A stretch of 41,478 bases of DNA, from positions 1-41,478 of IMG/VR virus record IMGVR_UViG_3300047276_000178; one strand, given 5' to 3'. A program made the position numbers and the translations under genes. Source of the DNA: a virus. How positions within the stretch are numbered: position 1 is the stretch's first letter; each line of letters starts with the position of its first letter. A model generated the notes under the pieces. That model worked only from the letters and a program-made list of their open reading frames with translations, made no database searches and was not told the DNA's origin. Of this stretch, positions 1 through 41,478 are shown piece after piece.

Positions 1-788
1 TAGCCAAATGGATACCAATGCCTGAGTTCTATCGTATCCGTGACGATGGTACAGACATGCCATGTGCGCTCATCATCGAGGAGCTATCCGATGCACCCCA
101 ACCGATGCAGAACCCCATGTGTCGTGTGATCTTGGATCACTATGCTGGCGAGCTCAAGTTGCACCCCAAGCTACACATCATTGCATCAGGTAATCGTACA
201 TCGGACAAGTCTGGTGCCAATCGCATGACTACCAAGCTATCCAATCGTATGCAAGAGTTGCAGTATGACGAGAACCTAGACGACTGGTGTGCATGGGCAT
301 TGGAGAACGACATTGCAGTCGAGCTGATTCAGTTCATTCGCTTCAGACCCAACTTGCTGTCTGACTTCGACCCCAACCGCAACATCAATCCAACACCACG
401 GACTTGGGAGTTTGCCAATCAGGTGGACACATCACTCTCATCTGATCTCTACTTCAGCAACATCGCTGGCTGTGTGGGTGAGGGTGCGGCTGCTGAGTAC
501 ACAGGCTTCAAGCGTATCTTTGAGAACTTGCCCAACATCGAGGGTATCTTGCTCAATCCATCCAAAGCGGCTGTACCAACTGACCCTGCTGTGCTGTATG
601 CATTGACTGGTGCATTGGCACACAAAGTATCCAAGGATAACTTTGACCGAGTCGCTGAGTATGTTGACCGCATGCCTGCTGACTTCCAAGTGATGTGTAT
701 CTTCGATGCACAGAAACTTAAACCCGAGATTCGCAACACCAAGGCATTCATGCAGTGGGCTGTGAAGAACGCCAACGTCTTACTGTGA
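1..788 (+). CDS. MoxR-like AAA+ ATPase, C-terminal part (cut by left window edge)
   Basis: The frame is open to the left edge (from base 3), so the Walker A region lies outside the window and the ATG at 18 is probably internal. Numbering from that ATG, a Walker B-like strand ending in two glutamates (E21-E22) is followed by a helix like the post-Walker-B helix of MoxR ATPases, and by a sensor-1-like strand ending Gly58-Asn59. The next stretch resembles the family's 'anchored' arginine region and a lid domain. MoxR ATPases typically partner VWA proteins in remodelling or metal-insertion machines. A VWA protein lies 2 kb downstream (2879-3994) in the same operon, which supports a functional pair. 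The substrate is unknown. Family assignment is fairly sure; the biological role is inference. Confidence 0.75.
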   Translation, partial: AKWIPMPEFYRIRDDGTDMPCALIIEELSDAPQPMQNPMCRVILDHYAGELKLHPKLHIIASGNRTSDKSGANRMTTKLSNRMQELQYDENLDDWCAWALENDIAVELIQFIRFRPNLLSDFDPNRNINPTPRTWEFANQVDTSLSSDLYFSNIAGCVGEGAAAEYTGFKRIFENLPNIEGILLNPSKAAVPTDPAVLYALTGALAHKVSKDNFDRVAEYVDRMPADFQVMCIFDAQKLKPEIRNTKAFMQWAVKNANVLL

Positions 789-795
789 GGCAATC

Positions 796-1239
796 ATGGG
801 GTACAGAACTGATGGCGTATGGCTGATACGCGGTACTGTGGAAGATATCACTGCCGCAATGGTGAGCGCACGAATGAACTACCCCGTCCCTGCGGGGGCG
901 GCTGACTTAGGGTTCGATGCGTTTGAGGTGTACGAAGCTAGACATGGCAACAACATAGCGGGGTACATCAAGTTTGAATTTGAGGGCTGGAAATGGTACT
1001 CAAGTTACACAGACATTCAGTGGTTAGAGCGTCTGTGGACACACTGGAGCGGGAACCCTAGGTTATCAGGGACTCGTCTTCATGTGGGTGAGGAGGAAGA
1101 CGATGTTGAAATAGACAGATTCGGGGATGACCCGACAGATGTATACATCACTCGTGAGATACATGTGGGTGAAGCCACTACTGGTAATTACTTATTTAAC
1201 AAGGAGAGCGATGATGCAATTAACTACACTGGCAGATAA
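796..1239 (+). CDS. Hypothetical protein in the ATPase/VWA module
   Basis: A 147-residue soluble protein that I do not recognise. It starts 7 bases after the ATPase stop, behind a GTGAGGC ribosome-binding-like stretch. It is rich in Trp, Tyr and acidic residues, with an acidic patch near residue 97 (several Glu/Asp in a row), and has no signal peptide or membrane segment. Its last 29 bases overlap the start of the next gene. Its place between the AAA+ ATPase and the DUF3150-like gene suggests it is co-expressed with that module, perhaps as an adaptor, but nothing in the sequence shows this. Confidence 0.7.
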   Translation: MGYRTDGVWLIRGTVEDITAAMVSARMNYPVPAGAADLGFDAFEVYEARHGNNIAGYIKFEFEGWKWYSSYTDIQWLERLWTHWSGNPRLSGTRLHVGEEEDDVEIDRFGDDPTDVYITREIHVGEATTGNYLFNKESDDAINYTGR

Positions 1240-2116
1240 GGCTATGTTGGTCAAGCTGACCACACGCAGAGCCAACTTAACAACACGCGACATGATGGCA
1301 GAGGAGTACCTGCAATCTGAATTGGGTGATACCGCATTCGTGGTAAACAAGAAACTATTTCGTGACCCGAACAATCCAGTCAATCGACTGCTTGCCAAGG
1401 CCAGTGAAATATACACCTATCACAAATCGCGCACATTGCCATACATTGACAAAGGTCCAAGGCTACTGCCCAACGAACAGTACTTCGAGTACACGCAGAG
1501 TATGCGTAGCTTGATGGCTGAAGTTGATACATACATGGCACTCATCATGCCTGACTATGACAAGTATGTGGCACTTGATGTGCAATCTAGACTGCTCGCC
1601 GATACGGGTAAGGTTAAACCTGCGAGGTATGTAGCACCAAGCCCATCGGACTATCCAACTGCTGAAGAGTTCCAAGCACGTATTGGACACGACCTACGAT
1701 TCACACCACTGCCACAAGCAAGTCACTTCCTGTTCGATATCAGTGAAGAAGACAAGCAAGCGTTCGAGGCATCCATGAATGAGGTGGCTATTCGTGCTCG
1801 TAGTGAAGTCATTAAGAAGATGATGGAACCACTCAAACACTTGGTTGACAAACTTAACAAACCCATCGGTACTGAAGGCGCGATCTTCCGCGACTCAGCA
1901 ATTCAGAACGTCATCGAAGGCGTCGAGATGGCTAAGCGGCTCAACATCGGTGGAGATAGTGATGTATCCGAGATGGCACGCGTTATCGGTGAGGCTGTCA
2001 AGCTGTTCTCTGATAACAAAGAAGTACTGCGTGAGTCACCAATCGTTCGTGAACAAGCCGCTAAGAAGCTTGACTACATCGCACAGCAGATGGGTGCACT
2101 GTACGGACAACCATGA
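1211..2116 (+). CDS. DUF3150-like phage protein
   Basis: 301 residues, mostly helical and charged. I chose the ATG at 1211 because AAGGAG lies directly upstream (1200-1205); an earlier in-frame ATG at 1127 would run 113 bases into the previous gene and lacks such a site. The central part (Pro-rich linker, then long helices around residues 170-290) resembles DUF3150, a family of unknown function that I associate with genes for AAA+ ATPases and VWA/CobT-like proteins in phages and integrative elements. That matches the neighbours here. Family assignment is by recollection of pattern and context, not by alignment. It may be the third component of the ATPase/VWA machine. Confidence 0.55.
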   Translation: MMQLTTLADKAMLVKLTTRRANLTTRDMMAEEYLQSELGDTAFVVNKKLFRDPNNPVNRLLAKASEIYTYHKSRTLPYIDKGPRLLPNEQYFEYTQSMRSLMAEVDTYMALIMPDYDKYVALDVQSRLLADTGKVKPARYVAPSPSDYPTAEEFQARIGHDLRFTPLPQASHFLFDISEEDKQAFEASMNEVAIRARSEVIKKMMEPLKHLVDKLNKPIGTEGAIFRDSAIQNVIEGVEMAKRLNIGGDSDVSEMARVIGEAVKLFSDNKEVLRESPIVREQAAKKLDYIAQQMGALYGQP

Positions 2117-2319
2117 TCTTCTCAGACTTTGAACTGATACTGATCGGAGCGTTTCTTGGGGTGGCAATCATGTACTTCAAGCAACGCATCCGTAACGAAA
2201 CTCAAGATGAGCTACTGTGGCACCTATCACGCATCATCGCAGGTGTTGCAGACAAGGAACTAACCATCAAACGCAACAACGACACCATCGAAGTGATCGT
2301 AACTAAGGAAAAAGTATGA
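2113..2319 (+). CDS. Small single-pass membrane protein
   Basis: 68 residues, starting on an ATGA overlap with the previous stop. Residues about 7-23 form a hydrophobic helix (isoleucine-, leucine- and glycine-rich) followed by a Lys/Arg-rich segment, predicting one N-terminal membrane anchor with the rest in the cytoplasm. The C-terminal part could be a short beta-hairpin. Function is unknown. Its place inside the ATPase/VWA operon raises the possibility that it tethers that complex to the membrane (inference only). Confidence 0.65.
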   Translation: MIFSDFELILIGAFLGVAIMYFKQRIRNETQDELLWHLSRIIAGVADKELTIKRNNDTIEVIVTKEKV

Positions 2320-2876
2320 GCATACACAACCAAAACATGAGTTACTGGGATGTTGCCCGACTCAGTAAACTTCCTGGGGCTACCATAACTACACATGTTG
2401 ACCCTGCGGGGTGGACTGTTCGCATGAAGAATTCAGTCAAGCGAATGATCATGGAGGGTGTAGCACGCGGTGGCTACTCATCGGTGGCTGTTACTCTAGC
2501 CAAGGGACTGGCTGACCACTATGGCATGTACATAAGACGAAGCTATGGCAGCAATGATGCCCAAGGTGAGAACTTAAATACCGCACAGATGAATGAGATA
2601 CATGCACTCATCATGGGTGACTTTGCGGCATGGCGTATGAATAACCCTGAGCAAGCATCGTACAACACATGGCGTGCCAAGCAGGTATCTACCGAGATCG
2701 AGCAGTTGTTTGAGAAGCACGCATATGACTACAACTTCTTCAACATAGTCAATGCAAGGAAAGCACGAGAGATCACCCCACTAATAAGAAGCCAAGAAGA
2801 ATTGGACAAAGCGTATCGGATTTGCGAAGCAGTTGATCGCAATGAAGTATTTACTTTCAACATAACTAAAGGTTAA
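2316..2876 (+). CDS. Hypothetical protein in the ATPase/VWA module
   Basis: 186 residues, not recognised. It begins on an ATGA overlap with the preceding stop, behind AAGGAAAAAGT. It appears soluble and mixed alpha/beta, rich in Met, Tyr and Asn, without Cys clusters or nucleotide-binding motifs. The tight spacing on both sides (overlap upstream, 2 bases downstream to the VWA gene) places it in the same transcript as the AAA+ and VWA genes. Confidence 0.7.
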   Translation: MSIHNQNMSYWDVARLSKLPGATITTHVDPAGWTVRMKNSVKRMIMEGVARGGYSSVAVTLAKGLADHYGMYIRRSYGSNDAQGENLNTAQMNEIHALIMGDFAAWRMNNPEQASYNTWRAKQVSTEIEQLFEKHAYDYNFFNIVNARKAREITPLIRSQEELDKAYRICEAVDRNEVFTFNITKG

Positions 2877-2878
2877 TC

Positions 2879-3994
2879 ATGACAACCAAACTAGACAAAG
2901 CCAAAGCGCAGATCGTACTTGATCACCCATTCTGGGCAAGCATCCTACTTAAACGCCCCATGGTTATCACACGTGATATCCCAACACTGGCAGTGGACGC
3001 AAGGGCGCGTATCTACATCAACCCTGACTTCATCGAGTCACTCACTGTCCCCCAAGTGGTGTGGGGCTTATGCCACGAGGTCGGTCACGTTATCGGTCAG
3101 CATGCACTGCGTGTCGGTACTCGCAATCGTAAGAAATGGAACTATGCAGGTGACGCTTGGATTAACGACATGCTAGACGATAGCAATGTGGGTCAGCGTA
3201 TCCCCAACACTGTGGACATGAAGGGGTCCAAGGACGATACAGTCGAGAACATCTATGACAACTTGCCCGATGGTAATGATGGTGACGGACCAACCAACGA
3301 TGGCACTGGTGATGATGTGATCTATGGTGATGGCGATAGTGGCAAGCCACTGACCCAAGATGAGATTCGTGAACTTGAAGGTCAAATCAAGATCGAGATC
3401 GCTGAAGCAGCACAAGCCGCCAAGATGCGCGGTAAGTTGTCCGCCAAGTTACAGGATATGGTTGCAGGTATGCTCGAGTCCAAGACCCCATGGTATGAGA
3501 TTCTTGAGAAGCACTGTGTGTCTCGTGTGAACCAAGGCCAATCGTGGCGTAGACCTAATCGTCGCTTTGCTGATGTGTACTTGCCTAGCGTAGATAAGCT
3601 ACCGCAGATGGGCGAACTTGTCGTGCAAGTCGATGTGTCTGGGTCCATCTCTAAGGTTGAGCTTGATCACTACAACGGTCACCTATCACGCATCATCGAG
3701 CAGTGCAGACCATCCAAGGTTCATGTTTTGTACACCGACACTGAGGTAGTCAAGCACCAAGAGTTCGATTGTGGCGAAGAAGTTAGCCTCGAGTTCTATT
3801 CAGGTGGCGGTACCCATATGCCTGCAGGCTTTGATTACTGTGCTGACCAAGGCATCGACCCCGATGTGTTTGTCTGTCTGACCGATGGCTACACAGACTT
3901 TGCAAGTGAACCTAGCTTCCCTGTCGTGTGGTGTATTAGTAGCGAGATCGAAGCGCCTTATGGTGAAAACGTCCACTTCGAACTGGAGCAATGA
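2879..3994 (+). CDS. HExxH metallopeptidase-like domain fused to VWA domain (DUF2201-type)
   Basis: 371 residues in two halves. The N-terminal half carries a zincin signature HEVGH at residues 66-70 with another His at 75, so a zinc-dependent peptidase-like site is plausible. A Gly/Asp-rich acidic linker (about residues 120-160) and a helical segment follow. The C-terminal half is a VWA domain with a MIDAS-type metal site: Asp252-x-Ser254-x-Ser256, a GGGTH turn near 312, and Thr335-Asp336-Gly337. This layout matches the DUF2201 'putative metallopeptidase plus VWA-like' family, whose members usually sit beside a MoxR ATPase, as here. Whether the peptidase site is active and what it acts on cannot be read from the sequence. 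Confidence 0.85.
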   Translation: MTTKLDKAKAQIVLDHPFWASILLKRPMVITRDIPTLAVDARARIYINPDFIESLTVPQVVWGLCHEVGHVIGQHALRVGTRNRKKWNYAGDAWINDMLDDSNVGQRIPNTVDMKGSKDDTVENIYDNLPDGNDGDGPTNDGTGDDVIYGDGDSGKPLTQDEIRELEGQIKIEIAEAAQAAKMRGKLSAKLQDMVAGMLESKTPWYEILEKHCVSRVNQGQSWRRPNRRFADVYLPSVDKLPQMGELVVQVDVSGSISKVELDHYNGHLSRIIEQCRPSKVHVLYTDTEVVKHQEFDCGEEVSLEFYSGGGTHMPAGFDYCADQGIDPDVFVCLTDGYTDFASEPSFPVVWCISSEIEAPYGENVHFELEQ

Positions 3995-4349
3995 TCGACT
4001 CGTAAGCGAGGCCCAATACAACGATGCGAGAGCAAAGACTGCGGTGCTGTACAAGTTAACCAAAGTCATGCTCCGCTTGGGCTCGTTCGACAAGATGCTC
4101 ATGAGTCATCTATACGGCCTCGACAACGGATACAGAATCAACGTAAGAGATATCAACTACACCACACCGATGGGTACAGATGCAGAGATGGTCGTTAGGC
4201 TCGGCTTGAACAACGCATCCATACCCAACATGAGTGGCTATTACAACGGACAGTGGATTACCTACACGGAGGAGATTCGACTTAATCTTCTCAAGGACAC
4301 TGTTCTGAAAGCTGGCATGGCTCTCGTTAGACATGCAATTTATTTTTAA
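3960..4349 (+). CDS. Hypothetical protein following the VWA gene
   Basis: About 129 residues if translated from the ATG at 3960, which overlaps the VWA gene by 35 bases. A longer version from 3885 would overlap by 110 bases and is less likely. No good ribosome site is visible for either, so the start is uncertain, and a non-ATG start further in is possible. The protein is soluble with a helical N-terminal half (lysine/leucine-rich) and a Tyr/Asn-rich middle. I do not recognise it. Confidence 0.55.
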   Translation: MVKTSTSNWSNDRLVSEAQYNDARAKTAVLYKLTKVMLRLGSFDKMLMSHLYGLDNGYRINVRDINYTTPMGTDAEMVVRLGLNNASIPNMSGYYNGQWITYTEEIRLNLLKDTVLKAGMALVRHAIYF

Positions 4350-4370
4350 TCTTGGGGTTTGTCCCTATTG

Positions 4371-4385
4371 ATTATCACGGATAAT
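4371..4385. repeat. Perfect short palindrome upstream of the 4419 gene
   Basis: ATTATC-acg-GATAAT: two perfect 6-base arms around a 3-base centre, in the 69-base gap before the gene at 4419. It could be an operator half-site pair. The right arm GATAAT also matches five of six bases of a sigma70 -10 box, but no convincing -35 box lies 16-18 bases upstream. Function is not established. Confidence 0.4.
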
Positions 4386-4418
4386 GACTTAAACTTACTA
4401 ACTAAACGGAGCAACACC

Positions 4419-5063
4419 ATGGCTTATGTAGCTATTAGCAACCAACTGCTGGACGAAGTTCGCAGCAAGATCAATCGCATGAAAGAAGCGGAGGTCAATT
4501 CAATTCCTGAAGTCACGGACAACTTGGCGTTCAACTATGTTCCAACTGATTTCGAAAAATTAGTTTGGGGCGAACACTACCACTTGAAAGACGTCATTCC
4601 ATCATCGTGGAAACGCAATGTCGGTGAACTGTGTGGCGTGGCAGAGTATGAGCATAACGGTCACGGTATGAAGACTCGCTTGTTCATCAAGTTAGCCAAC
4701 AAGATTGGCGTACCACTTGACCAAAACAGCTACACGGCATACTTCTCGATGACTGAAGAGCATCCTGACATGGCCCCCATCATTCAGCGTGACAAGCAAG
4801 TTGATGACATCAATATTAAGTGGAATGCAATCAGCAGTAAGATTCGCGACTTCTTAGTCAACTGCAAATCACTTAACGAGGCAGTCAAGCTGTGGCCTGA
4901 TGTACGCATCTATATCCCTGAATCTTACATGAAGCGTATGTTGGCTAAGTCTGAGCGCACTGCTGAGAAGATCAGCAAGGCATCGGAATTCCTTAAACAA
5001 ATTGACACAGACAATGCCGTAGCTGCGGCAGTCGGTGCACGTATGGCAGGAGCCAAACTATGA
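4419..5063 (+). CDS. Hypothetical phage protein
   Basis: 214 residues from the ATG at 4419, preceded by a CGGAGC ribosome-binding-like stretch. A TTG at 4359 would add 20 residues but reads across the palindrome and has no such site. The sequence is helical and charged, with a compact middle region and a long C-terminal helix ending in an Ala-rich stretch. No catalytic or nucleotide-binding signature is evident, and I cannot assign a family. Its stop is part of an ATGA overlap with the 57-codon gene that follows, so they are probably co-translated. Confidence 0.7.
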   Translation: MAYVAISNQLLDEVRSKINRMKEAEVNSIPEVTDNLAFNYVPTDFEKLVWGEHYHLKDVIPSSWKRNVGELCGVAEYEHNGHGMKTRLFIKLANKIGVPLDQNSYTAYFSMTEEHPDMAPIIQRDKQVDDINIKWNAISSKIRDFLVNCKSLNEAVKLWPDVRIYIPESYMKRMLAKSERTAEKISKASEFLKQIDTDNAVAAAVGARMAGAKL

Positions 5064-5233
5064 CAGAGTACCAACTCATGCGCAAAGCAATCAACACATT
5101 TAAATCATATGAAGTAGAAAAACATGTTAAACGCTATTACCAACGTCAGTGGATTCTTTCGATCAAAACCCTCGGAGACAAGTGGCGCGGTCTCCCGCAA
5201 GTCAAGCGACTTGAACAGCCTTTCCAATATTGA
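5060..5233 (+). CDS. Small basic protein (57 aa)
   Basis: A 57-codon frame starting on an ATGA overlap with the previous gene. The product is Lys/Arg/Tyr/Trp-rich, with a helix containing Tyr-Gln-Arg-Gln-Trp followed by Leu-Gly-Asp-Lys-Trp, a pattern I recall from short conserved phage proteins located among replication genes. It overlaps the next gene (5124-5318) by 110 bases in another frame. The start-stop coupling and the sensible composition argue that it is real. Function unknown. Confidence 0.55.
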   Translation: MTEYQLMRKAINTFKSYEVEKHVKRYYQRQWILSIKTLGDKWRGLPQVKRLEQPFQY

Positions 5234-5318
5234 ACGACGCTTGGCGAGGATGGAGTCTCGTCTTGTCCAACTCATGATTCATTTAGAACTAGACCCGAAA
5301 AGGAAATCATATGAATAA
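5124..5318 (+). CDS. Small helical protein, overlaps neighbour
   Basis: 64 residues. The C-terminal half is a regular amphipathic helix rich in Arg, Glu and Leu (about residues 33-56), typical of small oligomerising phage proteins; the N-terminal half is Ser-rich. The only upstream support is a weak GAAG. It overlaps the 57-codon gene by 110 bases and the DUF3310 gene by 8 bases. Either this or the 57-codon frame could be the only one used, or both may be translated. Confidence 0.5.
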   Translation: MLNAITNVSGFFRSKPSETSGAVSRKSSDLNSLSNIERRLARMESRLVQLMIHLELDPKRKSYE

Positions 5319-5547
5319 ACCACTAGCCAGTGAAACACAAATAGGAGGTGACCACTATCGAAGCAAAGATATTCAGCCGTGGACAGCCATGGAATCTTGG
5401 ATGACAGCCGAAGAATTTGAAGGCTTCTTGCGTGGCAACGTCATCAAATACATCGCTAGATACAAAGATAAAGATGGGGTAAAGGATGTCCTCAAAGCTC
5501 GCCACTACCTTGAACGATTACTTGAACACTTGGATAGGAACTCGTAA
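5311..5547 (+). CDS. DUF3310 (SaV-like) protein
   Basis: 78 residues, translated behind AAAGGAAATC. The Gly-Gly-Asp-His-Tyr motif near residue 13, the Ile-Gln-Pro that follows, the Gly-Asn-Val-Ile-Lys-Tyr-Ile-Ala-Arg-Tyr core and the C-terminal Ala-Arg-His-Tyr-Leu helix are the signature of DUF3310. The same domain occurs in T7 gene 1.7 nucleotide kinase, so a role in nucleotide metabolism is possible, but most DUF3310 proteins are uncharacterised and this one is the bare domain. The length is normal for stand-alone members. Confidence 0.88.
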   Translation: MNKPLASETQIGGDHYRSKDIQPWTAMESWMTAEEFEGFLRGNVIKYIARYKDKDGVKDVLKARHYLERLLEHLDRNS

Positions 5548-5551
5548 GAAG

Positions 5552-5866
5552 ATGTCAAACGAACAAATAAAATCCGCAACACTGAGACAGATGATGGACT
5601 CAGGGGCAATCAACTCCTCAATCCTAAATAGCCCAGCGGTTGCTAAGACCAACCCTAACCACATTGCCTATTACGGAGGGTCCATCATGGACTACATCAC
5701 AGATACACCACTTAACATTCGAATCCATAGAGTCGCCAATGGGTTCCTAGTGCAATCAGCGACACGAGAAGGTGACAGAGCAACGACTCACATTGCAACC
5801 ACCATCGAGCAAGTACACGAAATCATCACAACTGAATTGGTAACTAAAAAACTAGAAGGGAAATAA
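5552..5866 (+). CDS. Hypothetical protein
   Basis: 104 residues from the ATG at 5552, four bases past the DUF3310 stop, behind an AAGAAG stretch. A longer frame from 5486 would overlap DUF3310 by 62 bases and is not favoured. The C-terminal 50 residues look like a small alpha/beta fold with a Thr/Ile-rich strand region. Not recognised. Confidence 0.6.
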   Translation: MSNEQIKSATLRQMMDSGAINSSILNSPAVAKTNPNHIAYYGGSIMDYITDTPLNIRIHRVANGFLVQSATREGDRATTHIATTIEQVHEIITTELVTKKLEGK

Positions 5867-5867
5867 C

Positions 5868-6416
5868 ATGCCTGACTTACGGAGCGAACTCATGAAACTT
5901 AACGACCTTAAATTTGACGATGATGTAGCAGATGCACCGTCACCTATCACGACTGACAAAACCAACGTCAGTAAACAAATTTGGGATGCAATCAAAGCAA
6001 CTCCCGACATCTCAAGCATTCAGGTAGCCAACGCGGTGAACAATGGTGACATGACTGGAATATCCACTCGCCTCAAGCAGATGCTAGACCGTGGAATACT
6101 TAGCCGTTCAAGAAGCGATAGCGGGATGTATGTGTATCAAGCAGTTGGAGATGCGTACCCGACATTCAACAGGCACGAAGCACTTGCCAAAGCACATGCC
6201 TCTCGGATGGAGAAGAAGGCCAAGCGCGATAAACAGCGTCAGTACAACGCCAAGTACAAAGCCAAGAAACAGATCACATTGTCAACTGCAGGGCCCCTGG
6301 CCATACCACCAACTTCACTGACAAGTTCTCCTAACGCTGAACAGCTTGTTAACTCAATGTCGATTGGCTTGGCCAAAGCTGTGTACCTTGAACTCAAGAA
6401 GGTGTTTGAAGCATGA
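5868..6416 (+). CDS. Putative winged-helix DNA-binding protein
   Basis: 182 residues, behind AGAAGGGAAATAAC. Residues about 33-85 read as a winged helix-turn-helix: a helix, a short 'Ile-Gln-Val-Ala-Asn-Ala-Val' helix, a recognition-like helix with 'Arg-Leu-Lys-Gln-Met', then a Gly-Ile-Leu-Ser-Arg turn and a wing, as in MarR-like regulators. A very basic Lys/Arg/Tyr stretch follows (about 107-135), which could contact nucleic acid, then a Ser/Pro linker and a short C-terminal helix. It is plausibly a phage regulator or replication accessory. The fold assignment is by pattern only. Confidence 0.55.
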   Translation: MPDLRSELMKLNDLKFDDDVADAPSPITTDKTNVSKQIWDAIKATPDISSIQVANAVNNGDMTGISTRLKQMLDRGILSRSRSDSGMYVYQAVGDAYPTFNRHEALAKAHASRMEKKAKRDKQRQYNAKYKAKKQITLSTAGPLAIPPTSLTSSPNAEQLVNSMSIGLAKAVYLELKKVFEA

Positions 6417-6784
6417 GCTCGTTCTACTACTCACCCACTGTCCACTCTGTGACCGATGCATTTAGCAACTACTCAACCGGAGGTAATAAATACTTGGTCA
6501 ATGAACAAAACCTTAATCAGTTCAAATCTGATACAGATAAAGCGTTCAAGGATGTGAGCGCGTCAACCATGAACTTGTCTGACAAGATATACAAACTCGA
6601 AGCAAGTGTGGCTGAAGTTCAAGCTCATAACCAGCAGTTGCTCAAGTCCTTAAATTGGATTGGCGCAAACTTTCCTGAAGCAATCGAAGCACTTATTAAA
6701 ACTGCAAAGGTTGCACAGAAGTTCGATGAGGCTGACAACCAAATCGCTTGGGAAGAATCAGAAGGAGTACAGGCAGGACCATGA
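6413..6784 (+). CDS. Hypothetical coiled-coil protein
   Basis: 123 residues, starting on an ATGA overlap. Residues about 35-80 form a heptad-like helix (Leu/Val spaced with Lys, Glu and Gln), suggesting a coiled coil. The N-terminal 25 residues are Ser/Tyr-rich and probably flexible. No enzymatic motif is seen. Its own stop again forms an ATGA overlap with the next gene. Confidence 0.6.
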   Translation: MSSFYYSPTVHSVTDAFSNYSTGGNKYLVNEQNLNQFKSDTDKAFKDVSASTMNLSDKIYKLEASVAEVQAHNQQLLKSLNWIGANFPEAIEALIKTAKVAQKFDEADNQIAWEESEGVQAGP

Positions 6785-6948
6785 ACTTATCACAAGAAAA
6801 GTTAGCCGATGGCATGGTCGGTGAACTCTTGGCGGTAATCGACAAGTACGAGGACTCAATGATCTTGCCAACCGTACTTGGCATTCTAGATATCGTGAAG
6901 GTTTACCTTATGCAAGAACACTTCGAGGACGATGAAGATGAAGATTGA
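6781..6948 (+). CDS. Small acidic helical protein
   Basis: 55 residues from the ATG at 6781, which overlaps the previous stop as ATGA; a longer start at 6748 is less likely. It is a short Leu/Ile-rich helical protein ending in a run of Asp/Glu. Not recognised. The stop overlaps the glutaredoxin gene by 17 bases. Confidence 0.55.
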   Translation: MNLSQEKLADGMVGELLAVIDKYEDSMILPTVLGILDIVKVYLMQEHFEDDEDED

Positions 6949-7165
6949 AATTTACACAAAACATAACTGCCCCAACTGTGTGATGGCTAAGCAACTGCTT
7001 AATGCAAATAACTTGGACTACACTGAATTGGATGTTAGTGAACCTGACGTTATGCTGCAGCTGATCATGCGTTATCCTGATGTGCGTCAGATGCCACAGA
7101 TATTCATTGATGACCAACGTGTTGGCGGACTTGCGGGGCTACAAGCCGCATTGGAACAGCTATGA
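6932..7165 (+). CDS. Glutaredoxin
   Basis: 77 residues, the usual length of a phage or bacterial class I glutaredoxin. A thioredoxin fold is evident: first strand, Cys13-Pro-Asn-Cys16 redox motif at the start of helix 1, the cis-proline strand (Met-Pro-Gln-Ile-Phe-Ile) and a Gly-Gly turn near the C terminus. It would supply reducing equivalents, for example to a ribonucleotide reductase, but no reductase gene lies in this window. ATG at 6932 or at 6938 are both possible starts. Confidence 0.88.
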   Translation: MKMKIEIYTKHNCPNCVMAKQLLNANNLDYTELDVSEPDVMLQLIMRYPDVRQMPQIFIDDQRVGGLAGLQAALEQL

Positions 7166-7257
7166 CATGGCCTTTTCCACCGTTTCCTAATCCGAAACAC
7201 AAAGACCAACGCAAGCCTAAGTTCAACCCTGAGAACGAAGAAGACGCCCCTGTATGA
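7162..7257 (+). CDS. Tiny proline-rich protein (31 aa)
   Basis: A 31-codon frame that starts on an ATGA overlap with the glutaredoxin stop and ends on an ATGA overlap with the next start. The N-terminal half is Pro/Phe-rich and the C-terminal half basic, then acidic. It is too short to assign; the double start-stop coupling is the main evidence that it is translated. It may serve mainly to carry ribosomes to the next gene. Confidence 0.45.
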   Translation: MTWPFPPFPNPKHKDQRKPKFNPENEEDAPV

Positions 7258-7502
7258 AAAGTAACCACAACACCATCCGAAAAGTTTTGATAGAGCATCC
7301 GGATGGTTTGACATCACGACAAATTTCAGAGATGACTGGAATCAGTTATCGCTCAGTTAGGAAGTCACTTGAATCTGTATTTGGTGTCTATATTGATCGG
7401 TATATCACGGCAAGGTACAGGAATAACTTGACAGCGGTGTGGGTTGTTGTCGACGTACCTGATAACTGCCCCAAGCCCGACCACATTAGGAACAAAAAAT
7501 GA
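7254..7502 (+). CDS. Helix-turn-helix DNA-binding protein
   Basis: 82 residues. Residues about 6-45 form a classic small HTH: a helix, 'Gly-Leu-Thr-Ser-Arg-Gln-Ile-Ser', a turn at 'Met-Thr-Gly-Ile', then a recognition helix 'Tyr-Arg-Ser-Val-Arg-Lys-Ser-Leu', followed by a possible two-strand wing. It is small enough to be a transcriptional regulator consisting only of the DNA-binding domain. It sits immediately before, and overlaps by ATGA, the DNA polymerase gene. The target is not evident. Confidence 0.7.
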   Translation: MKSNHNTIRKVLIEHPDGLTSRQISEMTGISYRSVRKSLESVFGVYIDRYITARYRNNLTAVWVVVDVPDNCPKPDHIRNKK

Positions 7503-9349
7503 AATACATTACACTGGATTTTGAGACCTACTACTCAAAAGAGTTTAGTCTGTCCAAGATGACAACCGAGGCGTACATACGTGACCCGCAGTTCGAGGTG
7601 ATTGGCTTCTCGTACAAGATCAACACTGAGCCTGCCAAGTGGGTGACTGGTTCCAATGGCGAGATCGCTATGGCACTGGAAGAGTTGGACATTCCAAACA
7701 GCTACTTGATCTGTCACAACATGGCGTTCGATGGAGCCATCCTTGCTTGGCGTTACAACATCATGCCCAAGTACTATTTAGATACGCTGTCCATGGCGCG
7801 ACCTATCACAGGCTTGACTGTCGGTGGTTCACTCAAGGCATTGGCTGACAAGTATGACATCGGGCAAAAAGGCACAGAGGTAGTAAATGCGCTTGGTAAA
7901 AGACGCAGTAATTTTACCCCTGAGGACCTTGCCAAGTACGGTGACTACTGCAACAACGATACAGAACTTACTTGGACTTTGTACAACATCCTGAAGAAAG
8001 ACAACCCTCCCAAGGAACTGTATATACAAGACCTGATGATACGCATGTTCACTGACCCAGTGCTTGAGTTGGATAAGGATGTATTGATTGCTCACCTGAA
8101 CAGTGTGCAAGACAAGAAAGCCAAACTGATGGAGCGTATTGACCTGTCGATTGGTAGAGATGCACTCATGTCCAACCCACAGTTTGCTGAAGTGCTGAAG
8201 AAGTTAGGCGTTGAGCCGCCAGTCAAGACAAGCCTGCGCACTAATAAAGAAGCGTATGCGTTCAGTAAGACTGACTACGAGTTCAAGGCACTGCTTGAGC
8301 ATCCCAACACTGCAGTACAAGCTGTCGTTGCGGCACGACTTGGAATTAAATCCACACTGGAAGAAACGAGGACCGAATCGTTTTTGGGTATCGCTGATCG
8401 CGGGGCACTGCCAATCCTCTTGAACTACTGGGGTGCGCACACTGGTCGTGCATCGGGTGGTGACAAGATGAACTTGCAGAACCTGCCAAGGGGCGGTGCA
8501 CTTAGGCGTTCAATCACAGTACCTGAGAACCATGTACTTGTTGCAGTGGACTCAGCGCAGATTGAAGCACGAGTTGTCGCGTGGCTGGCGGGCCAAGAAG
8601 ACTTGCTTGTTGACTTCCGCAACAGCGTGGATATTTATTCTAAGTTCGCATCGATCGTGTACGGCAAGCCTGTCACCAAAGCAGACAAGGTTGAACGGTT
8701 TGTTGGTAAGACCTGTATCTTGGGCCTAGGCTATGGCATGGGACCTGATAAGTTCCAAGGTACATTGAAGATTGGTCAAGGTGGTATCTCAGTTGATATG
8801 GACGCGGGTGAAGCCAAGAAAACGGTGAATACATACCGAACCAAGTACGCCATGATTGCCGAGCTGTGGAAGGATGCGCAGAAGGCACTGGACAAAATGG
8901 CACAGGGCTATGAGACCACGTTCGGTGTTGGCATCGAGTTACGCTGTACACCTGAAGGCATCCACTTACCCAACGGCACAATGATTCGTTACCCTGAACT
9001 GAGTAAGTCCGGTGACGGATGCGAGTACAAAGGTCGCTATGGTCCTGTCAAGATATACGGTGGTAAGGTAGTTGAGAACGTAGTCCAAGCACTTGCCAGG
9101 ATTGTTGTGTTCGATCAGATGGCGAAGATCGACATGGAGATGCGCAAGAACGACAACCCACTAGCCGACTGCCGATACAAAGTTGCTCTGACTGTGCACG
9201 ATGAGGTGGTGTGTGTAGTTCCACGAAGTGCCGCACAGTGGGCGCTTGAGTTTATGACGACCACAATGTCAGTGCCTCCGAAGTGGTGTGCCAACTTGCC
9301 AGTGTCGTGTGAAGGAGACATTGGAAATAATTATGCAGATGCCAAATAA
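7499..9349 (+). CDS. Phage-type family A DNA polymerase
   Basis: 616 residues. An N-terminal 3'-5' exonuclease domain shows Asp7-x-Glu9 (Exo I), a His-Asn-x-x-Phe-Asp segment (Exo II) and a Tyr-Cys-Asn-Asn-Asp helix (Exo III). The polymerase domain carries motif A (Asp351 in 'Val-Asp-Ser-Ala-Gln-Ile-Glu'), motif B (Lys404 with Tyr412 in the O-helix-like 'Leu-Gly-Leu-Gly-Tyr-Gly') and motif C (His567-Asp568-Glu569). The 5'-3' exonuclease of cellular Pol I is absent, as usual in phages. It is the replicative polymerase. All catalytic residues expected are present. Translation is coupled to the HTH gene by ATGA. Confidence 0.96.
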   Translation: MKYITLDFETYYSKEFSLSKMTTEAYIRDPQFEVIGFSYKINTEPAKWVTGSNGEIAMALEELDIPNSYLICHNMAFDGAILAWRYNIMPKYYLDTLSMARPITGLTVGGSLKALADKYDIGQKGTEVVNALGKRRSNFTPEDLAKYGDYCNNDTELTWTLYNILKKDNPPKELYIQDLMIRMFTDPVLELDKDVLIAHLNSVQDKKAKLMERIDLSIGRDALMSNPQFAEVLKKLGVEPPVKTSLRTNKEAYAFSKTDYEFKALLEHPNTAVQAVVAARLGIKSTLEETRTESFLGIADRGALPILLNYWGAHTGRASGGDKMNLQNLPRGGALRRSITVPENHVLVAVDSAQIEARVVAWLAGQEDLLVDFRNSVDIYSKFASIVYGKPVTKADKVERFVGKTCILGLGYGMGPDKFQGTLKIGQGGISVDMDAGEAKKTVNTYRTKYAMIAELWKDAQKALDKMAQGYETTFGVGIELRCTPEGIHLPNGTMIRYPELSKSGDGCEYKGRYGPVKIYGGKVVENVVQALARIVVFDQMAKIDMEMRKNDNPLADCRYKVALTVHDEVVCVVPRSAAQWALEFMTTTMSVPPKWCANLPVSCEGDIGNNYADAK

Positions 9350-9355
9350 AACCCC

Positions 9356-9383
9356 TTGACATACGCTATGGATGCCCTAACAT
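9356..9383 (+). promoter_or_regulatory. Putative sigma70 promoter before the nuclease/helicase genes
   Basis: A perfect -35 box TTGACA (9356-9361) is followed 16 bases later by TAACAT (9378-9383; four of six -10 consensus matches). It lies in one of the few real intergenic gaps of the left block (77 bases) and points at the gene starting at 9427. This would give the nuclease/helicase genes their own host-polymerase start. Confidence 0.5.
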
Positions 9384-9394
9384 ACACACCAATA

Positions 9395-9416
9395 CCTGAG
9401 GTTTTTACCCCTCGGG
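9395..9416 (+). promoter_or_regulatory. Leader hairpin upstream of the Cas4-like nuclease gene
   Basis: CCTGAGG (9395-9401) pairs with CCTCGGG (9410-9416) across an 8-base loop: seven pairs including one G-U. It falls just after the predicted transcription start and ends 10 bases before the ATG at 9427. No T-tract follows, so it is not a normal terminator; it could stabilise the mRNA 5' end or modulate translation. Confidence 0.4.
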
Positions 9417-9426
9417 CGGAACATCT

Positions 9427-10080
9427 ATGAGCATACCCGCTTGGACATTTAGTCAGCTTGAAAAGTTCGAGAACTGCCCTCGACAGTTTTATCACGTGCG
9501 TGTCAAACGAGACGTAGTAGAGCCTCCCACGGAAGCCACGCTGTGGGGTGGGCGGGTGCATGAAGCTATGGAATATCGTATCAAAGATGGTACGCCTTTG
9601 CCAGAGGGCATGACTCAATGGGAAGGCTTGGCTACCAAGATATCCAACATGGCGGGTGAAAAGTTCTGTGAAGTTGAGATGGCACTGGATGAGAATTTCC
9701 AACCTGCTCCATGGGGTAACGCTTGGACTCGAGGTATCGCTGATCTACTTATTGTGAATGGTGATAAGGCAGTCAACCTTGATTACAAAACAGGCAAGCG
9801 TAAGCTGACTCATCAACTGATGCTGTATGCCGGATATACGTTTGCTATATACCCACAGGTCAACACTGTGGTGACTGGATTCGTGTGGATGCGTGACAAG
9901 AAAATCGACAAGGAAACGTTTACGCGTGACCAAGTGCCGATGATTTGGCAAACATTCATTCCGAAGGTGCGTAAGTTGGAATCAGCTTACGAGCGTGACG
10001 CTTGGCCTTGCCGACCCTCGGGTCTGTGTAAAGGATGGTGTCCAGTTAAAACGTGTGAGTTCTACAAGGATAAGCAATGA
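9427..10080 (+). CDS. Cas4/RecB-like PD-(D/E)XK nuclease with probable Fe-S cluster
   Basis: 217 residues. RecB/Cas4-family features in order are: Cys17 in 'Asn-Cys-Pro-Arg-Gln-Phe', His45 in a Gly-Gly-x-x-His-Glu helix, Asp106 in 'Ile-Ala-Asp', and the Asp119-x-Lys121 pair in 'Leu-Asp-Tyr-Lys-Thr-Gly-Lys'. Four C-terminal cysteines (195, 201, 205, 210) together with Cys17 match the 4Fe-4S arrangement of Cas4/AddB-type exonucleases. It is likely a DNA end-processing exonuclease for recombination or host DNA breakdown. There is no CRISPR context. The stop overlaps the next start as ATGA. Confidence 0.87.
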   Translation: MSIPAWTFSQLEKFENCPRQFYHVRVKRDVVEPPTEATLWGGRVHEAMEYRIKDGTPLPEGMTQWEGLATKISNMAGEKFCEVEMALDENFQPAPWGNAWTRGIADLLIVNGDKAVNLDYKTGKRKLTHQLMLYAGYTFAIYPQVNTVVTGFVWMRDKKIDKETFTRDQVPMIWQTFIPKVRKLESAYERDAWPCRPSGLCKGWCPVKTCEFYKDKQ

Positions 10081-10394
10081 CATTACTAATTCAAACAAGC
10101 GAATACGATGATGCAATTATATGCCCAGTATGCGGTGGAACCAATCTGCACCACGCAGATGTATCTGTCTTTGACCGCAACGAAGACGCAGTGAAAACCA
10201 CAGTAACAAAAGTTGCTGAGAGCGGGGAAATTACTGTTCGAACTGAAGACTCATTAGAAAGTCTCAATCCTAGCCGACGTAGACACGGATTGTTAATTCA
10301 GTTTTGGTGTGAAAGCAATTGCAAAGTACCTAGTTTGGCTGTATACCAACACAAAGGCAGTACTTATATGGAGTGGGGCGGGGGTGGAAAATGA
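10077..10394 (+). CDS. Zinc-ribbon-like hypothetical protein
   Basis: 105 residues. Two Cys pairs, Cys16-x-x-Cys19 near the N terminus and Cys78-x3-Cys82 near the C terminus, flank a beta-rich middle, suggesting a zinc ribbon with a long insertion. Zinc ribbons often bind nucleic acid or act as protein adaptors, and this gene lies between two nuclease genes with ATGA overlaps on both sides. No specific family recognised. Confidence 0.65.
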   Translation: MTLLIQTSEYDDAIICPVCGGTNLHHADVSVFDRNEDAVKTTVTKVAESGEITVRTEDSLESLNPSRRRHGLLIQFWCESNCKVPSLAVYQHKGSTYMEWGGGGK

Positions 10395-10708
10395 CACCTG
10401 AAGGCCGCGTCAAAGAGGCAGTAAAGAAAGAACTAAAGAAACGCAACATTTGGTTCTTCATGCCCATGCAAAACGGTATGGGTGTAGTAGGCATACCTGA
10501 CTTTATCTGTTGCGATCGTGGACAGTTTATTGGTGTAGAGACTAAGGCCCCGGGGAAGCGGGGATGTACAACTGCAAACCAAGAACGTACATTAGAAGCT
10601 ATCTTTGAGCATGGTGGATGGTCTATCGTGGTCGATGATGTTCAACAACTTATTGATTTTTTGGAGGTGAAGAATGAACAAAGGCGGACCAACAAAAGCG
10701 GCTTATGA
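10391..10708 (+). CDS. VRR-NUC domain nuclease
   Basis: 105 residues from the ATG at 10391 (ATGA overlap with the previous stop; the in-frame ATG at 10373 would only add six Gly/Arg-rich residues). The compact VRR-NUC fold shows a first basic helix, then 'Gly-Ile-Pro-Asp37', Glu50-Thr-Lys52 and a Thr-x-x-Asn-Gln segment, which form the PD-(D/E)XK active site. Stand-alone phage VRR-NUC proteins of this size are thought to act on branched or flapped DNA. The Asp, Glu and Lys expected are all present. Confidence 0.87.
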   Translation: MTPEGRVKEAVKKELKKRNIWFFMPMQNGMGVVGIPDFICCDRGQFIGVETKAPGKRGCTTANQERTLEAIFEHGGWSIVVDDVQQLIDFLEVKNEQRRTNKSGL

Positions 10709-10937
10709 CAAGGCATACAACGCACGTCCTGAGCAAGTTAAGAAACGCGAGATGCGTAACCAAGCACGAGCAGAGATGGCACGTGATGGCAAGGTACACA
10801 AGGGCGATGGCAAAGACGTTGACCATAAAAAGATGCTTGATGGCAAGGGCACAAACGCTAAGTCAAATCTTCGTGTCGTAGATAAAGAGAAGAACCGTGG
10901 CTGGAGAGGAAGCAATGGAAGCGCATATGGAAAATAA
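10674..10937 (+). CDS. HNH-like small basic protein
   Basis: 87 very basic residues, started behind a strong GGAGGTGA site inside the end of the VRR-NUC gene (35-base overlap). Asp50-His51 followed by a 'Lys-Ser-Asn65-Leu-Arg-Val' segment resembles the DH...N core of an HNH nuclease, but the zinc-binding cysteines of the larger families are missing. Similar short phage proteins are usually annotated as HNH or hypothetical. Nuclease activity is plausible, not shown. Confidence 0.65.
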   Translation: MNKGGPTKAAYDKAYNARPEQVKKREMRNQARAEMARDGKVHKGDGKDVDHKKMLDGKGTNAKSNLRVVDKEKNRGWRGSNGSAYGK

Positions 10938-12503
10938 ATGCTAGTCAGACAAGATAAGAGGGCGCTGATCCTCAAACTAAAACATCCGACAAGAGTAACC
11001 ACACCGATACCAACAGCTAAGTTGGTAACGCACAAAGGGCAGACACTAGTGGCTGTCCCACACAGACCTGATGAAGTTAAGGTGCTGAGAAACTTGGGGT
11101 TCAATGCCCCTGACCCGATGAGCTACTACTATAAGTGGCCCGGACGTTTCAAACCTTTTGCTGCACAGATCGAGACTGCAAACTTTTTATCCATGAATGA
11201 TCGTGCGTTCTGTTTGAACAGCATGGGCTTGGGTAAAACAGTTACGTCACTATGGGCGTATGACTATATGCGAGATGCCAAGTTGGTCAACAAAGCATTG
11301 GTTATCTGTCCACTGTCTACGATGGAGCGTACTTGGGCTGACGAAGTCTTCAAGACATTCCCACACTTGGATGCCACAGTTGTGTATGGCACACGAGAGC
11401 GTCGCAAGAAATTATTGGCGCAACCCTCTGATATTTACATTATCAATACCGATGGTATTAAGACGATTCAAGACGAGTTAGCCAACAGACCCGACATCAA
11501 TTTAATTATTGTTGACGAGATTGCGATGTTCCGTAATGCCAGTACAGACCGCTGGAAAATCTTGAACAGCATATGTAATAAGCAGACGCACAGACGCATA
11601 TGGGCTCTGACTGGTGCACCCACACCACACGAACCTACAGATGCATGGGCTCAATGCCGTATCGTATGTCCAACCAACCCCGATGTGCCTAAGTACTTTG
11701 GTCAGTTCCGTGATTCGGTCATGAAGCAGATCACACAGTTCAAATGGGTGCCTCGCCACGATGCAGTTGAGACAGTCAAGAAGGTGATGCAACCTGCTGT
11801 ACGTTTTGCACTTGACGACTGTATTGACTTGCCTGAGCAAACATTTATCAACCGCGATGTTGAGATGACTGATGAGCAGAAGGTGGCATACAAGGGTATG
11901 CTTGAGAAGCTGATAACTGAATACGAAGGCGGTGAGGTCCTTGCAGTCAACGAGGCAGTTAAAGCCAACAAGCTTGTGCAGATTGCTTGCGGAGTTGCCT
12001 ATGGCAAAGACGGTGAGTACATCAACATACCAAGTAAGCCTAGGCTTGACGTACTGCGTGAATTGATCGAGGGTTCAGAAGGCAAAGTCATTGTGTTCGT
12101 ACCGCTGACTGGTGTGCTTGAACACTTGGTCGAGGAACTGTCTAAAGAGTGGTCAGTTGCGGCTGTCCATGGTGGCGTTGGCAAGGCCGAGCGAGACAGG
12201 ATATTTGGTGAATTCCAAAACGGCACTGGCCTGCGAGTACTGGTGGCAAACCCTGCCACGATGTCTCATGGGCTGACATTAACTGCGGCAACCAATATTG
12301 TTTGGTACGCACCCATCCACAGCAACGATGTGTATGAACAAGCCTGCGCACGAGTGCGAAGACCTGGGCAGACTAGAACGACAGTGATTGCTCACATTGC
12401 TGCATCGGATATTGAAAGACGCATTTACACCCGCTTACGCACCAAGCAGAAACTGCAAGGTGCACTACTTGAAATCATGAAAGGAATTGAATCAGATGAG
12501 TGA
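10938..12503 (+). CDS. SNF2-family (SF2) helicase/translocase
   Basis: 521 residues with both RecA-like domains. Domain 1 has Walker A 'Met-Gly-Leu-Gly-Lys100-Thr', motif Ia 'Cys-Pro-Leu-Ser', a Walker B box Asp193-Glu194-Ile-Ala (where SNF2 proteins usually have DEAH or DEGH) and motif III 'Thr-Gly-Ala-Pro'. Domain 2 has a His-Gly-Gly strand, a 'Gly-Leu-Thr-Leu' motif V and motif VI 'Arg472-Val-Arg-Arg-Pro-Gly-Gln'. Phage SNF2 enzymes are dsDNA translocases with roles in replication fork or recombination handling. It begins directly after the HNH-like stop (TAA-ATG). The following 57 bases to the next gene hold no clear terminator. Confidence 0.93.
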   Translation: MLVRQDKRALILKLKHPTRVTTPIPTAKLVTHKGQTLVAVPHRPDEVKVLRNLGFNAPDPMSYYYKWPGRFKPFAAQIETANFLSMNDRAFCLNSMGLGKTVTSLWAYDYMRDAKLVNKALVICPLSTMERTWADEVFKTFPHLDATVVYGTRERRKKLLAQPSDIYIINTDGIKTIQDELANRPDINLIIVDEIAMFRNASTDRWKILNSICNKQTHRRIWALTGAPTPHEPTDAWAQCRIVCPTNPDVPKYFGQFRDSVMKQITQFKWVPRHDAVETVKKVMQPAVRFALDDCIDLPEQTFINRDVEMTDEQKVAYKGMLEKLITEYEGGEVLAVNEAVKANKLVQIACGVAYGKDGEYINIPSKPRLDVLRELIEGSEGKVIVFVPLTGVLEHLVEELSKEWSVAAVHGGVGKAERDRIFGEFQNGTGLRVLVANPATMSHGLTLTAATNIVWYAPIHSNDVYEQACARVRRPGQTRTTVIAHIAASDIERRIYTRLRTKQKLQGALLEIMKGIESDE

Positions 12504-12560
12504 AAACACTTAGCACAAACACACCAAATAAGAGTAAGCTAACACCCCCTTAGGATAAAT

Positions 12561-12941
12561 ATGAAAATATCAGAACTGGTAGCAAAATACGTAGAAATAC
12601 GCGACAAAAAAGCTCAGATCAAAGCTGAGTATGATGGCAAAATAGCCAAGGTCGATGAAGTACTAGACAAGATTGAAGCCGCCCTGCTCAAGACATTTGA
12701 GACCACAGGCATGGATTCTGTACGCACGGAATTTGGCACGGCATACACTTCTTCAAAGACAACTGCATCCATTGCAGACCCCGATGCGTTCATGACTTTC
12801 TGTAAAGAAAACAACGCATGGCATATGTTGCAAAAACGTGTGGCGCAATCCGCTGTCGAGCAATATAAAGACGAACACGAGACACTGCCCCCCGGCATTG
12901 ACTGGCGTGTAGAACGAACCATCAACGTTCGTAGATCATAA
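12561..12941 (+). CDS. Conserved phage protein of unknown function
   Basis: 126 residues behind TTAGGATAAAT. The first 50 residues are a charged helix (possible coiled coil); the end carries 'Leu-Pro-Pro-Gly-Ile-Asp-Trp' followed by a basic 'Asn-Val-Arg-Arg-Ser' tail. I recall this arrangement from phage genes positioned just before single-strand-binding or recombination genes, as here. The role is unknown; a recombination accessory function would fit. Confidence 0.65.
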   Translation: MKISELVAKYVEIRDKKAQIKAEYDGKIAKVDEVLDKIEAALLKTFETTGMDSVRTEFGTAYTSSKTTASIADPDAFMTFCKENNAWHMLQKRVAQSAVEQYKDEHETLPPGIDWRVERTINVRRS

Positions 12942-12961
12942 TTTTTAACCGGAGAAAACAC

Positions 12962-13849
12962 ATGAGCGATATCATTCCATTTGAATCTGGCAACCTGCCT
13001 GCATACTTAAAGAACGTAAACGTTGAGGACTTGAACTCTGACTTGGCAGCAGCCAATACAGGCTTCCCAGTTATCTCTATCAAAGGCAAGGTGTTTACCA
13101 TCGTACGTGGTGGTGAGCGTACAACCATGATGAACCCTAAAGACCCTGACAGCGCGGCAACTGCGATTGAGGTGGTCTTGATCAAAGCCAACAAAGGCTT
13201 GTCCAAGGTGTACTACGCCAAAGGTTACGACGAGAAGGCCGAGAACCAAAAGCCTGATTGCTTCAGCAATGAAGGCACTAAACCCGATTCAAGCGTGGAC
13301 AAACCCCAGTCCAAATCTTGCGCAACTTGCCCACATAACCAATGGGGTAGCAAGATTGGTGACAACGGTGGCAAGGGCAAGGCATGTCAGGATTCCAAGC
13401 GTATGGCGATTGCAGCCCCTGGCCTCATCAATGACCCATACCTGATTCGTGTACCCCCTGCATCCATCAAAGCACTGAGCGAATACGGCAGTGGATTGGC
13501 TAAACGCGGTGTACCTTACAGTGCAGTCGTGACCAAGGTGGGCTTTGTTATGGAAGAAGCTACACCTAAACTGACATTTAAAGCTGTTGGTCTGTTGCCT
13601 GATGCCATGTTCCAAGAAGTGCAGTCTGCCATGGACAGCGAAGTTGTGCATAGCATCTTGGGTACTGTCGGTACACATACCGAGGCTGATGAACTGCCAG
13701 TCATTGAAGCTCCTGCTCCAGTGGTTGAGAAGCCAAAGGCCGAAGCCAAACCAAAACCCAAGGCTGAGCCAAAACCTGAACCCAAGCCAGTTGCGGTTAC
13801 AGAACCCGAAGTCGATCTGAACCTAGACGACCTGAACTTCGACGACTAA
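12962..13849 (+). CDS. Putative ssDNA-binding protein with cysteine cluster and acidic tail
   Basis: 295 residues behind ACCGGAGAAAACAC. The N-terminal ~240 residues are beta-rich, consistent with an OB fold, and contain Cys100, Cys120, Cys123 and Cys142, a probable zinc site inserted in the core. A repetitive Lys/Pro/Glu/Ala linker (about 246-275) leads to an acidic tail of Asp, Leu, Asn and Phe. A flexible linker ending in an acidic Phe-containing tip is the usual layout of phage and bacterial SSBs, which use the tip to recruit partners. Its place between helicase and primase genes fits. The function is inferred from layout, not from a recognised fold. Confidence 0.55.
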   Translation: MSDIIPFESGNLPAYLKNVNVEDLNSDLAAANTGFPVISIKGKVFTIVRGGERTTMMNPKDPDSAATAIEVVLIKANKGLSKVYYAKGYDEKAENQKPDCFSNEGTKPDSSVDKPQSKSCATCPHNQWGSKIGDNGGKGKACQDSKRMAIAAPGLINDPYLIRVPPASIKALSEYGSGLAKRGVPYSAVVTKVGFVMEEATPKLTFKAVGLLPDAMFQEVQSAMDSEVVHSILGTVGTHTEADELPVIEAPAPVVEKPKAEAKPKPKAEPKPEPKPVAVTEPEVDLNLDDLNFDD

Positions 13850-13854
13850 TTAAC

Positions 13855-13912
13855 GAGGGGAAAGCCGTGCAACTTAGCTTGCGGACGAGCGGTTAGTACC
13901 CTCACCCTTTTG
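13855..13912 (+). promoter_or_regulatory. Candidate structured RNA element between SSB-like and downstream gene
   Basis: In the 77-base gap, GAGGG (13855-13859) can pair with CCCTC (13899-13903), enclosing a second helix CCG-(TG)-CAA / TTG-CGG (about 13864-13883) with a six-base loop. A T-rich stretch (ACCCTTTTGTTTC) follows. It may be a weak terminator or attenuator, or another cis-acting RNA; the outer stem is short, so this is tentative. Confidence 0.35.
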
Positions 13913-13926
13913 TTTCAGGAATACAT

Positions 13927-14178
13927 ATGTCATATCAAATAGATCAGAGAAAAGTTGTCGGTGTTGTTTTGGAAGCTAACGCGGCCTTGAACGACAAAGG
14001 TTTCAATCATGGTGAAGTTATCCTTGGGTTGTCTGAGTTAGTGGGCCGCATCATTGTTGAAGCCGCTGAGACACAAATCCAAGCAAGTGAGCTTCTCAAT
14101 GTGGCTGTTGCCCATATTGGCAAGACCATCAAGATCGGGGCCGAAGCCCAAGACAAACGCATCATTACAGGGGTGTAA
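13927..14178 (+). CDS. Small hypothetical helical protein
   Basis: 83 residues behind CAGGAATACAT. The sequence is nearly all amphipathic helix (Ala-, Ile-, Val-rich with scattered Glu and Lys), likely a helical bundle or oligomer. It ends 3 bases before the primase-helicase gene. Not recognised; a replication accessory role is only suggested by position. Confidence 0.6.
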   Translation: MSYQIDQRKVVGVVLEANAALNDKGFNHGEVILGLSELVGRIIVEAAETQIQASELLNVAVAHIGKTIKIGAEAQDKRIITGV

Positions 14179-14181
14179 TCC

Positions 14182-17145
14182 ATGGACACTCTCAAGTTCC
14201 TGCAAACAATCCTTCCTGAGGAGGGGTTTAAGTTCGTAGGGTTGGGACGTGTTGGACGCGATGGTATTGCCCACAAAGCCTATGAGTCTCTTGAACTCAT
14301 GGCGAAAGCCATCGAATCTTATGATGCACAAAGCAACCTGATTGTCTACCACGCATGCTGTTCCTATAAGGCGGCAAGCTACGAAGCTGAGGTCAATGGC
14401 GTAACCAAAACCAAATACCGAGGCGCACAGAACTGGCATAAAGCCAAGTCATTTTGGATTGATATCGACTGCGGTGAAGACAAAGCGGCTGAAGGTAAAG
14501 GCTATCTGAATAAAACAGAAGCCGCCAAAGCCATCCTTGGTTTCTGTAAGACACACCAGTTTCCTAACCCCATGCTTGTTGATTCAGGCGGTGGACTACA
14601 TTGCTACTGGCCTTTGACTAAACCCATTGGCCCTAACAGTTGGCGAACCATTGCCAACGAATTCAAAGCCGCACTCAATGCCGCTGGACTGTTGGTTGAC
14701 CCAACCCGAACTGCTGACTTGTCTTCTATCCTACGACCTGTAGGTTCACATAATCGCAAAGCCGGACGTGAAGTCCGTGAAGTCAAGGTCAAAACTCAAC
14801 CCACATTTGTTGAGCCACAAGAATTTGCAGCCACAGTCTCACGCGCAGTGAAGGCCCTCCAAGCTCATGTACCAAAGCAATCATCAGCGCCTGGTTTAAA
14901 TGATGACTTGATCACACCATACGATGGGCCACAGTACGAGACTTCTGCTCGGTTGATTGCTGACCACTGCCAACAGGTAAGAATCATGCGGGATACCAAG
15001 GGCGATGTTGAATACCACACATGGTTTAACGTCATTGGGATTATTAGACACTGTGTTGAAGGCATTGACCTTGCGCATGAGTGGAGTGAAAACCGTTCTG
15101 CTAAACATTCTAATGTTGACGTAACCACACGATACGAGACATGGAACGCAGGTTCCACTACCTGTGACAGATTTGAAACTGATAATCCTGCAGGCTGTGT
15201 TGGTTGCCCTCACCGTGGGAAAATCAATACCCCCATGGTTTTAGGTAGGGTTATCCCTGAGCCTGTTGAACAGGTCATGGAAGTTGTGGATGATGACGAA
15301 GTCGTAGAGACCATTGTGCCCCCACTGCCTGAGAACTATGAGTTTCAGAATAACCGGATGATTCGTTTCATCAAGGACAAGGATGGTGTAAACCAGCCCT
15401 TTACATTCTGCTACCAGTTGTTCTATCCTATTCAGCGTATTCGTAAGGCTGACGGTGCGTATGCGTTTACCATTCGTATGCACTTGCCGGACAAGCGAAT
15501 CAGGGAATTTGAGGTGGACACAGCATCCATTGCTTCATCGGCTGATTTACTCAAGGCCATGTCCAAGTATGAACTTATGCCTTCAAATAATAAGGATGCA
15601 ACGATGCATTTGACTGCGTATATTCGTGACTCAATTACCAAGCTGATGACCGAGCAGAGGGAGGTGGACACACTGACTTCATTTGGTTGGCGTGACAACA
15701 TGTCAGGGTTTTTACTAGGTGACAGGCTGTATCACACTGATGGTTCAGTTCGCCATGTGTATGTAGGTGGCGGGGCTTCTGCGTATAAGAATGTTTATCC
15801 TGCGCCTCGTGGGTCACTTAAAGCGTATTCCGACGCTGTTAATTTTGTCTACAACCGTGAGAGCAGTGAAGCCGCTCAGTATGTTTTCTGCAATGTCTAC
15901 GGTTCAATCCTGACGCCATTTGGTGAAGACAGCTACAACGGTGTATTGGTCGCTGTTAACTCAGGCCACTCGGGTAAAGGTAAAACGACTGTATGGCGTG
16001 CCGCGCTGTATGGCTTTGCTGATGCCAACCAGTTGATCGTGGGTGGTAAAGAAGGGGTGACGCAGAAAGCTCGGTGGAATACCATTGGTACACACAAAAA
16101 CATCCCAATCGTGTTGGACGAATTGACTGACTTGGATGCGGCTGAAGTTAGTAGCATGGCCTATACCGTCTCCCAAGGCGCAGATCGTGTGCGTCTTACA
16201 TCATCAGGTGGCAAGGTCAGTGTAGCTGAAAGGCATACATGGAAGTCTGTAGTAGGTATAACTGCTAACGAAGACTTGCACTCTAAGTTGGCCGCACATA
16301 ATGCAAATACTCAGGCAGAAGGTGTGCGCATGATCGGCATCAACTTCGAGACTTATGGTGTACCTGTGTTCAAAAACGCTGTGGAAGTTTCTGCCGCTGT
16401 TGATCAGATGCGGGACAACTGGGGTCATGCAGGCGATGTGTTTTTAAAGTACGTGGTTACACACCAAGAGGAAGTTTCCAAGCTGTGGTCTAAGATTGAG
16501 TCTGAAATGTCTGTTGCCCTGCCAGAGAGTGAATACAGGTTTTGGCGTAGCCATGCCACTGCAACACTGGCAGCAGCTCGCATCCTGATTGACTTGAAGA
16601 TTGTGGAATTTGACTACGACATGCTTGTTGCTTTTACCAAGCGACTGATGGTAGATATGAGTCAAGCGGTTACCACTGGCAACATGACAACCCCTGAGGA
16701 CGCTCTGAACCGCATGATCCGCGACTTGTCCAACCGCATCATAGTGACAGCAGAGTACCGTGACATTCGTACAGACGCTCGTGGCCCTGAAGATTCAATC
16801 TCAAGAATCGTTGGTGCACCCGCAGGTCGACGCATTATTGGTAATCAGACGACCAAGGGCAAAGACAAGTACATCGGTAAGCTGTTCTTAGCCAAAAAAG
16901 AATTTGGCGAGTGGTGTGCCAAGAACCGGATGGAGCCCAAAGAACTTGTCAAATGCGCTGTCAAGCACGGTTGGATTATTCCTTGGCAGGAAAAGTTCAA
17001 TATTGGTAGGGGGACAGCCCACTCGACTGGTAGCTGTACTTGCTATGCGTTTGACTTCTCAGCCATGGAAGGTGCTGTAGAAAATACCAGTGGTCCAGTA
17101 ACACTTGTACAAACTGAGGAAAGTGCAGTATCATCTGCTCACTAA
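14182..17145 (+). CDS. Primase-helicase (AEP primase domain plus P-loop ATPase)
   Basis: 987 residues. The N-terminal domain is of the archaeo-eukaryotic primase type: Asp94-x-Asp96 metal pair, 'Ser-Gly-Gly-Gly-Leu-His140' nucleotide-binding motif, and Asp179 followed by 'Leu-Arg-Pro-Val-Gly-Ser'. A PriCT-like helical region follows (about 265-330), then Cys331, Cys342, Cys345 and His347, a possible zinc site. The C-terminal half is a helicase-type ATPase (DUF927-like) with Walker A 'Gly-His-Ser-Gly-Lys-Gly-Lys601-Thr' and Walker B 'Val-Leu-Asp646-Glu647'. It would prime and unwind at the fork together with the family A polymerase. It is the last gene of the left block. Confidence 0.88.
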   Translation: MDTLKFLQTILPEEGFKFVGLGRVGRDGIAHKAYESLELMAKAIESYDAQSNLIVYHACCSYKAASYEAEVNGVTKTKYRGAQNWHKAKSFWIDIDCGEDKAAEGKGYLNKTEAAKAILGFCKTHQFPNPMLVDSGGGLHCYWPLTKPIGPNSWRTIANEFKAALNAAGLLVDPTRTADLSSILRPVGSHNRKAGREVREVKVKTQPTFVEPQEFAATVSRAVKALQAHVPKQSSAPGLNDDLITPYDGPQYETSARLIADHCQQVRIMRDTKGDVEYHTWFNVIGIIRHCVEGIDLAHEWSENRSAKHSNVDVTTRYETWNAGSTTCDRFETDNPAGCVGCPHRGKINTPMVLGRVIPEPVEQVMEVVDDDEVVETIVPPLPENYEFQNNRMIRFIKDKDGVNQPFTFCYQLFYPIQRIRKADGAYAFTIRMHLPDKRIREFEVDTASIASSADLLKAMSKYELMPSNNKDATMHLTAYIRDSITKLMTEQREVDTLTSFGWRDNMSGFLLGDRLYHTDGSVRHVYVGGGASAYKNVYPAPRGSLKAYSDAVNFVYNRESSEAAQYVFCNVYGSILTPFGEDSYNGVLVAVNSGHSGKGKTTVWRAALYGFADANQLIVGGKEGVTQKARWNTIGTHKNIPIVLDELTDLDAAEVSSMAYTVSQGADRVRLTSSGGKVSVAERHTWKSVVGITANEDLHSKLAAHNANTQAEGVRMIGINFETYGVPVFKNAVEVSAAVDQMRDNWGHAGDVFLKYVVTHQEEVSKLWSKIESEMSVALPESEYRFWRSHATATLAAARILIDLKIVEFDYDMLVAFTKRLMVDMSQAVTTGNMTTPEDALNRMIRDLSNRIIVTAEYRDIRTDARGPEDSISRIVGAPAGRRIIGNQTTKGKDKYIGKLFLAKKEFGEWCAKNRMEPKELVKCAVKHGWIIPWQEKFNIGRGTAHSTGSCTCYAFDFSAMEGAVENTSGPVTLVQTEESAVSSAH

Positions 17146-17193
17146 TTGAGGTTGCCCTTTGTTAGTGTGTTTTGCTCTCCTAAGTTGGATTTA

Positions 17194-17224
17194 CCCCCTA
17201 GCCTAAAAACTAGGGGGTTTTTTT
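17194..17224 (+). terminator. Strong intrinsic terminator of the left (+) block
   Basis: CCCCCTAG (17194-17201) pairs perfectly with CTAGGGGG (17210-17217) across an eight-base loop and is followed by seven T (17218-17224). It lies 48 bases after the primase-helicase stop. The right arm and T-tract are also the last codons of the convergent endonuclease gene. On the - strand no T-tract follows the stem, so it should act mainly on + transcripts. Confidence 0.92.
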
Positions 17225-17593
17225 ATCACCAAGTTCTTCTAGATACTGCGCGGCAAATTTAAGCAATTCAGGATCATCTCGAAAATGCCCTAAACCTCTA
17301 TTGCAGTGATTGCAAAGCATACCTCGAACCTTACCAGTTACGTGGTCATGGTCTACAACCAATGGTTCATTGCTCCCACAAATCACGCATTCTGTTACTG
17401 TAGCTTTTATTTCTGCCAATTGTGCATCAGAGATAACAGCGCGAAACTTCCCACGACAGTTAGCGTTTCTATAAATAGACCTACATGCCCGACACCAGCT
17501 GTCTAGCCCATTCCGCTTTTTATTATGCGGTGGAAAAAACTCCAGTGTACTAGGCTTACTCAGTTTACATTTAGTGCAGGTTAGCAGTTCCAT
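17210..17593 (-). CDS. Recombination endonuclease VII-like resolvase
   Basis: 127 residues. The C-terminal part matches T4 endonuclease VII: Cys69-x-x-Cys72, Asp81-His82-Asp83-His84, Cys94-x-x-Cys97-Asn98, with the metal-binding Asp/His and Asn in the same order as in T4. An additional pair of CxxC knuckles sits at the N terminus (Cys6/Cys9, Cys34/Cys37). This HNH (His-Me finger) nuclease resolves branched DNA, which phages need before packaging; freestanding homing-type members also exist. Its start overlaps the preceding gene by 13 bases, and its last four codons and stop lie in the + strand terminator. Confidence 0.9.
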   Translation of the reverse strand: MELLTCTKCKLSKPSTLEFFPPHNKKRNGLDSWCRACRSIYRNANCRGKFRAVISDAQLAEIKATVTECVICGSNEPLVVDHDHVTGKVRGMLCNHCNRGLGHFRDDPELLKFAAQYLEELGDKKTP

Positions 17594-17841
17594 GCTTTCA
17601 ATGATAACGCTTTTCTAGTTGGCTTACCTTTTTCATCCTTCATAGGGCCGGGCATGCCTGACATTCGAGCACAAAAAGATGCACGGCGATTAGCGTCTTT
17701 CTCAGTCTTGGGATGAGGAGCAGGCGGTTTCAGTCCGGGCTTGCCGGGGTTTGCTTTGTTGTAAGACGCACGACCTTTGGCGTTTAATCCGCCTTCAGGG
17801 TTCTTGCCTTCTTTACGTTGCCACGCTGGGGACTTAGCCAT
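17581..17841 (-). CDS. Small basic conserved phage protein (DUF6321-like)
   Basis: 86 residues behind a strong AAGGAGAAAGT site. It begins with 'Lys-Ser-Pro-Ala-Trp-Gln-Arg-Lys', is rich in Gly, Pro, Lys and Arg and ends 'Lys-Ala-Trp-Asn-Cys'. I recall near-identical end motifs in short proteins from aquatic phages, annotated DUF6321; the name is from memory. The basic, low-hydrophobicity composition suggests nucleic acid binding. Function unknown. Confidence 0.7.
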   Translation of the reverse strand: MAKSPAWQRKEGKNPEGGLNAKGRASYNKANPGKPGLKPPAPHPKTEKDANRRASFCARMSGMPGPMKDEKGKPTRKALSLKAWNC

Positions 17842-17850
17842 ACTTTCTCC

Positions 17851-20800
17851 TTATGTAGTTGAGCCTACTTGCTCGGTAAACCTACGATTCGATTTAGTGG
17901 TTTCTACACCACCAACAACACCACGTTCACGCTTACGCGCTTCAGCGGGTGCACGGAACAACTCAGTTGGTAACTGACGCTTGTATCCATTTCTTACTCT
18001 CGACTCCTGCAACTTTTGCCAGTCATCACGCGCCTCAGCCATAGTCGCTGTGTCGTTTGATCGAGAGCCTTCCACATACATTGCTTTAATTTCTTTTGCG
18101 CGGTCTGCGTAAAACTTATCAAACTCGGCAACCACTTTCTGAGTGAATTGTCTGTCTGTAACGGTCGAAGTGGGGAGACCAACCAGTTGGAAACCAGCAT
18201 CAATCATGCTGACTTCATCAGGACTCATCACCAAATCCCCATTGCGCATCGTAATCCCTTGGGTTGGGAAACGATATGCTTTCATCACATTGGCTACGCC
18301 ATTAGGCATTGCCATCTCTAAGCCCTTGTAGTAGTTGCCTTTGGAAATCAAATCCAACGCATCTGCAAACTTCAGCCCCATACTTGCGGCTGGGCCCATC
18401 ATACCCACCAACATCTTCTCAGCACCGGAGCGGGAAGCCAAGTCAGGTTCAACGAATGGACCGAATGGAGACGCAACGTTTTCCATGGACAGCTTCTTGC
18501 CCAAAGACTCCAAACCAAAATAAGCAGGCACACCACGAAGCAACAGGTCAGCGGCAGGGCCGTCACCTATCATGCGACGTAATTTGTACTCGTAGTCATC
18601 GGGTTCATCGGGGTCACCAAACGCTTTCGATGCAAGCCAAGCAATCTGTGAAACAAACGGCACGCCCAATGCACCGCCAAGAACTGCCATGTGCGCAACA
18701 ATGAATCTTAATGAAGCAAACGCTACAGCTTTTTCTTCTTTACTTGCGCCACGGAAGGAGTTGTTAATCAACTTAATCAACATGGACAACTGAATAATTT
18801 GGAAGCGTTTGAATTGCCCCAATAAAGAAGCTGTGTTTCCTTGCAGTATGCGAGGCGCACTTGTGGAAGTGTATGAACCGTGAGTATTGTCAATAACTTC
18901 AGCAGCGTACTTGGTAGCAGCAGCCGTATCACCGTTCTTATAACGCTCAAGGTATCCACGATAAGCAGCCACGGCAGCGGCAGCACGGTTGATTGATTCA
19001 ATACGTGTATTGACACCTTTGAGTTTAGCCATGGCTATCTCGAAGGGACCGCGTTCTTCTGTGCGTGCCTTGATGTCTGTCTCAATACCAATGTCGATCT
19101 TACCCATGCCAACCAATGTGTTGAGCATATTGCGCACATCAGAGGGAGCTTGGTTAAAGTCAATGTGGCCTTCAATCCCAATGTCTTTGGTCAATGGGGC
19201 AATATCGCTGTAGGCACGCTTAAGCGCACGACCTGTACGGAAGTAACCAAGACGTCCTGCCATGTATGGCTGAGAAAGCACCATGGTCTGCACCATCTGC
19301 TGGAGATAGAACGCTGGGTTAGTGGACAAAGTCCACAGACTTGTCATGCGTGTTAAGGCAGTTACCAAGTCGCTGACTGGTTTGTAATCCATACTGAGCG
19401 CATTGCGGGCATACAACTCGTTGTACAGGGGGCGTGCTTCTTTCAAATTCTTCTGAGCTTCGACACGCATTGACTCTAATGAATCAGAGATGGCATCGTT
19501 ACTTGCCATGGAAGCCAAGAAGTGTGCATCGGCACGGCCACTGGTAGCCAAGTTGCGCATCATGTTCTTAGAAGCACCAGCCACATTCTTACGTTGACGG
19601 GCACTGGACTCAGCCACAACCATTAGATACAGATCACCAATAGCTTTGGTCAAAGCAGGATTAGTATCCTCACCACCGCGCTCAGCCATGCCGCGCAAGC
19701 GAGACAGACCATACATTAAATCAGCACCACCTGCGTAAGACGCATGAGCTTCTTTTTCCGCAGCGTCTTCGGGTTGCACATCATATTGACCAGTTGCGCC
19801 CAGTTGAGCAGCAATTTCATCCGCTTCAGCTTGTGTCTCAGCAAATTCCACAACGTAATGGTTGGGGTCTGAGATGTGGTCTTGCAACCAGTTTTTGGCC
19901 TGCTGTGGGTCACCAATGATTGAGTTATCTTTGGTGCGGCTTTCTGTTCCTGAAGCAGCTTTTTCGTATGCAATAAACTCAGGTGACTTGGCGACCACTA
20001 CATAGTTTCCGTAGCGTCCAAGATATGCGTAAGGATTACCGACCTGTACTTGTTGCAAGCTGGCGATGCGTTTGAGCGCACTTGCCTTTTCTTTGGCAAT
20101 CTTATCCAACAGATCAGCATCATTGGCTGCAGCTTTTTCGCGTGATTCATATTCACGGTCGACAGCATCTCTAGCCGCTTGCTTCTTCATTTGCAATGCT
20201 TGGTATCCATGCTCAAATACATCTTTAATGAGCTGAGCAGCCGCAGGACTTTGCGCTTGAATTTTATTAAACCGTTCTTCAAAGTCTGGGTCGACCTCAA
20301 ACAACTTAGTACCCACTTGATGTTCACCGGGGTAGTAGCCCCACTTCTTCTCACGAGTGGAATCAAAAATAAATTCATTGACGCTACCAGAGCCTTCGCC
20401 TTTTAGATTGGCAGGCAGTCTGTCATAAGCAGTCAGAATTTTGTTGATGCGGTTTTCAAACTGAACACGTGTGGCATACCGAGCGTACTGTGCATCCAAA
20501 TACTTGGTTGCCGATGGCATAAACTTCTTAGCCATACTGACAATGTCTTCAGTCATTGCCGCAGAATATAAACCCTTCTTAGCTGCGCTAAGTAGGTTGG
20601 TCACAACATTACGAACTGGCTTTCGTAATACCCGTGGTAGTGCGCTGATTACAGTGTCTGTTGTAGATGGTGCGTTAACACCGAACTTCATAGCCATACC
20701 AGTTTTATCTACCAACAATGTAGCATTGCTGTCTAATTCTAGTTTGGGAAGTGTAGTAGCCAGTTTATCTACTGGTACAGTAAGTCGACCTTCCACCATA

Positions 20801-23800
20801 CGGGCTTCTTGTTCACCTGCAATTCCATAATACAAGTAACTTCGCATCTGCTCTTCTGTAATTTTGTACAGTTCTAGAGCTTGCTGTGCCTTTAAAACAT
20901 AAGTGTCTACCGCCCTGTCTAAATTCATTTGCAGCCCTGCAGTTTTTACAGGATCAGTGTTTAAGACTAACTGCAATTGAGCTTCGTTGACCAGATCATC
21001 ATACCGCGCTATGTGAGAGAGTATTTTTTCAATAGCAAGCGCTGCTTTTTGCTGACCCGTCTGTCGCAAAATAGCTTCAAACTTAACGAAAGAAACTATA
21101 GAGAGTGGATCAGCAATATGGTTTGGTGACCCGCCGGGATCAAAACCTTCAATCTGTTGAATAGCGTGTTGGATTTCATGTAGTAATGTAGGCATGTCAT
21201 CTGGATACTGCCCAGACATTGTTATACGCCCATTGAACGGATCAAAACTGGCATTTTTTGGTGGCATATCTGCATCAAAAACTAAAGTATAGTCTTTGAG
21301 CTGAGGGTACGCTTTAAATAAAGCTGGGTGCTCAAGAACATCCTGCAGCTCGTAGTCGTGGTCAATTTCGACTCTGTCGTTTTTGAATGGTTTAAATTTG
21401 GCATTGGTGTCGGGAATTTCATATTTCCATTTCCCATCTATGCCTTTAAACCAGCCGGTTTCAACCCACATTTTGTCTTCTGTGGCACCTGCAGCAAACA
21501 TCAATTTGGCTTTAACCAATTGAGCTTTAAGCTTATCAGTTTCAGCAGGGTCTAAATTATAGAATGAACGTTGCCCAGCAATGCCAAACTGTGTGCGATT
21601 TGCAGTAGACATGTTGCGCTGTGCGTCTGACATTTCAATTTTTGCAGCACCATAAGCCATGTTAACCACGTCTTGTGCAGTCAATTTATCGGTTCTAAAA
21701 CCAAGCTTACGTGCAATGGCTTGAATGGCTGACCACAAAGTGCGAAACCAAGTAGCTAACGGGCCAGTTAACTTTCCTGATGCAGCTGGATCAATACCAG
21801 CCAGCATGGATTCTTCAACAAAATATGCCAACAATTCTGCAGGTTTATCTTGAGTTTCAGTTTGAGCAGCATCTACTCGTGCTTGAGCTTTCTTGGCTAT
21901 ACGGGACTCAAGTGAATTGTCTTTGGATGCAACCCAACGGGCTAACTGCGCAGTAAGTTGATCGTAAACAACTTTGGGCAGTAATTTTTCTAAACCCAAA
22001 TGGGCTCCGACTTCGTGCATAAATTTAGCACGACCTTCGCCTTTACTGATGCGGTTGGCAATCAGATACGCAGTGCCGTTTGCTGCAACACCATAAGCAC
22101 CTTTATTGCCAATAGCTTTGGCAAGGTTCTGTAGGTCTGCTGAATTTGAATTTGCTAAGTCTTCTAAGCTACCAACAATAACCAGTTTGCGACCAAGGAT
22201 GTCTGCACGAATAAAGTCTTTAATGTCTTTGACCAGTTCAGCAGCAGTGTATGGATTAGTGGCTACACCGTCTTTACCAAACTTGGGGTTTACCGCTTCA
22301 GCAGTTCCATTAGTGCCTGTTGCCTCAGGCTTTTCGTTGGCCAATGTTGTGCCAGCAGGTTGAGGCTTCTCACCGACAATTTTGACAGCAGCCGCAAGGT
22401 TAGCTTGTCCACGATGGACGAGATCATCCCACCGAGTTTTTTCAGATTTTGCAAGAAGGTCATATGGTGGCAACTCCGGTGCTAGTTTAGATACTTCAGA
22501 CCACTGCTCAGCAGGAGTCTTTACTTCTTCGGGCTTGGCTTCTTGCTTGGGCTCGACTTTGACTTCAGTTTTTCCGGCAGGCTTTTTAGGTTTGGCGTTT
22601 CCTTTGCCCACCTTTTTGCCACCTCCGGCTGATTGGCGAACATTTCCCTCATCTGCGCTTTCGACTTGAACGGCATTACCTTCTCCTTCTTCGGTTACAG
22701 CAGCTTCGCCTTTGGCTCTGCGTTTCTCTTGGCCTTTGGCATAGTCTGCCCACAGCTTCTGAAGCTGTTCTGCTTTGGCAGCACGACGTGGGTCTTTAGG
22801 AGGCATTGCTTCCAACTCAGCCTGTAGTTTTTCAACTTTGGCAAAGAACGCAGCACCTTCACTATCTACAGCACCTTGGCTACCACCAGCGGTGGACACC
22901 ATGCCCATGGTCTGACCCTCAGCGTTTTCTTTACCGCCAAGTTCTTCTTGGAGCTTGGCTCCAGGTTTGCCTTCTTGTTCTCCAGCTTCAAGTTCTTCTG
23001 CTAATGATGCGGCAGATTGCTCTTCACCTTCGTAACGAGTATTATATAGACCAGCCAACTCACCTTGACCAATGCCATCGGGGAATTCAGGTGCTCTATA
23101 TGCAGCAGCGGCTTCGACAAAACGTGCGGCAAACGCAGGGTCTACTACTTGGAATTCGCCATCGACCAACTTAACGCCCATGCGTTCCAGTTGTTTTTCA
23201 ACAGCGTCAACTTTAAGTCCTGTGTACGCTGCAATATCTGCATGACGAAACTGCTCAAGCAAAGCCAAGCGAAGGATTTCTGCACGCTTTTCAGCGGGTA
23301 CAGTATTAGTCCGGTTTTGGATTGGGGCCAAAACACGTAGCAGCAAATCAGAGATTAGCTGGACGCGACGCTCGCTTGAGATGTGGCTAAGGTCGGTTGA
23401 GTAGAAGCTGATGCGGGGGTCGTATGTGCGTGGGCCATTCTGTACAGATTGTTGATCCACGTTGGGTGTACCGGCTTGCTGGGATTGACCGGATGTTTCC
23501 CCGCCACCCAAAGCGCTTTGGCTGGCTTGTTCACTTGTAGCTCCAGTTACTTGCGACGGCGCGTTACCATTGCCAACATTGGCATCTGCACTGGTGCCAG
23601 TCCGTATTCCTTCTCCTGATAACTGTCCAGTTTGGAGACCAAGCGATCCTTCAGGGACACTTCCTGATTGGACGGATTGAACTCCGCTGGGTTGTACAGT
23701 CCCATCTGCTGTTGCAGTTGTTTCTCCTGTTCCGCCTTCGACTGGAACTGTTCCCAGCCCGGTAGTTGTTTGCAGTGGCAGTTTTCCATCTTTAGCTCCT

Positions 23801-25623
23801 TTTTCCGCTTTAGCGGTTTGTGCTGCGATAAATCCATCTGTATCTTGACCAGTAATGGCTTCGTAGATGGCGTTGAGTTGCTCCAGTTGATTACCTTTGG
23901 TAGTCGTCGAGAGTTTGTTAAGAATCTGTACGGCCTCATCCAATGATTGAACGTGGTCAATCTGGAACTTGGTCATGGTTTTACCCAAAGCAGCAATAGC
24001 TTTTTCAGCGGAACCGCGTGGGTTTGTGGCATTGAAACTGAAGCTGACCAAGGGGCTTGGCTTTTCAGGTGTTGCAAACGCTTTGTTTGCTTGCACAATT
24101 GCTTTAGCAATCTGCTGCACATGAGGAGGCAGTGTATTGAATACATCTGCAAACCGGTTACCAAATGGCGCAATACGTGGGCCAGTGATTGTCTGACCAA
24201 AAATGCTTACCGTATCAGGCGAATACTCAGAAGCCAATACACCAAGAACATCGTCACGCTTGGCTTGTTGCTGTTGGGCAATTTCAGCTTGTTGGTTTTG
24301 TGCCGCAGCAGCTTGAGACTGCTGAGCAATATCAGTTGTACCACCTGTAACAGCAGGCGGTGTCATGTTTGCCACTTGGGCTTTGAGTGCTTTGTACTCT
24401 TGCTGTTCTTCAGGTGTAAAGAAACGACCTTCAGTGGCTGGAATTTTTAATGGTTGACCATCGGGGCCTTCCACGGTGCGTGCAGGTGTGCCTCTACCGA
24501 TTGCTTCCAACTCAGCCAAACGTGCCATGGGGTCTGGGTGGTTTGCTGGCGTAATAGGGGGCGTAACGGGTGGGGCTACATTGGCAGTAGGTGTACCACT
24601 AACTTCGGGCTGGCTAAATGCTTGTTGAACTTCGTTAGTAGGAGCACTTCTTCTCCAACCACCAAGACCGCCACCCATCAACCCGCCAAGGGTTGCGCCA
24701 CCAATAAACGATTCTTTATATCGCTCAAGGGCTTCAGGGTCAGTCAATGTAGCATTGGGGTCTACAGCCATGCGGCCTGCTTGGTTCAATACCTCTTGAC
24801 CAGTTTCTGAAATACCTTCTTTAAGCGCAACACCAGTGCCTGTGGCAACAGTACGAGTGGCAGCACCTAAGATACCACCGGGGCGGTCTAACAGATTGAC
24901 TGTGTTTTTAAATGCACTACCGCGCATCAAAGCAGTACCAACACCTAAAGCATTTAAACCTGCATAAGGAATAGCCAATGCCCCAGCAGCCAATAAATCT
25001 GTCTTGCCACTTTGCTCACGCTGGTTACTCAGGATATCACCAACAGCAGATGGATATGACGCAGCTACGCCACCAACAGTAGACCCAAGGTCAAGAGCTT
25101 TTTTAGCTGCAGCTGCTTCTTCAATTGTTTTGGCACCAGTCAATGCAGCACGAGTGCCAGACATCAAACCCCGTGCAGCTAAACCACCTGTTAGTGCTTC
25201 AGCAGCGTAAGGCGCAGATTGGATTGCTAAGTTTTTTGCATAACTTCCAAAATCACCAATGCCTTCGACGTCTTTCCATTCAGTAACAGCACCCATTTCA
25301 CGGGCACGAGCAGACGCTACATCAGCCTGAAGTTCATTTGCACGACGTTGTTCAGCAAGCCAGTTGCTTGCTCTCTTAGCACCAAGTGCCCCAGTTACAG
25401 CTTCGCCAACGCCGTAAAGCCCGGCTTGGTATCGGTCGATAGACGACGAAAGTTCTTTAGCACCAATGCCCCCAGTACCGGGGTCATAGCCAAGGGTCAT
25501 AGCTACTTCAGTAGGCGGCAGCTTGGCCACCTTTGAGTACATGGAAATAATGTCTTCGTTTGAAGCGTCTTTCCAATCGGGCCCTGCCCAGCTACGCAGT
25601 TCGTCTATCGAGCGAATTGGCAT
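17851..25623 (-). CDS. Giant polyvalent virion-type protein with two HExxH metallopeptidase-like motifs
   Basis: 2590 residues. Visible layout: an N-terminal helical domain; Ala/Gly-rich hydrophobic stretches (about 170-330) able to insert into membrane; a Pro/Gln-rich linker (about 335-460); Gly/Ser/Thr/Gln low-complexity region (about 640-740); a Glu/Lys-rich region (about 930-1060); His1203-Glu-x-x-x-His1208 with a downstream helical bundle; a 'Thr-Gly-Trp-Phe-Lys-Gly' domain with His1482-Glu-Ile-Gln-His1486 and a distal 'Gly-Glu1604-Gln-Glu-Ala-Arg' motif, as in LPD23-type polyvalent domains; long helical C-terminal domains (from about 2050) resembling LPD38. Such proteins are carried in the virion and injected, and are thought to protect or modify after entry. 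The gene follows two internal-virion-like genes. Domain names are from memory of motifs. Confidence 0.8.
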   Translation of the reverse strand: MPIRSIDELRSWAGPDWKDASNEDIISMYSKVAKLPPTEVAMTLGYDPGTGGIGAKELSSSIDRYQAGLYGVGEAVTGALGAKRASNWLAEQRRANELQADVASARAREMGAVTEWKDVEGIGDFGSYAKNLAIQSAPYAAEALTGGLAARGLMSGTRAALTGAKTIEEAAAAKKALDLGSTVGGVAASYPSAVGDILSNQREQSGKTDLLAAGALAIPYAGLNALGVGTALMRGSAFKNTVNLLDRPGGILGAATRTVATGTGVALKEGISETGQEVLNQAGRMAVDPNATLTDPEALERYKESFIGGATLGGLMGGGLGGWRRSAPTNEVQQAFSQPEVSGTPTANVAPPVTPPITPANHPDPMARLAELEAIGRGTPARTVEGPDGQPLKIPATEGRFFTPEEQQEYKALKAQVANMTPPAVTGGTTDIAQQSQAAAAQNQQAEIAQQQQAKRDDVLGVLASEYSPDTVSIFGQTITGPRIAPFGNRFADVFNTLPPHVQQIAKAIVQANKAFATPEKPSPLVSFSFNATNPRGSAEKAIAALGKTMTKFQIDHVQSLDEAVQILNKLSTTTKGNQLEQLNAIYEAITGQDTDGFIAAQTAKAEKGAKDGKLPLQTTTGLGTVPVEGGTGETTATADGTVQPSGVQSVQSGSVPEGSLGLQTGQLSGEGIRTGTSADANVGNGNAPSQVTGATSEQASQSALGGGETSGQSQQAGTPNVDQQSVQNGPRTYDPRISFYSTDLSHISSERRVQLISDLLLRVLAPIQNRTNTVPAEKRAEILRLALLEQFRHADIAAYTGLKVDAVEKQLERMGVKLVDGEFQVVDPAFAARFVEAAAAYRAPEFPDGIGQGELAGLYNTRYEGEEQSAASLAEELEAGEQEGKPGAKLQEELGGKENAEGQTMGMVSTAGGSQGAVDSEGAAFFAKVEKLQAELEAMPPKDPRRAAKAEQLQKLWADYAKGQEKRRAKGEAAVTEEGEGNAVQVESADEGNVRQSAGGGKKVGKGNAKPKKPAGKTEVKVEPKQEAKPEEVKTPAEQWSEVSKLAPELPPYDLLAKSEKTRWDDLVHRGQANLAAAVKIVGEKPQPAGTTLANEKPEATGTNGTAEAVNPKFGKDGVATNPYTAAELVKDIKDFIRADILGRKLVIVGSLEDLANSNSADLQNLAKAIGNKGAYGVAANGTAYLIANRISKGEGRAKFMHEVGAHLGLEKLLPKVVYDQLTAQLARWVASKDNSLESRIAKKAQARVDAAQTETQDKPAELLAYFVEESMLAGIDPAASGKLTGPLATWFRTLWSAIQAIARKLGFRTDKLTAQDVVNMAYGAAKIEMSDAQRNMSTANRTQFGIAGQRSFYNLDPAETDKLKAQLVKAKLMFAAGATEDKMWVETGWFKGIDGKWKYEIPDTNAKFKPFKNDRVEIDHDYELQDVLEHPALFKAYPQLKDYTLVFDADMPPKNASFDPFNGRITMSGQYPDDMPTLLHEIQHAIQQIEGFDPGGSPNHIADPLSIVSFVKFEAILRQTGQQKAALAIEKILSHIARYDDLVNEAQLQLVLNTDPVKTAGLQMNLDRAVDTYVLKAQQALELYKITEEQMRSYLYYGIAGEQEARMVEGRLTVPVDKLATTLPKLELDSNATLLVDKTGMAMKFGVNAPSTTDTVISALPRVLRKPVRNVVTNLLSAAKKGLYSAAMTEDIVSMAKKFMPSATKYLDAQYARYATRVQFENRINKILTAYDRLPANLKGEGSGSVNEFIFDSTREKKWGYYPGEHQVGTKLFEVDPDFEERFNKIQAQSPAAAQLIKDVFEHGYQALQMKKQAARDAVDREYESREKAAANDADLLDKIAKEKASALKRIASLQQVQVGNPYAYLGRYGNYVVVAKSPEFIAYEKAASGTESRTKDNSIIGDPQQAKNWLQDHISDPNHYVVEFAETQAEADEIAAQLGATGQYDVQPEDAAEKEAHASYAGGADLMYGLSRLRGMAERGGEDTNPALTKAIGDLYLMVVAESSARQRKNVAGASKNMMRNLATSGRADAHFLASMASNDAISDSLESMRVEAQKNLKEARPLYNELYARNALSMDYKPVSDLVTALTRMTSLWTLSTNPAFYLQQMVQTMVLSQPYMAGRLGYFRTGRALKRAYSDIAPLTKDIGIEGHIDFNQAPSDVRNMLNTLVGMGKIDIGIETDIKARTEERGPFEIAMAKLKGVNTRIESINRAAAAVAAYRGYLERYKNGDTAAATKYAAEVIDNTHGSYTSTSAPRILQGNTASLLGQFKRFQIIQLSMLIKLINNSFRGASKEEKAVAFASLRFIVAHMAVLGGALGVPFVSQIAWLASKAFGDPDEPDDYEYKLRRMIGDGPAADLLLRGVPAYFGLESLGKKLSMENVASPFGPFVEPDLASRSGAEKMLVGMMGPAASMGLKFADALDLISKGNYYKGLEMAMPNGVANVMKAYRFPTQGITMRNGDLVMSPDEVSMIDAGFQLVGLPTSTVTDRQFTQKVVAEFDKFYADRAKEIKAMYVEGSRSNDTATMAEARDDWQKLQESRVRNGYKRQLPTELFRAPAEARKRERGVVGGVETTKSNRRFTEQVGSTT

Positions 25624-25634
25624 ATGTACTTCCG

Positions 25635-27278
25635 TTAATCAAATCTACCGGCAGGAGCCAACGGCGCATTCTTTTGTGCCCATGCAGCTTGTGCTTGTTC
25701 AGGCGTATCAAATACACCAAGCATTCCAGGCATTTTATAACCTGTTTTTCCATATGCAACTGTTTTAACAGGCATAGGAGCGCTGGCTGGCACTGCTGCA
25801 GGAACTACGGTTGATTGAGCTTTTGCGGGTATAGCGGCAGCAGGAGCTGCTGGCGCAGTTGGCTCTACGCGTGGGGCAGGCTTAACGTCTGAAGGTAACC
25901 CGCCTTGTTCACCGGTACCCGCTCCCTTTTGGAAAAAGTCCTCTGCATAAGCCCGCTGTTTAGAAGGTGGCAACTGACGAATTGGTATAGCCATACCTGT
26001 TTTTTTGTCTTTCTCATTACTAGGTGCGTCACCAAACTTGTCGATAAAGTCAATAATGTCTTTATTGCTGATCGGTTCTTTCGGTTTCTTAGTAACTGAT
26101 TCCAACAAACTCTTAACGTCAGCTGACTTAGACGCACCAGCTGCAATCGCTTTCATTGTCAGTTGTTCAACAGCCAACTTACCTTCTGGGCTTCCTGGGT
26201 TTGGTATTTGAGTAATTTGATCCAAGAACGGTTGCATAGCTTCACGAGCTGCCACATTGTTCTCAGCCACCTTAATAGACTGTTCAAGTAATTTACTTTG
26301 CGCAGTGGCATGCCCAGCTTGTGCAATATACAGAGCTTCGTGAGCAACAGCCAATTTAGCATTTGTTGCTGCGTTCTGGACACTAGCACCAGCAGTCATC
26401 ATATTGGCTTGAGCATTTGTTGTTGCTGCAGCAGCTGTAGCCTCTTGTGTCCTCATTGTGCTGCGCTTGGTAAAGTAATCCATCATGTCAGCTGGAGTTC
26501 TAAACAAGCCTTTGGTCAACATACCATCAAGGCTAGACTCCATGGCTTTTTTACCGATGACATTTGACAATGCATTAACAGCATCTTCAGGACGTGTAAC
26601 CGGCTGCCCAACTACTTTGCCTTTGGAGTCTTTAATAACAAGAGCATTACCAACCAAGGCAACTGAATTGCCTGTAGCATCTTTAAAATCAGAACCATAT
26701 TTTTTAACAAGACCATTCATGCCGTCTGTGTCAAACGTACCTTGAATTTCTTGTCTCATCCCAGCAAGTTTCTGATGGGTTTCTGCCATATACGACTCAA
26801 ATGCCGCATCTAGTCTTGAGCTACGCTCCAATGCTGTCAACTCATACTCGCCTTTTTTAATACCTTGGCGCAAGTTTTGAGTCTGTAGAGCTTTGGTTTC
26901 GTAATCCATTGCCTTCATTGGGTTGATACCCATGGCTTTGGCTTGGAAATCTTTTGCTGCTTGGTCACGGGCATACAGCTTTTGCGCAGGAAATGCCGCT
27001 GCAGCGTCAGCAGGAAGCGCTGATTGTTCGCCTTCAGGCATTGGGCCCATAGCTCCGCCAGCAGTCTTCCATGCTTCGGGGGTATCTACTCGACCATATG
27101 TTTCACCAGCAAGTGCTTTGAGCTGTTCGTTTTCAGACTGCTCGCGTTTCCAAGCATCGTGCATTTCCTGCCGTTGCTTCATCTCCGCATCACGGCGTTG
27201 CTGTTCTTTAAGTTTAAAGTAGGTATCTGAAGCGCCTTCAGCGGCTCCACCTAATGCTGCACCAAGATTAAATCCCAT
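25635..27278 (-). CDS. Putative internal virion protein
   Basis: 547 residues. It opens with a glycine/alanine-rich N terminus and a strongly charged helix (Gln/Arg/Lys/Glu, about 22-55), continues with Ala/Gln-rich helical regions (about 275-345) and ends in an Ala/Pro-rich linker (about 465-515) before a short C-terminal motif. There is no enzymatic signature. It is flanked by the S74-ended protein and the giant protein, a trio that in short-tailed phages usually encodes core or ejected proteins. The start overlaps the previous gene by 11 bases, behind AAGGTGATG. The assignment rests on context. Confidence 0.6.
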   Translation of the reverse strand: MGFNLGAALGGAAEGASDTYFKLKEQQRRDAEMKQRQEMHDAWKREQSENEQLKALAGETYGRVDTPEAWKTAGGAMGPMPEGEQSALPADAAAAFPAQKLYARDQAAKDFQAKAMGINPMKAMDYETKALQTQNLRQGIKKGEYELTALERSSRLDAAFESYMAETHQKLAGMRQEIQGTFDTDGMNGLVKKYGSDFKDATGNSVALVGNALVIKDSKGKVVGQPVTRPEDAVNALSNVIGKKAMESSLDGMLTKGLFRTPADMMDYFTKRSTMRTQEATAAAATTNAQANMMTAGASVQNAATNAKLAVAHEALYIAQAGHATAQSKLLEQSIKVAENNVAAREAMQPFLDQITQIPNPGSPEGKLAVEQLTMKAIAAGASKSADVKSLLESVTKKPKEPISNKDIIDFIDKFGDAPSNEKDKKTGMAIPIRQLPPSKQRAYAEDFFQKGAGTGEQGGLPSDVKPAPRVEPTAPAAPAAAIPAKAQSTVVPAAVPASAPMPVKTVAYGKTGYKMPGMLGVFDTPEQAQAAWAQKNAPLAPAGRFD

Positions 27279-28329
27279 GATTCATCACCTTATCGTAGTC
27301 AACGAGTTTGTATCCATCAGGGTGAATAGAAACAGCCTCAGGTAAAGTCAACTCAATGTCTTGCGCCATCACACCAATTTGAATACCGTGACCCCATGTA
27401 TCACGATACTCTGGTTTATATTCAAATGCGTACAGTGGGAAACCATTGGTCAATTTACCAATTTGGTAAATGTTTTCTTTGATGTTGATATCGGAGCCAG
27501 CAGTCATCGGGCCCATGATATAAGCTGATCCAAGTTGGCCAAGCGCCCTACCAAACCCAGCAGATGAATTTGCATCTGCAGTATATCTTTGTAAGTCTGC
27601 TTGATATTTATTAACACCAAGTTGACCGACTTGGTTCCAACCGCCCATAGCAGTTTGAGCTGCATTACTCATTGTGCCGGAAGCAGTAGATACACCGGCA
27701 AGAGCTTTACCAGTTGAATCCATGCCTTGAGTGCCTGCATTCAATGCAGTATTAATACCTTGGATAGATTGCGCAGGCAAGCCTGAAGCCATGTTAAATA
27801 TCTGTGCTTGCTTCTGAAGACCAAGTTGTTTGGCCATCTCACGAGTTTGAGTGCCAGCTTGCGCTTTAGCCAGCGCAGCAGTAACGTTATTAGCGTTGAA
27901 CCCTAAACCTGCACGACCTGACGTGGGGTCGATGCCATACGAGCGGTCTCGTTGAATTCCAGTAACTCGGGCAATCTCTTCTGCATTGGAAATATCAGCT
28001 ACGGCTTGGCCAGCCATTTGTTCTTGGTAGCCAGCTTCGTTGTATTTGTTGGCGTCCTCAACAAGTTTTTTACCTGCCGGTAGCCCATACTGCTCATAAA
28101 TTGCACGATCGGTTTGCGCATTTTTTAATTGGAACTCAGCAATAGATTTGTCCATTGCCCAAACTTCATCAGCTCGGGTTGTTTCTTTATCCATCTGTTT
28201 TATCAGTTTTGGATAAATATCAGTTTTAAAGGTGTTCCATTGATCTGACGCTAGATCAGAAATTTGTTTTTGCGCCGCACCGATATTTGGATCGGCTGCA
28301 GGCGCTGAAGAGCCGCCCCAGAATCCCAT
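27268..28329 (-). CDS. Virion protein with C-terminal S74 (endosialidase-type) chaperone domain
   Basis: 353 residues. The N terminus ('Gly-Phe-Trp-Gly-Gly-Ser-Ser', then Ala/Gln-rich helices to about 250) resembles internal or core proteins of podoviruses. The last ~75 residues match the intramolecular chaperone of endosialidase, Peptidase_S74: Ser279-Asp280 and Lys284 form the self-cleavage dyad, followed by 'Tyr-Lys-Pro' and 'Gly-Val-Met-Ala-Gln-Asp' and a closing 'Val-Asp-Tyr-Asp-Lys-Val'. S74 domains normally trimerise and then leave tail spikes, so its presence here is unusual. Transcribed directly before the internal-virion gene. A tail fibre identity is the alternative, but the body lacks beta-helix character. 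Confidence 0.8.
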   Translation of the reverse strand: MGFWGGSSAPAADPNIGAAQKQISDLASDQWNTFKTDIYPKLIKQMDKETTRADEVWAMDKSIAEFQLKNAQTDRAIYEQYGLPAGKKLVEDANKYNEAGYQEQMAGQAVADISNAEEIARVTGIQRDRSYGIDPTSGRAGLGFNANNVTAALAKAQAGTQTREMAKQLGLQKQAQIFNMASGLPAQSIQGINTALNAGTQGMDSTGKALAGVSTASGTMSNAAQTAMGGWNQVGQLGVNKYQADLQRYTADANSSAGFGRALGQLGSAYIMGPMTAGSDINIKENIYQIGKLTNGFPLYAFEYKPEYRDTWGHGIQIGVMAQDIELTLPEAVSIHPDGYKLVDYDKVMNHGI

Positions 28330-28781
28330 TATTCGCCCCTTGAAAATTCGTTAAAAGAATCGTTGGTAGCTGAGTCTGTCCAGCCTGCCAATGACGCCAT
28401 ACGTGCATCTGCAATACTTCCAGTTAATGCAACGCACAATACAACCAAGTTGATAAACTCTTTGCGCAACGTATAAGCGTGCGCTGCTGATTCTTGTGTG
28501 CTCTGATCCGCATTGGAAGTGTGCCATGATGTAATCATGACAATAAGCATGCCTGCCAAAGCTGTGTAATACTTTTGGTAAAACGCATTTGCTGGAAGTC
28601 TGACCAACAATTGAGTGAATACATTGTGGATATCATTGTCCACAATTCGACCGTCCCTATCAATGATGTCATCCCACACTTCAATCGCATTTAACACAAG
28701 CGTCAGAAACTCTTGAGCCTCCGGGTCTTTAACAGACTCGGTCATCCATGGGGACAAAGGCCGAAGTGTATGGTTACTCAT
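28329..28781 (-). CDS. Hypothetical all-helical protein
   Basis: 150 residues, all helix by composition, with a possible hydrophobic helix at about 88-105. An 'Asp-Asp-Ile-Ile-Asp' stretch occurs near residue 37, in a 'Trp-Asp-Asp-Ile-Ile-Asp-Arg-Asp-Gly' context; similar small acidic-helix proteins occur beside internal-virion genes in aquatic podoviruses, as here. The stop overlaps the S74 gene start by one base (TAATG). The start follows a 40-base gap with only an A/T-rich weak hairpin. Function unknown. Confidence 0.6.
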   Translation of the reverse strand: MSNHTLRPLSPWMTESVKDPEAQEFLTLVLNAIEVWDDIIDRDGRIVDNDIHNVFTQLLVRLPANAFYQKYYTALAGMLIVMITSWHTSNADQSTQESAAHAYTLRKEFINLVVLCVALTGSIADARMASLAGWTDSATNDSFNEFSRGE

Positions 28782-28821
28782 GGGACTGTATCTTACATTG
28801 TTTCTGTAAAAAAGGTAACTT

Positions 28822-29220
28822 TTATGCAGGTGGGGTAGGCCACACTACGTTAAACGGAAACCCTGCCTGAGCAGGTACATCCCGTAGGGCTTGGCAATAT
28901 GCATCCCACTCGGGCGTTGTGGTTCTATCTCGGCGGTAGCGCCAGTCTGTTTTGGCTAGTAGCGCGTCGCGTTGCCTGCGGATTTCTACAGCATGGCGAG
29001 CTGGATTGCTTGTCCACTGCTTGGTTGTGTAGTTGAAGGTGGCAGAAACATCAGGCGCGGCTGGAATCTCGACGGGCTGTTTGTTATCAATATAGTATTG
29101 GTCGTCAGCATAATTGCCTTCCAAGTAATCTTCGCCTTCTTGAAGTTGGGCGGCAATATCCGTTGTATAGGTAATTCGGAGAATTTGCCCAGTGGCAGTA
29201 CTGAAGATTGTGTAAGTCAT
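28822..29220 (-). CDS. Phage tail assembly chaperone-like protein
   Basis: 132 residues. The second half is the recognisable part: a basic helix with 'Arg-Arg-Gln-Arg-Asp-Ala-Leu-Leu-Ala-Lys-Thr-Asp-Trp-Arg', then 'Tyr-Cys-Gln-Ala-Leu-Arg-Asp-Val-Pro' and a terminal 'Val-Trp-Pro' tail, typical of the Phage_tail_APC family. These small proteins are produced next to tail fibre or tail tip genes and assist their folding. It begins on an ATGA overlap with the tail-tip gene stop. A second copy of this C-terminal layout is at 37581-38090. Confidence 0.75.
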   Translation of the reverse strand: MTYTIFSTATGQILRITYTTDIAAQLQEGEDYLEGNYADDQYYIDNKQPVEIPAAPDVSATFNYTTKQWTSNPARHAVEIRRQRDALLAKTDWRYRRDRTTTPEWDAYCQALRDVPAQAGFPFNVVWPTPPA

Positions 29221-30998
29221 CGTTTGAACTCAGAAGCGTATAAAGACCTGTTCGATACAGAAGACGAGTAAGCAAAAGTTCCTGAGCCAGTATTCTGATC
29301 CAAGATTTGGAGCTCAACCGTAAATGAACCAGATGCTGTACCTACACTAAAAGACATACTGGGGACATCCGATTGGATTAACTCTGACCCATTAGCGACA
29401 ATTCGAAACAGTGGCCAAGAAGCGGTGTCGCCTGATTCTGCAACCCACAACCCGTTAAATGCTCGCCCAGAAGAAGAAACAAATACTGAGCCTCCTGAGC
29501 AGGAAATTGTCAAAGATTGAACAGTTGTCCAACTAGAAGTGCCCGAACTATAAACACGTCCCGCTGTGTAAGATGAAACCGTATTGGTGATCGCCCCGCT
29601 GAGAATGTTGCCGGTGCGGACAATGTTGCCGTTCAAAGTGAGGTTAGTCCCGTCAAAAGACAGATTGGTGGTGGAGTTGCCAAGGGCAAACGTGCCGCTG
29701 CTATTAAATACCGCACCATACCCGCTCATGGAAGTACCACTGACAGCGGGAACAGAACCTACAGTCAGAGTACCTGTAAAAGTTCCAGTGGCAGCAGACA
29801 GAGTTCCACCAAACAGTGCATTACCAGCGGTATCCACATAGAACGTGGTTACACCAGCCTTTTTACCAAACAGGCCACCACTGCCAAAATACACACCATT
29901 GTTAACGTCTGAGCCAGCAAACATGCCGTCAGGTACAGAAAAGTTAACTCGGCCTGAGATGGTATCCCCTGATTTAGTCAACTTGCCGTTGATTGTTGGA
30001 GTCAGTGCTGAGTTAAGCCAGCCGGGGTCTGCAGTGATGTATGAGTAATTAAGTGGCGTTCCAGCAGCAAAAATAACATTGCCGGAGGAATCCTTGATGG
30101 TTAACCCACGGGTATCAATTTGACTGGCAGTCAGCTGGCCACGGATAGATGCAGCACCGAACTCAGCAAAACCGTTACCCCCGATATACCAACCGGTAGT
30201 ACCAGCCGAATACCCTGTGGATTGAATATATTGACCAACGTTAATCGACCCTGCTGTAAGTTTATTGACAGCTAGACTAGAAATCTTGGCATCATCTACA
30301 GCCAAATCTTGTATCTTGGCATTTGTGATCGCGGCATTTGCAATAGCTGCGTTGCCTACAGCAAGGTTAGCAATCTTAGTTGTTGTGATTGCGTAGTCTT
30401 TAATCTTGCCAGACTCAACTGCATCTGTTGCCAACTTGGTAGCGTCAATAATCAGAGGGCCAAGGTCCACTCCACCTACAAGGCCAGTGCCGCCAAGGGT
30501 ACCTGTAGAACTGTTGTACGGGCCAGCAACGTTGGCTTGAGATACAAAACGAATCCAATAGTAGTAGCTTTTGCTAGTACCTACGGGATCAGAGTACACC
30601 GCACCAGGGGCAAAGCCTTGCAAAACCGCATGGGCTAAGACGTTGTCAACTGAACGCCAGACTTCAGTGTATGCGTAGTTAAGGAATGTACCCGAGACAT
30701 TGGGGTCAGTCCAGCTCAACAGAATGTTTGTAAAGCCAGCACTGATGGTTAGCCCACTTGGTGTAGGAGGTGGCGTTGTATCTGTAGTCCCGTTGTACCC
30801 AGAGGTAATCGTTGTAACATTTGAGATGGCTGGGTTGAATCCAGCATCTACCGTACTACCATTTGGAAGTGGGTTTCCAGAAATGGCTCCGCCCAGAATC
30901 TCCAACGACTCTTTCATTGGGCGCAAAATTGCCGCAACAGTGGGGTCTTTGACCGGTGAGATCGAAGGTATACCGGGAAGTCTTGGCAGATCAGCCAT
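29217..30998 (-). CDS. Tail tip/fibre protein with fibronectin III domain
   Basis: 593 residues. An FN3-like beta-sandwich is at about 76-168, with 'Leu-Ser-Trp-Thr-Asp-Pro' and a Tyr-Tyr-Tyr-Trp-Ile-Arg strand. It is followed by a repetitive region (185-250) with a recurring 'Ile-x-x-x-Lys-Ile-x-x-Leu-Ala-Val' unit, the same sort of repeat seen in the C-terminal part of lambda gpJ-like proteins, then Gly/Ser/Thr-rich beta segments to the C terminus. This fits a host-recognition or tail-tip role. It begins where the next gene upstream stops (shared base 30998). Confidence 0.75.
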   Translation of the reverse strand: MADLPRLPGIPSISPVKDPTVAAILRPMKESLEILGGAISGNPLPNGSTVDAGFNPAISNVTTITSGYNGTTDTTPPPTPSGLTISAGFTNILLSWTDPNVSGTFLNYAYTEVWRSVDNVLAHAVLQGFAPGAVYSDPVGTSKSYYYWIRFVSQANVAGPYNSSTGTLGGTGLVGGVDLGPLIIDATKLATDAVESGKIKDYAITTTKIANLAVGNAAIANAAITNAKIQDLAVDDAKISSLAVNKLTAGSINVGQYIQSTGYSAGTTGWYIGGNGFAEFGAASIRGQLTASQIDTRGLTIKDSSGNVIFAAGTPLNYSYITADPGWLNSALTPTINGKLTKSGDTISGRVNFSVPDGMFAGSDVNNGVYFGSGGLFGKKAGVTTFYVDTAGNALFGGTLSAATGTFTGTLTVGSVPAVSGTSMSGYGAVFNSSGTFALGNSTTNLSFDGTNLTLNGNIVRTGNILSGAITNTVSSYTAGRVYSSGTSSWTTVQSLTISCSGGSVFVSSSGRAFNGLWVAESGDTASWPLFRIVANGSELIQSDVPSMSFSVGTASGSFTVELQILDQNTGSGTFAYSSSVSNRSLYASEFKR

Positions 30999-32668
30999 TA
31001 AGCTTGCTCCAGCTCATCCACTGACGTGGCAATCGTTACACGGCGAACAGGGACGTTTCCAGTCACCTCAATTTCCCAGTAGTAGGAACGAGTCACGTTA
31101 GGAATACGGACAGGTTCATCGCCAGTCATGTTGATCGTCAGCACGCCTTGGCCTTCGGCATACAGATTGACTGTAAGGTATGTGCCAGGGTTGGCCGCCA
31201 TGTATACGTAATCTGCGTGCAGTTGCAAGGCCGCATAAGTCGTAGGACGATTATGAATAAACTTCTTGGACCGCCACGTAAACACCGTATTGCTTGTTGT
31301 GCTGGTATCTATTGAATAGATTTTGTTGTCTGTGGCGGACAGGACGTATACCGTACCTGTGATGGGCTCGACAAATTTGGCTTTGGCATCTGAATCAAAC
31401 GTGGCCAGTGGTGGGTTGTCCCCACGCAAGATGATGATTGACTTACGGGCCCCAGCAACAGTCTGGTAAAAGCCAAAGTACATGTTGTTGTACACCGCAC
31501 CCTGCATAGTGGATGGGTTTAGCAGCTGCCACTCCTCGCGTGTGTAGAGGGCGTTAGAGATAATCTCCTGCGTCCCGGGGGCAACAGAAGCTAAACCATT
31601 AGGACTGGCGTACAGAACGCCATACTGGTCGGAGACAATAGACTTCTTGGACACGCAGGGCTGCACCATGGGCAGCTTCTCCTGCATCATGCTGGTTGGT
31701 GTTGTGCCAGTAATCATGTATGGATTACGGGTTGTACCTACAAACAGCGAGTTGCCAAACACACCCAAGCCCACGATAGGGAAATCTGTAGTCAGCATGT
31801 ACGTAGCAGGCCATGCATGGGGTAGGTAAGGCTCGCAAAACCAGACTTGGTTACCAGTAAACCCAGCCAACATGCCGTTTGGCATAGACACAATACCCTG
31901 CAAAGTAGAGGGTGGTGGTGTGTAATACAAAGACTGAAGGGCGCTACCAAGCTGAGCAATTGTCTTGGTGTCTACATATGTTGTTGTCGCGATTGGAATT
32001 TCTGCAACTTGCAAGTAAGTTGAAGTTGTTGTACCAATAACGGACCGATAAATACGACGGGCGTAGAAGTTATAGTTTCCCGTAGGAGGGGTAGAAAAAC
32101 CTGTAATCGTTACAGAGTCTCCAGCCGTATTGACGCCTGTGATGATTGTCGCGGGGCTAGGAGCGGATTCTTCGTATACTGCACCAAACTTGGTTACATA
32201 TGTATAAATGTACGAGCGGTCTTCGGTAGGGGCAGTACCCGTACCGGCTTTGGATAAAGAAGGTGCGCCCGTGGGAACAGGAACACCCATCTCGTAATAA
32301 GAATTGGGGTAAGGCGCAGTGCCAGAACTGTTGGCCAACGCCCAGTTAGTTTTTCTAGGGGTAAACCCTGAGCTTGTGTAGTACAAGCGAAATTCATTTA
32401 AGTCAGCCACTGGGCCAGGAACGACATCCACATCGTAATTCCACTCAAGCCATATAGGCGAGGACCCGCTGGGGCCAGTGAACTTATAGATTGTTTGAAC
32501 GCTGGAGCCGCCACTGGGCGTGTACTCAAGCGTAGGGCTGCGCCATGGGCGAATCTCTAGTGAAGTCAGCTTGGCATTGTTAGCAATCTGGGCTTGGTTG
32601 CCTTCAAGCGCAGTGGGACCAGTCCTCGGTACGATACCGGAAAAGTTGTCGATACGGAGTCCGGGCAT
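30998..32668 (-). CDS. Tail nozzle/tubular-like protein
   Basis: 556 residues behind GAAGGTGGGATC. It is beta-rich, with an N-terminal 'Asn-Phe-Ser-Gly-Ile-Val-Pro-Arg' opening and many repeated Tyr/Trp/Gly turn units, and has no signal or membrane segment. The pattern resembles tail nozzle proteins of podoviruses (T7 gp12 or P22 gp10 type), which form a beta-propeller-like hexamer under the portal. Neighbours (tail tip downstream, lysis genes upstream) are consistent. Assignment by overall character only; no motif is decisive. Confidence 0.5.
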   Translation of the reverse strand: MPGLRIDNFSGIVPRTGPTALEGNQAQIANNAKLTSLEIRPWRSPTLEYTPSGGSSVQTIYKFTGPSGSSPIWLEWNYDVDVVPGPVADLNEFRLYYTSSGFTPRKTNWALANSSGTAPYPNSYYEMGVPVPTGAPSLSKAGTGTAPTEDRSYIYTYVTKFGAVYEESAPSPATIITGVNTAGDSVTITGFSTPPTGNYNFYARRIYRSVIGTTTSTYLQVAEIPIATTTYVDTKTIAQLGSALQSLYYTPPPSTLQGIVSMPNGMLAGFTGNQVWFCEPYLPHAWPATYMLTTDFPIVGLGVFGNSLFVGTTRNPYMITGTTPTSMMQEKLPMVQPCVSKKSIVSDQYGVLYASPNGLASVAPGTQEIISNALYTREEWQLLNPSTMQGAVYNNMYFGFYQTVAGARKSIIILRGDNPPLATFDSDAKAKFVEPITGTVYVLSATDNKIYSIDTSTTSNTVFTWRSKKFIHNRPTTYAALQLHADYVYMAANPGTYLTVNLYAEGQGVLTINMTGDEPVRIPNVTRSYYWEIEVTGNVPVRRVTIATSVDELEQA

Positions 32669-32684
32669 GATCCCACCTTCTCAA

Positions 32685-32930
32685 TTAAGCTGCTGGAGCG
32701 TCTTCAGCAGGAGTTTCTGCTGCTTCAGCCTTTTTAGACTTTGTTGCTTTTTTACCACTAGGCGTTTCGATTTCGTCAGCCAGTAGTTTGCCTTCGTCGT
32801 TCAAGTTAAACACACCTTCATCGTTCAAGCTACCAACCTTTTTGCGATCGGCCATAACGCCTACGATGATGTTGCCAGCAACCAGCTCAGCGCCTGTTGC
32901 TTCCATAAATTGTTCAAAACTGATTGCCAT
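32685..32930 (-). CDS. Small protein with Lys/Ala/Glu-rich tail
   Basis: 81 residues behind AAGGAGCCAAC. The N-terminal 50 residues contain a repeated 'Leu-Asn-Asp-Glu-Gly' unit and short strands; the last 25 are Ala/Lys/Glu/Pro-rich and probably disordered. It is the first gene after the terminator at 32952-32971. Not recognised; may be a head-tail or decoration component judging by neighbours. Confidence 0.6.
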   Translation of the reverse strand: MAISFEQFMEATGAELVAGNIIVGVMADRKKVGSLNDEGVFNLNDEGKLLADEIETPSGKKATKSKKAEAAETPAEDAPAA

Positions 32931-32951
32931 GTTGGCTCCTTGAAAGTTGTT

Positions 32952-32971
32952 AAAAAGGTCTCCACAGACCT
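32952..32971 (-). terminator. Intrinsic terminator after the lysis genes (- strand)
   Basis: Read on the - strand, AGGTCT (32971-32966) pairs perfectly with AGACCT (32961-32956) across a GTGG loop and is followed by four more T (32955-32952), giving a five-T run. It lies 16 bases after the endolysin stop and before the 32930 gene. This would end the upstream late transcript or attenuate it before the tail genes. Confidence 0.75.
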
Positions 32972-32986
32972 ACACACATTCTGCCA

Positions 32987-33586
32987 CTAAGCAGTTAAGA
33001 CTTCAAGCGCATGGTTGATATGTTTGATCCGGTCATTCAAGCCAATCGTACCGCCGTTAATTTTCTTGGTCAGACCAATCCAATCTCCTGCTTCAGCCAA
33101 TTCATTGCATTTGCGTGTGGACCAAAACCACCCTGCAGTTAATGCGGCATACATAGGCGTAGCTACTAATTCTGGGTTGGCCCAGAAGTCAACACCAAGT
33201 GCTTTACCAGCATGATAATACCCATCAGAGCCAGTCAGCTGAATACATCCTCGGCCACGGAAACGGTACCCATCTCCACTAGCTTCATCTCGGTTGCCCA
33301 TGCGTGAGGCATAAACTTTGTTGGCAATTTTCTTAGGTTGTTTCTCGTACTCATTTGCAATCTCTTGAGTAGGAAATCTTTTTGGCCACAGCTTCATCAA
33401 CGTTGCAGCACGGTAGTTCAAATTTTCTTCAAGCAATCTAAAGTGTCCGCACTCATGACCACACTGCCCAATAAATGCAGCTTGCTGGCGGGGCGTGCTG
33501 ATACCGAAACGAGTAAACGTTTCATTCAAGGCGTCTACCCATTCTGGGCCAATTTTCAGTTTGGCTAGTTGCTCAGCGTTTAGCAT
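32987..33586 (-). CDS. Endolysin, glycoside hydrolase family 19
   Basis: 199 residues, the usual size of a single-domain GH19 lysin. 'Gly-His44-Glu45' gives the catalytic acid, and Glu53/Glu54 ahead of 'Asn-Leu-Asn-Tyr' the second carboxylate. A 'Gly-Asp-Gly-Tyr-Arg-Phe-Arg-Gly-Arg-Gly' segment and 'Gln-Leu-Thr-Gly' follow, as in phage chitinase-like muramidases. It cuts peptidoglycan glycan strands at the end of infection. It has no signal peptide, so it needs a holin, for which the 34034 gene is the candidate. It overlaps the Rz gene by 14 bases. Confidence 0.92.
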   Translation of the reverse strand: MLNAEQLAKLKIGPEWVDALNETFTRFGISTPRQQAAFIGQCGHECGHFRLLEENLNYRAATLMKLWPKRFPTQEIANEYEKQPKKIANKVYASRMGNRDEASGDGYRFRGRGCIQLTGSDGYYHAGKALGVDFWANPELVATPMYAALTAGWFWSTRKCNELAEAGDWIGLTKKINGGTIGLNDRIKHINHALEVLTA

Positions 33587-34037
33587 TTACCAACTCCCTC
33601 ATTTCGTTGTAGGTTGAGATGCAGGCGTTGAGCTGGTTGATGGCTGCGTCCCCTTCGGCGACGATGGCTGCAATAGCTGCGAGAGTCTGTCTGTCAGATT
33701 CGCTTGTCTCGGTGTCGCGATTGCTGTCGGCAGGGGCGGGATCTGCGGTGGGCTGTACACAACTGGTGGCTGGGAGGCGCACGCGCCCAGCACGGATGGC
33801 ACGATCAAGAGCAGTAGTCTTTTGAGATAAGGCATCGTTAGTCTCCTGTAACTTGTTTGTCTGAGCAACTAGTTTGCTGGTCATGGCCCGCTCAACCTCA
33901 CGGGCCTCTTCGTTCTTCTTGGCTATGGCAAGCTGCATTTCTTCATCGCGCTCTGTCCAGCCCACATGGTGGCCGTAGAAGTAAACACTTATACCTGCAA
34001 CAATAGCGCCTAGTATCACCCAAGGGTTAAATATCAT
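33573..34037 (-). CDS. Rz: Rz-like i-spanin
   Basis: 154 residues. One N-terminal transmembrane helix (about 6-24) is followed by a long coiled coil (about 32-88, charged with regular Leu/Val) and a C-terminal periplasmic domain with two cysteines. This is the layout of inner-membrane spanins, which with Rz1 fuse the inner and outer membranes. It lies directly before the endolysin and contains the Rz1 gene in another frame. The gene symbol follows the lambda convention by layout. Confidence 0.85.
   Translation of the reverse strand: MIFNPWVILGAIVAGISVYFYGHHVGWTERDEEMQLAIAKKNEEAREVERAMTSKLVAQTNKLQETNDALSQKTTALDRAIRAGRVRLPATSCVQPTADPAPADSNRDTETSESDRQTLAAIAAIVAEGDAAINQLNACISTYNEMRELVNAKR
33599..33835 (-). 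CDS. Rz1: Rz1-like o-spanin lipoprotein, nested inside Rz
   Basis: 78 residues, read entirely within Rz in another frame. The start at 33835 is chosen because AGGAG (33847-33843) sits seven bases ahead; a longer start at 33868 lacks this and would add a non-signal extension. Residues 1-19 are a lipoprotein signal with a lipobox ending Leu-Gly-Ala-Cys19, then a Pro-rich mature part, as usual for Rz1. It is expected to be lipidated and inserted in the inner leaflet of the outer membrane, binding the C terminus of Rz. Confidence 0.87.
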   Translation of the reverse strand: MPYLKRLLLLIVPSVLGACASQPPVVYSPPQIPPLPTAIATPRQANLTDRLSQLLQPSSPKGTQPSTSSTPASQPTTK

Positions 34038-34579
34038 GTCTCACTCCTTGCGAGTGCCCGCTCCATTGCAATATCCCCACGTTCGGGATGCTCGTGATCC
34101 TCGGCCGTTTGTGGAGGTGGCCCGGGAGTCCAAGATTCGTCCAAAGCGGGATTTACCCATACAGGCATCTGACCAAACGGCTGCCCAGCAATTACTTGAG
34201 ATGCGCCGCCGGAAGTTGGTGCTGGTGGGCATGGACTTGCGCCGCCATATGGTGGATATGTTTGTGTAGACGGCGGGATTCCCAAGGTGGGAGCAAGCTT
34301 CTCAGCCAGCGCCTGTGAGCCTTTGTTTACAGCAAACATACTGACGATGGTCGTGATGCTACTTGCCATGATCAGCACAATGTCGTTGAGCATCTTGGTG
34401 AAAGCCTGATCTATGGGCGCCATGCTCTTGATTGGCTGCGACACAAAGATCACGGAGTACAGCATGGAGCTAACGATCCCGCCAAACACCATCATCAGGA
34501 TAACCACCACAAACGCCCAGACGCAGACTTGAATCAGCCTGACAAGATCGTCAACGGTTTTGATTTCCAGCATCTTCAT
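34034..34579 (-). CDS. Holin candidate with two transmembrane helices and Pro-rich tail
   Basis: 181 residues. Transmembrane helices are likely at about 15-47 and 62-84; the remaining ~95 residues are Pro/Gly/Ala-rich and end with a charged segment. Overlaps on both sides (ATGA with Rz start and with the lipoprotein stop) place it in the lysis genes, and it is the most suitable holin among the membrane proteins here. The long Pro-rich tail is longer than in most holins, so a different membrane role is possible. Confidence 0.55.
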   Translation of the reverse strand: MKMLEIKTVDDLVRLIQVCVWAFVVVILMMVFGGIVSSMLYSVIFVSQPIKSMAPIDQAFTKMLNDIVLIMASSITTIVSMFAVNKGSQALAEKLAPTLGIPPSTQTYPPYGGASPCPPAPTSGGASQVIAGQPFGQMPVWVNPALDESWTPGPPPQTAEDHEHPERGDIAMERALARSET

Positions 34580-34773
34580 TTAGGCTGCTCCTGCGCTTGC
34601 TGTTGGACTTGCTTCTCCAATACGGGAGCAACCAAATATTCGGGGCACATCTGTGTAAACAGACAACGGGGCTTCTGGCACTCTGCTTTGTAAAAGTTGT
34701 CAGGGTTTTGGCATGGGTATCTGTAAACATCTTTACAGCCTGTCAACAATAAAACCAGAATGAGGTATTTCAT
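34576..34773 (-). CDS. Small Cys-rich lipoprotein
   Basis: 65 residues. A very short signal of 12 residues ends in a Leu-Thr-Gly-Cys13 lipobox; the mature part has four further cysteines in a 'Tyr-Pro-Cys-Gln-x-Pro' and 'Cys-Gln-Lys-Pro-x-Cys' arrangement, then a Gln-rich tail. I recall similar short lipoproteins in the lysis regions of aquatic podoviruses. It may sit in the outer or inner membrane; its part in lysis or superinfection exclusion is unknown. Confidence 0.75.
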   Translation of the reverse strand: MKYLILVLLLTGCKDVYRYPCQNPDNFYKAECQKPRCLFTQMCPEYLVAPVLEKQVQQQAQEQPK

Positions 34774-34925
34774 TTACCAAGCCCAACTTTTCCAAGCAAC
34801 AAATTGACTATCTTGTCTGCCAAGTCGTTTGGCAAAAACTTAAGAAACCCAAGAAAATAAAGTGCCACACAGCCGTAAATAAAAATCTTGAGTGCGAGAT
34901 CAAACGTCTTTTGGTATTCATTCAT
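34770..34925 (-). CDS. Very small membrane protein (51 aa)
   Basis: 51 residues from the ATG at 34925, which overlaps the previous stop as ATGA. One hydrophobic helix (about 9-28) carries a Cys and is followed by a Lys/Leu-rich amphipathic tail. It could be a small holin, antiholin or pinholin-type peptide, but no diagnostic feature is present. Confidence 0.6.
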   Translation of the reverse strand: MNEYQKTFDLALKIFIYGCVALYFLGFLKFLPNDLADKIVNLLLGKVGLGK

Positions 34926-35425
34926 CGTCCACCACACCTTCTGGTTGTATGACAAAAATCAATCATTTCATTCACACCAACAAAAAGTATAAATAGTACA
35001 AAGAACGTACCGCCAATAATCATCGCCCATTCTTGCAGCTCTTGATCTTTGGCCTTGGCTTCCTTCTCAGCCTTCTTTAATGCACTTAACTCTTTAGCAT
35101 CTGCCAAGTCCATTTCTGCTTGACGGGCTTTGATCTTGTTCCAGACATCAATCTTGCCTGTCTGCATGAAGAGCATCTTTAACTCTTCCTCAAATGCACG
35201 GGCTTGTTCTAGCGCCATTTCAATTTCAAGAGCAGTTCCCATATTGGAACCTTTCTTGCCAGACTTTGCTTGCAGCATTGCCTTGGTAGCTTGACTCTTG
35301 GCGTCAAACATTTTGCCCAGCATGGGCGCTAATGAACCTAGGTCATTGGCAACTTTACTTGCCTTTTTGACCATACTGATGGCGCTTTGCAGGCCATTCA
35401 GTGCCGTGATTGGGTCAATCATCAC
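34922..35425 (-). CDS. Coiled-coil protein with C-terminal membrane helix
   Basis: 167 residues. The first ~130 are helical with a coiled-coil-like Ala/Lys/Glu segment (about 65-130); a hydrophobic helix (about 132-154) precedes a short Cys/Arg-containing tail. This tail-anchored layout recurs in late-gene proteins of aquatic phages, function unknown. It overlaps both neighbours by four bases. Confidence 0.6.
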   Translation of the reverse strand: MMIDPITALNGLQSAISMVKKASKVANDLGSLAPMLGKMFDAKSQATKAMLQAKSGKKGSNMGTALEIEMALEQARAFEEELKMLFMQTGKIDVWNKIKARQAEMDLADAKELSALKKAEKEAKAKDQELQEWAMIIGGTFFVLFILFVGVNEMIDFCHTTRRCGGR

Positions 35426-35658
35426 TTATCCTGTTTTGAGTCTAACTTGTCAAAGATTTGCCTCAGAATAGTTTTGATCTCTGCAATGTCAGACTTGTAG
35501 TCGTCCTTTTGGACGTAGTCTCTAAGCAGATTCTCCCGCAAAGAATTGGCGTCATCTTCCAACTTCTGAATCTTGCGAGTTGTTTGGTTAAACACGAACA
35601 CAGCCAAGAAGGCTGCGATTGCCACAACAAAATTAAATATCTGTTGGTTGTCCATCAC
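35422..35658 (-). CDS. Small membrane protein with coiled coil
   Basis: 78 residues: one transmembrane helix (about 7-25), then a coiled coil rich in Lys, Asp and Leu (about 28-75). The N-terminal anchor plus long coiled coil is spanin- or holin-like in outline, but this protein is shorter than usual for i-spanins, and a proper Rz pair is present downstream. Function unknown. Confidence 0.6.
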   Translation of the reverse strand: MMDNQQIFNFVVAIAAFLAVFVFNQTTRKIQKLEDDANSLRENLLRDYVQKDDYKSDIAEIKTILRQIFDKLDSKQDK

Positions 35659-36014
35659 TTCAGATTCCGTAATTTATACAGGGTACTCAAGTATTCTGCA
35701 ACAGCTTCATCGATAATATTTTGAAGCGCTGTGTCAGTTTTTTGAACAGCGGTATAGCGCATTTTTTCAACTGAGTCTAGATGACGTGCGAGTACATCAG
35801 CTGGTTCACCCATATCTGTTTCTTCCAACATAGGAATATCGTCAATGATCCCATGACGACCTTGGTAGGCTTCCGTCAATGAATCTGCAATGTCCACGAT
35901 GCTAGAATAAAAATCACCCAGTGCCATATGCTGGGCGTAGCTTGTAGTGCGCAGGTGCGCTCTATGCGCATATTCACGGCTTAAGAACAGCAGTGCAATA
36001 AGGCGTCCAATCAT
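35655..36014 (-). CDS. DUF5856-like four-helix protein
   Basis: 119 residues from the ATG at 36014 (ATGA overlap with the preceding stop). Its early 'Arg-Glu-Tyr-Ala-His-Arg-Ala-His-Leu' helix, then 'His-Met-Ala-Leu-Gly-Asp-Phe-Tyr' and a second acidic helix resemble the ferritin/Dps-like DUF5856 proteins that I recall from T4-like and T7-like aquatic phages. His and Glu/Asp side chains could bind metal. Role unknown. A longer start at 36098 would overlap the glycosyltransferase gene by 88 bases. Confidence 0.65.
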   Translation of the reverse strand: MIGRLIALLFLSREYAHRAHLRTTSYAQHMALGDFYSSIVDIADSLTEAYQGRHGIIDDIPMLEETDMGEPADVLARHLDSVEKMRYTAVQKTDTALQNIIDEAVAEYLSTLYKLRNLK

Positions 36015-37567
36015 AATGACTCCACAGTAGGTTGCATAGACGCAAGGTTCGCAATAAGCCTGCTGTCTGTGGGATTGAATTCTAAAGCTTTTTTGCAAAA
36101 TTCAATAGCAGAATCTTTGAGCCCCAGATGCCATGCAGCAATACTTGCAAGGTCGTAAGGCTTCTCTGTCCACACTGATGGGTCCATCGTATACACCAAT
36201 GCTTTGTCTTTAATCTCAAGCGCAGAAAGTGCCGCCGCATATGACTCAGCCCACATTGATCTACGGTATGCCATCATGGACAACTCTACCCATGGCTCGC
36301 GGGTGCCGGGGGCCTCAGCAACTGCAAGTCGCGCCCACTTCATGGCTTCTTCAATATGCCCTAATTCGTCATGTGATTTGGCAAGTAAACGCATAGCGTA
36401 GCAACGCTCGTTCTGCCACGTCGCTTCAGGCATTGCAAGGTATCTTTCTAGCGCAATGATGGCTTCTTTCCATCGGTAATAGAAAGTCAACTCACGTGCG
36501 TGGTAGAACGCATTACGAGGGCAGCGTGGGTCTTCTTTGACTGCCAACTCAAGCAAAGGCATATACTGACCACGAGACTTTGTTGGGTCTGGATGGTGGC
36601 TTACCAGCAGCATGTCCGTATGTGCATAAACTTCGTTTGTTCGGTTATCCGCCCGTGGGTATTCATGGACTGGATGGTGCCAGTGGTAGCCAGTACGGTG
36701 GTGAATTTTTTCGTAAAAGAAACTGATGCCACAGCCCCAGTCAAACTTGTAGCGCAAGCGAGTGGTCTGGTCAGTCCAAACACGTTCGATCTCCTCACGC
36801 CAGCCAGGTTCCATGACTTCATCCAAGTCAAGAGATATACACACGTCAAAATCGCCAGGGATCAAATTCATCGCAGTGTCACGGGCTTTGTCAAAACGCC
36901 AAGGCTTGACAGCAATGTCATACACTTTTGCCCCACACTGGCGTGCCAGCACGGCGGTATTATCTGTAGACCCTGTATCAGCAATCAGAATCAAATCAGC
37001 GTTCTTGGCTGATTCACAGAAACGTTTTACAAATTGTTCTTCGTTTTTGCTAATCGCGTAAATGGCGATCTTTAGTTTTTTGTACACGTATACTCCTATT
37101 TCGTTCTGAATACTGAACTGGAATGGCTGTCCAAACAGTGAGATTACTTGGTCATGAGAATAGTTGTCCACAATGTGTTTTTCATAGGGATTACCCTCAT
37201 ACTCGTCTTGTGGATAGTACCCAAGCGGAATGCTAACAACTACTGTTGTACAGACTGCACGAAGTTTTTTAAGTAATTCCTGTGCGTCTTGGCTTGTCAT
37301 GTGCTCAAGCACGTCGCCAACAAACGCTATATCAAAATCAGAATAATCTACAGTGCGTGCGTCAGCGCAAACCACTTCGTCATACAAGCTGGCAAGAGCA
37401 TACTTGTCAATGTACGGTTGCCAAATTTCTACAGCAGTCCAGTGCCCTGTTAGCTCTGGAAACAACTTTCTATACGTGCCGCTTCCGGCCCCAATATCTA
37501 CTATTTTTTTACCGCTCAAGTTTAAAGACTTGATGTACTGTTTTCCTGACTCAGAGCTGAAGGGCAT
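36011..37567 (-). CDS. Methyltransferase-glycosyltransferase-TPR fusion protein
   Basis: 518 residues in three parts. Residues 1-165 are a class I SAM-dependent methyltransferase domain (Asp24-Ile-Gly-Ala-Gly-Ser-Gly motif I; 'Asp-Val-Leu-Glu-His' later). Residues 167-365 are a family 2 glycosyltransferase: a 'Lys-Asn-Glu-Glu' opening, Asp197-Thr-Gly-Ser-Thr-Asp202 and the Asp247-Leu-Asp249 metal motif followed by Glu. Residues 370-518 are TPR-like helix pairs. It would modify a glycan or protein, perhaps decorating virion or host-surface sugars. It lies among tail fibre genes and upstream of the lysis genes. The fold assignments are well supported by the motifs; the substrate is unknown. Confidence 0.88.
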   Translation of the reverse strand: MPFSSESGKQYIKSLNLSGKKIVDIGAGSGTYRKLFPELTGHWTAVEIWQPYIDKYALASLYDEVVCADARTVDYSDFDIAFVGDVLEHMTSQDAQELLKKLRAVCTTVVVSIPLGYYPQDEYEGNPYEKHIVDNYSHDQVISLFGQPFQFSIQNEIGVYVYKKLKIAIYAISKNEEQFVKRFCESAKNADLILIADTGSTDNTAVLARQCGAKVYDIAVKPWRFDKARDTAMNLIPGDFDVCISLDLDEVMEPGWREEIERVWTDQTTRLRYKFDWGCGISFFYEKIHHRTGYHWHHPVHEYPRADNRTNEVYAHTDMLLVSHHPDPTKSRGQYMPLLELAVKEDPRCPRNAFYHARELTFYYRWKEAIIALERYLAMPEATWQNERCYAMRLLAKSHDELGHIEEAMKWARLAVAEAPGTREPWVELSMMAYRRSMWAESYAAALSALEIKDKALVYTMDPSVWTEKPYDLASIAAWHLGLKDSAIEFCKKALEFNPTDSRLIANLASMQPTVESL

Positions 37568-37580
37568 GTATTGGTATCCT

Positions 37581-38090
37581 TTAAGAAAGTGGGTCGATTG
37601 GCCACACCACTGTCTTTATATCAGAATACGTCTTGGTTATGTCACGAAGTGCTTGGCGGTAAGCAAGTACGTCAGCAAACTTTTGGGCAGTCATTGTGTT
37701 GGGTAAACTCAACAAGTCTTCTTCTTGCTTACGAATCAGCACCCAGTCAGTCGATGCCAGTTTGATGTTACGAAGTTCTACCAACGTAGGTTCAGGATTT
37801 GTTGAGTTCTGCGTCTCGTCTGCAATCGCAGCTTGCTCAATGTTGCTTAAATTTTCAGCAACCCAAACCATTTCATGTAAGTCTGCCCCAGACTTAACTT
37901 GGCCGTTTGCATATTCAACAACATAAATATTGCGGTCCGGCTCATACGCAAAGATACGAACTTCAGCAGCGTAAGGAAACCTTGCACCAAACTTAAACGC
38001 AATCGCAGAAGAGAACACATGGTCTACGCCATTGATTCTGCAGCTTGCAGCGTTGTTGTAAAAATCTACTGTAACGTATGTGTGGGCCAT
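37581..38090 (-). CDS. Tail assembly chaperone-like protein (second copy)
   Basis: 169 residues. The C-terminal half has the same order of features as the 28822 gene: a Lys/Leu helix ('Leu-Ala-Ser-Thr-Asp-Trp'), 'Tyr-Arg-Gln-Ala-Leu-Arg-Asp' and a terminal 'Val-Trp-Pro'. The N-terminal half is a small beta-rich domain not seen in the other copy. It sits right after the collar-like fibre gene, so it may serve that fibre, while the 28822 copy serves the tail tip. Confidence 0.7.
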   Translation of the reverse strand: MAHTYVTVDFYNNAASCRINGVDHVFSSAIAFKFGARFPYAAEVRIFAYEPDRNIYVVEYANGQVKSGADLHEMVWVAENLSNIEQAAIADETQNSTNPEPTLVELRNIKLASTDWVLIRKQEEDLLSLPNTMTAQKFADVLAYRQALRDITKTYSDIKTVVWPIDPLS

Positions 38091-38101
38091 GATGTGTGCC
38101 T

Positions 38102-39232
38102 TTAGGTAACCAATTGGATGAAAGCAAGTTTGATGTTTGCTGGAAGCGCATCGGTAGTCACCGATCCGCCAGCTACGGTGTGGGTATGAGTCACAGTTGA
38201 CGTTCCGTGGTTCCTATAAATCTGTGTATAGTAAACGTCGTTTCTGGCGTAGTGTGCATGGGTGTATGGGTCAGATGCAGCAGTTGGCCCAGTCGTTGTG
38301 TACGTGTTTGTCTCACTTGTGACTGTCCCGTGTGCAGTTGCAGACGAAGTAGCGTAACCAAGGAAATACCCTTGCATGTCGATCGTGCCATTAGTGCCAT
38401 CACATACTTTCCAGTAAGGTGGCAGTAAGGAAAGGTTCCCGCAGTACATCACAACTGTGGCGCTTTTTGGAAGTTGTCTTGATGCAGAAATCCAAAGTTT
38501 TAACAACTTTCCTTTGAGTGCATTGATCGTGGCAGTTGCTGTTACCACGTGGGTATGCGTAGACGGGGCTGCCGATGATTGGTAGCTGGTCTGTAAACTT
38601 GAAGTTTGCGTGGAACCGTAATCAGTGTATGGAGGGTTACCGTGAAAATGAGAGTCAGAAGAATAGGTTGCCGCAGTCAGCGTCATGGTATGACTTGTTG
38701 CTGCGTTATCGGTGACTGCACTACCACCAGAGATATATCTGTTTGATGTCGCTGCCAGTTTTTGAGTGCCACTGACCAAATTGGTTCCATTGATATGAAT
38801 GGTGTTGGCAGGAAAAAACTTCTGCTCCGTTGCAGTTCGCAGCATAGTCAAAGTGGTGCTAATCGGCTTTAATTCTGAACTGTCAGTTCCGTTGGCTGTA
38901 ATAGCATGGGTGTGTTCACCAGCACTGTTTCGCGCAGAAGATAGCGATACATAACCGCCAGCTGTAGGCACGCTGGCCCCTGAGTGCGCACCTGCGGTAG
39001 ATAAACTTGTGGCTGTAGCTGTTGAGCTTCCACTGGCAGCTGCTGTGGTGGCAATTTCTGCTTGAGTTGCCGTGCCTACAATAAATTTGTTGGCCGCGTC
39101 TGTGTAGATATCCCAGCCGTCTACCGCAGCAGAATAAGTGCCATTATAAAAAATAACAGTGTCCGCTGGGATGGTGTAGACGTAGGGGGAAGTAAATCCG
39201 CCAAGCGAACTTTTGACGGCTAACAAAGTCAT
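38102..39232 (-). CDS. Tail collar-like fibre protein with HxH motifs
   Basis: 376 residues. It is Thr/Ser/Ala-rich with at least five His-x-His motifs (for example 'His-Thr-His-Ala-Ile', 'His-Phe-His', 'Thr-His-Thr-His-Val'), which in fibre tips such as T4 gp37 coordinate iron between three chains. 'Pro-Pro-Tyr-Trp-Lys-Val-Cys-Asp-Gly' followed by 'Gln-Gly-Tyr-Phe-Leu-Gly' near residue 275 matches the phage tail collar signature. It likely forms a trimeric fibre for host binding. The neighbours are fibre genes and a chaperone-like gene. Confidence 0.8.
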   Translation of the reverse strand: MTLLAVKSSLGGFTSPYVYTIPADTVIFYNGTYSAAVDGWDIYTDAANKFIVGTATQAEIATTAAASGSSTATATSLSTAGAHSGASVPTAGGYVSLSSARNSAGEHTHAITANGTDSSELKPISTTLTMLRTATEQKFFPANTIHINGTNLVSGTQKLAATSNRYISGGSAVTDNAATSHTMTLTAATYSSDSHFHGNPPYTDYGSTQTSSLQTSYQSSAAPSTHTHVVTATATINALKGKLLKLWISASRQLPKSATVVMYCGNLSLLPPYWKVCDGTNGTIDMQGYFLGYATSSATAHGTVTSETNTYTTTGPTAASDPYTHAHYARNDVYYTQIYRNHGTSTVTHTHTVAGGSVTTDALPANIKLAFIQLVT

Positions 39233-39242
39233 GGCCTACCCT

Positions 39243-39725
39243 TTAAGCGTATTTGATTTGGGACACAAGAGCTGTGTATGTAGCCGAAGCTGTCTTAATC
39301 AGCGTCAAAGTGTAAACGTCCAGCGCACTGGCACTACCGCCTGTAATAGATGAACCACCAGGGTACTTAGGTGTTACCGTGACATTGTCCACAGTAAATG
39401 ATGTAGGGTAGTAAGCCGTGGTGCTGTTAGTGACAATCAAGACGGCTGTGACGGACTGGCCGGTTTGCAGCAAAGAGCCCAGCGTTGTGCCGCTGTTGCC
39501 TCGCACGTTCCACGTAAAGTTTGTCGTAGCGTTGCCGGTGTAGTACAGGATGCCTTGCGCGAGTACATCGTACTGAAGCGTTGCCGCAGGCGCAGACGCA
39601 GAGACTGTTACGAACTCGAACGGCCCCTTGAGCGTTTTGCTGGTCAGCGTTTGATTGCCTGTCAGCGTTGCCAGCGTGGCTAAAAATGTAGCATCTACGT
39701 TTGGCTGAATGATCTGTGTTGTCAT
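39243..39725 (-). CDS. Tail fibre-associated protein
   Basis: 160 residues behind AAAGGTACAGC. It is beta-rich, with a short N-terminal segment 'Asn-Gln-Thr-Leu-Thr-Ser-Lys-Thr-Leu' of the type used at the head of phage fibre repeats, then Thr/Ser/Val strands. No catalytic motif. Between the LamG adhesin and the collar fibre, so probably a fibre subunit or adaptor. Function otherwise unknown. Confidence 0.6.
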   Translation of the reverse strand: MTTQIIQPNVDATFLATLATLTGNQTLTSKTLKGPFEFVTVSASAPAATLQYDVLAQGILYYTGNATTNFTWNVRGNSGTTLGSLLQTGQSVTAVLIVTNSTTAYYPTSFTVDNVTVTPKYPGGSSITGGSASALDVYTLTLIKTASATYTALVSQIKYA

Positions 39726-39734
39726 GCTGTACCT

Positions 39735-41478
39735 TTAGGAAGTAGGCAGTGGCGCTGTTGGCGGTGTGAAGTTGGCTGTGTAACGAGCAGCTTTTGTCAA
39801 ACGCAAGTCGGCAATGTATCCATTCAAATTATTAGCACCAGTAACACCACCTGCTACAGTTAATGGATATGCGGCATTATATAAAGTTGCCATAGTAGAG
39901 AATGTGCTAGTCTGAACTCCATTAGCAAATGTCCTAACTGTACTTCCACTTCTTGTTACTGCAATGTGATACCAAGTGTTAGCTGTCGGGGAATTCACTA
40001 TAGCCACCCCGGCGGCAATGTCCCACGAAGAGCCATTTGAGCTCAGGTACAAAGTAATTTTACTAACGGTTGTATCGGTGTATATTAAATAAGGTGCATT
40101 AACAGTAGGCCAGCCTTGGGTCAGTATTGCTTTACCATCTGCAAAAGATGATAAATACACCCAACATTCAATAGTAAAGTCACCAGCCCCGAATTTAAAT
40201 GCCTCGTTGTTAGGAGCAACCAAATAATCACCAGTACCATCAAAGTACATACTGCCTTTGGTAACACCTTGGAACGGGTTCATGGACTTGACTGCTACGT
40301 TACCGACGCGTGTGAGCGTGAAGTTATTTGAACTGTTGTCCACGAATGACTTGGATTGACATGTCAGCAAAACTGTATTAGCTACAGCAGTCAGAGGTGT
40401 AGTAGAAGGTGTGAAATTGGCTGTGTAAAGTGCAGTACCAATCAACAATCTTGCATTGCTAACATAACCTGTAAATTTACCATCGACAGTGGCAGTAGTA
40501 TCATATCCAAGATAGAAATAATTTGAAGTTGTACTAGTTATACTCCATCCAGTTGTTTGTCCTACTTGTGTACCGTTAAAGTATAAAGTTCCAGTTGATC
40601 CAGATAAAACAAATGCCAGATGTGTCCAAGTATTTAATGGGAGTGCGTTTGATCCAGAAGTTACATTTCCACCAGCGGCAAACGGCACACTAAAATTAAC
40701 TATTCTGCCAGTATCAATTCCCAAATAGAAACTAGACTGGGCGCTGTTTGGTCCTATGGTAATTAACCTGTTTAATACGGACGGCGTAGCAGTCATGTAA
40801 ACCCAACATTCTAGTGTTATATTTGTACCAGATAAGTTGAATAACGAAGATGTTGCTGTTGTTAGTCGGTTAGTACCACCATCAAAGTAATTTGAATAGT
40901 AAGCCCCAGCGTATGGTGTCTCGGATACGATCTTGGCATCACCAATTGATTCTAAGACTACGTTTTTGCTGCTGTCAGTTTCCCCAGCCTTGTCCATGTT
41001 CAGGAGCAAAACTGTGTTTTGAACAGCTTGTACTGGTGCTACGGGTGGAGCGAATCCGCCGGTGTAGAGTGCTTGACCTTTGATGATACGGAAATCAGAA
41101 ATGTATCCGGGCAAAAAGCTCGATCCGGCTTGCGACGCCAAATACAACGTGCCTGTGTTGTAGTTTGTTGAATCAGTAACTGTTGCAATCAAAACACCGT
41201 TGATGTAGAACGTAAATGACGTTCCTTTTCTGGACATGCCAATATGCGCCCACTGTCCAACCATGGCTGTTGAAGCGACGTTGACAATTTGTGTTGCTCC
41301 AATCCAGACACCAAACTTAACACCAGTAGAATCAAAAATAAAACAACGTAAAACAGACCCTGTTGATCCATATGCAAAAGCAGTAAAGTATGCTCCGCCT
41401 GTGGGGGCAGTAGGAATGTTCACCCAGAAATCAATCGTGAAATCACCTGCACCAGGTAATGCTGCAGAAGCGGCAAGG
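39735..41478 (-). CDS. Adhesin with tandem LamG/ConA-like domains (cut by right window edge)
   Basis: At least 580 residues; the frame stays open through the right edge, so the true start is outside. The GTG at 41421-41423 is internal, since the codons upstream spell the same 'Gly-Ala-Gly-Asp-Phe-Thr-Ile' strand seen in the third repeat. Three LamG-like (concanavalin A-like) domains with 'Trp-x-His-Ile/Leu-Ala' and 'Gly-Tyr-Ile/Val-Ser-Asp/Asn' signatures are each closed by a 'Tyr-Thr-x-x-Phe-x-Pro' motif about 215 residues apart. LamG repeats bind sugars, so this is the likely receptor-binding or distal fibre protein. Confidence 0.85.
   Translation of the reverse strand, partial: LAASAALPGAGDFTIDFWVNIPTAPTGGAYFTAFAYGSTGSVLRCFIFDSTGVKFGVWIGATQIVNVASTAMVGQWAHIGMSRKGTSFTFYINGVLIATVTDSTNYNTGTLYLASQAGSSFLPGYISDFRIIKGQALYTGGFAPPVAPVQAVQNTVLLLNMDKAGETDSSKNVVLESIGDAKIVSETPYAGAYYSNYFDGGTNRLTTATSSLFNLSGTNITLECWVYMTATPSVLNRLITIGPNSAQSSFYLGIDTGRIVNFSVPFAAGGNVTSGSNALPLNTWTHLAFVLSGSTGTLYFNGTQVGQTTGWSITSTTSNYFYLGYDTTATVDGKFTGYVSNARLLIGTALYTANFTPSTTPLTAVANTVLLTCQSKSFVDNSSNNFTLTRVGNVAVKSMNPFQGVTKGSMYFDGTGDYLVAPNNEAFKFGAGDFTIECWVYLSSFADGKAILTQGWPTVNAPYLIYTDTTVSKITLYLSSNGSSWDIAAGVAIVNSPTANTWYHIAVTRSGSTVRTFANGVQTSTFSTMATLYNAAYPLTVAGGVTGANNLNGYIADLRLTKAARYTANFTPPTAPLPTS

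Follow-up and report, generated by a model that had tools for sequence, protein, structure and literature searches.

Of the gene sets in N4-like phages that lack an explanation, one of the best conserved is a pair encoding an ATPase and a peptidase-VWA protein, a core gene set with no known function (PMC4193335, PMC2784036, PMC7650795). The sole published proposal that we found for this pair, made for jumbo phages, is a role in virion assembly (PMC7824862). A 41,478-base IMG/VR virus record, which we analysed at its full length and refer to as the window, carries such a pair at positions 1-3994, embedded in a module of six genes. Which of these genes belong together, and what might their products do for the phage? 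To answer these questions, we analysed the six proteins, their homologs and the surroundings of these homologs in phages, plasmids and bacteria.

Gene content of the module

The preliminary description of this DNA had recognized six tightly coupled genes, and these are indeed found as six tightly packed ORFs on the + strand. The module and its two metal-binding motifs are laid out as follows:

3..788, + strand: ATPase (core 1), C-terminal 261 aa; the 5' end is lost at the contig start
796..1239, + strand: orf2 (accessory), 147 aa, function not assigned; no match in Pfam or PHROG
1214..2116, + strand: orf3 (core 2), DUF3150-family protein by profile homology, 300 aa; alternative start at 1211
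2113..2319, + strand: orf4 (accessory), 68 aa single-pass membrane protein with one hydrophobic stretch
2316..2876, + strand: orf5 (accessory), 186 aa, function not assigned; no family matches
2879..3994, + strand: orf6 (core 3), fusion of a zincin-like metallopeptidase (DUF2201_N) and a VWA domain (DUF2201) by Pfam, 371 aa
3074..3088, + strand: HEVGH zinc motif of orf6, residues 66-70, conserved in alignments
3632..3646, + strand: MIDAS motif DVSGS of orf6, residues 252-256, completed by T312 and D336

The genes orf2 and orf3 overlap, and ATGA junctions link orf3 to orf4 and orf4 to orf5. With dN/dS values of 0.04-0.12, the ATPase, orf3 and orf6 are under strong purifying selection; the corresponding values are 0.10-0.29 for orf2, 0.00-0.14 for orf4 and 0.22-0.36 for orf5. 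Judged by these substitution patterns, all six ORF products evolve as real proteins, the accessories included.

The accessory genes have a narrow distribution. Homologous ORFs were found 10 times for orf2, 17 times for orf4 and 18 times for orf5 among the loci, in close relatives only, and all three genes are missing from more distant loci. The small single-pass membrane protein is present as described, in the form of orf4 with a single hydrophobic helix near its N-terminus, but the suggestion that it and the two uncharacterized proteins are parts of the machine is not supported, since they are confined to near relatives. Going by this distribution, the putative machine would comprise only three of the six gene products, and orf2, orf4 and orf5 are lineage-specific accessories.

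The three core proteins

The Walker A motif of the ATPase, whose absence from the full-length protein would have spoken against the preliminary interpretation, lies beyond the start of this contig. It is found on another contig (L002), which is 99.96% identical to positions 1-4500 of the window and encodes the full ATPase of 334 aa (L002:4906-5910) with an intact GKPGGGKS, and it is conserved in relatives. The protein matches the PHROG 1297 ATPase family (8e-61). In searches against PDB sequences, narrow alignments yielded chance matches only and the wide ATPase alignment alone was informative: the profile of the family finds midasin (1.7e-33) and NorQ/CbbQ (~7e-7), and NorQ is among the bacterial structures nearest to the ATPase by sequence. 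Residues P28, G29, G31, K32, N137, R155 and R206 are invariant. With its Walker A motif, its conserved arginines and its kinship to MoxR, NorQ and midasin, the protein is thus a MoxR-class AAA+ ATPase, as had been supposed.

The product of orf6 scores well above the Pfam cut-offs for both of its DUF2201 domains (PF13203 and PF09967), DUF2201_N with 5.4e-41 and DUF2201 with 1.7e-18 (141 and 67 bits against cut-offs of 23 and 26). Its MIDAS is complete (D252-x-S254-x-S256/T312/D336) and invariant in 27 close and 13 divergent members. In the zinc site, H66, E67 and H70 form the HExxH motif typical of zincins, and H75, D92 and N96 are conserved downstream of it; all six residues are invariant in the 13 divergent members and nearly so in 117 sequences. 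The fusion with intact HEVGH and MIDAS is therefore borne out by domains and residues alike. An AF2 model (pLDDT 78) has VWA folds among its top PDB matches, and the fold search with this model returned solely VWA folds, at low TM-score. In many phage records, this family goes under the name ‘HNH endonuclease’, apparently a spreading misannotation. We rejected this label, which is also attached to PHROG 1314: the conserved histidines are those of the HExxH in the DUF2201_N domain.

Some of the bacterial and plasmid homologs among the 117 sequences have lost zinc residues and kept the MIDAS. Losses occur at the loci L093 (HD), L105 and L115, whereas L096, L097 and L099 lack H66, E67, H70 and D92 altogether; the latter homologs lie at about 6848-8236 of their loci, and the group as a whole comes from the Paraburkholderia group and other bacteria. 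As D92 is lost jointly with the HExxH residues in these three, it is likely the third zinc ligand, and the zinc-site-loss homologs are likely pseudo-peptidases. Since several plasmid homologs have given up the zinc site but not the MIDAS, proteolysis does not seem to be an indispensable step everywhere, and some relatives apparently do without clipping. Where the site is intact, the earlier idea that proteolysis is the end point appears plausible.

The assignment of orf3 to DUF3150 required a chain of homology, because a direct match was absent: Pfam and NCBIfam searches of the window family gave no DUF3150 call, and none of 28 members matched PF11348 at E <= 5. With hhalign, however, the orf3 family aligns over its full length with the DUF3150 protein of a Cupriavidus plasmid (99.2%, E 1.5e-19), which itself matches PF11348 at 1e-4, slightly below the cut-off. 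Related DUF3150 proteins of other phyla match PF11348 at 2e-12 and 6e-10, and one DUF3150 family profile retrieves direct PF11348 matchers. Judged by these intermediates, orf3 is a true, remote DUF3150 homolog, and the tentative label it had been given was correct. The protein is predicted to be all helical (AF2 pLDDT 62, a low confidence). DUF3150 is named in no paper of the literature that we searched, which left subscription journals mostly uncovered.

Linkage of the core genes in viruses

To see whether the core genes travel together, we collected viral loci by their VWA protein or by DUF3150, and considered those testable that extend 2.5 kb to either side of DUF3150. In all 44 testable loci, both the ATPase and the peptidase-VWA gene accompany DUF3150, and they do so in three different arrangements: ATPase-DUF3150-VWA in 39 loci, ATPase-VWA-DUF3150 in four and DUF3150-ATPase-VWA in one. 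Within the lineage of the window, all three genes are found in 10 of 11 large contigs, the exception being a 34 kb fragment. That the linkage withstands such reshuffling argues strongly for a joint function, and the gene neighbourhoods thus show that the ATPase, DUF3150 and the peptidase-VWA protein belong together. The viruses that carry the trio are a group of water-dwelling phages.

The pair also occurs by itself. In ten named phages, the ATPase and the peptidase-VWA protein are present and DUF3150 is not detectable; a wide DUF3150 profile gave a best E-value of 0.37 against nine named phages (N4 and eight others). Two neighbouring genes considered as hidden DUF3150 candidates, CRP-7 gp16 and RHph EVB41_056, are unrelated to it. 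DUF3150 is therefore not always needed. In phylogenetic trees, lineages with and without DUF3150 do not separate cleanly.

In the window phage, the module is encoded on the same strand as DNA polymerase, helicase and primase, and the structural genes and the endolysin on the opposite strand, which fits the early region to which the module had been attributed. Likewise, in phages nACB1, 1.238.B, SBP1 and RHph_TM3_14A, the homologous genes directly precede genes for a helicase and/or a DNA polymerase. The last of these, a Rhizobium phage, has the DNA polymerase nearest to that of the window phage (38%). Three further genes of this genome deserve mention. A small thioredoxin/glutaredoxin-like protein (6932-7165, + strand; PHROG 22) is encoded near the polymerase gene, and a protein with a beta-1,4-glycosyltransferase PHROG match (3e-96) among the structural genes (36011-37567, - strand). 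About one fifth of the contig is taken up by the gene for a giant protein of 2,590 residues (17851-25623, - strand), whose PHROG matches are DarB-like and unknown, with ‘DarB-like antirestriction’ in its C-terminal part.

Plasmid and bacterial homologs

The trio is not confined to viruses. DUF3150 occurs on 42 plasmid records, 16 of which are typed as conjugative. The plasmid regions that we read all show the order ATPase-DUF3150-VWA, and the core genes are adjacent in three of the four (Cupriavidus, Burkholderia and Rhodovastum); on the Simplicispira plasmid, small genes are inserted after the ATPase. The compact trio is found on Burkholderiales plasmids. Within a bacterial set of 79 loci retrieved by DUF3150 alone, the branch that has the trio shows the ATPase gene on the upstream side in 55 of 56 testable cases and the VWA gene on the downstream side in 59 of 60. 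Scattered homologs would have contradicted a joint function; instead, they are co-located across viral and bacterial loci.

On plasmids, the trios lie near a PRTRC (ThiF/JAB) cassette and not near replication genes. The PRTRC ThiF gene was found over cut-off in all 15 sampled Burkholderiales genomes and shares a contig with the DUF2201 gene of the trio in 4/4 genomes that we cross-checked. Searches for JAB and ThiF in the window phage and six relatives found neither.

A second DUF3150 branch comprises proteins from Planctomycetes, Deltaproteobacteria and Bacteroidota. Here, DUF3150 adjoins a Cdc48-like AAA gene in every one of the 15 loci whose upstream side is included and lies near DUF1257, in some loci together with SSB, PD-(D/E)XK and UvrD genes, in others with JAB and ThiF. 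The conserved cassettes of L136, L137, L140 and L142, for example, encode a Cdc48-like AAA protein, DUF1257, DUF3150, SSB, a SWIM-type protein, a PD-(D/E)XK nuclease and a UvrD helicase. These loci resemble the trio in that DUF3150 adjoins an AAA+ ATPase, but this ATPase is of another family, and DUF2201 was not found over cut-off in any of nine second-branch genomes tested.

Relation to known systems

The two-gene core has known counterparts. The gp24/gp25 genes of N4-like phages (Schitoviridae) encode a homologous AAA+ ATPase and a zincin-VWA protein with HExxH and MIDAS, and share the replication-side position; unlike in the trio, DUF3150 is not detectable in N4 and the eight other phages mentioned above, and gp25 bears the database label ‘HNH endonuclease’, which its sequence does not support. 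A homologous pair is also encoded by the jumbo phage PA5oct, and the group 2.2 jumbo phages have the same MoxR-vWA pair with an N-terminal metallopeptidase fusion; the passages of that article that we consulted (PMC7824862) mention neither DUF3150 as a third component nor copies on plasmids nor altered gene orders. Functional-genomics literature that we searched for phage MoxR/VWA genes does not mention them.

Among cellular systems, NorQ/NorD and midasin share the homologous ATPase (1.7e-33 to midasin, 6e-7 to NorQ) and a VWA domain with a full MIDAS, but in the trio the VWA domain is fused to a zincin and DUF3150 is added. The activity of NorQD depends on the MIDAS of its VWA subunit, which binds to the ring (PMC9976466). 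The ternary MoxR-vWA conflict systems (Kaur et al. 2020, PMC7159879) likewise combine MoxR, VWA and a third gene; here, however, this gene is DUF3150 rather than VMAP, the carriers are phages and plasmids, and the peptidase is conserved in the VWA protein. None of the six genes has a VMAP-type Pfam match, PADLOC gave no meaningful match, and the ATPase-VWA pair belongs to the core genes of N4-like phages, so that the proposed tie to NTP-dependent conflict systems finds no support. What remains of the preliminary interpretation is its centre: the MoxR-like ATPase, its peptidase-VWA partner and DUF3150 are a real, conserved unit, whereas the accessory genes and the conflict-system connection fall away. 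New with respect to the known pair are the third component, the linkage that persists through reshuffling, the sharing with plasmids and the evidence that speaks against a general role in virion assembly.

A putative machine and its target

With moderate confidence, we propose that the ATPase, DUF3150 and the peptidase-VWA protein make up one ATP-driven remodelling and clipping machine, whose target is met during genome establishment or replication. Because the ATPase is kin to midasin and NorQ, we picture a ring-shaped motor that would grip by means of the VWA domain, clip by means of the zincin and have DUF3150 as its adaptor. The ATPase would form a ring like its MoxR, NorQ and midasin relatives, on which the VWA domain would dock to grip a protein target via its metal site. 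DUF3150, which is helical and stands beside two different AAA+ motors, could be the adaptor that couples motor to target, and in members that retain the zinc site, the peptidase domain would clip the remodelled target. This target may be a protein that the element encounters while it establishes or replicates its genome, since phages have the trio in their replication arm and plasmids carry it too, and since genes for SSB, a nuclease and a UvrD helicase neighbour the second DUF3150 family. The replication link is thus drawn from position and from the sharing between phages and plasmids. The plasmid trios with their PRTRC surroundings, and the phages that have the pair without DUF3150, weigh against this reading.

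The same position and sharing could also mean that the trio is directed, soon after a phage infects or a plasmid enters, at a protein of the host or of an anti-element system, such as a nuclease or a restriction or other defence complex, which it would unfold and clip. Phages and plasmids face the same defences, and counter-defence genes are also carried on phage replication arms. Furthermore, zinc-site losses are found only in bacterial and plasmid members and in none of the aligned viral ones, and the window phage also encodes the DarB-like giant protein. However, PADLOC and Pfam give no defence or counter-defence match, the core dN/dS values show no sign of an arms race, and membership in the core set of N4-like phages (PMC4193335, PMC7650795) sets the pair apart from most counter-defence genes, which are patchy. 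We therefore regard such a target as possible, if on the unlikely side; the dismantling of a host complex or a competing element, as first envisaged, is likewise no more than possible.

That the proteins serve as a chaperone and peptidase in the building and processing of the capsid or tail seems unlikely. The jumbo-phage proposal argues for it by analogy with an archaeal-virus MoxR-VWA pair (Iyer et al. 2021, PMC7824862), and in N4-like roseophages virion proteins are encoded near the gp24/25 homologs (PMC4193335). Yet the three core genes also reside on conjugative plasmids, which make no virions, and in the window phage they share the replication strand, opposite the structural genes; in N4, the gp24/gp25 homologs are middle and not late genes (PMC4193335). 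Plasmid carriage and the place in the replication arm thus argue against this role, and a trio that stays together even on plasmids points instead to a machine that acts on proteins in the service of mobile DNA. We give still less credence to a chaperone that inserts metal cofactors into a metalloprotein of the element or the host, in the manner of NorQD or the CobST/ChlID chelatases, a very improbable reading even though NorQ is one of the bacterial structures that come nearest in sequence and MoxR-VWA pairs are known for such work (PMC9976466). No annotated gene for cofactor biosynthesis or a metalloenzyme lies beside the copies that we read. To our knowledge, a fused zincin is not part of NorQD or of the CobST/ChlID chelatase systems. 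Finally, DUF3150 and the small genes might be mere passengers beside the ATPase-peptidase pair, which many phages have without DUF3150. This fits the membrane protein and the two uncharacterized proteins, which are lost in distant relatives, but for DUF3150 it is disfavoured by the co-occurrence in 44/44 loci, which persists through three gene orders and recurs from phages to plasmids and bacterial contigs, and as an account of the whole it would come as a great surprise.

Returning to the proposed remodelling machine, DUF3150 might even be a general AAA+ adaptor of mobile elements, serving a MoxR-like ring with a zincin-VWA protein in one branch and a Cdc48-like ring beside JAB/ThiF or SSB/UvrD in the other; the plasmid trio would then perhaps work with the ubiquitin-like PRTRC (ThiF/JAB) proteins as a proteasome-like system for tagged proteins. 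We offer this as speculation that may well prove wrong. For the pair itself, the constant third partner and its presence on conjugative plasmids open the virion-assembly proposal to testing and make it unlikely to hold in general. DUF3150 thereby gains a first functional context, in a trio that is tractable for reconstitution.
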